Source: Sympetrum striolatum (Eukaryota > Arthropoda > Insecta > Odonata > Libellulidae). From it: a stretch of 64,000 nt of DNA. The stretch lies in the NCBI GenBank assembly GCA_947579665.1, contig OX388345.1, positions 61,681,454-61,745,453 on the forward strand, read 5' to 3'. Below the pieces are notes generated by a model. The model did no database searches and was not told where the DNA came from. It was given only the letters and a program-made list of their open reading frames with translations. The translations under genes and the position numbers were made by a program. Each line of letters begins with the position of its first letter. The first letter of the stretch is position 1. Positions 1 through 64,000 of the stretch are shown piece after piece.

Positions 1-3000
1 CGCTCTCAAAAAGGTGTATCGGTTCCCAGAGGTAGAAGAGGCCACACGGCGCTGGTGCATCGTGGAGCAATGCTACTCTACGGAGGATATCAAGATCTCA
101 GAGGATCCTGCTCCGAGCTATGGGTCTTTGATTTCGGTGAGGATAAACAAATCTTACTTAAATGCGACTCATAATAAAACTCTGTAAGTGTGAAAGTGAT
201 TGACTTACATTTACATTGTCCCTTGAGCTTGATTGATCAACGTAATTATGAAACATTTTCCCAACTGCATAAATATTTTTCATTGCTTTATAATAACTTA
301 TTACTCTCTTACATTATTCTAAAAAAAGGATAACAATATTTTATATTTCTTAATTACATATAACAGGAATATCTACTTTAAAAATCTTTCCGTTCCCTCT
401 AAAAGCAGAAGAAGAAAATTTACTCTGTAATATAGCACGACATCCATTAGTAGATATTAAAATCTGAATAGCACAGTAACCTAGATATCTCTTGTAAATT
501 ACTCCCTAAAACCAAATTTATGGCAACTTTTACAGCTTATGCATGCTTTCTTCAAGAATTTTCTTTTATATAACTGCTTTGCTCAAAACTATGCCAATTA
601 CACCCTCTTCTCTCTCTTAATGATCTAAATTTTTTTCCACGAATTCTCAGCATTTTCAGGCAGAACTTTTGCAAAACCTGACCTGATTATTAAAAATAAC
701 AGTGGCCGAGTGCTTTGAGTTATTCGGCAAGAGAGAAATTTGAATGTCTCTTGAAATGAGATACCTCTTCCTTCTTACGTAATGGGCATCATAAGAACTA
801 TGAATATTCATCGTTTATTATCTAGCTTCTTCAAAGACACAAAAACCTGAAAGCGAGCCTTGGAGAAAATGACTGTCGGAGAAATGGAGTCATTAATCCA
901 TTTTTATTTCTTTCTTTAAGTTTACAGAAGAAAGTTTATGAAGCTATTTTTCTTAGACGTTTATCACTATGCATTACACTTTGAAATGGTACTGTTATTG
1001 AAAAACTGGTAGTTGTTTCTTGTTTTCTAATATTAATGTGTGTAATGTGTGAGTTTTATGTTAAATTTATTAATAGTATGTCTTTTTGCATTTATTTATC
1101 CAACATAATTCTCTAAAGAAGCATTTTTTACTAATATGTAGGTCAAATTGATTCCCGATTAAATCTACAGCACTAATATAAAAATGTGTGCATAAATTAC
1201 TTAATTTCCTATATTCATTCTTATTGCATATATACTCAAATTTTCGCAAATTCTCCAATTATGAATCAACTAATTCAAATAATAAAGAAATTGTTCATCA
1301 GGAAAAATCTATGATTGTTAATTTTTTACACTGTAAGCCCATCACATATTTTACGGAAAAAACATCCTTGGTTACCCGTAGTGAGTGACAAATAAGAGAC
1401 TTAAAATTGCAGGATTTTGGAAACCTCACATAAAAAATTCTCGAAAGTAGGGCAAGGAGTAAGTAGTGGGCAAATACTACGCCTGCTGTGAGGAGTTGGA
1501 GAATTAACAATTTCCGGAAAATCCTTTCGTAATTACCTTCTGGAGAAGCTGGCCCTGGTCACGTAGGGACCCCAATTCCGAAGCCGTGGCTAATTATTTA
1601 TGTGCAGGTATTTATAAGGATGACCGAAAACCCCTTAAGAAGGCACCATTTTCTGGGAAGTTTAATAATTTCTTGCTTTACTAAAGTGAAAAATTTAAAT
1701 TCCTGTAGTAAAGAAAAGATGTTGCATTTTTTTATTTTTAAAGTCATTTTTAAATCATAAAGTCATATTTAATCATCTTTAAAACTAAATTCACAAGAAT
1801 GTATTTTCTAACGCAAAGTTAAATAATATCAGCGTCTTACTCGAGGTCTCTCGTTACCTAATTATATACCCCTAAGAAGCGAATCTGGTACGATTTAGAT
1901 GTCTGGTCAAAGCGTTTCTTTGACGTAATATAATATTAATTTAGTTTGTCTTTTAAAGCACTCGTAACTTAAATATGTAAATTAGTTAGCTAGTTGATGG
2001 TCATTTTTGTTGGCATGGTTGTCATATTCTTGCTTAGATAGCGATAATATTGAGATTTTTGCCCTTATATCGTAAAGAATGCAAATTCACAGCTATTTGG
2101 AGTTGGATATCTTTGATTTAATTGACTATTGCATCAAATTTGACGTAAAAAAGATAAAGAAATATCAAATTTTACTGCAAAATTCATCTCCTATAGTACC
2201 TCAACCATCTTAAAATACTATAAGAAAAAAACGTTTTCTCATTATAAAATTTATTTATTTGCTCACTAGAAATTTGGGTAGTTCTTTGCTGAGAGAGAAC
2301 TGAGCGAACATCAAAGGCTGACAGAGCCATCAAATATGTAAATTTACCTAACAAAGGAGACTGGAACGACACCTGTATGAGTTTTTATCCGTTATTATTC
2401 TTATGTGATAATATAGAAACTACACAAAACCAGAATATCCAATAAATGTACACGAGAGCGAATCAACTTTCCCTTCAACGCCAAATCTGCTCATTACGCA
2501 AACACGCTCGCACCCTCGTTACCAAAGAGTCGAAAACTTCAAAGAAATGTAAATCGTTAACGCGGCAGGCGTCAACTGGGGAGGATCTGGAAACTTTCGG
2601 TTAACCTGTGAGAGTCTCTTCCCTCTCTAAGGAGTCGAGAGAGAAATGGAGGATGAAAAGGGATCAAATCAACCCCCACATCCCTCAGTTTCTCCTATAT
2701 ATATTCCAGATCATTCTAACTATCATGACATCCTTACTTTACAAGGATATTCGCGGAAGGAGAATTGGGATTTGAAGAGAACCGTAGTACACATTTCGAT
2801 TCGTTGGAAAATTACGTCGCCACCCCTTCTGAGGCTCCCCTTTACCATACGCATCTTCTTATGCCTTTCCAACCCGACACTTGACTCCCCTCTTCGTACC
2901 CTTCCATGAGGTCATACCGACCTTAATCCATTCAAACCCCCCTTTTTTCTGGAAAGCATCCCTTGAACAATTTCCCCCCTCTTTTTTAATTCTCAGCACC

Positions 3001-6000
3001 ATTATTCCTCAAAAAAGACTTAATGTAAGGCTTTTTTATTTTCGCCCCTCACATGTCTTTTTAACCGCACTCCACGACATCTCTCCCCGTTTCACGTGGT
3101 GCTTTATCTCCGTTATGAGTTGTTGCGCCAACCGATACTTTTTTTACGTCGCAATTAGGAACTCTTTTTCCGTACACTGCATGCTTTACGAGACCAAACA
3201 AATTTTAACCAGCGTTTATGGCATAATAAATTATCTTTATTAATTTATTTCTTGTAATATAAATTCATAAACAGCGCTAGGTCTTCTGAACAGCAAAGCA
3301 CATAAAGCAAACAAGAAACACAAGAAACTAAGAAGAAAATATAGTGAAAATATTATCTAACGGTGTGTGGGACTATTAACGTTATCATTGAATCAAATAA
3401 TACAATTGGATGTAAAGAAGAAGAAAAAATACACCGTTGTATTGATGAGGTAAGCTTTCGATGAAGGATCGTTCAATGATAGAAATTCAATGTTAAGAAC
3501 AATGATGTAAAGATTTTAATCGAACCAGACAGGAAGGAACACGTAGGAGAATATTTTAAGTTAATTCATTAATTCTGTATTCTACTTTTTACCCCAAACA
3601 ATATTTAAAAAAACGGTAGTAATTTTGAGTTAAACGTTCTGTGAGAGATGCTGTGGTAAGTTTATTGCTATATTTTCTTATTTGAGGCTTTTGAAAGGGA
3701 TAATGATGACAGGTGAAAGGGCGTCTGAATATTTGAATGTTAGAGCCAGAAATAGTCGCCCAAACAGGAAAACGGTATTAGACCATTGGTACACAACTGA
3801 ACAAGAATATTCTTAATGCAAAAATATCCGATGAGTCAAAAAGTAACACATTAGACCTATTACTATTCTCTTAGCACTACGAGACATTTCTTTACTTTTT
3901 TCTACAAAGTATATTTTTTCATATTTTACTTCATTTAAAAATTAAGAGGACTTGGAGTTTATGTTAAGAGTTATTTTGAAGGCATGTAGAAACCAATTTC
4001 ATCAATTCCTTCGTTACAATTTAGCCTTGCTCAATTTTTGTATAACTTTCCCAAAAATCCTAAAGGAATAAATTAAAACCCTATTAGATTAGGAAAGTCA
4101 CACGGAGATGATAAATCTTTGAAGAATTTTATCGCAATCTTGATTATCTGGAAATACTGATTCCTTATTCTTAACACCAATCGAATCAAAAAATTTTGTC
4201 CTTGGCTTAATTTATCCAAGAATATTGTATGCTAAACATATGCAGGGTGTAAGAATATAGATAGAGTCAAGAATAACAACACAGTGAAAGCCTTTAGTAT
4301 TTCTTTTTCTTTTATTAATAGCAAATAAAATATTCCCTCTCTTAAAATATAGCCTAGTGTTATTCGTAAAATATGTAAATACGACTCGACGCTCACTTAA
4401 TCGTACCCGAAATCTACCCTGTCTTACTACAAAAATTATAAGTATGCAAATTCAACTCTGGCATTTGTCATCTCAAGGAGAAACACGTCTCGCCTAGTCG
4501 CATTCACATTCCTATTCTTTATCTCTATTCCAAATATTTCCTTAAGGTTTTATTTTACCGCACGTTTGATGCATTTCTTATCTGCAGTCAGAGGCAAGCA
4601 AAAACGTGCAGCAAAATGAAACATCTGCATTGAACTGCCGCAGGTTTTCTTATTATGATCATACTAAGATAAATATATGGTAAAGAAGAAGGTAAAGAAG
4701 AGCAATGCGGGCAAGAAGTCCTATTTGTTTTTTAAGCCAGCAGATGTAGCCTGCTTCTGCAGAGAGAACAATGATAACGAAGATGAAACTACTTATTTAG
4801 ATATCATAACTGTCTTATAGTCAGAGAATATACGCCCTTAGCACCTCTGTTGGAATTAAATTTTCTTTTTGAATCCTATCCCGTTGACATCATTGACATA
4901 ATTGATGAAGACTATAAGAAGGAATTTTAAAAGAACTATAATTTAATGCTCATTTATTATTCACAATGCAGCAAAATCTTGTCCAGTGTAAAGCGGTAAA
5001 TGACGCTCAATAGCGACGTTGATACATGTTATCCTTTCGCTTTACCCAATGTATAATTTAGCTGCATTACGTTACTGCATCATGATTTTATCAATGCATA
5101 TCGGATAGAGGTAGTCAAAACAATAACATGACTCCTCTCTTTGATCATAACATTTTTGAAACAGGAAACAAAATATTTGTCGCGATGCTAATCGAATGAA
5201 ACCGGAAGAAAAATTCGCTCAAACAAAACTCATCAAATAATAAAAATGAAAAATTATCCATTCGTGTAGTTAATCCTGTTTCTAGAGCATGTTAAGTTCA
5301 CATTAAAGCAGACAATTCATGGCCTATAAATGTATGTACCTTTGAAACGTGTGATGTTATACGTTTCTGGAAGCCGAAAATATTCAAACGAATAGTAAAT
5401 TTGTATTTGGGATCAGAATTCATATTAGAAAATTGCCCGCGGATTTTTCTTTATGTCACTTAAACGTGTCAGAGTTTACACATTGAAATTAACTTCAGGC
5501 TTTTCGTATGTAAAGGAATCAGCCCGATGGTGTCCTGTTGAAGAAGTGGAAGACATCCTGGGTAATAAATAATTTTTATGAAATTGGGGTAACAAATGCC
5601 ATACTTGGCGAAATATGGGAAGTGACAAAGAATAAAGAATTAAGAGTACAGATAACGGAGATAATATTAAGGAAACAAAGGATATGGAGCGCAAAATAAT
5701 TCTAAAGAGAGGAAAACTGAGACTAACTAAATGTCATCAAAGCCCAATTAACAATTAGAGCTTATGAAATAAGTTGCATGGGCAGAAGATAAAATGGCCG
5801 ATTGCCCAAATCATGGTCAATTGACTTAATATGAGAAGATTGGTTTACCTAGGATGAGATATCTGGATGTGAGATGGAACTGGCTGATAGATGTAAAGAA
5901 ATAACTTTTATAACACCGCTGATAATGAAAAAGTGCTGCATTTCTTCCTTGCTTTCTCCGACTACCGGGAAGTAAGAAGAGGCCGACAAAGACGACTTTT

Positions 6001-9000
6001 GGAGATTTTAAACCTTTAATGACAGATATAGCTTTACTTTTCTCTTCTCCTCATGGACTATAAGCTTTTCCTCCTTTTCTGTAAGTAATATTAGTAATCC
6101 TTAATGGTTTGGTGTAAGAAAGGCCCTGATGGGCCTAACCTCGCCAAGTAAAGAGTTTTTATCATTATTACTAGTAGTTGCCTACTGCCTGCTCCGCAGG
6201 CAGGTTAGTTCCCTTACGTTTGATGGGGCAGCATCGAAAGGTATTCGGTTTTGTCGTTACTCTCTTGAATGGCATTTCCTCCGAAAAGATTCCGAAAAAG
6301 TAGATAATGTCAGAGACCGCAAAGTCGGGACCTCACTCTCAGAAGTAAGATCAACTGATAAAGACATAACTATGTTAAATGAAAGCGATAGGTAAGCGGC
6401 GTTCGTCATCCCAAAAGAAAACGTCTCCCACTGCCCTCATTTTCCCGATTTTTCAGTTTTTCGCCCGTTTTGCACCTCTAAACTCAAATTTAAACTAAAA
6501 ATTTAAATTTTTGCACGCCTGTGCGTGCAGGCCGTCCGCCTCCAGCGCACTAAAAATCATTGCGGGAGATAGAATTTAGACTCAGATTTTGCTAAAAGTG
6601 TTACATCCCTTTTTTGAGGACAGATGGACGGACACGATTCTGTCTTAATATATATATAGGATTATTATTATTATTATAAGCTATCGCATCCTTACATTAA
6701 TTTCGCTTAATGTTAACAGATATTATTTTCATCTTCAAATAGACATGAAATTTTCTTAAACGCAGTGAAATTCTTCGAGAAAATCTATAAAATATGATAT
6801 TCTACCATTAACTATTGCTAATAAACGCCTATCGGGAGAACATCTTATTTCCTAATCCGTATAATTTCAATAGCCCCTTCGATCGAACTGCAGAATTCGG
6901 AAGTCCCACCTGCCTTCCAAGTCAGACTCCCCTTCATCTCCCGACAGTCCTCTTCATCGCATCATCCCCTCGTGTAGCATCCCTAGAAGCGTTTCCCTTC
7001 CGCATTCTGCACTCATCGGCGAGGAAGCTGTCTCATAGCAAAGGGTCGAGTACTTCACTTGAAAGCTCGCGGCGGCTTTCCCCGCAACGTAACTGCGATT
7101 CGTTATCCTAAGTTCTGAGAGTGGGATGCGGAAAAAGAGGACTCTGTTGATTGTCTGGCGCGTGTATGGATTCAAGAGGGAACTTTTTTCGGGGAGCGAA
7201 AGCTGCTCCGCGGTTGATGGTGTTTTATTTTCCTAAGGGTTTGGAGATTTCCCGACGTCGAGTGGGTTTTTTTAGCGGGAGGGTTCGGTTTGTATGGCTA
7301 TCCTTCCCACGTGGATCGGCTATGGGATTTATTCCTTTTTTAACCGAAAGAACGGGAGTTATTGGGAATGTATGCTGAGGGCTTGTCTCGAGTGTCTATA
7401 AAAAAAGTGTAATGGGAAGAGAGAGCAAAACGAAGACCGTATCAGATACGCAGAAAGTTCTGTTTTTGCGGGCTAGTGCGTTTTATTAAGATTTCCTTTT
7501 TTAACGGTTTTTTCGGCTGAGCCTCATTTTCTCTGTAATGAGAAGGGTCGTTATTCGACCGGCCGATTCAGATAAGAGGGCGTTAGGGTTAAGTTTTGAT
7601 AAGCGGAAGTCTTTAATTACTAGCGTTAATTTGAAAGGGTATCTTGCGAAAGAAAAAGTTCCACCTGTTGAAGGTGTTTATAGGATTATTAACAAGAGCG
7701 CTTTCTTCTTAATATACAAGGGCGCTAATCTAGGAGCCGGAGATTTTGTAATTATAAGTGAAAACTTAATTCTGAAAACTTCGCGAGCCGCAGATTTTTC
7801 TATTTAGCATTAGAAGCATGTTTCTTGAATTCGATCCTTTGGTCATTTCCGCAATACATATATCCGAATTAATTTTGTACACATCCTGTCTATTTTGGTT
7901 ACTTTAACTTTGAATCATCCCAGAAATTCAAGTATGCAAGAATTAACAGCAAAATTTAGACAATTTATGTAAATAAATTGTATGTCTATAATGTATGAAA
8001 GAAGAAAGATACTCGTATATACTTTTCTCTCTTCTTTCATTATGAAGTGCAACATTTGGGCCGCCTGAGTGGATTTTAAATACACCTATTTATTAAAGAT
8101 TTAAATCTAACTCAAGGATTTTGGTTACAACATCACGCACTATCGCTAAACAGAATTCATTTTCTTTTCTAAATATTGCTCAATTTTGGCTCTACATCTA
8201 TGATTCTTTAAAAAATTACTTGTTAGTGGTTATCTTAAGTTACTGATGAACGTTAAGATTGATGAGATAACCCTTAATCCTAATATATAATCTAATAAAT
8301 CTATTCTAATATTATTAATACCCTAATCTTGAATTTGATATTATTAACGTTTATGTCGCAAGTGTCATATTCGGGAATTAGAAAAGGTACAACGAAAGGC
8401 GATACGATTTGTAAATAATTGGCACGATAAAACAGTGAGTGCTCTGGTGATACAAGACGCGGGATGGGAATCCTTGAATGATAGAAGACTAATTCAAAGG
8501 ATAAATTTAATAAATAAGTTTAGAGAATTAACGTTCTCAGAAAATGTAACCGATATAATGCCACCTCCCTGTTGTATAGGCCTTTCTGATACTGCAAGGA
8601 AGATCAGAAAAATAGATGCTAGAATAAATCGTTTCAAGAATTCTTTTTTTCTGCTAACGATACGCGAAAACAATCGATTTGTAGAATATAGTCAAGGTGC
8701 TTTGTACCCTCTGTCACACGCCAAAAGGCGGCTTGCAGGGACCTTATATATGCATAGACATTTGTAGTATTCCGCGTTAGCATAAATATTAAATACATTT
8801 CCGCATTTTTAGTTTCTTCTTAAAGCTGACTGAAAATCTTCACCCAAGTATTTGCAGCGTCATTTTAAATTTTTACTGCGTTGAATCTTCAAAGGAAATA
8901 TTTATCCGTAAATATTTTTGGTTTAATTTTATCCAAGTTTCTGTGTTTACAGAAGGATAGGCTTTAGTTTACAGGATTACCTCTTTGAAACATCAAAATG

Positions 9001-12000
9001 GTGTTCTGTAAACGAATATTCCTTTTGTTAAGGCATCTGCCACTCTTTGTAAGAGGAAACGTGTACCTGCGTAAGAGAGAATAAAACCTAAAGAGAGTTG
9101 CTCGCAGCTCTGGGCCAGAATTCGAGTAGCACGTGCTTTCGTGAAGAGATGAGAATGGATGTAACAGGAATCTCACCGCAAGAAGGCAATCTTCATTTAC
9201 GGAAAAACTCTTATCTTTCAACAGCAGTAAAGAGCCTTAAATAACAGTGTGTAGGTAGTAAATGAAGAAAAAAGGATTTACCCAAAATTTTACCATATCT
9301 CTATCCCCGGATTCATTTTTTTCATCAATATCTATTCAATAATGAAGATTTCGACTTCGAATTCGAGTTCAAAAAATATCTCCACTCTCCTATGCTAACA
9401 TAGGAGTACATCTTTCCATACACATCATAAAAAATGTATTATAAGACCAGGATTGTATTTGAATGTATGAATTAAACTTATGCTATCCACATACCTACAC
9501 TCATAAATACTTCGTATACGTATCTACATCCTTAACTTTTAAATTTCTATCTTCAAATAATCATCCTGGGTGCACGCCCTTATGTGCAAAGTACCTTTAA
9601 CACTTTCCTAATATACTTTTATAATTAGAATACATCTCGCGAAATTAAATGCCTACATATTAGCAAACTCTGCATTTTCTTATTAATTTGTCCACTTATT
9701 CTATACTTAATTTTTTATTAATTTGCCCACTTTTCTACATTTTCTTATTAATTTGTCCACTTATTCTGTACTTAAATTTTTGGTTGGTAAATTATATGAG
9801 GCAAATATTTAATGGATGACGAAATCCAAAATGTAAAAGACTATTCAGTGGATGGCTAGAAATCTTAACTATTGATCGAATAAAAATATTTTCTGGTGCT
9901 GAAAGAAATGGTTCTGTGAGAGTTTTTCTCTGTTGAAAAGATGCTAGAAAGAAAGCAATACCTTAAGCTATCAGAGTGAAAAGAACGAATTCACTCAGAA
10001 AAATTATTTTTCCCACTTCCCCCTGAAGCGTTATGCAACCGTCACTACAAGTGAGTATTGCTGGCTGTGAGATAACGTGGGGTGTCTTCAAATTCCCATG
10101 CGATTTGAAGGCGACATCGTTTCATTATGTCTATTATATTCTAATCTCAATTTAAAGCCTTTGTATCCACCTAGGAGAGCTTTTTTTAATGCTTACTAAA
10201 AACACAATTTTAGGTTAATAAAATTGGAGTCGGATATTTGCTTTTTTATTTGCTGATCTGATGCGTGTGTATTTGTATAACATTCTAATTGACAACTAAT
10301 TCAAATTGTATTTGCTCTAGTGCGGCTGAGTTGAAGATCACTATTGTATGGTGCGTTCCATTTGGTAAAATATGAATGGAGTAAACTTAACTTTGGTTAC
10401 CTGAACCGTTGCTTCTGTCTTTAATTGTATGTAACCTTTCATACCACCAGGTAACCTATTGAATAATTTATATTTTTACGTAGGTAAGCAACCAAATCGA
10501 GTAGTTTATTTACATTGCAATAAAATACATATATTAAATTTTACCATTTTTATACCAAACTTTCATGGTATTATACAACCAATGATTTAAAGTTTAACCT
10601 GATAAATTTCACATATAATAAATAATGAATTTATATCTGTTTTTCTTTATATTATAAAAATAAAGAACTGTAATCTAAAGCAGCAAACAATTATGATATT
10701 TTACAGATTAGCCTAGTTTTTGTTACATTGTGTGTCCTTTCATTTATCGCTGGCGATTGGAGATTCCTTATTAAAGTATTTGTTATACTTTGGCCATTTT
10801 CCTCGAAACAAGATATCTGCCTCTGGATTATTTCCTTGATCGGTGGAGTAAGCTTTTCATTTACGACAATAGCACAAATAGGAAAAAATAATGGTTTCTA
10901 CCGAAGATTAAACTCCGCGCCAATTTGCATCCCTCTTGCTCCCTCATGAATTTATACACGTACTCATCGCATCCTCACTTCTCACTTTACGCTCTCAGTT
11001 ATGCCGACACGAAGTAGTAGACATAGGATAATTTCCCTCGAGTACTTCCTACATTTTAATGTTACGAGAGCCTCATCATCCCGCTCGAATGCTTCATTCA
11101 TAGCGCAGTGGCTCCCTCACAGGTGCATTCCGACTCTATGGAATTACATGCGAGAGAAGAAACATCTCATCACATAACTCTTATTTTTCTTCGCTAAAGA
11201 GACGGAGTCGTGGCACCTGGTGTCTGGCAACGCCGGCGGCGTGGGAGGCGGAGGAGGAGGCGGCGGCGGCGGCGGCGGGGGGCAGCAGGGGGGCGGAGGG
11301 AGCGGCGACAGACCCCCGGCGAGGCACAAGCACTCCGCCATCCTCCACGAGGAGTGTATGTGGGTGTACGGCGGGATGACGGACCTTCAGGAGAGGAGTG
11401 ACTTTTGGAGATGGGACACTCGTGAGTCTAAAAATAATAACAACGCGGTATTTGCCCCTTCCACCGCCTCTTTTGTTCCCTCATGCGATTCTCCGGAGAG
11501 GACACTTTGAGATTAATACCGTGATACGTTCGCTGCTGTGCATTTTTATCTCATTCAGGATGAGTAAGTTCTGGAGGCGTTGAAATGATCGACGTGAGTG
11601 TCAAGCCGAGAAACTTGTGCGATGGAAATGATTTTTCGAGCGAAATGGAAGGACGTGATTCCGTAGTTATTCAGGATTCCCTTCTTTTCAATTCAGTATT
11701 ATAAACCCGCATACAAAAGCGTATCCCGATTGAGTATTTATTCAGCAAAATATTCTTATGGCTCCACAGAAATTGTTCAGCAAATAAGTTCAAAAATATT
11801 TCGTAAGATCTTAAAATTCCAAAGTGATACGTATAGCTTTGAATTAAAAGAACAATAAATAATTTAAGAATAAAGTTTCAAAAATATGGTGAACTGAATA
11901 ACATGAAAAAATATAAAAGGTAAATTTGTAAACGCTTTCGATGTTCTAGCCCCAATCCAGGTGTTCCAGGCACCAAGCTGATTTAATATCTTAGATATCA

Positions 12001-15000
12001 TACCACCTTGTTTTGAAAATATAAATTAACCGTTCTTAATGTTCTTAACCTAGAATTAAATGTGATTTAATCGGATTTATAAGTATATAAAGTTAATTTT
12101 TTTACATTTTACTATTCCTGATGAAAGCAACATAGTACCAATTAGTATCAATTTCTTGTTGAAATATCGATTAATTCAATTATTAATAATGAATCACAAC
12201 TAAATCAATTTTCCCATAGTACCACTACTGAATTATAAATATCTTCCAAATTTATTTCCATATTTTAACCTGATATTGGAAACTTACATGATAATAAATA
12301 TAATACCCATAGCCTCTTTATGCAATGCACACAATTTTCCCAATAATTGCCAGAGTTTATTATGTAAGCTTATCTTGTCAAATGCAAGGGCTTGTTTAGA
12401 GTAAATGAAAAAAAATCACCAACGCGTTAAATCGATTTTCATGATATTTGATGGAATGCAATTCCCGATAGATGGATGCAAAAATAACCACTGTTAATTT
12501 TGCAAGCATTGGAATGGCAAAATTATTTCTTACTTATACTTTCCTTTTACGAGAAACTTATGATTTCTAACACACATGTCGCATCGTAAAACTCGCCATT
12601 TTTTGTTACGGGGAATCAAATTTAACCTCTCACTCATTTCCTAATAAAAGGACGCTCTCTTGTGATTACAAATGTAATAATATATCCTTCATCATCTCGA
12701 AATGTTTTCCCTGACAACGCATCGCAAAAAAACTTCCGCGTTCGGTGCGCGATCGTTAAGTGCTTCATCTCAACCGGAAGAGACGTAACAAAAAGAGCGG
12801 AAATGTAATTCGTCTGCGTGGAAGTAATGGTATCGCCAAGTCTCTCCTTTTGTCGAGGGATCGCTTATGATATCACGCTCGCTTTCATTTAGATTTCCCG
12901 TTCTGCAGTGTGTAGCGGGCAGAAATCGTGGAAATTGAGCATCGTGTGGTGACCACCATGTGGTATTCAAATTCAATTTTAATGACCGCGGCGTAACCTT
13001 AATGAGGGGTGCTGAAGACCCCTAAATTGGACAAAGGTTCGACTTGCTCGCAATTATGATTCGGACTAACTGACCCTTCATTTTCAAAATATCCCGATGA
13101 TTTTATCTTCTCGGGCTTCCCGTCTTTTATCAACCATTCTCAGTGCTTAAAAGCCCATAGTGAAAAGTTATTTCCGAGTCGAAAAAATGCCATTATCATC
13201 GGTGCTATGATGGTAATGCTCCCCTATGATAGGTTATTCTGAATTAAAATTCATTTATTCAGTGTAAATTACTTGAACTCTTCAAACTGATACATCTGAA
13301 ACTTCCTCCAAACCACGTAAGACAGGGATGGACAATGTGACTTGGTGGGCCTCGAAGTTAACTTTGCCTTTCACCTGGATATCTTTTGCTCAGAAACTCA
13401 AAATTTGACTCTTCTATCATTAATTCTTACCATTGTTTCTAATGGACCTAAATTTCCAATCTATACATACGGGAAAACGTGTAAGCTGGACTTCAACAAT
13501 CACGTTAGTCTTCAAGGGTACTGGTGGTATATAATTACAAAACGGTACAGAAGTTTCTTTGATTTCATCAAATTTCTTACTATTACGAATCGAATATAAC
13601 GTTTTCTTATTTAAAAAATAAGATTTTCAATTAAATTTTCATTTTTTGGTGGTTTCCTCGATTGTGAACAACCATGTTTTGAAATTAAATTTTGCAAAAG
13701 AAATTAATCCTGCGACCTACAAATGAATTTTTCATTCACTTTAAAGGAGAACACTTTGACTCATTAGGTATCGAACCGGGGACAGTTAAGTAAAAGAACC
13801 TTCTCTTGTACAACCTTGAGTTAAGTCGCACTTTTCCTGATCTAAGATAAATTTCATTTCCTTCATTTGTACACTTAAGTAAATTTAACTTGCTTACTAT
13901 TTCCTCCAGGGAAGGCATTTAACTATCTGTAAGGTTTGAAAACTGTGCTTTTTGTGGTTCTTGAGTTTATAGCGGAGATAATAATGTTAATAATGAACGT
14001 CTTTATTTTGGCGAATTGAGAATAAAAGTGTCTTCTTCCATGTAACCCATCGTCATTTATTATAGAACCCATCATCATTAATTATAAAATTATAATTAAA
14101 TTAAAGAGAACAATATTAGAAACAAAAGAAGAATTGTGGATGTAAAAAACCTAAGAGAATCTTAGGAAAAAATGATCCACTGCAGGAGAACGCCCGCAAA
14201 AAAGAGGGGTGTGAAAAACCTGCGCAAACCTACTGATAGTAATAACTAAAAGAGAAGGAGAAAAAGAACATGACAAAATATAGAAAACACGCTACCATAA
14301 TTACTTGTATGCGATGCATAGATAAGAATCAGTTCATATCTCAATAAATGACAGCAATATAGATAATAACATAAAATAAACAAAAAAGAAGAAAAAGGAT
14401 ATATTACATGGATTTGCATCCATAAGGTAGAATATGAAACAAATAAATACATGTTATGAAAATATTATATCGATGTAATACATACAGTATATAGAAGTCA
14501 AAATAGGATATAACGTAGATATTCAGGTAACTCTAAATAAGGAAAAAAGAACAGATATAATAGATGCTAACTTTGATAAGAAGAAGGCACAAACACACAA
14601 AGACACACAAAATCTCTATTTTATTTATAAGATTTGGACTGCTTAAGTTCTGATTTTCTCTGCCTTGAAATCAATTTTTCTCTTAAGGAAATGCAGTTTC
14701 GAATATTTATTCTCGTATGATTGATTGTTTAATAAATTCTGAAGGAATTGATTTTTTAAGAATCACTGTTAAAAGGATCGATGATGGAGTAATAATTATT
14801 CCTCCGAATAAACCACCTCTTCCCCATTGCTCTGATATTAAAATTAATGCCACCAGCTCCGTCTATTCCTGCATGTGCTTGAGCGATCCTTCCGCTTGCA
14901 TCCCTCCTCTAGTGTGAACTTCCGCTGGCTTTAAGTGGATCTTAAATTTTTCACGACGGACGATACCTACTTCCTCTTGCCTCAGTAGCTGCAGCCCTCG

Positions 15001-18000
15001 CGTTATCCAACGATATTTCGGAGTATATAGTAAAGGCTCGAGATTATGGACCGAATCTGTTAATTCAAGTGCAAATATTTCCTTTTTGGTGAACTTTAAA
15101 CTGATTTTTATACGACACCCTGTTGAGCATCACTCCTTTGCGTTAGATAGACGGACCTCTGGGCGATTCTGTGATGCAGTTTGGAGGAAAACCCGATCAG
15201 AGTCATATCTTTCTGTTTATGTTTTACGATATTTTACCTGTTTACTTATGGCGTATACGTGGAGAACGTCCCAAAGGTGCTTAGATTACGAGCCAGAATT
15301 TACTTGCTTAAGACTCTCTCTGAAATGTGAAATGCTATAACAAATGAAGGATAAAGGAATAAAGTAAAACGCGCAAAATTTACAACGTACTTCATCCTCA
15401 TAACATGAATAAATCACAATTTTAGATACTCTACGTATGATGTGACGTCATATATATGCATCTCATATACTCTCTCAATTGCATAAATATGTGTATTAAA
15501 GGAAGTCTTAGTTAATTCAACTCTTATTAATTTAATATTATTATAATAAGATATTTTTAAGTTTTATTCTTGAATTCAAGGAAAGAAAAGTTGAATTTGA
15601 TAATTAACTAGAGCTTTAAAATCTCCAATAGAGAGAGATAAAGACGGCTATGGGAGATTTTAAACCTCTAGTTTTAATCTTGCATGTTGTTTTATTTAAT
15701 AGCCGACCTGGATACAATCTACCTCTTTAAATGTTGAATGGAATATCTCGGAAATCAATCTGTTTTATGCTATCAAGAATTTTATACCGATTGTGTTCAG
15801 TATTTAAACAGTTAATTTTCAATTACTACTTCACTGCTTCTATTTGAGACCCATTCTCTCCCAAGACCCACGACCTCCTTAGTATGCACAGAAATTGTAA
15901 GACGGTAAGCTTTATAAGAATCACAGACTTGAAACTTAAGAATAAATCGTCGTGTTATAAATTTCTATAGCTATTAATGATCACAAAATCATCAAAAAGT
16001 TAGTGTAATTGGATCATGAATACTAGGTACATTGATAGCTTCAACGTCGCCTAATGTCGGAAGAAGAGGTTTATATGAAGAACTAAACCTTTAAGCCCCT
16101 CGTTTAAGTTTAAGTTTTAAGTTTAAGCGTTATATTACTTATTCTAGGAAAATAATAAGCTATGGTCAGAATGAAATGAAACCTAATAAATTACGAAGTA
16201 GAGGATGAATTTATTTTTCTGGCCGTCAGAAATATTTACCTTACTCACAGTCAATCTATTGCGTGTGCGGATTTTAAAATTATTTATGATGACAATTTTT
16301 CCTCTCTTATAGTTATTTATTGAAAGACTTTGCAATATTATTCATTTTGGGATGATGACATCGCTTTAGCTAAAACCGCGTTACCTCAAAATAATAATAA
16401 ACGATTTTTTAAAGGCCGGGATTGAGACTCACAAGTCTCATTTTACTTCTAACATTATTTCATAAAATATAGCATTAAAAAGATTTTATGAATAGGTCAA
16501 AAAAAGAAGAATGAGAGAAACATTTCTAGGTTTCCCTACTCCATGTGTCAACCCTTAGGGGAAATTACCAGTTATGTTGCTTGGTGAGTTGGCTGGTTCT
16601 AGAAGGACCAGATGATGGCTCGTGCCACAACTTCGAATGACTTTCCCCATTAACGAAAAATTGAATTAATTTACAATAGAGGTGGATTGGCTTCAACATT
16701 TTCATAAATAGGAATCTTTCACGCGGTTATAGTTACCTGCCTCGTACATAACTCTCTCAAGAAGAGCCAGTGAATTTGAGATACGATTCCTCTTCCAGAC
16801 AAGCACGTAATTCGACCTAGGATGTAAGGGGACTTGCGAGCAATGTATCGGATTGCTAGCCTCGAACTCCCTCATCTTGAGCGAGGAAACGCCACAAATG
16901 CCGTATCGTATGTTTTAAGGAAGCTCTTGATTGGTGGAAGCTATTTTTCTGGGGAATAAAATTCTGAAAGCCAGTTTTATTTCAGAAGTGCTCGCCGGTG
17001 GACGCACATACATCTACATCTACATTAATACCCTGCAAGCCGCCTTTCGGCGTGTGGCAGGGGGTGTAAACACCAGTTGAGTCTATACTACTTCCTTATT
17101 CGGTTATTGTCACGCGGAAAGAATGAATTCGCGCGAAGAATGATTCTCTAAAACGATTCGTCCTAGCAACTATTTCTCTTAACTTACGGTCATTATCGGA
17201 TCGACCGAGGTAACAGGGGGGCTGCATGATACCGATTGTATCTTCCGAAAATGTAGTTTCCCTGAATTTATTAAGCAATCGCAGCCTAGCTTCCAATCTC
17301 CTTTCTTTCAAGGATTCCCAACCTACGTCTGAGAGCATTTTTGTAACCCTTGCTTTTTATCGTAGCATTCCTTAACAAAACGAACCCCTTTACGCTGCAC
17401 TTTCTCGAGTTCGCGAGTACACGTTTCATCCGCCGGATCCCATATACTTGCCGCATATTCCAGAAGGGGCCTGACCAAGGTAAAATAACATCGCTCTCTC
17501 ACCTTTTCATCGCATTTACCGACAATACGCTTTACAAAGCCAAGCCTTTTACTTGCTTTGCCGCAGATTTTTCTAATATGAGTGCTCCAATTTAAGTTAT
17601 TAGTAATGCTGAACCCGAGATATTCAACTTTATCTACTACTTTGATACTAATTCCATTAATTTTGTACGGGTGATTTGGACGCAATTTTTTCTTTTTGAA
17701 GAAATTAACTACGGAGCATTTACCTACGTTAATATCTAATTCCCATTTTTCGCACCACCTTTGGATGAGGACTAAATCGTTTGAGAGAGATGTCTGGTCT
17801 TCCTCGTTTGTTATTTCTCTATATATAACCGAGTCATCCGCAAATATCTTCACATTGCTAACTATCTCGTCACTCAAGTCATTGATATAAATAAGGAAAA
17901 GAAGAGGTCCAATTACACTACCTTAAGGTACGCTAGAGGTAACTTTGATTCTATTTGAGCTAACGCCATCCAGTACAACTTGTTGTTCCCTCTCGTAGAG

Positions 18001-21000
18001 AAAATCCTTAACCCAGTCGACTACTTCCTTGTTAATGCCCGCTAGTTTAAGTTTGTAAATTAGTTTGTAGTGGGGTACTCTATCGAATGCTTTTTGAAAT
18101 TTAGGAAAATAGCGTCCGCTTGCTTTTTAATTTCGGCAGACTTTAAAATATCGTGTACAAATAGAGCAAGTTGGGTTTCACATGATCGGGACTTTCGAAA
18201 ACCATGCTGGTTCACGTCGAGGAATTCATTTTTATCTAAAAATCCCATGAGTGAGCTTACGACGATATGTTCCATTACCTTTCCGGACAGCGAAGTTAAT
18301 GAAATGGGTCTATAATTTCCTGGGTCCTCCTTTAATCCGCTTTTGTAAACAGGAGTAATATAAGCTAATTTCCAATCGGATGGGACCCTACCTTCATTTA
18401 TCGATTTACAAAATATAATTTTGAGATAAGGGGCGACGCTTTCTGCCAGTTCTTTAAGCACTCTTGCTGGAATGCCTTCTGGCCCTGGCGACTTATTTGG
18501 CTTAATTTTGCGTAAGATTTTAACTATACCATCTGTCGTAAAAGTTGACATGGAATCCAGTATATTAACCTTAGGGAGGATCTCTATGTTACAATCTGAT
18601 GTGAATACGCTTTGGTAAAATTCGTTTAGGATGTTCGCTTTCCTCTTCGAATCGCAAGTAATGTTACCTTCGATATCCCTTATCGAGCTCACTGTTTGTA
18701 TCTTTCCCTGTACCTCTCTAACGTAGGACCAGAAAGCTTTAGGGTCTTCCTCTAAACATTCCCCAAGAATTTTCTTTTTAAAGTTGCTGTGGGCGTTACG
18801 CATAGTTCGCTTGGTATCGCATTTTGCTTTCTTGCGCTTTTCTAGCAATAGTGATCGTGGTGGCTTTGGAACAGGCTGATCTATTCCTGTAAAAGCCTTT
18901 ACTTTTCCGTGCAAATCTCTCTGTTTGCGGAGAGCCCTTCTAACCTCTTTATCGTACCATCTGGGCTCGCAATCATTTTTAGAGTATTTCGAAGGTATAT
19001 ACAAATCTATATATTTATGCATTATCTTCACGAATGATTTCCATGTATTCTCAGTGTTATTGTAGCTTACGGGCGACTTAAATGAATTAAAATCGGTAGG
19101 TAGTTTTCCGTTAAATTCCTCGAAGTTGGCTTTGGAATACAGATAAATTTTGCGTTTGGGTTTCTTATACTTGCTAAGGTTTATCTCAATGTCTGCAAAA
19201 ACGCCTTTGTGGTCTCTAAGACTTTCGTCAATCGAAATGTTCTGTGAAGTGAAGTGAAGTACATACATAATGAAGCCTCCGTGTTGTAAATCATTTTGTC
19301 TTATCAGGAAATTGTTTCGGTGCATTTTTGCATATAAAAGGATTCTTATATTGTTAAGCTGATGATTTATATTGCGAGTGGTAACTAACGATTCTAACTT
19401 CCGAGGATACACCTCGGTTTATTTAGTTCGCAAACGAGATGTACCACATCCGGTGATGTGCCCCAGTGGCATCTACATGAATTGTGCCTTTGAAAGTTTT
19501 GAAAAAGTATTTCGGTAGAAAGAGAGAGTGTGGTGCTGAAATCGTAAAAGTTTCGGACGAATCAAAAATGGAAGTTTCCGCGATCTATAAAGTATCTCAC
19601 CGCTTGATTCTCCTAAAAAGATTAAGATGGAACTTCAACTCCAGACCGAGAGTAAATGTAAGTTTATTGCCCTACCACTGGTTACAGATGTACGAAGTCT
19701 GTCAAATAATAGCATTAAAAATGAAAAATAGGTTTTGCATGGTACCCTTACGCAATAGATAATGATGAATCGTTTAGGTCAACAATTCTTTAGCAACCTA
19801 TTGCATACCACGCTTAGCCGCCATATTGGGTGTAATACGGTGAAATATTTTAGAAACGAAAATATTATTATATTTGCAACATTGGTGTAGTGGCAAATTT
19901 CCCAGTGTGGGAACGCTAAATATATTTGTCAAAGTATAAGGAAAATAGTATTTATATGATTTTCTAGAATGCCTACAATAGCCAAGGGCATAGAATTAGA
20001 ATGTATCTAAGCTGGCTGAATAACGCTTTGTTTTTTATACCAAATCAATATTTAGCAATAAACTAGCTTATTGTTACTGTGGAAAACCAGTGTGGGAATG
20101 CCGTTCCCACTCGTTCCCGCTCCACTACACCACTTATTTGCATCAACCGCACTCGCACATACTTCACGAAACCGATTTAAATTAATAAAACGTTTAATTA
20201 ATAACTTTCAAATATCTGCAATCCAGTTTAATAAAACTATTTGCAATTCATAACTTACGAAGAGATATCTTACATTTTTGCGTTGTAAAAGTCACTAAAG
20301 ACAATCAAAATCAATAAAATCTATTTACATTTATAACATTATAATAATAATAATAATAAAATTTAGATATTTACCGTAACCATGATCTTCTCTGTGCGGG
20401 ACTATTTGAAAAAAGAATTTCCTTGGTACTTCATTGTTGCCAGTGATCCAGTTGTTGTATAAAATTCACATGTGGGAGCCTGATGAATATCAACTATGAT
20501 TACTTGTTAATGTTTCTTTAAAGGAGAAAATAGACCTTTTAAATAATAAATATAATCACGGTTTATCTAGAATCTAACTATAATCTATCACAGACATTCA
20601 TCCTATAGGTCTAATAATATAATTTAATTATTTGCTATAACTTTTAGTATTAAAATCGTAGCTAATGTCACCGTAGGTAAACAAATTAGTTGCTATTTGA
20701 TATTTTGTAAAGAAAACAAACTTACCCGACCAAAATCAACGCATTTTGTTACCATGGAACGTGGCAAAATTGACAGTCATCATGGCGACTTAACTTATCC
20801 AAACATTTACAAGTTCGAAAGTTGTTTATCGAGGTATGGCTTGGTGTACACCACCATTGGTTTAAGCTTTTTAATTTGACCAATAAGAGAGATTTTTTCA
20901 ATATCATCTGCCAATAGCGTTGGGCTTCTTTAAAACTCGAGTAATTCTAAATAATCTCTATTTATTGTTAAAAGTAATATATTTAGAATGTTATGAAGGA

Positions 21001-24000
21001 TTTATCTGAAATAGATGCTAGTGTTATAAAAAAATACAAAATTTTAGTTTAGTCAGCAGCATTTTTGGTAAATCGCAAGGGGGCTAATTTATTTGGGAAT
21101 TTCAATTTACTTTGAGGTAATCTCCTCACTGATGATAATTAGTTTACGTCCAGATATTGTAAACTTATCCATTTGTATCGTTTATTGTTATAGCCATCAT
21201 AATCTTCTTTTACATTGCATAGTCATTTTTGGACTGAATATTGCGTATTAAAACGAAATCGTATTCCGTGAATTGTATGTCACAAAGTTCTTGCACAGTA
21301 GATAACAAACAATGATCTTCGCTGGAAATAAATGTAATATCTGGGTCAAAGAGCCATTCTTTGAATATAATGGCGTTTATTTAGTATCCTTATTATTCTA
21401 GATTGCCAATACTTTGTTTTTATCATTGCCTTTAGATTGAAAATCGCCTACTAAAATCAAATTGTGTTTTTTCATGAATTTCTTCTTTAGAAGATACCAA
21501 ACAATGATCTTTGCTGAAAATAAATTCAATATCTGGTATAAAGAGCCAATATTTTAATAAAAGTATGTTAGTTTATTTATGTTAATGTTCTAATATCGCT
21601 GATACCTCTTTTACTCCAGAAACGAATTGAAAATGCTTCATTAACGAAATTATAGCAACAAAATTGGCTTTCTTTGTCAATCACATTAGCGATGTAATTA
21701 TGTTAATTGAATCCAGAGCTCTTTAAAATGTTTATTTGCATTCATATTTGTATGGCCCTGAAGTAGAGCGCGAAAAAATTAAAATTTTCGAGTATTGTAC
21801 GTTATGCAATATATACTGGAACAACATCGTATGCAATTGATCTAATGGGTATCTTCTCTATTTTCTGTTCAATAGATTCGAAGACCTGGACCAACATCCG
21901 ATGTCGTCCAAATCCTGGACCCCTGCATGGCCATGCTGCCTGCAAACTTCCCAGTTCGATGCTAATATTTGGAGGAGAGAGGGACGGACAGCCCACGAAC
22001 GAACTTTGGAGGTTCCATTTCGGTAATTGCCTTTTTAGTCCTATCAGGTGCCCCATCATACTGATCTTATCAGTTTATTTTTACTGGACACAAGAGCATC
22101 CTTAGGGGTAACCAATTTACGTCATCAAACGTATCTCCAGCATTCCTTACTTCCAACAAGCAATATTAAGTTGCTATATTGAGATTTAAAGGCTCGTTAC
22201 GCTCCAAGTGATGATGTTTTTTGGTTTTCTTTGGTATTTCCCAAGGTGATGTATTTCATGTCATTTTAAAAATCAAGTCATTTCTAGTACACTGTAGCAT
22301 TAATTGTTTCTAAGAGTTTAAATTGCCTAAATTTCAGAATTAACTACTTAAATAAATTTCAAACAAGTTCTATGGGAAAGGCTTGACCATTCATATCTAG
22401 AGGTGATCTTCACACTATAATGTTTGCCTCTTTTTTTCTGGTTATATTGCTATTTTCAAATGTATATATTCATATATGTTTTCAAAGTCACCCATTATAA
22501 ATTCGAAAACTCCCCCCTATAGGTTGATTTCCAGTCATGACGCGGTATAGTTTTGTGTTAAACGGAGAATACCCTTTTAGAAAATTTTAGATGCCGCTAC
22601 ACTTACCTCGGAAGATAAGTAATTGATCGCGGCTTACAATCAAACGTATCGCAAGAAAAAATAATAGAAATATCTATCCTACTTCAAGGTTCACATTCTT
22701 TCTGCCCAGCACTTTCTGATTTCACATAATTTTGTATTGAAAAATCCTTCTTCACAGTAGCTATATAAAAATAAACTACAATGATAACTGTCAGTTTTTC
22801 TCCGAAATGACGAAACGAATATTGGACCCTGGGGATAAGTGCTTTCACATGAGTGTACAATTCCTTTCAGAAAAACATGGAAAGAATCTCGTTTGTTTAT
22901 CATTCACAACACCTTCCGTAACAACTTAACACGTTTTATCAAGCAGGGAGAGTTATTCAACGATTATTCCTTATTAACCGAGTAATTCCGCCAATAAATC
23001 AGGCACCGTGGAAACTTGGCAACGCCCATATTTCACTTTTACACCGGCCAGATACCCTCATTATTCCCGACGGAGCCGCAAAAATATAACCGCAGTGCTG
23101 GATAACCTCTCTCTGCGACTATCGTATGAGATACATAAACTCCACTTGGTACGTTTTGGAGTAAGCTGTGAAAGAGATAAAGTAGCCGAACCAATCTTCG
23201 AAAAGGTCCGAAATGATCCCATCTCACTTGATTTGAACCTGTCATACTTCACTGTACCTTCTAGATTTTGTGAACTATGTAACGTATCCATCATCATAAT
23301 GCTTTTGATAAACTCTCATGATGCATCTTCGTTTGCGGTAAAAGCTAACAAGGCTATAGACAATGAACCTCGAAGTATGACCAATATTAACTATATCTTC
23401 CATTGTCATACGCTAATAATGTGTCCATATTTCCGAAGTGATTCACCATAAAGTTTTTGCAAAATGATGAATTATGAATGGCAAATAGCTAATTCAGTTC
23501 TCTGCGTATAAATAAGAGTTTTGGTAATAACTGTCTTCTGTGCTTTCAAACACATTTTGTAATTACGGAAAGAAGTTGTAAAATGTATGCGGCACTAGAA
23601 GTAACCTGAATCCTTTTTCATCATGCATAATATTGGCTTGAAAAGCCGCTCCTCTTCTAAGAAAGAGCTATTTATGTACAAAACTGCCGCAGATTGTCGC
23701 AAGGACTGGTGGCGATGTTAACTTATACAATACTTAATTTTTTAAGTATTACTATGCTTAGCTAGAATAAACCCAACTAAATACAACATAAGCATGTATA
23801 AATAAAAATAATAAAAAATAAATATAAATATGCAATACATATATGAATTATAAAAACACCACTGTGAGTTAGCTAAGTCAGTATATATTTTAAAAACCTT
23901 ACTCTATGACGAAAGGTTTATCTTCTATAGTAATCTTAGGACTCAATCCATTATGAAAAATAATCTTCTTTCTTTGAACGGAATTCACATTCAGACTTTT

Positions 24001-27000
24001 GAAATGTTATTTACTTAGCTATGGAAGGAAAGTTACGTTGTTGTATTTACTCATTGGTCATATATTGCACCTAATGCCCATGCCGAAACCGTTTCCCCTT
24101 CTGTTTCCGCAAATTAGCTTCTTGTTCCCTCCTCTAATTATTTTATTATCTCTTATCGTGTTCTTCCTCTAACAGGCAGTGGCGTAAAATCGCTAATTAT
24201 ATCTTCTCAAGGGGGTAATGTAGCATCAAAAAGGAACTCACATCTCGCTAAAATATCCTTATTTCATTTCGTGCCGTATTCTACTTCTTCCTCTCCTTTT
24301 TATTGCATTTCTCTCTTCTCTATTCCCTTTGAGAAAACTACTTAGGAGGAAATCGCGAAAGTTCCACCGATTGGAAAGAAGTGGTCGCAAGAGAGGAAAG
24401 AAAGAGGCTTAGAGATAATATCATTACTTCCCCTCTACTTCCATTCCTAAAGAATCCCTCTTTCTTTTTGATCGGGACGCCAAACCCACCGAGCCATGGC
24501 GTATTAATGCATATTCCTCCTGTCATCACCACGGCATTACTTCCATCCCCCATCCGCCTTCCACCCTTCCGCTATTTTTGCAGGGGTCGCGGAGAGCCTA
24601 TCTTTCCCCACCCCCTTCCGAACACGACCCCCACTCGACCTAACCATTACTTCTCTCGTAAATTAGGTTTCCTCACCAGCCAGGGTAGGTAAGTCTTTCG
24701 GAGAGGGAAGGAGAGATGGGTGGAGAGCTGGAAAAGGGGTGAGGATAGGTGAATTAACAGACGGGGAGTGGTGAAGGAAGACGCAGGGGGCTTGGAGGAA
24801 GTTCGGGGATGTTTTATTCCGGTGGGCTGGGGAGAGTTTCCCCCGTGAGTGGGGGGAGGGAAGAAGCGTCCCGGGTGTAACTTTTTCCCCGGTGAATCAT
24901 GATTTGGGCACGTGCTCACGAAGGTGTTGCTCTGAGAGGACCGCCCATTGATCACGTCTGCAGCGTCAGTTGACTTGGTCGAACAAGTTTCCGGGTTTAT
25001 TATTTTCCGCGGGAATGGGAAGCCTGAGAGATACACCTTGAAGAGAGAATTTCCGCAACTATATAATAACTATTCTTATATGAACTTATGATACCTTTAA
25101 GTTTCTTTATTTTAATTCGGAAATAATAACTTTATAGCTAGGATTCTTTTCGCTGTGTGCCAGTCATCTAAACTGCCTATCATAATACTTTAATATGAAA
25201 AAAGAAAGACTTATTTACGATTGATGTGATGAATGCGTTTTTTTTTAATATAACTCACAATCCAAAGGTTCGGAATAAAGATATTCGTAATTTATTATAT
25301 ATGTCTTCTGAATACAGATTGATGGCTAAAAAATGTGTGATCGAAATGCATGGTAAAACATATCTTATACGACCAGCGCGGTTATCGCTCAAGCTTTCGA
25401 GGTGATCATGGAATGGAAAGAAAAGGAAATCGAATTGACTCCATTCAGGATATCCTCCTAATTTTCAACCTTCCTCTATTTGCATGGTTCTCCCTTTTCT
25501 TTATGCGAGAGGTCGAAATATTTTCCTGTTCAGAGCCCATCGGAAATTAAAATTACGTGTGCAATACAGCTGAGTGGCTGGACGAACAAAGACAATCATT
25601 CGGGAAAACTACATGTTTTACTATGAGATGGAATCAAAAAAGGAATCTATTTCCTATCGATCGATAAAAAGTTCCTTGGTCAATTCCAAAAGCTGACTTG
25701 CCTTTTTTGGAATGTTAAGTTTCTCGAGTTAGTAGACAACCTCAGAGCTGAAAAGTACTAAAAGATAAGTCTCATAATTCAGTGGATCCAAATAATCTAT
25801 TCGATATTTTTATTTGTCATTTCAGCGACGGAAACGTGGGAACGTCTTCAGCCTTCTGGTCTGCGACCCCAACCTAGAGCGGAGAGCGTCGCTTTAGCGG
25901 TGTCACAACTTCTTCTGCATCCTCCGAGGACAACATCTTCAGCTGCCATATCCACCTCGTCAGGAGAGAGCCATCATTACTGCACTTCCGCAAGAGTCAG
26001 ACCGAGGGGCAGCGGATCCGTCGACAGAAGCTCTGCAAACAACAACTCCAGCAACGGAGCTTCGACTCGTCACTTCCACTGCCGTGTGTCGCCCTGCGAA
26101 CCGTGCGATCCAGTAGATATGACGGAGGAAATCTGTTCCAATGCGGAGGTGTACGAAGATGAACGTGAGGATGACTACATCGAAGAAGTCGGCGGAGAGA
26201 TTGCGGACGAGAGACTGGTCGGTGATGGTGACGACGATGATGACGATGATGATGACGAGGAAGAAGAATCCCGTTGGGGAAGCAATGGAAGGAGGAGAAG
26301 TAGACCCAGGAAGCCGAATATGCAGATATCTTTCAACACTCAGCATCCCAACGTTCCCCAAGCCAACAACAACCTTAGTTTTCTCAGGGAAATATCCAAG
26401 ATATCGCAGATAAATCTGTCACGCCTCAGCAGGCACAATCACTGCAGCTACAGCGTGTTGAGCAGCGACAGTTCGGAGAGTATATGCAATGCTGTAGGGC
26501 CAGACCATATGAACGTTCAATCCTGCGCGATAGGGTGTAGGAAGGACCATCAGGAGATGTACTCCGGATGTGGTGACAATGGAAGCTGTGTGAGCACTCC
26601 GATGAAGATGGTTAAATCCCAAAGCGCTAACGTAATAACTATAGCTGGACGCGGAAAAGGCAGTGCAGCCAGAGGAAGGGTTAGGGGTGGAAGGAACGGC
26701 TCCCTAAGAAAAACGCAGGACAATGCAGAAGTTGTTTCTTCACGTCTTCCAAGAGATCCTGTATCGGTACCGAACTTTGGAGCCATCGAAAAGTCTTCAA
26801 TACCACCTCTGACACCCGTGGAAATGACTCGTCTTGTGTTTCTTGACACAGACGACGACGAAGACGGTCCCACAGGTGGTGAAATGTCGCGAAAGGAGAC
26901 GAAGGAAGTGAACGAAGGTAGCAAAGATGCTCTCATAATTAATTCCCCTCCCCCACCCGCAACTGACTTCTCTGCACTGCATAGACAATTCCAACCTAAT

Positions 27001-27993
27001 GGTGGCAAGAAACGTAGCGAAAGTGCTCATCATCTCTCGGATTCTGCGACAGATTCTGGTATAAGTGGCAGTGGAGGAGCTGGAACGCCAGTTGGCTTTG
27101 GTGGTGGAATACCAAAATCTGCTTCCGTTCGCTTCCGTCAGCAATTAGTGGAGCTGGAGGAGGCATCTGACGAAACGGTTTCTACGTCCGATTATGCAAG
27201 CATAGAGACTATGAATTACGTCAATAACAGCAAAGATCAAACGCCAAGTAGTATGGTCATCACCAATTTAAACAACTCCAGCAATGGACAAAAGCCAAAC
27301 ATGGCAGAACAAGATGGTCCTTATGGATTTTCCAATCCTAATTATTTAGGTCCTGACATCAGTGCCATTCTATCTGGGACTTCCACGTGGAAAGGGAATG
27401 GAAATGTTGGGAAGGGAGAAAATGGATCTTCGTCTCGGACTCAACCGCAGCTGCATTTGCACCAGACATTTGCCCAGCTGCTGAACAGCCCTCCTGACAG
27501 TGTGCTGGAGGATTCCAATGGCAGGAGCTGCAGTAGGTTCTTTCAAGATGACCTTGAGCTTCAATCCTTAGCTGCTACTCCCTCTGGTTGCTCGGTAACT
27601 GCTATCCCAGCCCCAGCTTTGCAGAACAACCCACCTCCACTGCTGCCCCCTCCCCCTACATTGCGATCAGCTGCTGTACCTCAATTCCTTTCATTGCATT
27701 CTCCCTTGGATACATCAGGTCCAGCGAGGCGCTGCATCTCGGCTTCTAAAGGAAGAGGGAATGGAGTGACAACTGGAAGTAAATGCAGAGCGAGCAGTGC
27801 TAGCCGTGCAGAGTGCTCTTTCTCTTCGTCGGGATACCATCCTCCTCCACCTCCTCCTCAACCTCCACCACCTCCAGATCCAAATGTCCCATTGTATATG
27901 TTTATTGTAGGAGGAAAGGAAAAGGGACAAGTCACCCTCTTTAAACGACCTATCTCAGTTTGGAGGCTGCAGCTAGCTCCAGATATTTATTGA
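1..27993 (+). CDS. Kelch-repeat protein with long low-complexity C-terminal region (5' partial)
   Basis: Four exons join in phase: 1-136, 11200-11421, 21876-22022 and 25826-27993 (stop TGA). They give 891 codons in the window; the start lies upstream. Donors are GTGAGG, GTGAGT and GTAATT, and the acceptors end in AG. Exons 1-3 each carry one Kelch blade: a Gly-Gly pair after a hydrophobic strand (LLYGGYQD, WVYGGMTD, LIFGGERD), then a Trp-containing strand (ELWVFDFETESW, FWRWDTHSKTW, ELWRFHFATETW). Each intron interrupts a blade between its WxF strand and the final Trp. The last exon continues into a roughly 680-residue region rich in Ser, Asn and Gly with an acidic run (26221-26270) and polyproline stretches (about 27628-27660 and 27838-27885). 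It ends in another Kelch-like strand pair (IVGGKEKGQV ... ISVWRLQL). Kelch propellers bind partner proteins; here the partner is unknown. I do not recognise the ortholog. The exon structure is well supported and the function is not. Confidence 0.85.
6661..6678. repeat. (ATT)n microsatellite
   Basis: Six uninterrupted ATT units in Kelch intron 1, just downstream of a short alternating TA run. Confidence 0.8.
7995..8040. repeat. Short foldback, 15-bp arms
   Basis: 7995-8009 (ATGAAAGAAGAAAGA) is the reverse complement of 8026-8040 with one mismatch, around a 16-nt loop. It is purine-rich on one arm and pyrimidine-rich on the other. It may be a remnant of a small inverted-repeat element; no target duplication is evident. 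Confidence 0.55.
8370..8767 (+). mobile_element. Non-LTR retrotransposon 3' fragment (reverse transcriptase C-terminus)
   Basis: Translation from about 8375 (ELEKVQRKAIRFVNN) through 8760 matches, residue for residue in many places, the C-terminal end of the minus-strand element at 17.0-19.3 kb: GWESLNDRRL, LINKFRELTFSEN, IMPPPCCIGLSD and ARINRFKNSFF correspond to its GWESLKERRL, LLNKFRETTFSED, IMQPPCYLGRSD and ARTNRFRESFF. The fragment ends with the family's 3' signature, a Cys-Gly-type short hairpin (CACGCC-AAAA-GGCGG) followed by CTTGCAGGG at about 8717-8740. It starts abruptly, as expected of a 5'-truncated LINE insertion, and is not functional. Confidence 0.85.
9673..9781. repeat. Tandem repeat, 65-bp period
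   Basis: The block CATTTTCTTATTAATTTG starts at 9673 and again at 9738, followed in both by TCCACTTATTCT and TACTTAA. A shorter half copy (TATTAATTTGCCCAC) lies between them, giving about two and a half degenerate units in Kelch intron 1. Confidence 0.7.
11235..11307 (+). repeat. GGN trinucleotide tract encoding polyglycine in Kelch exon 2
   Basis: A GGA/GGC/GGG run of 13 consecutive Gly codons (11244-11282), then Gln-Gln and four more Gly codons. It sits between the last Trp strand of the first visible blade and the next Kelch strand (ARHKHSAILHEECMW), so it forms an inter-blade loop. It is by far the most GC-rich stretch of the window and is prone to length variation. Confidence 0.85.
13767..13820 (-). 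repeat. Isolated tRNA-like fragment with perfect B-box
   Basis: On the minus strand 13777-13767 reads GGTTCGATACC, a perfect match to the Pol III B-box GGTTCGANNCC. About 44 bases upstream, at the distance found in tRNAs, lies a weak A-box-like TAACTCAAGG. The intervening sequence does not make a clean cloverleaf. It is most likely the head of a decayed tRNA-derived SINE; chance is possible. Confidence 0.4.
15606..15674. repeat. Foldback with about 21-bp arms
   Basis: The left arm at 15606-15626 (AACTAGAGCTTTAAAATCTCC) pairs with the right arm ending near 15673, with one or two mismatches. The right arm includes 28 bases (15640-15667) also found at 5987-6014 with 25 identities. It is probably the end of a small dispersed inverted-repeat element. 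Confidence 0.55.
17003..19262 (-). mobile_element. Non-LTR retrotransposon (jockey/CR1-like), 5'-truncated
   Basis: On the minus strand this encodes the end of an endonuclease domain (ESLRDHKGVFADIEI), a linker, and a full reverse transcriptase: NKSPGPEGIPARVLKEL, ITPVYKSG, NYRPISLTS, NQHGFRKSRSCETQLA and the catalytic FADD box (17.85 kb). The thumb region follows (LVRPLLEYAASIWDP) and then a conserved C-terminal tail ending at 17096. The 3' end carries a CCCCCTGCCACACGCC-GAAA-GGCGG hairpin with CTTGCAGGG, then short tandem ATGTAG units (about 17003-17030). Only the last residues of the endonuclease are recognisable. Homology stops near 19250 beside a GTGAAGTGAA repeat, so the 5' end is truncated there. 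The clade is a guess; the non-LTR class is certain. Confidence 0.9.
17096..19262 (-). pseudogene. Reverse transcriptase ORF, broken by few lesions
   Basis: The reading frame is open from about 19262 to near 18090. There a one-base deletion shifts it just after the DAIFLNFKK motif. In the correct frame the sequence stays coding-like through 17.9 kb, with one in-frame TAA at 17935-17933 replacing the Gln of the usual SVPQGS motif. The frame is then intact through the FADD box to a further single-base indel near 17345-17360, after which it continues to a stop at 17096. There are only three disabling changes in about 2.1 kb. The open frame listed to 19412 includes about 48 codons of flanking sequence that do not resemble an endonuclease. 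Confidence 0.8.
19882..20134. mobile_element. MITE-like element with A-box-like terminal inverted repeats
   Basis: TTGGTGTAGTGG at 19882 and its reverse complement CCACTACACCACTT ending at 20134 bound a 253-bp unit. The inverted similarity continues inward through a TTCCCA...GTGGGAACG segment on both sides, about 33 bp with mismatches. The interior is AT-rich and has no ORF. Next to the right terminus a second small hairpin, GTGGGAATGCCGTTCCCAC, is present. TGGTGTAGTGG also matches the tRNA A-box consensus TRGYNNANNNG. No target duplication was resolved. Confidence 0.6.
20340..20359. repeat. (ATA)n microsatellite
   Basis: A run of ATA units in Kelch intron 2. Confidence 0.75.
21232..21690. 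repeat. Degenerate tandem repeat, about 190-200-bp monomers
   Basis: A block beginning GA-TGAA-AT (GACTGAATATTGCG, GATTGAAAATCGCC, GAATTGAAAATGC) recurs at about 21232, 21435 and 21624. In the first two it is followed by a shared ATCAAATTGT...GTGAATT-type stretch, then AACAAACAATGATCTTCGCTG or ACCAAACAATGATCTTTGCTG, then a shared AATATCTGG and AAAGAGCCA. There are about two and a half diverged copies in Kelch intron 2, and similarity to a further upstream unit fades near 21120. Confidence 0.6.
22023..25825 (+). other. Kelch gene intron 3 (3.8 kb)
   Basis: It runs from donor GTAATT to acceptor CATTTCAG. Most is AT-rich with no recognisable element. About 24290-24670 is strongly pyrimidine-rich on the + strand and about 24690-24900 strongly purine-rich, with higher GC than elsewhere. 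The open frames here (for example 24381-24692 + and 25036-24647 -) look like composition artefacts. Confidence 0.55.
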
Positions 27994-28107
27994 TGAAGCA
28001 GACAATGGTAACAATTATGTAGTTCAAAATGCAAGAGAGCCAATTTTTTTCTCATTAGAATTGCATTAGCTATGATCCTCAACACTGAACATTTAGAACA
28101 AGTAATG

Positions 28108-28172
28108 AATAAATGATCAGCTTATTTTATCAGACAACATTAGAAAAAGATCTATTTGCTATTATAAATAAA
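28108..28172 (+). terminator. Poly(A) signals of the Kelch gene
   Basis: AATAAA occurs at 28108-28113 and 28167-28172, 115 and 174 bases after the Kelch stop codon. These are the first canonical hexamers downstream, so the 3' UTR may be only about 200 bases. Longer 3' ends are possible, as further AATAAA motifs occur near 29040. Confidence 0.5.
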
Positions 28173-28189
28173 TCAATGCAACAAAAATT

Positions 28190-29700
28190 TATTCATGTTG
28201 AATGCTAGAAAGAGGTGATATTTTTGGTACCACAAGCTCAGTAAGACAAATTGTGAGTCCTAGCTTAACTCATAACATTCTTTCTTTTGGATTTTTAGTA
28301 AGCAATTCCAAGATTTCCATCCATTGGGTCGATGTGATCCATATACGTCCAGAAACTGTCCAAATGAACATGAATGAAGTGCAATAGGGAGGAAGTTTTT
28401 TTTTAAACCTGTATGATATTCTTCGTATGTTATGCAGAACATTAAGATCCGATGAAATCGGAGAGTTGTAAGATATTATCCAAGTGTTCATGGGGAATCT
28501 TCCCCAAATGATTGGAGGTGTGAGCTATTAAACTAGTCTTTCTCGTTGTCATTGTTAAGTCATCCTTAAGTATTTCAATTGATCATAAATGTACATGTCA
28601 TGTCAGTAATTTTCACCTATTTGGAGATACTTATTGATGTTACCCTGAGTAACAAAAGTAAATGAGTTGTGCCAAGGCTTTCATTATAAACCAAAGACTA
28701 GATCTGAATAATGTTCGATAATTTTATTCGCAAACCTGTATGGCATTATATGCTACGAAAGAACCATTGCAGTGGTTGTGATAATCAGTGTACTGTTTGT
28801 CATCAGTGATATTATAAGACAGTGAAAATAGTTGATTAAAGTTTAGATAATTTTAGACTTAACTGTTTTCATGAAAATAATTGTTTGTATATTTTTGTTT
28901 GTGTACATTCAAGGTTGATTTTTATTGTATTGCTTATAGTGCTTAAATTATATATGTTGATTTGAAAGTCTGATAGTTTTTAAATATTTTGACTGAATAA
29001 TCCTTATGTATTCTCTTCGTTAAGAGATGATAAAAGTGAGAATAAATATCTCATTTAGGAAAAATTCACACAATAATGATTTTTTTTTAGTTCTTTGTGT
29101 AAGATTACAGTAGAATTTGGAGATAACAATGTACATCTGATTCCAAATTAAAATAATGGAATTGTTTTTCTGTTTATAGGGTAAGTATATGATCTTCCTT
29201 AAGTTAAATTACGGTTGAATTAGAAGATAATGGTGCACACCCCATCAATTCTTGATTAAAATAAAGAAATATTTTTCATATAATCAAAAGTAATAATAAA
29301 TTATGGAACTTACAGAGTCTGTCTTAATTTTGAAAATATGTTTTAGTTTATAGGGTATCTATGAGATCTACTTACCCAAACAACAAAAATTATCTGTTAT
29401 TTGGAACTATGGTGTTAGGCATTAACCCCTGTTTCATCTACAGCTCCTCTAATTTCCTAACTACAACTCCACTCAAATTACCATATATTTCCATAGATAA
29501 AATGATAGTAGAATCGTAAAAAAGGTCCCCAGTAACAGGGGTCGTCTTACAGGACAGATACAAAAATAATCAAGGACAATGTTAGCTGCAATCGCAAGGC
29601 AGCACTGACAGATGCGAGAAAATAAATAGAAAAATGACAAATAGGACATAATTTCATGTACACTATATAGTATTGCTATCCAGATGAATATTGTTGATCT
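28190..29700. other. Intergenic or extended 3' UTR, AT-rich
   Basis: No gene is supported. About 29081-29390 contains diverged repeated blocks: TTTATAGGGTA at 29173 and 29347, each followed by an ATGATCT/ATGAGATCT-like word and CTTA. No ORF of note. Confidence 0.5.
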
Positions 29701-29729
29701 AAACTAATTCATAGGGCATTGATAGGCTT

Positions 29730-30706
29730 TTAAGACAGATACAAGCTGAAAAAATTAAACTTTGTTGAAAATTCATACCTCGTCTTACCTGAAGGTTGTC
29801 TCATCTGCAGAAATAGATGGTATATAATCCCAGTCCATTGTTTTTATACACTTATTCCAGTTCTCAAGACCAGGAATTTTCCCAGGATCTCTGTTTGAAG
29901 TATTAAATAACATTTATTTGAACAAATTCAAATCTTTATGTATCAATAAATTTTATAACTTTTTTAGAAAACAAAATATAAATAAGAGTAGTATTTAGTA
30001 TGTTAGAATTGGATTTTAGCTAAATAGCTTTAGCTGATATGTGAAATTTTTAAGTAAAATTTAATGAGACTAGAAGTAAGTGTATCTCCAAAATTATGCT
30101 GTTGAGTGCGAAAATACTGCTTTCTTATTTTTATTCTATCGGTAAGTAAAGTTAGATTGACATGAAGGAAAAGATTGCCCCTAAGTAAATGATTTTTTAT
30201 TGATGATCAATGATCATAAAATGCTAATTCAAGCACTAAATCTAACTGCTTAGAATTGCATTATTAGCCTCAAAGTTTAAAAATTGCAATAGAATTTAGT
30301 AACTTCTAGCTATAGTGAACAACTTAAAGCAACTATCAGAAAAATCTGGGCCTATATCTTCAGGCAAAGAGCAAAGCTTAAAGGTAGATATAGTATAGGA
30401 ACAATTGATAGTAGATGGTTTAAAAAGAGTGAGTAATAAACAGAAGATGTGAAGTGTTAAGTAATGGTTATTGATTTTTTCTTGGAAGAATGCAATTGCG
30501 TGCCAAAGTTGAGAGAATAAAATACCAAAAATCTGAATAAAAATTGTTTGTGTATGCTTATAAAAGTATAATTTCTGTCTTTAGAGTCCAAATGCTAAAA
30601 CGTTTTTCTTTGTCATACTTCTCCTATGCTTAACAACACTCCTTTTCTCATTGGTACTAGGAAGAAATATTTCACAACCTTACCTTGCCTGAAGGTAATA
30701 ATCCAT
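29730..30706 (-). CDS. Candidate small three-exon gene, product unknown
   Basis: On the minus strand, exon 1 (30706-30684) starts ATG GAT TAT TAC (MDYYLQA) directly after an in-frame TAA and ends at donor GTAAGG. Exon 2 (29890-29789) follows acceptor ACTTCAAACAG and ends at donor GTAAGA. Its translation is strikingly protein-like (DPGKIPGLENWNK, MDWDYIPSISADETTF). Exon 3 (29745-29730) follows acceptor TTTTTTCAG and reaches a TAA. Phases agree at both junctions and the total of 141 nt gives 46 aa plus stop. Weak points are the very short second intron (43 nt) and the tiny outer exons. Exon 2 alone is the most convincing part. I do not recognise the family. The strand is opposite to the neighbouring Kelch and PAN2 genes. 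Confidence 0.4.
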
Positions 30707-31734
30707 TTATTTAAACCTAGTTACATACATTTTCTGAGGATATGAAAGGAAAAGGGTTTTAAATTTCATTTCAATCTTACTATATTACTCAAAAAACTCT
30801 ATTATATCTATTCAAAACTCCATGTAAATTATGTGTTCTGTTTATTTATATTTTCTAAGACAAGGTTTGAGTCTGCCTTTCATGACCTCTTGACTTGACC
30901 AGAGCAATTCATGTTCACCTTTCATGTGGAGTTTTATTGGTAATTTTTTAGCTTTCTGATTATGTGTGGAATAAATGGTAGGCTTTTTTCCATGGATAAT
31001 TCAATTGAAGTGAAAGATTTCCATGAATAACACAGTTATGAAGCAACTCCTCTCTTTTTAAAAAGAAATTCCTCATATCACATCCATATCTTGATATAGG
31101 CTACATTCTACATACTGCTGTTGTCCCGCTATGTAAGCAGTTTCAGTCATTGGAACTCATCTAATATGTAACTATTTTCTGTTTCAATAAGACACTTGCG
31201 TGTGATGAATTATCATACAGATGATAAAGAGCAAGCATATTCATTAGAGATAAAAAATATTAGTTTTTCCCCTTATAATTCCTCCTATTTCAAAAGAAAG
31301 GTTGAACTTAGTGTCTCTCCGTAAAACTTATGAGATACACATTGGATGATTCTAAAATAATGGTCATAATTTCAACCATTTGTTGCGAAAAGTGAATAGA
31401 GCAATATGGAACATGGGCAACCTAATGGTAACTTTTAAAATGAAGAAATGTATCCAAACATTCAGAAATCATTACAAATCCTTTAAATGTTTTTATGTGT
31501 GTTCAAGCAACCTTCAAAGCACGATTCAGTGGAAGGATGAAATATGACTGAGAAAACTTAAGATAAGAAATGATTTTCAATTTCTTAAATATTTTGCATA
31601 ATAACATTATAAATTACAAGTAAGATTGCTGAAAAATGTAGAGAGAGATTAAAATTGCTGAACAAATAAGAAGTGTATTAAGGTTTCATTATTAATGTTT
31701 TCTGTGTTGCTTCATCCAGGTCTCATTAATATGT

Positions 31735-32998
31735 AATCTATTATATATAGATGCTTCTCCAGATTCATTCATATATATAGCTATATATATAGGATACTAA
31801 TTCACAGGCTAAACCACAAGCGTCATTGACATTAAATTTTTGCAACGTATTAGCCAGTAGTGTAACCGCCAGAAATAATGAGATTTTGAATCTCAGTGTC
31901 ATGGGTTCGATTCCAGAGGGCCCCAAAGTCCCGATTTTTCCCCTTTAAATGTATTGCTTTGATTTTTGGGAATTTTTTTTTAGATACTTCCCAGATAGGT
32001 GGAGAATCAAAAATCTAGGAGACTATATATGTGGTCTATCAAAAACGTAAATAACTTTCACGGAAAATATCCTGGGTTTGATGCTAGGACAATGCAAATA
32101 TCTGCCCTTTAAAATACGTGGGAGAAGTTTTTCTTTATTTTTTTGATGCACTTATCAAAATGACAGGAAGTTCGTGCTTGGCCAGAAGATGTATGGTAAA
32201 AATTGGTTTTTGAAAAATATTTTCATAAGACCCTACTATTCCTGGGTTCGATGCCAGAGCACAATAACTTTTCTCTCATAAGGAATATAAGGAAAAAGTA
32301 GGACGTCGTTTGAGGCAGTTGCAGCATATAAATAATTCTGCTTGAATTTTCACACATAGTTAGAGATGGTGATCTTCTATTGTGCTGCATAGGAAGTATC
32401 ACCAGGAAGACCCCGGTTCGATGCCAGGCGGTATTTTAAATAGGAGTATTTAAAATACATTTGGGTTAATTTTTCATTATTTTTTTGATGCACTTATTGA
32501 AATGATAGGAAGTTCTTTAGGAAGTTTTCTCGGGTTTCCAACCTGAGAAAACTTCCTACAGCACCTGCACCGGGAAAGCACCAGATCCTTCCTAGGAAGT
32601 TCTTGCTTAGATAAAAGATGTATATTAAGACTCGGTTTAAGAAAAAAAAATTGATAAGACCATGCTGTTCCTGGGTTCTATACCAGAGCACATTAAAATT
32701 TCTCACATAAGGAATATAAGGAAGAAGTAGGATGTCGTTTGAGGCAGTTGCGCCTACTATTTCTGCTTGAATTTTCACACATAGTTAGAGATGGTGTTAT
32801 TCTGTTGTGCTGCGTAGTAAGTTTATCAGGAAGACCTGGTTTTGATGCCAGACGATTAAATTGCAGCGAATTTTAAGAATATTTTCAATCCTTATTTCTT
32901 TTTTAGGACTGTCCCGATATGATGCCGTTATGAAATTGGTGTAGTCGATCTGCTTGCAATATGCAAGCTACAATTTACTCGTATAGTATATATATAGT
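31735..32998 (+). repeat. Composite repeat with about 170-bp-phased Pol III B-box motifs, copy A
   Basis: The unit shares its full layout with the reverse complement of 58965-59845. B-box-like motifs (consensus GGTTCGANNCC) occur at 31904 (perfect), 32075 (9/11), 32245 (perfect), 32415 (perfect), 32674 (10/11) and about 32839 (degenerate). The first four spacings are 171, 170 and 170. The 32415-32674 spacing becomes 172 once a 77-bp insertion and its 10-bp duplication are removed. The first unit also resembles a tRNA: an A-box-like TAGCCAGTAGTG and a TGAGA/TCTCA stem with a 7-nt loop precede its B-box. Copy A has two extra units relative to copy B. The end carries a GCTTGCA-ATA-TGCAAGC hairpin. 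No long ORF is present. Confidence 0.8.
32507..32603. mobile_element. 77-bp hairpin insertion with 10-bp target duplication
   Basis: AGGAAGTTCT occurs at 32507-32516 and 32594-32603, flanking 77 bases that are absent from the matching place in the other unit of this repeat and in copy B. The insert opens with a near-perfect hairpin (AGGAAGTTTTCTC...GAGAAAACTTCCT, about 32518-32556). It ends with a 22-base word (32568-32589) found again at 38269-38290 in PAN2 intron 2 with 20 identities. It is likely a very small non-autonomous mobile element. Confidence 0.55.
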
Positions 32999-32999
32999 A

Positions 33000-34085
33000 T
33001 GCTATGCATAAGCATACATGTTGGCTACAGGAATTTTCATAGATTACTTTATTTACCTATCTTACCAAAATGATTAATTTGAAAGTAAACAGAAGACAAT
33101 GTTTACAGCAAGTTATGCCTAAATAATTAAACAATCTCTCTTGAGGTGAACAATTTGTTATTCTCTTTGGAACATCTGCTTTTTATTCATTCCTGAAGCA
33201 TAATTTTCCATATTCCTTTATCTAACTGCAATTTGTTTGCACTAACTACTCTATGTTTTGTATTTTCATGATACTCTCTACCGAATTTATCTCTTTTATA
33301 AGGGGTTGCCATGAAAATGCATATTTCTGAATAGTATTTTTATACTTCATGTGCTCTATATGACATCAGCTCTCACCTACTGCAATGTGTCAGAGAAGTA
33401 GACTTCCACCAACTAAAAGTTACCAACTATAGCGATTTCCTCAATGACAAGCACAGTACCAAAAAGATTATCTGATAAACTGAGATAAAGTATGGATAAG
33501 AAACATATTAATACTGTCAAAAATAAATTGTAAGCCCAAAAGTATGAAGAATGAAGGCCTAGGTGAAAATGCATATATCAAAATAATGTTGACAGTTCTT
33601 GATTTAAATAAATAGACTTAAATAATTATACCATTGTTAGATACACTATCTAACTAAAATTTTATGTGAATCAGACATGAGCTCCTTACTACAGTAATGC
33701 TGCATAAATAAAATATCATTTATATCTGAATCTGCATTTTCTGCACATTTTTTTTGTCAGTATAATTCACTCTAAGTAAGTAATTTGGGAACTGTCAGTG
33801 CCTTAGATGAGTGATTAATAGCCTGACTATAAGGAGCTGGCTAGCTTCCTTATTATCATTACAAATTTGAAATTTGACTATTGTATCATGAGGAAAAATT
33901 CTTTTGCCCTATCATAATTAAATATTGATTTGTATATTGTTGTAAAGGTGAGGAAAAATGCAAATTCTTATGAGTGAAACAGGGCATAACTAAATTGTAA
34001 AATATTGAGGAATGAAACTGAAGTAAAGAGCATTAGAAGAAAAGTATATAATAATAACATGAGAGTAACCATGATTCTCTACAGT
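33000..34085. other. Intergenic, no recognised content
   Basis: AT-rich sequence between repeat copy A and the LINE fragment. I see no gene, repeat boundary or strong motif. Confidence 0.5.
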
Positions 34086-35040
34086 ATCATTTAGACGGAA
34101 TTTTATCTGATGAGGTTTGCATCACATCCAGTGCTTTGCAGGGAAGTGTATTAGGACCAATTTTGTTCCTGATTTATATTAAAGATGTTGTGGATAGTGT
34201 TAAATGCAAGGTTAGGTTATTTGCTGATGATACTGTTGTCTATAGAGAGATCATAACCCAAGATGACACTGGTTGTTTGCAGAAAGATCTGAATATTATT
34301 TCGGGTTGGTGTAATGATTGGCAGCTTGAGCTGAATGTAAAGAAAAATCTTTGATATACTTTCACGGGGTCCACCAATGTTACCTACATAGGTACCTTAT
34401 AGAATTTCAGGAAATCCCTTGTAGCTTGTGATGCATCATAAATATCTCAGAATTACACTCAGCAGTAATTTTTCCTTAAAGGAGCATATTCGAAGCATAA
34501 TAGGAAAGGCGATTGGGATACAAAGGATTAGTCAGTAGAATTCTGAGGGGATGTTCATCAAGAGTAAAAGAAATAGCATACTTTTCTCTGATTCTACTTC
34601 TACTTGAGTATTACTGTGCAATTTGGGATCCTCACAAAGTAGGATTAATTTCCGATCTTGAGATGGTTCCAGATAGAGCAGCAAGGTTCGTCAAAAGAGA
34701 TTTCAGCTCTGACTGCAGTGTTTCGGCTATGATACAATCTCTTGGATGGAACTCTTAGTGATAGAAGACTTGAGTATTGACGGAAGCTTTTTGATAAATT
34801 TATCACTACCGATTTCGAGGAAGGAGATCGCTGCTATTGTTATCCCAGTTGTAAACTTTCGTGATCATCGGGAGAAAACAAAAAAGCGATACAGGGAAAT
34901 AGTTACCAGAACAGATAGTTCCTTTTAGTAATTTTTCCTGCAAAGTATTAGAGAAGCTAACAGATAGGGATGTTGGTGTTTTACACCCCCTGCCACCCAC
35001 CACTGGCGAATTGCAGGGTTTAAATGTAAATGTACTAACT
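34086..35040 (+). mobile_element. Degenerate non-LTR retrotransposon 3' fragment
   Basis: It encodes the same family as the element at 17-19 kb but is more decayed. LQGSVLGPILFLIYIKDVV, VRLFADDTVVYREI (catalytic FADD box intact) and NIISGWCNDWQLELNVKK sit in one frame (34136-34354). After stops and shifts come ISDLEMVPDRAARFVKRDF (to about 34710) and a degenerate tail to about 34928. The 3' end at 34979-35030 (ACACCCCCTGCCAC ... TTGCAGGGT) matches the 3' signature of the other two copies, with the hairpin partly eroded. Multiple stops and frameshifts make it an old, dead copy. Confidence 0.85.
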
Positions 35041-37080
35041 GGTGCAAAAGTGTGGCTCATCTCTTAAGTTACATTGAAGCTGATGGGAGAATTAATGGGT
35101 GGACCTGATCTATGAATATGTGATATGAGAGTTAATGTAAAAGAGATCTAGTAAAGTGACTATGTCTCTGGAATCAATGATAATAAATGGGTAGAATAAA
35201 TGTGTGTAGCATAAGTTTATAAGAATGACTTCTGTGCAAGCTATATCTTTGTTACGATAGTGAATGATATTTAATGAATATTTGTCTTGGTGCTTACAAA
35301 TGGTACGGCACAAATTGAGAGAAAATTCTGAAAAATATTTTTTATGGTGAATTGGGTTACACCATTATTTTACACACCATATTAATAACTGAATATCCAA
35401 GTTCTAGGTGGGTTTGTATTTCCAAATGAAGGGAAAATTGTACCTGAATTAACTTCCAAGCAAATGAGTCTTGGCAGAATAGCATGAATTAATTAAATGT
35501 TTGTAAGCCCTACATAAATCAACCCTTGTGGTACTATGTACCCTTTTTGCACTCATGTAAGGAATTATTTTAAAGACAGGAATAGAAGAAAAATGTTACA
35601 ATAAATATAAGGTATTGAATGGCATTTAAATCTACCAAGAATGATTTCATTAACACATAATAAGTTGTAAAAAATACCTACAACAAAAACCTTGAGAAAG
35701 CTGGAATGAACATAAATCAGCAGAAACAATTGGTACATACAGCAGATGGAGATAAACTAAAATTGAGAGAGAGAGAGAGAAGTAATTGAAGAGAGTAGGA
35801 GTTTGAACATAAATATTATAGTCTTGGTAAGAATGCTCAATGATTTTTTTATATTGGTCCAAATAGTTAATTCATTTAATCACATCAGTGTACCTCGAAT
35901 CATGGACTGACAAAAGTTAGTTTTGCTAACTAAATATTAGTCACTAGTGACTCACATTGCAACCTCATTTATTATGCTAAGCAGACTGTGCTGTTTGAAA
36001 GAGTTCAATATACATTCTGCTTATTGAAAAGCAGCAACATTTTTCCTTGATCTGAAGATATGTTCAAGCATAGGAGTAATACATTCTCTAATAACTATTC
36101 AACCAATTTATATGCATAAATATTTAGGATTCATCTTCAAAAATCTTCAATCTTCAAAAATCCACATAAACCTATTGTTAGTTAAGTGAAAATTTCAGGG
36201 TGGATTTCAGAAAGAAAAGGAGAATATAAGGGACAATTTAGAAGAAATTGATTATTAAAATTCATACTTGATTCGAAGTATGTATTTTAATACTGAAGCA
36301 AAATGGGTTTCTTTGAATTAAGAAATATTCAGAATGTTAGTTTTACTGTTTGTTATCATCACCTTTAGATTGTAAAAAGAGCGTTGGTAGACTGATTTCT
36401 CAAATTTTGAAACCCAATATTTATTACAATATTATTAAGTGCTATTTCCTGAAACTGAATGAAAATTCATTCTCAGATTAACTAATTAACGTCTTAGATT
36501 CAAAACAACAATTTCTGGTTGAGCATCACTGATATTGAGTATGACATTGGGAATTCATAAAATATATATATTGGTTAAGTGTAGTTTGTGTGAAGAACAA
36601 GGCTCAAGCTGAGCTGCAGATCTCATTATTCAGGCAATACAGCACACAGCGCAACCTATATTAGTATTTTTTAATATTTTATTCCGAAAGTTCCGATAAT
36701 TTTCCACGTAAATAAATTTTTGTATCTCACAATTCAGTCTAATAAAATTTTAATTTGAGATATTTGATGATCCTAGTGTATGTTGATCTTGATGAATATG
36801 AAATTTTACTTAAATAAAATTTAATTAATGCAAAAATATGTCATATAAACCAACACAATCAGAGTTTCTTGTAATACGGAATTTAATCTTCATAAATGCA
36901 TTCAGGTATATATGTAATGAATAAATATTTTGAACATATCAGTTCTAGAGAAAATGAATTTTTCCATCACTGAAACCACGTCAGGTGATGGATGTATAAA
37001 TCTTATTTAAGATGCGAGGAAACAAAAACTTTCCTTTTCAAGGCTTCTCTCAGAATGTACTGATCTATTCTATTCCATTT
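35041..37080. other. Intergenic upstream of PAN2
   Basis: AT-rich with a (GA)8 microsatellite at 35765-35780. I see no supportable gene; short minus-strand frames at 35110-35862 have no recognisable content. Confidence 0.5.
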
Positions 37081-37084
37081 GTTT

Positions 37085-37140
37085 AATGTTCGCGCTTAAT
37101 CTGAACAAGCGTAATGCGTGCGAATCAGCCAATCATACTA
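37085..37140 (+). promoter_or_regulatory. Possible PAN2 promoter segment with CCAAT box
   Basis: Five CpG dinucleotides cluster within about 40 bases (TTCGCGC ... AAGCGTAATGCGTGCGAATC), in sequence otherwise poor in CpG. They are followed by a CCAAT box at 37129-37133. The segment lies about 780 bases upstream of the PAN2 start codon. The transcription start is not visible, and a non-coding first exon is possible because a TTGTTTCAG acceptor-like site lies at 37871-37879. Confidence 0.3.
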
Positions 37141-37881
37141 CATTTCGCAAAACTCTGGAAATGTTGCGATTTCAAGCAATAGAATCTTAAAATTGCTATA
37201 AAAATTATTTATTGGTCTCTGAGGTAATTTAATGCTATGAATTCTTCGCTAAAATTTAACCCTTGAACCTACTCTTCTCGTAGCTTATTAAACTCCTATT
37301 TAAATAAGTTTCTCACGTTTACATACTTGAATTGCTCATTTGTTTTAATTTCGTAAACAAGTCGTAAACTCAGCATTTCGAAAACGTTCACAACGAGTCC
37401 TTAAAGCTCTTTCATTGTGTTTACATTTTATGTAAACCAAATTAGGAAAATGCAGCTTTTTCGTGGCAGAAATTCTTCTGCTTTAAAGCTTTAGTGTCTG
37501 CTGCTGAAGACTACATGTAAAACGTAAATTAAAACAATAGTGAAACTTGTGACGTTACCTGGTGGATCTTTCTGACCATATTGCTAGCTTTTTTTATAAT
37601 TTTCGCTATTGTTTTAATTAAATTCAAGTGTAATTTAACTCAGAGTACGTAGTTTCATTTCATTGACCTTGTTTGTAAAGAAAGATAGTACTTTCTCTCT
37701 CGCTTCATTCAATAGCTTTATTTATCATTTCTGTTAGTAGTTTATCGTTGGTTTAAAGCGAACATTCTATTATGTTATCGATAATGGAAATAAATGTATG
37801 CTTTGATTATTTATTAGTCAATCCCACATTCGTCTAGAAAATAAAATCTTGTTCAGACCTCTGAAATTGTTTGTTTCAGAT

Positions 37882-37934
37882 ATGGATTTTAAATGTTAAG
37901 TTTCATTTCTTACGATGGATTTTACTGGTATTAG
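37882..37934 (+). promoter_or_regulatory. Two upstream ORFs before the PAN2 start
   Basis: ATG at 37882 opens a five-codon frame (MDFKC, stop 37897-37899), and ATG at 37893 opens a 13-codon frame that ends at 37932-37934, overlapping the PAN2 ATG at 37915. The PAN2 ATG has the better context (A at -3, G at +4). If 37880 is a splice acceptor, the first upstream ATG sits at the very start of the exon. Such uORFs can reduce translation; here that is inference. Confidence 0.45.
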
Positions 37935-40900
37935 CCATTATGATCCAACAGTCGCAGCAAACTCTGACGAAATTCTTTGTGAGTATAACATTAAAATGTT
38001 TTCTTAACTTGACATTGACATCTAAAGCTGATGACGTGACTGATTTGCAGTATACGATGAAGAAGGAACCCATTATGCTGGAGCAGATTTTGTTCCTGTC
38101 GCAGATCATTTCGGAGAAAACTTTGCAGAATCCGAATTTCAAGAAACTCACACTGTCCTCGCAGATGGTGGAGATAGATTTGGTGTATCAGCTGTTGCAT
38201 TTGATCTACAAGAAGAGCTTTTATGGATGGGAAATCAAGGGGTATGAGAGAACTTTATCCATAATATTCACCGGGAAAACACCAGACCCTATCTAACCTT
38301 TTGAAAGTTTTTGAAACTATTTCAGTTTTCTTTATGAAAAAGTTCCTTAGACTTTGATGCATTCAGTATCTATTAAAAGATTCTTAAATGTTTGTGAAAT
38401 ATGGTTCTTTAATTTTATACCCACTTTCTGTATTTTATAGTTACGAGTAATTAGGATTTATATATGTACCCAGGAAAAATAACATCCCTCTCAATGAGCA
38501 TACATTTGAATAATTAGTTGGGCATTTAATTGCTAAAATGTGTACATAGCTTATTGATAGATCATAAAGAAGTGATGATTAGCTTTTCTACATTGATCAT
38601 GCAACTTTGTCATTTTAATTTTAGATGGATAGTAAAGATGATCTTTCATAAAGTTTATCTTTTTCAGAATGTTTTTCTTTGCCTCTTACCTTATAGACTT
38701 GGTAAAGTACTGCTAATTTTGCTACACACATCATAATGATTAGGTAGATGGCATGCTATGTGGTTAATATGTAAACTTTATGCATGGGTCATATTCCTGT
38801 AGATAATGATTATTATTGGATCAACAATGCAATGTACCTCTGCCTATGTGTCTCAAAGAATTCATTGAACTCCGAATGTAATATGAGATGGTTTCCAATA
38901 GAAAAATCAAAAGTAGAATGTAGGTGATTAAAAATTAATCTTGTTGGTTCAACTGTACTTATAATGTGAGAATGCTAGTTAAATTAATGGTGAGTCATGA
39001 ATATAATTTATCTTTCTCTTGATACACTCACAGCCAGTATTATTTATAACTTACAAAATTTGATAGTACATTTTATTACCTAAAACTTTAAATTACCTTC
39101 ATGATGATAGTAAGCAATCAATACTGAAATGTTTCTTACAGTAGTTCATTTGCCTTCCATATGTCTTCTCTCTCACAGGGTCACCTGACATCTTATTATG
39201 GGTTAGGTATGCAGAAGTATACTTCTTTTCAAGTTCATTGCACTCAAGAAGTACGTCATATCCATCCTTTTGAAACAGGTGTACTCGCTTTAAGTCAGAC
39301 CAGCTTAAGATGTCAAATGAGACGTGGTATTCCAATATTCACTCACAGGTACGTTATTTAAAGTGAAAATATAAGAATAGTTTGTCATAAATTAGTGCAG
39401 TAGATTAAAATACTATATTTTCTCATGCGTGAAATGCACCTACACATTAGAAACAGGTAGGTAATTTGGGCTGTATTCTGCAATTACAATACCAATCGAT
39501 GCATACAGTAAATGGTAACCCTTATCCTCATTTGACATGTTCCTAGCTTTTTATACAGTATTTATTATAAAGCTTATGAGAATTTTCATATTGTACTCAT
39601 TAATATTTAATTAAATTTTGAAGCAGTTCTTTGATGAAGGTTATTATTCAAGTGAATGATATTGTGATATTCATAATATTCTGATGAGACTGTCTTAATA
39701 CTTATGTATTTTTTGTCATTATTTTAAACTCATGGTACAGTAATGAAGCTGATTATCAACAAAGTTTACTTTAAATGGCTCCAATTATGTTTATGATTCT
39801 AATTTCTCTTTTTGTCTTATCTTCAGTAATTAATAAAGCTTAAATAAAATTTTAATCTTCTTATTTATTCTTCTGTATATATTTATTTTTCTTTGAAATG
39901 TTACTTAATTTTTCAGTTCAGTTTCGATGGAAGACATGCAGTGCATGCTTCAGGTTTCACCTACTTCAATTCTCATGGGAGGACACCAGGATAAGCTTAT
40001 TGAATTTGATGTAGCCAAAGTGGCAGAGACTAATGTGGTTAGTTTTGATAATATAACCATTCTCTAAATCATATGCCATTTTTTAAAAAGGGGATCCTTT
40101 TAAACTCATGTGTACTTTTTAAAATCAAATTGTGGGAGATATGATCTTTCTTAAGGGAAGTATTTATTGTAAGGATCTGCACTTAAATCTTATGTTCATT
40201 GATACATGTGATTGTGGGTAAATCATTATGAAAGCTGAATTTTATTGTTCATGTGGTGGAAGTCTAATGCTTTGAAACTCGCAAATCTATTTACGTAGGC
40301 ATTAAAATAAAGCATTATTTGCCTTTGTGGTACGTTTTTACTTTCTTAAATTTTAATTCTTAAACTTCAGAGAAAATTTTCTATTTTTAAGCTTACGTTT
40401 AAATGAGTTTATCCACCAGCCTGTCACCTAATGTGTTACAGTTTATCAAAGTTAAAAATGTTTTCACTCCTGAAGTAAACAATTATTATAATAATTTAAA
40501 TGCCTGAATTAATCTACAAATTGAAAGGCTGTGCAATACATAGGTTCACAAACTTCAGCTACTAACACCCTTTCACCTGTCTTTAAACTCCATTTAAATA
40601 TTTAATAATTTTTCACTATGTAGAATGAAAACTAAGCTTTTTCTTTAAAAACAATAGGTTAAATTTATTTACAAATTGCTTTTGGTCAAATTAGGATGAA
40701 ATCAGGTACACATAAATATTTAAAAGATTTCCTACATTAAAATGCTATGAAAAATTGTCATCTTTTTTTCTGCATCTGGGTGATTAATGAAAAGATAATA
40801 ATACTTATAATTACACATAGAGTAATTTGATCATTCTCTCTGGGCTTTTAATTTACTTAATCATACTTTGGAGTTTACTTACACAATTACTCTTTCTAAT

Positions 40901-43900
40901 TTCAGAGAAGTGTTGGTGAAAATGGCTGTGCTATACTTCGTCAGCAAGCTGCTGGATTATGCTATATTTGTTGTGGTGATCCCACTGGAATGATTCACCT
41001 TAGAGATCCATACTCTCTTAGAGTTGAACACACCTTAGAAGCTCACACAGGGAGTTTATCAGACCTGGATGTGCATGGCAACATGCTTGTCACCTGTGGT
41101 TTTTCTAGTCGGTATGTGGAAGAAATAATCTTTGACCTCTTGCTTCCTCATAATTCTATTTATTAATTAACAGTTTTTTTCTAAAACTTCCAGAATATTT
41201 TCTTGGAATTGTAGTGGTAAATTATGAGTCTTTTCCGTGTTCCATAATATTAAACATAACTAATAACTTAAACCTATGGAAAAGTGAACATCTGTCTACC
41301 TTCATTAGAATGGATTTCCACAACATCACGGCCGCCTCCGTCGATTTTATTATTTTTAAAATATGTGTATAATAATAATAACTTAATTGTGCTCTGGGAA
41401 AGTCCCATAAGAGCAGAAAAATAATACAATATTATCTGTTCACATAAGATTATCATACAAATTATACACATAAGGTAATAGTACAAAATAAGATGATACA
41501 AAAAAGAAAAAAAGCCAGTATTATGGTTTTAGAATCATTCCGTGATAACAATAAGATAATCAAACAATTTTTCTTTAAAAGATTGTGCAGAAGTGGAATT
41601 TTTAATATGTACAGGCAGGTTGTCCCAGAAATTAGATGCAGTAATTAAGAAGGATTTTAAGCAAGTATTAGTCCGAGGGATTGGACATAAAAGATAGTAA
41701 GGGCCAGAGTGTGTAGTTTTACAAGAAATGGAATATTTAGAAGTAAACATGTCATGGATATACTGTGGTTGAAGATCGTGATAAACTGTAAATGTAAATG
41801 AACCGAGCGTGTATTTTCTTCTCGTATTTGGTCTTAACCACTTCAATTGACAGCGGTAACTGGAAATATGGACATCTTTCCGAAGGTTTAAAATTAATCG
41901 GATGCGGTTATTTAGAAGATGGAGAATTTTAAGGTCTAGCTCGGCTGTTAGGTCATCGTACACTAGGGAACAGTAGTCAAATGCTGGAAGGACGAGAGTG
42001 GAGGCTAGCATTTATGTTCAAAGTTTCCTAAATGTTATGATGTGGTAAGGGTTCACCCAGTTCTTTTGATGACACTCTGAAAAGTATTTCAAGAAAACAA
42101 GCATTTGTTGTTAATTTTAGATATTTTGTGTATAAAAAGTTCCATATTTAATTCCCTTTCAATGTTACTTATATAATGGTTTCATGAATGAAATAAATCA
42201 CTCTAATTACTTGTAGTGAGCTTATGTCCAAGTAGTAATGGTATTATTGTCTCTACTTCTGAATGAATCGTATATTTTCTCTTTCAAAAATCCTTGCACT
42301 CCCTAAAGGTCTAGTTTTTCTTGGAAATATTAATCACAGTTAACTATATTTCAGGCATGGAGTTATGTCTGTGGACCGCTTCATGATGGCATATGATCTT
42401 CGGATGATGCGTGCTTTGACACCTATAAGTTTAGCCTTAGATCCACTTCTTCTCAGATTTCTTCCATTATTCTCTTCGAGAGTTGCAATAGTTTCTGGCG
42501 TTGGACAAGTTCAATTACTAGATACTGCTGCTCTGTCTCAACCAGGAGATATTTGCATGTTTCAGGTAAATAGTAACAATTTAATTTTTATTAATATGCT
42601 TGATGAAATTATCGTAAATCTAAGATGTATACAAAACATGGCTAAGTTTAAGTAAGATATAAAATAATAGAATGTATTTGTTTACAATAGTTTACGTATT
42701 AAGTACCAAATTGCTGATTTCATAAGGCTTATAAAATTTCAAATGCTTTCATAAGTTTATATTTTGAAATTTCCTTAATTTTTTTTTGAAAGATCTTTGC
42801 TAGCATGGTTTTAGTTAAGCTAAAGAAAGATAATAGAAAGAGCTCGTTAAGGTCTCTATTTGAATTAGTAATATAGAGAATGAATTCTCTTACATTAAAT
42901 GGTGAATTCAAATAGCATTACTCCTTGCAAAAAACAAATTATAAATCTTTCTTAATAGCGTCAAAATTCCATAGATTTCATTCTACTCAGTTTAAACATT
43001 AGTATCTTTTAAATTAGGTCCATTATGTATTTTTAAATTACCGTATTTTCTGGTAGATAACCCACGTGTTATCTATACAACAAATATAGAAAAATGATAA
43101 AAATATTAGTGCGTGATATACAATGGAAAATCTAGTATAATTGAATATTGAACTCGGAAACAAATTACTAACAAATCTCACTTACAAGGGCAATTTTATT
43201 AAAACCAACATATTATAAATGTTAATGTAATTATATAATTAATTTCAAAATAAGAGTAATTATTGCAAAACATTACAGTGGTAGTAAAACATTGTCTGCA
43301 TAACACAAAGGAGGAAAGCATAAATAAGGAAACTTAAGTAATTAGTACAAGAATGACATTAAAACTTGCAAACATAAATCTTCTATCTAACTTTAATCTT
43401 TAAAGTGCTTTATGAAAAATAGTACAAATTTGAAATGCTCGTTATCAATACAAATATCACACAAAATAAATATTTGAAATGCGTGTTATCTATACACTTG
43501 TCACAGTGAAGAGATTTTTAAAATGCGTGTTATCTAGTAGGTGCGTGTTATTTACCAGAAAATACGGTAATTCTTAAGTAGATTATTTTATTTAATGTAT
43601 TAATTTATCAATCTGAGATCTATCTTTGCATGCTGCTGTTTTTACAAGGGGATTTAATTGAGGTGTATTTTTCATTTACAGGTCAACACTGCTGGGGCTA
43701 TGTGTCTTGCTTTTGATGTTTCTTCGTCTTGTCAATGCTTAGCCTTTGGAGATGCTGGGGGATCAGTTCATCTTTTCAGTGCTGGTGGTGCCCATGCATC
43801 ATTCAACTCATTTTCTCAGGAGACTGAATTTGCAGATCCAGTTGAAACTATACCTCCCATCAACATATTGGATGAAAATGTTCCGCTTTCGACTGTTCCA

Positions 43901-46900
43901 TTCCCCCTTTGTTCAACTGGCTCTCTCCTCTCAGACTGGCCTGAAAGATTTCTTAGACCAGCTTTTAGGTATGTTTGTTTTTTTTATTGTTGTACAATAA
44001 TACCACCATCTAAAAATTCCAATTCCTATCATCCTTTTTGTTTTATTTTTATTTAATCAAGATTTAAATTCAAGGATTATTAAAAATGTGTAAGAAGATA
44101 GTATCTTTATGTTACTATATAGCACTAAAAAATGCCAGTATTGGAATTTAAAATTTGTAGCAAGCAGTACAGATAAAATACACGAATATTACTAATATTT
44201 GCATGAAAATATTAGAACATAGGGTGATGTTTCAAGTATTGAAATCACTTTGTAAAGTGGAATATTGCTGTTATTCTTTTAACAAGAAAAATTCTGTCTA
44301 GATATTTAATTATTCATTCACTTTTCACTAGAAAATAACTCCATTATTCCTACATGCAATTATATCTTACCTCTGAAAATTTCCTTCACAAACTATAGTT
44401 ATGAATGAATCAGTATATCAAGGTATATCTTTATTTTTCAAGCTTTACTTTCCAACAGTGTAATACTCAGTGTATATTTTAGTGGTAGGACCTTGACATA
44501 GAAATCTTTGCCAAATCAGTCTTCCATGGAGTCTTTTTTATATTCTTACATTTACATTTTTCAAATGAAGTTTATCTCGGAGTGATATAAATGTGAATAA
44601 AAATTAATATCTTTATCTGGAAAATTAAAGAAAACTACTTGAAGCATCATGTGAAACATAGACCATATAGTTAACTTTCTCACAAATTTGCCTTAGTCTC
44701 ATCTTTCCCTACTCATTCACAGGCGAACTCCATCAATAGATCCTCAAATATTACAAAGCATGAAAATGGTTGGCACAGTTGGGTATGCTCCAAATCCTGG
44801 AAACCGAAGAAGAAATCAGGTGAAAATTATTTTGTTCGAAGCTTTAATATTTTTCGTTTTTAAAGAGTAAAAATGGAAGAAAGCAACAGCTGATATTATC
44901 CCTGAAACATTTGGCACAGCAATAGAATACAAAATAATTTCAAGACCTATTATGCGTTTCAGTTTTTTTAATCAAACATTTTAAACTAAATTGGTCAAAA
45001 GTATTTGTGAAATTTTAATTGATGGTTACAATACTTTAAAAATTATTCAAGTTAATGCAAGATAGTATTACATAAATTTTAATTTATGCAAGATAATGAT
45101 TATGTCGATGAACATTCTCTTGCAAATCTGATTTATTCATACTTTAAGGTACCATATAAGTTAGAGAAGCGTGGTAGAAATCACAAATGCTTTCCGAGTG
45201 ATCCACGTTCTGGAAAGATGGGAGATGATGGAACAACATTCTTTGCCATCCCTAGAAGGTAATTGTATAATTTTCTTCTAATCATTTGTATTAAAATAAT
45301 TCATTATAATAATATTATTTTTTATCTATACCCTCTCAAAGTTTCCTTCCCTAAACAAGTTATATCTCCATAGTAGCTAAAATCCATGCTTGATCATCTG
45401 TATGATTATGATAATATTCAGACCCAAAAATGATTATTGTTGTTACTCTTCAGGAATAAGTCAATATCCTGACAAAAGATATTTTTTCAAGTATGATAAT
45501 ACACACTGTAAAATAATTTACGATTATTTTTAGAAATGAATATTTACTTATCTTTGTTTAGATACCGCAAAATTGATGTGAAGTACTCTAAAATGGGAGC
45601 TGATGATTTTGATTTTGATCTTTACAATCGAACTGGTTTCTGTGGTCTTGAGGCCACCTTGCCTAATTCATATTGCAATCCAATGCTACAGGTATGTGAA
45701 GCAGAATTTCCAATATTATTTCATCTAATGCTTGTTATTATGTAACCTCTTCTTACATTCTTAATATTTCATACACTATCAGATCCTTGATTTGTTTTTC
45801 ATCATTCTGCATATTTCTAATTTCTTGTGTCAGATATTCCTATTTAAATATAATACAGTATTTTATCACTGCTCAGTTAATGTTTTCTTTTATAATATTA
45901 GTTAAGGTGAAAGAAGCTCACTTCTGAGCTCATTAAGATTTATTGATTGATTTTTTGTTTTAAATTTTATACTATGATAGATTATCAAAATTAAATCTTA
46001 ATAAGTTATTCAAAAAGCCTTGATTTTTTTTTAAATTCTACATCCTTTTCTTCTTATAAAGTGAATCAATTATCTACTATCATGTTTTCTGAATATTAAC
46101 TATTAACCTTGTATCATTTGCAGATACTTCACTACATGGATCCAGTCCGTTCAGTACTTTTGTCTCATCTTTGCCAAAAAGAGTTTTGTTTATCCTGCGA
46201 GCTTGGTTTCCTATTTCATATGTTAGATATCTCTCATGGATTTCCTTGTCAAGCTAGTAATTTTCTAAGGGCATTCAGAACTATTCCAGAGGCTTCTGCA
46301 TTGGGTTTAATTCTTTCCGATCAGAATGATTCCAAAAAGAAGACAGATCTGATTCGTCTGATTCAGGTATTTTTTATTCCAATTCATCCTGATATAAAAT
46401 AAGAAATTTTGTAGTTAATGCCTGTTATAAATTGTTTTTGCTTTCTCAAATAGTGAGCAAGGAAATATTTTTGACAGATGTTGTGATAACACGTACAGAA
46501 ATTTTTTCTTGGTGAGAAGTATGTTTTATGTTTTCCTATTTCTGCTTTGGTCCTGTGTAACAATCGTAATATTGGTATTCAAATTAGCTTATTTTATTTA
46601 GGTTTTCTTGCATGCAATACTAACCCTTCATTTGTATTCAGAAGACAAAGTATGCAAAATTCATTGCTCTAAGTTTTACCTCTGCTTTTATTACCTTTCT
46701 GAAGATATGTGGGTCACAAGTTTAGCATCTACAACAGTATACTATCAGTATTAGACAAAAATAGTCAAATTAGGAGCTCATTCACCTGGTGATGTGGTGG
46801 CAAGAACCATCCTCATTTTTGTAATGTTTTAAAAAAGTTACAAGCAATTAAACTTTTTTTTGAATTTGTACCCCAGGGTACGGTTCTTGGGTTAAGTACA

Positions 46901-49900
46901 TAGATAAGTTATTGTAATGGTGAATCTTTGAAAGAACAGGCTTGGTCATCATGAGATTTGAACCTTTATTTTTTGTTCTAGAATATTTACTGTTAACTCT
47001 TTTAAATGAAATTGTTGTTAGCAATTTGATCTATTATATTTATTTCCTTTCGTAGAGCTGGAACAGATTTATTCTTCATCAGATGCACTTTGAAATCCTA
47101 GAAGAAAAGAAAAGGAAACAATATGAGAATCAAATGTATTTACGCAGTGAATCTCCCATCATCACTGATCAGTTTATTTACAAAGAAACGGATTTTCCTT
47201 CCATATCTGGAGACCAGATTCTTGGACCTGAGAAAAATATTGCAGAAGATGGAAACGACGCTGCTAAAGATGAAAGTAAGAGACTTATACATAACAACAA
47301 TTGGACCATTATATTTTTCTTTATGTTTTGCAATTATATACTATACAGCTTGAGTCTGTTGTTATTTTTATGTTTTCTAGTTTTATTTTAGTTAATCCAT
47401 TTATTTAATCTAATAAGAGAAATTTTGATATTTGAGTTTATGTTTAACTTTAAATGAACGTTCTAAAAATTTTTTGTTAGTAAATGGGTGGGAAATAACT
47501 TTACAAAATTTCTCTGTTTAAAAAATCTTTAATATCTGCGACCGGTTTCGGACGTTAATCCATTATCAAGCACATTGAGTTTGTTTGATAATGGACTAAC
47601 ATCTGAAACCGGTCACAGATATTAAAGATTTTTTAAACAGTGGAATTTTGTTAAGTTATTTCTCGCCCATTTACTTGGATGGAGTTCCATACAGTTAAAG
47701 CTTCCTAGATTGATTTGATTTGTTGTTAGAAATATTGCTTTCATACATTCTAACATTTTTAAATCATGTTAAATCTATCCAAACCTTAATAATTTTAGAA
47801 AAAATTATCTTCTTTGGTATTACTGTATGATCTTGTTAATCACTGATAAATATTCAGAAAAAACTATTGAATATTTCATAAAAAAGTTTACCTCATGGTT
47901 TACATTTTTAGTAATTATATCTACAGCTTTATTCTACAATACATAAAATACATAACTAATATATTATCTACCATTATAACCTTTCTAGACCACTCTTACA
48001 ATTAAACTTTAACTTCACAACACTAACTAACATCAATGTCCTTACCAGAATTGAAACCCAGAACCTTGGTACTGCTAGGCTAGCAAGGTAACTTGTGTTC
48101 CACCAAGACCTTCTACGTCCCTTATTAGCAAGAAAAGCTCTTTATATTCAGATTTTATATTTGTTTGTTTTATAGATATTTGATGGTACCTCAGAAATTT
48201 ATGGGGTGAGGAGTTTCAGTTTTATACTAATGCAATCTTTTTTCTTCAGATTCAAAAACTAAAGAAAAAGCAGAAATGGGAGAAGAGAATCCAAATGAAG
48301 AAACTGATATTACGAGACTATTTGGCACAAGAATGAAAAGCATAAATAAATGCCTCAAATGTAGTAGAGAAGTTATAAAAGAGTCCTCATTGTTGCTATT
48401 TAATCTCATCTATCCAGATTTAACTTCAGGTTTGTTTTGTTATTAGCACCCTATGATATTACATCCAATGTTGTTTGCTGTATTGTAAACATATAGTGAA
48501 TATCTTTACCTGTTGTGGTGACTGCAAAGTACTGTTATGTCTGAGATTAACTTTAAGAAGGACATTAAATTTTTTTTAATAATGTGAGATTGTTTTCTGG
48601 TTGCATATTCAGACCTGAGTCTTATTTCATTAACTTATTTTTTCTGTTTGATCGAATTTCAATATTTTATAATCTTTCTTGTTATTTTATATTTCTCTCT
48701 CTGTTCAGGAAAAAATAAAAAGGAGTATAACTTTACTGATATACTATTACAAAGCCTTTGTCCAGAGCAAACAACTCCAGCTTGGTGCGATGACTGTTCC
48801 AGATATCAACCGACACATCAATCAAAGTGTATTCAAGCACTTCCAAATGTACTTGTCAATAATTGTGGAATGGAAAGTCAAAAGGTATGCTATTAGATAT
48901 TTAATAATTATTTCTTTATTTTTGTTTATTAATTGTTTGCAAGCTCAAGTTTAATTACAAAGTTAAATTAAAGATAATGTTCCCCCATATTTGAGACCAA
49001 TACCAACAAAGAGAAATTAGATAATGATTCTTATTTTGATGGTGATGTATCACTTTAAATTCAAAATTGTTTGAATTTGGACAAAAAAGAATTTTTATTG
49101 AATTTTGTGGTTAAAACAAACCTATTTCCTTGCTGATTAAGGCAATAGTGAAAGCCAAATTAATTTTTCCATTAGAATCCATTGGAAATTTAGGCCTATT
49201 TGAAAGTCATGGTAAGAAGATTGGTCTTTTTGAATAGGAGACAATTTCCTGTGATTTGAGCATTTGCTGTTATGATGAACTAATTGTAGAGAAACACTTA
49301 TTACCATTTACCAGTCTTTCTTAGTCAGACTTCTTGCTCACATATACATATATTTTTTACATTGTCACAATCCAGCAGCTGATAAAACATTAAGATATCA
49401 GTACTGGGAGAGGGATAGATTTTAAAATTCAAATGAATGTTTAGTAAAAACTAGGAATGAAAGATGTGCTTAACTTAAAGTTTCACATTATCCTTCATTT
49501 ACTATAAAATCTGATTAAGGGACCTTTTAGGCATTCAACTTACATTTTCAGCTGTAAATTAAAACCTAATTGATATTTATAAAACCTTATAGTTAGATTA
49601 AGGTATGAAGTATACATATTATAATTGGCTTCATCTTTAATTTAAGTGGTATCATTTTTGACAGGTGAGATAACTATTTAATAATATAATAATTGTTGGA
49701 TTAGAAGTTAGGGATTTTGAATTATGAAGGGATTGATTGCATGTAGTTGCCTCTATGCAATCTATCTAAGCACCTTTGGGGCATGTGCATAAACTGAATT
49801 TATGACTTTGTTAGAATCTCTGGATATAAATATAACTATATAACCTAAAAAGGTGCACACTATTTGCTAAAAACAGATTATTATTGTTCAATTCAACATT

Positions 49901-52900
49901 TTTGTGGACTTTCTTAAAGACTAGATGGTAACGAAACTGATCAAACACAAAAAAACTCAATCTAAATCAATCAACTGTTCTGTTTGTCTTGTTCTCCAGT
50001 GTAGGGTATTTTTTACATTGTCTACATCCATTTCACAATTTTTTTAAAGTTTTTCAAAATTTCCTACTGTTCATCTACTCACTTCTATGGAGTACAGTAA
50101 CAAACTGAGTAATACATAGTCAATTATAGAGGACAACCAACCTCAAATAACTTTTTGATTTCTCTTCTTTTTCTTTCAGGATAAAACATTCTGGCAAATT
50201 CAAATGGATCTCCTTGTTCAGAAAGCTCAACAAAATATGAGTGGTAATGAAGATCAAACAAATTCAAATGTGAAACAGTGTCGCTATGGCGCTAATTGCA
50301 CCAGGGCTGGGTGTCGTTTTAGGCATGCAGGAAAGCCTGGAGGTAAGAGGAACCAAAGTTATATTAATGTAATGTTACTCTTATGAACAAGAATTATGTT
50401 AATCTTTGTGGTTTTTTGTAAACATATCCTACTCTTGGTCAACTTTTTCTATCTTTATGTATATTTCTTGTAGAAATTCAATATGCTTAAGTTTTGGGCT
50501 GAGTAAGTCAATTTTACTTAGGCACTAATCCAGTAGCATAAATAATTAAAAGGGTTGAGATTTTTTAAGAATCGGTTATAATGTTAGCTAATTTTGTTTT
50601 TTTCTGCATTTAAAAATTATTCTATTAGAATTTATAAGCAATAATAACATTTTAAACTGTGAAAGAAGAGGTATTCTATGTTTTAGTTTAAATATATGAT
50701 GTTAAAATTTAATAATATCTAATTTGCATAAGGCAACCAAAATTTGAGATGCATGTGTTATGTATTACTACAGGTAAAAGTCATCAAGAATGTTAGAACT
50801 GGATGACACTTATCTTTTTATCTGCCTTTACTCTATATTTATGCGACTAATGATAGTCAATTGAATGTTTTAATTGTGAACTTATGAATCCTAAATTTTT
50901 AACCTCCCTATTCTCATTTATGAATCATATCATCATAAGCTGTTCAGTCAAGTTTTATATTAAATATCATCCATTAAAGGTAAATTAGATTGTGAATCTT
51001 CTATTAATTCTTCTCATGAAAGGTTAACTGTGCCACTAAATTCATTCTACTTTAAATTAAATTTTTTGTGAATTAGTGGAAGTTAAAACTACAAGCTCTC
51101 TTGTGAATAAAGGATTATAGAAATATAATTAGGCACCTTGTAGAGATTAATAATTTCTTTTTGTTTCTGTTACAGAGATTAAAGCAATCGCAAGTTCACA
51201 TCTGTACTATACGCATTCCTGGTTACCTCTTCACATTAAAATTGATTTAATGGAAGGAGGATCTTTGAAAATAGAGAAAATTGATGCTCCCTCAAACACT
51301 AGTAGCTCAAAGACTAAACCTACGGTATGAGAATACATTAGTGAGATGAATTAATCTCATCTTTGTTTAAAATGCACTGCTGCAAGGCTGGCTAAAAGTT
51401 CATAAAATGCAAGGTTCTTTAAGATTGTGCTGATTTAATAAGAATTGAAAAAATGTCAATCAAAAGTTTTAATGAAAATAAATTGGTGATTGTAAATAAT
51501 AGTTGTTGCTAAAACAAGCTGAGATATGGAAAAATTTCATTTGTATAAGTTGCAAATTCTTATGAGGCTTAGAGCAACTTTTTTCCATAGTCATTATCTA
51601 TTGATTTTTTCCTTTCAATTTAAAAAGATAATTTTATAATTGTTCAGGGTAATGAAGATAAGGATAAACCTGCTGCTGATGGGAATGATAAGGAAGAAGC
51701 TGAAACAAGCGATAAAGAAAGCAAGGAAAATAGTCCAAAACCCATTCAATCTGTAACATATGACCTGTGCTCTGTTGTATGTCACATTCATGACCAAGCA
51801 AGCATCAAGGAGAATAAGAGTCACCTGGTTGCTCTTGTTAAAGCTGGACCAGGATATCACTGTAGATCTGTTGGATCTCCTGTTAGCCAGTGGTATATAT
51901 TCAATGATTTCAGGTAGGATGACTGGAATTTAGTAAAAATATAGATATTTCAGTTGTTAGGGATCCTTTTTTGTAGACAAAATTTTGATAATATCTTAAA
52001 ATTTATATTTAAATTATAATTAAAACCCAGTGACTTTTTATTTGTTTCCAATGTATTGTAGATATACTGGGGTAACACCTAATGTATGCATTAGTGTCTA
52101 GTGCCGAATTCTTGTACTCATTCTTTGTTGTAGCTACTCAAGCATACCTAGGTAATTTTTTAATGCAACTTTGCTGTATAATTCAGCTCTGGAGGTTATT
52201 ACAGTACAATAAAATATTAACTAGTATAAATGGACGGATATAAAATACAGTATTTAATGTTAGATAAAATGTTGAAGACATTCATGGCCATTAGTCATTG
52301 AAATATCTTATATTTTATGTTAAAGTGTATTTTTACTTGACTGAGAATTTACCTTGCCAATTTTTATAATTATCTAACAAACTGAATTGTATAATTATTG
52401 AATCAAATGTATTATTTTTCAGTATTATGCCAATTGTTGCTCAAGAAGTTATATGGTTTAACTTGGAGTGGAAAATCCCTTGTGTTCTCTATTGGGTAAG
52501 AAGTGATCTTCCTTCAGATTTTATAGCTCCAATTCATAACCCAATTTCATTGGATGTTTTTGGAGATGATAAATGTTTGGCAAGGAATGGAGGAAGGAAA
52601 ATGATCACATTTACTCCTCTTGCAACTGAAGAAATTCCTGGTGAAGGTAATATTACATTGTTTGTTTGATTTATTCATGATATGGAATTCCGATTAAAGA
52701 TTATCTAAATAGCTGTTAGTATGAGGAAGCCATATTTCCATTTTGAATGGACAAGACAATTTTAAAGAACATATATGATATGGGTAAAAGATTGCACGTT
52801 AAAGATTCTGATATTTGGAATTAGTAAGCTACTAGTTGAATTGAAAATTTTAGTTTTAGATTCACTACCCTTCCATTAAATGCTCACAACATAAAGTTGC

Positions 52901-55900
52901 CATGCTTCATGAAAAATTACATACCTTTAATGAAGGACTGAAAAAAAAGAGGATTAATAAGTTATAAGGCCTCTATAAGTACCCAAAATTGTTGGTAAAG
53001 CTGGTCAAGAAATGAGATTTTTAAGAAGTGATTGTTCTTGTTAAAACTTGACAATCTTGTGTTCGAAAGAATGAGCAGACATTAATATTAAGGAAAAGTA
53101 ATATAAAAAAATTTGGAAACCCCTATTCAAGTATAGCAAATGAACTACATCCATCAAAATTGATCATTCATTGTCAACGTGTTTGGAACTGAAGAATACC
53201 ATGATGAGAATATGATGTAACTTGTATTATTACAACATTATGGTGTAATAGAAGTTATTTTAATGTTATTTCCTTTATTTCTTTTCAATCATGTTGTTAA
53301 TGCAAACTCATTCTTTCAGGTGACATTGTTGCTATGGATGCTGAATTTGTCACATTAAATCAAGAGGAGGCTGAACTTCGAAGTGATGGGAAAATGTCTA
53401 CGATAAAACCATCACATATGTCTGTTGCACGAATAACATGTATTAGAGGGTAAATATTTTTTAGAACTTTATGATTCATTAAGATTTATTTTCATAATAA
53501 GATTATACTAAATTTATTTTCTCTATGACTATGACCAGCCAAGGGCCTATGGAGGGAACTCCTTTTATTGATGATTACATATCAACGCAAGAGCAAGTAG
53601 TCGACTACAAGACAAAATTCTCAGGGATCAAACCAGGAGATTTGGATGCTAACTTCAGTTCTAAGCATCTGACAACTTTGAAATCTACGTACCAAAAACT
53701 ACGTTTCTTGGTTGACAATGGAGTTAAGTTTGTTGGGCACGGGCTTAAGAATGACTTCAGGTTAGTTCTAGTAAATTATTTTCATTAATCTCAACTAAAG
53801 AGTTAATATTTAGAATGTTATAAATTTGATAGTTTGGGGATATTGATACTTCCTTACATTAATATTTTATTTTATGCTTCAAGAAGTCATGTATTTATTT
53901 TTCCAAAGTTATTCAATTACACCTTGTTATACTTTCATGAAATTATTTCAGTCACATCAGAAATGTTGAAAATAATTTATTGTAAGACTTACTGCATACC
54001 TTACACATTAACACCTTTGCAGTACACTTATAGTTATTCATCGAGCATTGCTCCCATTATTCTTTTCAGAGTCATCAATTTGGTAGTGCCAGCAGAACAG
54101 GTTATAGATACAGTTCTTCTTTTCCATCTCCCACATCATAGAATGGTATCTCTTCGATTTTTAGCTTGGCATTTCTTAGGTAAGGTCTATTTCTTTTTGT
54201 TAACATATACAGTTTTTCTGATTTATTAATGTGTATGCCCAAATAGCCGTAGAAATTCTACATTCATTTCTTGTATGATTTTTTATTGATTTATAATAAA
54301 TTATGTTCACCATATTGCAGTGATGATTTTGGCCTAAATCTATTTTATTTAGAGGATTTTAATGGATTAATATTTTAATTTGTCGCACATCTACATCTAT
54401 AGATTCATTATTCTGATATTTCAGATTGTCTGCTAAGGATCACTTAAATTACTAACTTATCTTGGTCAGATTTTATTCTTACTCGGACATTATATACAGT
54501 TGACTCAGAAACTAACAAAAATTCTCAAACAACTGGGATTTTTCCATGGCATGCCCATGAAAATAAAAGGAGGAGCATGCCAATTGGTTAGAGCACCAAA
54601 ATGAAATGCTTCTGTTAAATACTGTATTTGCTTGAAAGTAATGCACCCTGAAATGTAATGTGCACTACAAAATTAGAGCGTGGAAATTGAAAAATAATTT
54701 GCCTGCAACTGCAATACGCTCCTTAAGACATGCAGTCACACTATTTGCAGCACTGTATATATGTTTGCTATGCACTTATAAGATTCTACATATGTATATT
54801 TATATGCTTGTTCGCTGTAAACAAAATGCCGGTTGTCGTAAAATCCAATGCATTAACCAATTCAAAATCGGTCATTTAAAAAGTTTGATGGACAGGCCAA
54901 TTCCCTTTCAATTAAAAGCTGTCAGCTGACAGTCAATTCTATACTCTTTGAGGGCTCTGTCTAAAAATTGATAGAGCATTTGTGCAACGTTTGAGTTATG
55001 TAGAACCAGGGTGAGCCAAGGATTTGGCCAGCTGTGCACTACGGGACATGTGATCTAGTAGTATAGTGCCCAAATCTAGTGCATTATTAATTGTAATGCA
55101 TATCCCAATTTCTGAGCCAAAAACAGACCCAAGAAGGTGTGCATTATTTTTGAGTAAATATGTTATTCAAAACTACAAGCTTAAATAAAGTGCAATGATG
55201 AGGAATTTAATAGTGAATATGCATATTAAATATATCTCAAATTGAAGATGTAAGTTCTTGTAAATTCCCTGACTAGCAAAGATCCAAATTATGGATTTTA
55301 TATTACTTGGTTTAGATACTAACCTCTACACCAATGATTATTGCATTATTGAGTAATTTGTTTATCAGATGACAAAAGTATTATTAGAAATAGATATATA
55401 CTCGTATGGTGTTATGTATTCCCATATCTTGATTCACCTTATTAAGACATTAATATGATTCTATCTTCATTTAGTTGATATACTTCCATTTTCAGGTTGG
55501 CTGGTTATTTTTAATTTTCTGCTATCGTGATGGTTTGATTATTATGCCTCAATTAGCTCCCTGCTCCCTAAAATTCAGTTAAAGGTTTCTATTTCCTTAA
55601 GATTTGTTTTAGGATTGTGCTTGATTGCTGTTTATTAATAAATTTGTTCTCTTTAATCATTATGTCATTTTATTAGTTTCTACATTATGGTTCAGTCAGG
55701 GCAGGTAAGACTATCGTTTACTCTCAGAATTTCCTTAATAGATCCTTGGCAATGGATAAAGGGGCAATGTAAATTTATCTGGCACCTCTCATATGAAGCA
55801 CTAAGTATTAGTCTTCATTTTGCTAAATTGTCAGTTCTACAATCAGAAAAGGTAATAATTTTTACATGTAAAGCACTCTCTTCCCTTTTTCATTGTTTTC

Positions 55901-57324
55901 AAGACAAGTTAAGACTTCAACCTAATAGACACCTACCCCTTTTACTCCTAATCAAATATGATATATTCTTCTCGATAAATTTAAAATCAATTAATGGAAA
56001 TAAATGATTCCTAACACGTAAGAAAATATAAAAATAAAATAAATAAAAAATATACAAAATGAATTCTTTCATACAAATGATATAGAAAAATTTAATTGAT
56101 ATTATGAAGGACCAATAATAAATCATTCAAAGTGTGGCAAAGGCAATTATTTTTTTTATGTCTGTGGTATATGCTATGAGTTATTTAACCTGAGGATTTT
56201 TTCTAATCCATCCCATTCTCTATCTGTGGGGAAAAAGTGGGGCTGATTGAGCTAACTGAGAAGTGACGTAGTTTGCGTTTCTCACTTTGCCAGAATGCTA
56301 ATTGTAAAAAAAGCACCTATATCTCCAAAGTGAAGCAGTACAAGTTCCTGCGCATTACACTCACACCCAGACACCAGGGCAAACACCACAAAATATCACT
56401 AGCAAAAGCAACACACCAAAATAAAAAATCAACAACAAAAACAAATAAACTGCAAAGACTAGCTCACATTCTAGTTACACCCATTTTATTATATAAAAGT
56501 CCAGTCACCTTCAACTCATCAAAAAAATAACATTGATGCAAAAGTTTTGATGCTCTGCTACTAGAAAAATTATGAAGAAAAGACTTACTAGATACCATGG
56601 ACATATTAAAAGAACTCTATTGCCCAATATCAATAAAGAATACTATTGCCAAACAAAAAATAATAAACAATAGATAAAAAACGAAAATATATAGGCATTT
56701 CCAACTCAATAATAGTTAGTTACTACATTTTTTCCTAATGTTAAAATTTAGTTTAACCTTGCCAAAACTAACTAATTATTTTAAATATTACTGGATATGT
56801 TTTAAAAAATATAAAACTTTTGTAAATACCTAGATCATAAGCTAGGCTTAAAAAGTTAAGAAATAAGGGTATTTCTTGTTATTGTGATCTTGCTTCGGTA
56901 AAAAAAATATGGGCTGTACCACTAACTGATATGTTTGCATTTACAGCTCTTAGAATATTATCATCCAAAGAAAAGTGGAAAAAGCCCTTGTAAGACCAGA
57001 ATAATGACTCAATGAATAACACTTTTTATAGCATAGAGACCAAACTTCCAAAATCTGGCAGTACTACTTTACTTTAATACCAAAATTTTCTTTCTATTTA
57101 AAATTGGGCAATCTAAATATACATTGGTTTTCATCACTATCTTATTATGTTTTCTCTTAGGTGTTAAAATACAGTCCGTAACTCATGATTCCATCGAAGA
57201 TGCCCGTGCAGCTCTTCAGCTTTATCAGGAATACTCTCGTCTGGAAGCTGAGGGGAAGGTCACTGCAGCTTTGAAAGAGTTGTATGAAATAGGTAAAAAA
57301 CATCAGTGGCGGGTACCAGGGTGA
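37915..57324 (+). CDS. PAN2: PAN2, catalytic subunit of the PAN2-PAN3 poly(A) nuclease
   Basis: The 22 coding exons are 37915-37978, 38051-38241, 39179-39348, 39917-40037, 40906-41111, 42355-42565, 43682-43968, 44723-44819, 45149-45258, 45562-45691, 46124-46366, 47056-47275, 48250-48429, 48709-48884, 50180-50342, 51176-51324, 51648-51913, 52423-52646, 53320-53449, 53539-53760, 54070-54179 and 57161-57324. All junctions are in phase; the total is 3834 nt, 1277 aa (human about 1200). Domain order matches PAN2. An N-terminal WD40 propeller (about 60-330) includes [11 protein letters not shown] and [17 protein letters not shown]. Next come the PAN3-binding linker (SLLSDWP, GYAPNP) and a UCH-like pseudo-hydrolase (from about 500: [10 protein letters not shown] with Tyr near the usual catalytic Cys, [19 protein letters not shown]). 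The DEDDh exonuclease has D1076 and E1078 (MDAEFVTL), D1185 (HGLKNDF), H1232 and D1237 (HDSIEDA), so it should be active. PAN2 trims mRNA poly(A) tails in the cytoplasm. The C-terminus ends shortly after the family's conserved W-(K/R)-VP. Confidence 0.95.
41366..42015 (-). mobile_element. Non-LTR retrotransposon 3' fragment, second family, in PAN2 intron 5
   Basis: The minus-strand frame 42011-41535 (158 aa) has the C-terminal region of a LINE reverse transcriptase: [51 protein letters not shown], and [20 protein letters not shown] near the end. It stops at 41535, followed by a U-rich 3' UTR and a (TTA)n tail near 41368-41382, typical of a LINE 3' end. The start is abrupt, so it is 5'-truncated. 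It differs in sequence from the family at 8.4, 17-19 and 34-35 kb. It is antisense to PAN2 and lies wholly within an intron. Confidence 0.85.
43039..43569. mobile_element. MITE with TA target duplication (Tc1/mariner-Tigger-like ends), in PAN2 intron 6
   Basis: The ends at 43041 (CCGTATTTTCTGGTAGATAAC) and 43567 (reverse complement CCGTATTTTCTGGTAAATAAC) are nearly identical inverted repeats, each bordered by TA. The length is 527 bp. Internal GCGTGTTATCTA-type units repeat near both ends (43069, 43479, 43523 and 43542). There is no ORF, so it is non-autonomous. TA duplication fits the Tc1/mariner/Tigger superfamily; the exact family is inferred from end sequence only. Confidence 0.75.
47480..47674. 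mobile_element. Long hairpin (foldback) element in PAN2 intron 12
   Basis: 47480-47572 and about 47582-47674 are inverted copies with only scattered mismatches, around a loop of about 9 bases. Landmarks are GTAAATGGG...CCCATTTAC at the outer ends, ACCGGTTTC...GAAACCGGT inside, and CCATTATCAA...TTGATAATGG near the centre. Transcribed with PAN2 it would fold into roughly 90 bp of duplex RNA. It is a foldback MITE-like repeat with no coding capacity. Confidence 0.8.
48045..48107 (-). repeat. tRNA-derived SINE-like fragment in PAN2 intron 12
   Basis: On the minus strand a GGTGGAACACAAGTTACC segment (A-box-like part, about 48105-48088) is followed at tRNA-like distance by GGGTTTCAATTCT (B-box-like with one extra base, 48059-48047). 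Short arms CTGGG/CCAG-like flank the latter. It looks like the tRNA-related head of a decayed SINE. It does not fold as an intact tRNA. Confidence 0.45.
50180..50342 (+). other. PAN2: PAN2 exon 15: CCCH zinc-finger-like insertion
   Basis: At residues 836-851 (50279-50326) this exon encodes [16 protein letters not shown], a C-X5-C-X4-C-X3-H motif. This spacing is typical of Nab2/ZC3H14-type CCCH fingers, several of which bind polyadenosine RNA. It lies within the UCH-like domain, between the [13 protein letters not shown] strand and the SWLPLHIKI strand, where human PAN2 as I recall it has no such motif. The exon is in phase with its neighbours and has normal splice sites. The CCCH finger known in this complex is in PAN3 and has different spacing. 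Confidence 0.75.
54620..55165. mobile_element. MITE with TA target duplication in PAN2 intron 21
   Basis: TA plus CTGTATTTGCTTGAAAGTAA at 54620 pairs, inverted, with the sequence ending at TA 55164-55165. The inner parts share TAATGCACC against GGTGTGCATTA. The length and end pattern (xCxGTATTT then TAATGC-type units) resemble the element at 43039-43569, but the sequences are diverged. The interior repeats GTGCATTA-like words and has no ORF of note. Confidence 0.6.
56273..56560 (+). mobile_element. Probable LINE remnant in PAN2 intron 21
   Basis: An 85-codon frame reads [14 protein letters not shown] near the start and [19 protein letters not shown] near the end, with Lys-rich sequence between. 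This resembles the thumb region of jockey/I-type reverse transcriptases (a KYLGITLT-like motif, then a LYKS motif before the C-terminus). The fit is loose, there is no catalytic motif and the ends are not defined. Confidence 0.3.
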
Positions 57325-57914
57325 AGTGGCCGGTTTTCCGAAATCTACAGCAAAATCAACTAATAGGTGTCCAGACATACATTCCAGTGTAAGCTGAATA
57401 CAAAGAAGCTCATTTTTATGAATTACATGTTCAGTTTGCAAAATAGTCTGATTTTGAGGTCACGATATTTCTAATACTTGTCTTTCTTTGCGGGTCTGAT
57501 AATTTCATAGTGTGCGGAAGTAATTGAATTTGTTGGAACTGATCATTCCATATGAAAGTCCTGCTTTTAATATCTTCTGTAATGTTGGTTATGGTGGCTT
57601 TACCTTAGTCACTTGTGATATACTTATGCATAATTCTGGTGTCCATTTTATCACTTTAAATGTTCTTTATCATTGGCCAATCAATTTAAAAGTAATCAAA
57701 TTATCCATAAATTAAAGATGAAAAGGTTAATTAATGAAAATGTTGTGATAAAATAAGAGTAACACTGCCATGATTGATATTTTCCTTCCATATGAGTACA
57801 TACATCTATTGGCTAAAAAATATAGATTTATTTTATTGGTGATTTGATTGAGTGAATTTATCTATTTTTTGTATGTATGAAAAATCATTGTTCAACCAAC
57901 AACGAGTACCTGTG

Positions 57915-57920
57915 AATAAA
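57915..57920 (+). terminator. Poly(A) signal of PAN2
   Basis: AATAAA about 590 bases after the PAN2 stop; an ATTAAA variant lies near 57711. Either would give a 3' UTR of 0.4-0.6 kb. Confidence 0.45.
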
Positions 57921-57999
57921 ATGTAAGATGATGAATCATTTTTAATTAAAGCCTTCCCTTTGATATGTAATTCCTTTATTATTTCCAAACTAAAATTTG

Positions 58000-58149
58000 G
58001 AATAATAGTCACTAAATATCAAAACCACCAAATAATGAATCACTGCCTAACGCACATTTCGCTTTTGAAGGATGCTTCTTTTGATAGCTAAATGTGCACT
58101 AGGCAGTGATTCATTATTTCAAGGTTTGGGTATTTAGTTACTATTATTC
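58000..58149. mobile_element. Foldback element, about 60-bp arms, downstream of PAN2
   Basis: GAATAATAGTCACTAAATA at the left and its inverted counterpart (GAATAATAGTAACTAAATA) at the right begin arms of about 62 bases. The arms share AATAATGAATCACTGCCTA exactly and a GCACATTT segment near the loop. The loop is about 25 bases. It has the appearance of a small foldback MITE. It starts about 80 bases beyond the presumed PAN2 poly(A) signal. Confidence 0.75.
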
Positions 58150-58964
58150 TATTACTTTGTCATCGGCGGTATACCTTTATCAAAATAAAATTTGTAGAAA
58201 TTGAAATTCTGTTTTAGTTCAACAATGGCTAACTTTTTTTAGCTCATATTCTTTCATAAATGGTGCTGCCTGAATGACCATAAAATATTTTGCTGGCTGT
58301 TATTTTTTCTATGAGAATTAAATTATTACAATGTGAAAATAAGTATTCACATTCAAAAATGAATTTCATCCTGATTATCTTTCATTTGTTAGGGATTACA
58401 ATTATGGCATTATTGTTTTAATAAATCAAAATCTTTTTAGTTACAATTAAGGTTATATTCTTCCTATGTGTATCTAAGTTATAACTGTAAAATAATTTTT
58501 AATCTGCAGTACTTTAGGATTAATTGCTAAATTTATCTTGACAATTTCATAAACTAATAAGTGAGTTGAACCGCTACTGCCAACAATTCTTTTTGTATTC
58601 TAGTCTTTTCATTTGGTATGTTTTTCCTGCTTATGATGGGAATCACCCTCGATATTGCTACCAATATTCGATACTGAGAAATAACACTGACATTGCTATT
58701 AAGCAGTTACACATATGCATGTTTTCACTACTTTATTACTAATTTATCCATGATCTTAAGCTGCCTGTTGTATCCAAGATTTTAGTTATATATCCAAGGG
58801 TGATACCTAGAAAGTCTTACAACTTCAGAAAATTGAGACTGTAATGATATCTCTTTTCTAACAATTATCAGAATACTAATAAATTTTAGTAAATTATTTT
58901 TACCCCTTTATTGTTATATTATATACTGGGTTCATACATTTCTCATCATGTTGCCATGGCTATA

Positions 58965-59845
58965 CTTATAATATATACAAGTAAAACTGTGCTTGCATAC
59001 TGCAAGCATATTGATAATACAAATAAGTCGTCATCATATCGAGAGGGTCATCAAAAGAAAAAATAAGGATTGAAGATATTCCTAAAATTTGCTGCAATGT
59101 ATCCGTCCGGCATCGAACCCGGGTTTTCCTGGTGATACTTACTATGCAGTACAACAAAAGATCACCATCTCTAGCTGTGTGTGAAAATTCAAGCTGTGGT
59201 ATTTGCTGCAAATGCCTCAAACGACTTCCTACTTTTCACATATATTCCTTATGTGAGATATTGTAATGTGCTCTGGCATTGAACCCAGGAACAGCATGGT
59301 CTCATATAAATTTTTTTCTTAAATGGATTCTTAATATACATCTTCTAGCGGAGCAATAACTTCCTATCATTTCTATAAGTGTATAAAATAAATAATGAAA
59401 AACTACCTCAATGTATTTTAAAGGGCTGATTTTTGCACCATCCTAGTATCGAACCCAGGATTTTTTCCATAAAGGTCATTTATGTTTTCGATAGATCATG
59501 ACCTTATATATAATCTCCTTGAGTTTTGATTCTCTACCTTTTCGGGAAGTATTTTTTTCCCCGAAAATCAAAGCAATGCTTTTAAAGGGGAAAAATTGGG
59601 ACTTTAGTGCCCTCTGGAATCGAACCCATGACACTGAGGTTCAAAATCGCAATTTTTCTGGCCATTACACGTTATGGCCAATACGTCGTAAAAATTTCAA
59701 ATCAACTATGCTTGTGGTTTAGCCTGTGAATTAGTATCCTATCTATCTAATAATAATAATAATTTTTATTAATCCAAAGACAATACAGTAAGTATGTCTA
59801 TATCCTTAAATGAATCCGGAGAAGGAATTATATATAATAGATATA
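58965..59845 (-). repeat. Composite repeat with about 170-bp-phased Pol III B-box motifs, copy B (inverted)
   Basis: The reverse complement matches copy A (31735-32998) over its whole length. B-box motifs read on the minus strand lie at 59616-59626 (GGTTCGATTCC, perfect), 59445-59455 (GGTTCGATACT), 59275-59285 (GGTTCAATGCC) and 59109-59119 (GGTTCGATGCC, perfect). Spacings are 171, 170 and 166. Both copies end with the same GCTTGCA-(A/G)TA-TGCAAGC hairpin. Copy B carries an (AAT)n run and about 45 bases near its right end (59748-59800) that are missing or altered in copy A. No coding capacity is seen. Confidence 0.8.
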
Positions 59846-60569
59846 TATTATACTTATTATATAATATTATCAAATGCTCAGGCACAATTTTGTAGTAGGG
59901 CACCTAAAAGTGAATAATGAAATATTATCATGGTAATAACACTACCACTTACTTAGTTGTTTGTAAAGAGATTCTTTTTCATTCTTTTGAAGATTGCCAG
60001 ATAGAGAATTAAGGCTCTATTCCACACCAAAACAAAAAATATTTCACTGAAGTTTGGCTGCAACAAAAGAGACAAAGGGAGTTATTTCCTGTAATATAAA
60101 TAATGCAATGTTAGATTTACTTTTTCGTGAATAATTTATTTGCCTTGATTACAATCTATTGCTCCTACTATCATCACAAAATTTACAGGATGGTTATTAT
60201 ATTAAACTGGAATCTATAGTTTTTAAAATCTTACTAAATCGACTTAAAAATATCACATTATTAGATATTTGAATCGAAGATATTCTGTGTTTACTATTTC
60301 CCAAGAGTATTAAATGCATTAAATTTTATGAAATACTATCCCTGCCATTTAATGTACATCATAATGTTCTATTGAATCGTGATTTGAGAAAAATATAGCA
60401 TTCATTTAAAATAAAGCTCCCAAGTGCATTATTTTATGCCATATTCGTATATTTTAATAAAACCTCAGTGCAGTGTAGTCAAGAGTATGTGTTGAACATA
60501 AACTGAATATTAATAAGTAGTAGTAGAACTAAAACTAAGATACAAAGGCAAAAGAGAAAACTTCTAGAT
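59846..60569. other. Intergenic, no recognised content
   Basis: AT-rich sequence between repeat copy B and the hAT-like MITE. No gene or repeat is supported. Confidence 0.5.
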
Positions 60570-60874
60570 CAGACATGTCCAACCCACGGCCCTCGAAGAC
60601 CATTCATGCAGTCCGCGTCGCATAACCGGAAAATAAATGGTACTGACATTTAAAAAAATCAGGCTCGGAGAACATTAAAATATCCATTTGTTTGAAAAAT
60701 AAACTTTGTTTTACTATACTAATTTGTACTTGAATTATACTGAGAATAAGCATTGTATTATATATTCTTCTAAACTGTAGAAGAAGTACGAAGGGTTTTT
60801 CTTTAAGTTCTGGCCCGCGCGCCTGAGAAAATTTGAAATGCGGTCCTCGGCCACTAAAAGGTTGGACTACCCTG
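60570..60874. mobile_element. hAT-like MITE
   Basis: The ends CAGACATGTCCAACC (60570-60584) and the inverted CAGGGTAGTCCAACC (from 60874 leftward) match at 11 of 15 bases. They have the CAG...TCCAA form common to many hAT elements. The internal GC-rich blocks (CAGTCCGCG, GGCCCGCGCG, GCGGTCC) also fit. The flanking octamers TTCTAGAT (60562-60569) and TTCCTGAT (60875-60882) agree at 6 of 8, consistent with an aged 8-bp target duplication. There is no ORF. Confidence 0.7.
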
Positions 60875-61590
60875 TTCCTGATGATTATCTAGAACTATAT
60901 CAAAACAGATATTCTGTAAAGAGAGAGTAGTTAGTAAAGTTGACTATATTTTATGAATTGACAATATTACAAGGTGAAGCTCAAAATTCTATCTCTACTT
61001 TACAGACGTATAGTATATTTCCTTTGTCGAGCGTTTGTTAAAACAATAAATATAAAATTAAGGTATTTGCATTCTGTCTAATCTTCCACTCTATTTGCGT
61101 ATATTAAATCGAATCATGATATCATAAGAAATAATACGTTACTTAACTATCATTTCAATCATCAACTTATCAGCAAATGCTCTTTGCCAAAGTTGGGGAA
61201 CGTTTTGAATTCACCGCGTATGTTGCCTTGATTTCTTAAATACCACGCATAAAAAATAAAAGTCAAAACTGGATTTTTCTAGTCTTGTTACGCAGAGCAT
61301 TATGTAAGGAAAAAAATATGCACTTTGAAGGCCGAAGTTCGACCGTCCTTTCCATGGTGTTATCAAAATCAGTAACCTGGCAATGTTGATAGAGAATTCA
61401 AACATTTGAATATTCCCTTTTACGTTCGCATTACGACTTTCAAATTTTATCCGGTGCCCTCGGTGTACATGAGTCGAACGTGAGTAATCACGTAGGCAAA
61501 GTGGAAAGGTTATATTTTAGGGATGTTGTTACCCATTTATCGCCTAGTTTTAATGTCATTTTATTTTGGAAAACATTGAATTTTATGTAG
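60875..61590. other. Intergenic, no recognised content
   Basis: Nothing supportable is seen. A short ATG-AGT-CGA frame with a good GTGAGT donor at 61480 is noted among the rejected items. Confidence 0.45.
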
Positions 61591-62029
61591 GTAGTTCATG
61601 TTGTGACAAAAGTTCAATTGATAGCGGATACAGAACATCCATTTGATCCATCTGCAAGGAGAAAGTACCCCATCGGTTAAAAAAGGATGAATACTGATTA
61701 CAACCAGTTCAGAAATTTGTTTATCCATTACTTAAATCGTACTTACTCTTATAAGACTGTTATAGACTGCTTTAAATGTTGCATTGCTCTTAGGAATTGA
61801 CTTCACAGATCCTATTTTTGAGTAAGTTGAAGGTATCCCTTTTTGTTTACATTTAATTTCAAGTATTATACCCTCTTATTAAAAATTTGCGAGGGTAATT
61901 TCTAAGTGATGTTATGAGGTTAAATTGTTAAAACGGCGACAATTTTAAAAATAAATTTTCACTGCACGTGTCTATGCTGTTAAACTAATTTCTTAATAAT
62001 TTAGTCCACTGGTTGGCAAGCTGCAATAG
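61591..62029 (+). CDS. Candidate 3' exons of an unidentified gene between PAN2 and TYW1
   Basis: Three segments join in phase. 61591-61675 (after acceptor TTTTATGTAG; donor GTTAAA is weak) encodes VTKVQLIADTEHPFDPSARR then KYPI. 61794-61821 (after acceptor GCTCTTAG; donor is a perfect GTAAGT) encodes IDFTDPIF across the joins. 62005-62029 (after acceptor AATTTAG) encodes DPLVGKLQ and a TAG stop. The composition is strikingly protein-like and the split codons agree (G|GA, GA|T). No upstream exon was found and the family is not recognised. The stop lies 28 bases before the TYW1 ATG, so it could also be part of a TYW1 leader transcript. Confidence 0.35.
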
Positions 62030-62056
62030 ATAGCCTATTAAGTTGCATAACTCATC

Positions 62057-63575
62057 ATGATATATATATTTGGGGTTCCTCTAGTAGGCAACATATTTTT
62101 TACGACATTTTTACTGGGAGCACTAGTGGTTGCAATATACTTGGTGTATTCAAATCGAAAGATCACTCCTCCACCCGAGGAAGTAATAGAGAACGAGAAG
62201 GAAATCGTGAACTTAGTGAATACCCCCATAAAAGTTGAGGAAGAGACCAAAGTAATAACTGTAACCAAAGAAATAAAAAGAATTAAAGCTAAGAAAAAGG
62301 GTTGTGGAGGAAAGAAAAGTTGTTGCAAGACGAAAAAGACTTCAAAAGGACATAAAAAATCAAAAGGATCCGTAGAATATATTAAAATATTTTTTGCTTC
62401 TCAAACTGGAAATTCCAAGGTACGTTACGTCACGTTTTAATCATTAAAACCTCTTTCTTCATGATTACTTCATAAATGAATTGTTTTCAATTTGCAGTCT
62501 TTCGCAGAGTCTCTCTCTGCGAGCGCAGGAAATAAGGAATTAAAGACTGAAATAGTTGATTTATCTAAATACGATCCAGAAGACAGTCTCGTAGAGGAGG
62601 TTTGTTACCCGTTGGTTTCTTTTTAAATTCCTAGTATTTATTTTTACGATTTTATTGAGTTGTTTTTACTTTGTTAGGCCAATGAAACTTCGGCATGCAT
62701 CTTCTTGGTGAGCACCTACTCGGAGGGTAAACCGCCTGAGTCTGCCTCTTGGTTCTTTAAATGGCTAGAAGAAGCTGCCAACGATTTTAGGGTGCAAAAA
62801 ACTATGCTTAAAGGAATGAAGTATGCAGTTTTCGGCTTGGGGAATTCTCTCTATGCTGAGCATTTTAATACGGTTAGAATTTTAAAAATTAAATTGGCTA
62901 TAATATATCATTTCTTTATTAAAAAAAGGTTATTTTAGTAGAAGTGTATATTTAATATAAATATTCTGTTCTGTCATGTTAAATTTTTGTGTGTATTTTT
63001 CTGTTTAAATGCAATTCATTTTGTTACCATTGTTTAATAATGGAATTTTAATTGATGTTTTTTTAATTTAAGATAAGGCATATAAATAGCAGACATTCTA
63101 ATTTCTCAATCACTTTTACTGAGATTTAATTTTGAAAATTCACCAAAATGTAACTCCTGTAACGTTTGGTGGAAATTATGTATACTTAACCAAAAGAAGC
63201 AAGAATTGACTTGATGTTAAGAAAAAGAAGCAATTCAGTGCATTTTGTCTATTTTTGTTCAATTCTATGTGTAAAAGACGATAAAAGTTGTCAGTATTAT
63301 GTATTCTAAATTTATGTTTGTGCTTTCACTTAAAGGTCGGTACAAAACTTGACAAATTCCTGCATCAACTGCAAGCAGTTCGTATTCTAGATCTTGGTGT
63401 TGGTGATGAAAATGTGGTAAGCAGTCTGAATGGAGGGATAGTGGCTGATTTTGAAGAATGGCAAGAAAGGCTGTGGGTTAACATTGCCAAGTGGAATGGG
63501 AAATCTGGGGGCTGTGGATGTGGAGGTGAAGGGAAAAGCCACAAAGAGGAAGGCGATGAGGGTGTTGGAGAAGAG
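62057..63575 (+). CDS. TYW1: TYW1, 4-demethylwyosine synthase (N-terminal part, 3' end beyond window)
   Basis: Four exons (62057-62419, 62498-62599, 62678-62872 and 63336-63575), all phase 0, give 300 aa; the gene continues past the window. Residues about 10-31 form a hydrophobic membrane anchor, as in animal TYW1, so an ER-bound enzyme is likely. A Lys/Glu-rich linker carries a Cys cluster (GCGGKKSCCK, residues 82-91). The flavodoxin domain follows: phosphate loop FFASQTGNSK, flavin-binding VSTYSEGKPPESASWFFKWLE, then KYAVFGLGNSLYAEHFN. Exon 4 ends in a second Cys-rich segment (GGCGCGG), like the linker before the radical-SAM half in the human protein. TYW1 builds the tricyclic imidazopurine of tRNA-Phe position 37 from 1-methylguanosine and pyruvate. 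The radical-SAM CX3CX2C domain is not in this window. Two of the donors are GTTTGT, a weaker form. Confidence 0.93.
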
Positions 63576-64000
63576 GTTTGTATGCACTATAACTTATTCT
63601 TAAAAATTATGGAAACCATGAGCTTGTGAGAAAATTACTCTAAAAATTACTCTAAACTCAATTTCACAACTTATTCATAACAATTGGGATGTTTCCTGCA
63701 TCAGTCATATTCCTAGGCCCATAATATACAGGTCCCTCTGATATGCAAGAATTTGTTTGTTTAAAGTATCTGACTCTGTATATATAGCATCCTCTTTAGC
63801 ATGTCTATGTGCATCTCTTTTATAATTGAATTATCTATTAATATAATATGAATTTATTATTACTATTAAATGAATTTCATCATTGAAATTTCTAACTTAA
63901 GACCCATAATAAAACTTCTTTTTATGTGAAAACTACATATATATTTTCCATGTTTATTATCCTATCAAATTATACCAAAAATGGGCACTCATATGAATTA
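63576..64000 (+). other. TYW1 intron 4 (partial)
   Basis: AT-rich sequence after donor GTTTGT; no further exon is visible before the window ends. Confidence 0.6.

Follow-up and report, generated by a model that had tools for sequence, protein, structure and literature searches.

Related repeats and TFIIIC-bound elements

The SINE-derived satellites (sSat) of scaled reptiles combine a tRNA-derived head, tandem units of box B plus body and a fuller end unit, and short arrays at dispersed loci occur among them (excerpts of PMC10702118). Each unit of the snake satellite sSat3 covers the 3' portion of the SINE head, where box B lies, together with some of the body; unit length is 67 nt in snake and 143 and 151 nt in gecko, and the snake units are recognisable by their sequence. 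Tandem repeats with tRNA-like parts from newt, Xenopus and frog are also catalogued in that source. TFIIIC binding without Pol III was measured at the CeRep3 repeats of C. elegans, dispersed tRNA-like repeats whose extra-TFIIIC sites hold the Pol III promoter boxes Box-A and Box-B (excerpts of PMC6950938). The IR boundary elements of fission yeast carry B-boxes in an inverted-pair repeat, and TFIIIC-bound B-boxes are reported to flank the mating-type inverted repeats (excerpts of PMC2908685, citing Noma 2006). Mouse B2 SINEs act as boundaries, with TFIIIC discussed as one possible cause (excerpts of PMC8136502). The Cg_HINE/pearl elements (Cg170/BIV160) are dispersed and non-autonomous, with few 160-170-bp repeats and a palindrome near the right end (excerpts of PMC7492417 and PMC5139131). 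The oyster Cg_HINEs typically hold short arrays of 140-180-bp repeats, mostly of five monomers or fewer, which differ by 8.5-21% within a cluster (excerpts of PMC7492417).

The repeat analysed here shares features with each of these systems. The snake SINE-derived satellite is the closest published anatomy found: our repeat has a comparable head, box-B units and fuller end unit, and forms short arrays at dispersed loci. Its units are ~170 bp long and alike in 17 bp only, and unlike snake sSat it has conserved sequence ahead of the head. Compared with CeRep3, only its first unit has both boxes, and any TFIIIC binding would be putative; like the fission yeast elements, it carries its B-boxes in an inverted pair. 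It resembles Cg_HINE/pearl in dispersal, repeat number and length and right-end palindrome, and differs in its tRNA-like head, in far more diverged units and in having no subterminal inverted repeat common to both copies. In the literature searched, which included papers in excerpt, no repeat was reported with B-boxes as the sole conserved part of 170-bp units. Our reading of the locus, at a probability of roughly 0.6, is that an old tRNA-derived (SINE-like) repeat, dispersed and non-coding, underwent tandem multiplication of its box-B part.

Two inverted copies and a tRNA-like head

The sample consists of two copies, A and B, from one window (the whole stretch of 64,000 nt that was analysed).

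31735-32986, + strand: repeat copy A, six-motif form; core 31794-32986, blastn likeness 31666-33006, ends uncertain in AT-rich DNA
58972-59736, - strand: core of repeat copy B, four-motif form; blastn likeness 58955-59860
42365-44056, + strand: two PAN2 exons, at 42.4 and 43.7 kb, with PDB and Pfam matches
53501-53788, + strand: third PAN2 exon, read by eye

The sequence-only reading had placed a motif array in a dispersed repeat with an inverted copy at 59.0-59.8 kb, and both copies and their coordinates were correct. Copies A and B are 75-80% identical (blastn within the window); over the orthologous aligned parts, excluding the second unit-3 copy of A, 136 of 754 sites differ (~18%). The copies flank the PAN2 exons and face in opposite directions, an orientation that may be due to chance. 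Elsewhere in the window, a broken non-LTR-like retrotransposon lies at 17323-19412 (- strand), where two ORFs hold fragments of a reverse transcriptase (Pfam RVT_1, slightly below the cut-off for the second one). An ORF at 62057-62440 (+ strand), which in our reading resembles the start of TYW1, gave no Pfam or PDB match.

The B-box motifs of the two copies were compared with GGTTCGANNCC.

31904-31914, + strand: copy A motif 1, exact, in the tRNA-like head
32075-32085, + strand: copy A B-box-like motif 2, GGTTTGATGCT, 2 mismatches
32245-32255, + strand: copy A motif 3, exact
32415-32425, + strand: copy A motif 4, exact, at the junction of a two-unit duplication
32674-32684, + strand: copy A B-box-like motif 5, GGTTCTATACC, 1 mismatch, duplicate of motif 3
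32839-32849, + strand: copy A B-box-like motif 6, GTTTTGATGCC, 2 mismatches, orthologous to copy B motif 4
59616-59626, - strand: copy B motif 1, exact, tRNA-like head decayed
59445-59455, - strand: copy B motif 2, 1 mismatch
59275-59285, - strand: copy B motif 3, 1 mismatch
59109-59119, - strand: copy B motif 4, exact

The six motifs of copy A thus comprise three exact matches, one with one mismatch and two with two mismatches, and the four of copy B two exact matches and two with one mismatch. With at most one mismatch, the window holds 11 matches to GGTTCGANNCC, against a mean of 3.9 and a maximum of 9 in 100 dinucleotide shuffles, of which 0/100 reached 11. Eight of these matches belong to the motifs of the repeat (31904, 32245, 32415 and 32674; on the minus strand 59626, 59455, 59285 and 59119). 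The other three are not array motifs: 32533 lies in an insert in copy A, and 13767 and 53624 lie outside both copies. Beyond the two copies there is no excess of the motif, with just 13767-13777 and 53624-53634, both on the minus strand; the latter falls within the stretch read by eye as a PAN2 exon. At 13739-13777 (- strand), GGTTCGATACC is followed by CTCCTTTAAA, an order akin to that of repeat units 1 and 2. This site has 3 mismatches to a joint pattern that was drawn up after the site was seen, and it may be a distant relative of the repeat.

The CG is lost in 4 of 10 boxes (32075, 32674, 32839 and 59285). An intact GGTTCGAT is retained in at least one copy for each of the four unit ranks, so the ancestor probably had four GGTTCGAT boxes.

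A tRNA-like head surrounds the first motif, a feature that the sequence-only reading did not include.

31858-31914, + strand: tRNA-like head, unit 1 of copy A (A-box 31858-31869, anticodon arm 31879-31895, variable loop 31896-31900, B-box 31904-31914)
31935-31939, + strand: TTTTT, a Pol III terminator-like run, 31 bases beyond the start of B-box 1, in both copies
31789-31821, + strand (copy A) and 59710-59742, - strand (copy B): 33-bp block upstream of the tRNA-like head, 100% identical between the copies

In copy A the head has the A-box TAGTGTAACCGC; an anticodon stem of five pairs then encloses TTTTGAA, with TTG at the anticodon position, and a variable loop of five bases leads to the T arm. 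It was scored on A-box, anticodon arm, variable loop and the loop bases before each box. For copy A unit 1, 0/2000 random windows of the same DNA reached the score, an optimistic figure, as the score was written after seeing unit 1. The head of copy B unit 1 has decayed and was matched by 242/2000 random windows. All eight later units were random-like (at least 1332/2000 windows did as well), and the motifs after the first stand without A-box or anticodon-arm context.

Rfam at the curated (gathering) threshold reported neither a tRNA nor any other family in the window, which speaks against a hammerhead retrozyme or another Rfam RNA, and in a permissive search (E up to 10) no tRNA in copy A or copy B. 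ARAGORN found no tRNA with default settings; relaxed settings called tRNA-Gln(ttg) in the copy B head, amid many doubtful calls, and did not call the copy A head so. The 29-base head block had no exact match in IMG/VR or GTDB genome contigs. Pairs of GGTTCGATNCC at 152-165-bp gaps were found in at least 120 stretches in IMG/VR, which we assume to be phage tRNA clusters.

As in a SINE-derived satellite, unit 1 has both A and B boxes and the later units box B only. The repeat does not start at or just before the head, as a tRNA-derived SINE would. A plain SINE would lack conserved sequence ahead of its head, and here conserved sequence starts ~69 bp before the A-box (31789 or earlier), which counts against a plain SINE.

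The right end of the repeat and possible target-site duplications were examined in both copies.

32952-32968, + strand: palindrome GCTTGCAATATGCAAGC close to the right end of copy A; its copy B counterpart has a single central change
58961-58975 (right, TATATTATAAGTATA) and 59849-59863 (left, TATATAATAAGTATA), - strand: candidate target-site duplication of copy B, 14/15 match, AT-rich, chance possible

Inverted and direct repeats were sought between the ends of each copy, and copy A gave no clear target-site duplication. The palindrome near the right (3') end (GCTTGCANTATGCAAGC), kept in both copies, would fit a HINE of the pearl type (a non-autonomous Helentron) whose centre holds a short array of ~170-bp repeats, and in which the likeness to a B-box is incidental or captured. 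The short arrays of the oyster elements point the same way, as do an AT-rich microsatellite-like stretch ahead of the array and a 17-nt inverted pair near the ends of copy A (31781-31797/32981-32997, 88% complementary). However, copy B lacks a counterpart of this TA-rich pair; units at near-chance likeness are far from the 8.5-21% divergence of Cg_HINE monomers, and the tRNA-like head is left unexplained. Kinship with BIV160/pearl was considered because primers printed in PMC5139131 resembled, on visual inspection, the flank of the box and unit 3; in eight comparisons their match was equalled by between 13 and 156 of 300 shuffles, and in 7/8 the primers were no better than shuffles at the 5% level (best 13/300). 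We consider a Helentron origin improbable and retain the tRNA-derived repeat as the preferred reading.

Unit bodies, spacing and gains in copy A

Ten units were aligned on the box, and 37 pairs of unlike rank were compared. Identity was 0.84 at positions 0 to +9. Away from the box, ungapped identity was 0.22-0.41 per 10-base bin, with ~0.28 expected from composition. Units of unlike rank have in common a stretch of ~17 bp, CCTGGGTTCGATNCCAG. A mild rise to 0.32-0.41 at +20 to +69 results at least partly from the grouping of the 32415 unit as unit 4, since its body is unit-2-like. In local alignments of bodies only, scored against shuffles, units 1 and 2 gave z of 2.1-2.5 in three of four pairings and 0.5 in the fourth; units 2 and 3 gave 2.75 in one of four pairings and less than 0.5 in the others. 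No likeness emerged for the remaining body pairs of unlike rank, all with z below 2, against 19.6 for the orthologous control pair. A second word, CCTTTAAA, is common to units 1 and 2, at 38 and 31 bases past the box. Except in the two-unit duplication of copy A, the bodies are near chance, and the units are not alike along their length as those of a SINE-derived satellite would be.

The units share CC(T)GGG before and CCAG after the B-box, which goes beyond the B-box consensus and points to common descent. For units 3 and 4 the tandem origin would rest on motif and spacing, because their bodies lack likeness. The near absence of body likeness would also be expected if unrelated pieces with T-arm remnants had been joined, with near-equal spacing through chance or recombination at the motif, and copy A indicates that exchange does occur at the motif. 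Against such an assembly stand the shared motif flanks and the spacing, which is constant to within 5 bp (p = 0.0007 under random placement of the three gaps). We regard assembly as highly improbable, and prefer tandem multiplication within a tRNA-derived repeat; tandem duplication alone would give even spacing.

The spacings of the sequence-only reading, 171/170/170 in copy A and 171/170/166 in copy B, were recovered with the same values, and its description of widely diverged bodies with B-box and spacing kept agrees with the identities given above. Unit 1 is 171 bp in both copies despite two 6-bp indels that cancel out, and unit 2 is 170 bp in both. A scan of copy B for a 17-mer repeated four times returned the motif as best, at 42/51 matches, which 0/200 shuffles equalled. 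The value of 42 was reached by 4/150 other 765-bp windows, at two short-tandem-repeat sites (9.6 and 43.4 kb), and none of these four had a motif GC of 0.4 or more or even spacing.

We then modelled three units diverging neutrally, at an indel rate of 9 gaps per 136 substitutions taken from the comparison of A and B. Gaps within 5 bp of each other, as in copy B, arose in 28% of runs at 0.5 substitutions/site and in 5-7% at 2-3 substitutions/site, the divergence that fits chance-level bodies. The tighter match of copy A, whose first three gaps agree to within 1 bp, arose in 3.1% down to 0.4% of runs. The model leans, at a borderline level, towards a spacing constraint, as judged from few indels (9 gaps) and two related copies.

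With four units, copy B is the simpler form. The unit order of copy A is 1-2-3-4/2-3-4; its sequence is unit-4-like until ~32437 and unit-2-like from ~32449, so that unit 4 is joined to unit 2 in register just beyond the motif. Such an in-register switch just past the box is what unequal exchange at a shared motif would give. A second change in copy A is an insert.

32518-32592, + strand: insert of 75 bp, flanked by 12-bp direct repeats TAGGAAGTTCTT at 32506 and 32593; whole feature 32506-32604

An insertion of 77 bp and its duplication had been proposed to restore the spacing of the later motifs. This holds, and the size is close: we measured 75 bp plus the 12-bp repeat. After subtraction of these 87 bp, the step from 32415 to 32674 is 172, and the final step is 165. 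A hairpin at 32512-32564 (25-nt arms, 88% complementary) is partly formed by the insert; a sub-threshold Rfam match to mir-255 corresponds to this hairpin and was rejected. The insert region at 32544-32594 resembles 38245-38295, within an ORF (blastn, 74.5% over 51 bases, E 4e-4).

Box conservation and possible roles of the array

We compared boxes and bodies between copies A and B. At positions 0 to +12, 8/65 box sites differ (12%) vs. 140/745 body sites (19%, p = 0.24). At -4 to +12, the counts are 9/85 and 138/729 (p = 0.07). With CpG columns dropped, the latter comparison gave 4/73 vs. 122/689 (p = 0.005), with a filter chosen post hoc, after several changes had been seen at the box CG, and with copy B unit 3 counted twice. 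Scored in 16-base sliding windows, the four boxes show 16, 14, 15 and 12 identities; 4%, 37%, 16% and 79% of windows, respectively, do at least as well. The longest identical run between the copies (33 bases) contains no B-box; the second longest (30 bases) includes box 1. For a special status of the boxes since dispersal the evidence is slight. It is stronger for the time before dispersal, in the source lineage, given that each of the four ranks kept its box and almost nothing else is left; this argument assumes that the units descend from one another.

These data bear on the proposal that the array is a TFIIIC platform on a mobile element, in which B-box-only motifs at nucleosome-like spacing would recruit TFIIIC but not Pol III and serve as boundary or extra-TFIIIC sites, and selection on the source element or on its insertions would have kept boxes and spacing. 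Retention of the motif in all four ranks amid near-chance bodies, the lower box divergence once CpG columns are dropped, the equal lengths of units 1 and 2 in both copies and the rarity of such even gaps in the neutral model (0.4-3.1% of runs for gaps within 1 bp, 5-7% within 5 bp) would all agree with it, and the TFIIIC-bound repeats of C. elegans and fission yeast make such a role plausible in kind. Several of these points have a counterpart: the excess conservation of the boxes is not significant with CpG kept, the CG is gone from four of the ten boxes, other blocks such as the 33-base box-free run are equally well conserved, the indel model is based on nine gaps, and constant spacing already follows from tandem duplication. 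A putative TFIIIC-platform or chromatin-boundary role is thus possible and weakly supported. It could hold together with our preferred reading; as the main account of the locus we consider it unlikely. A more specific version, a transposable boundary with a tRNA-like promoter and terminator followed by a B-box-only row at one-nucleosome steps, its boxes and spacing kept by selection and its two copies forming an inverted pair around the PAN2 exons, appears doubtful to a greater degree.

The tRNA-derived repeat with tandem box-B units remains the best explanation. The anatomy agrees with the first alternative offered by the sequence-only reading, a non-autonomous element with a satellite-like core. 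The head would be a type 2 Pol III promoter of tRNA-like build (A-box, anticodon arm, B-box) with T5 directly behind it, perhaps from a tRNA-Gln(TTG)-like ancestor. Its box-B part and adjoining sequence would have been multiplied in tandem at ~170 bp to give four ancestral units, whose bodies then diverged to near chance while the 17-bp T-arm/B-box stretch was retained in the source lineage; dispersal may have been SINE-like. In copy A, an in-register unequal exchange at the motif would later have added two units, and the 75-bp insert was also acquired. Box 1 could drive a Pol III transcript of ~100 nt ending at T5, a run that would be expected to end such a transcript early, and the downstream boxes, without A-boxes, could bind TFIIIC with no initiation.

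Known tandem repeats that arose from the box-B part of a SINE have units recognisable by sequence, whereas here only the TFIIIC-binding motif and its spacing survive in otherwise unlike units. If this pattern holds genome-wide, it would be direct sequence evidence that extra B-boxes serve the element that carries them or the host, and the array function of TFIIIC sites could be tested in a natural setting.
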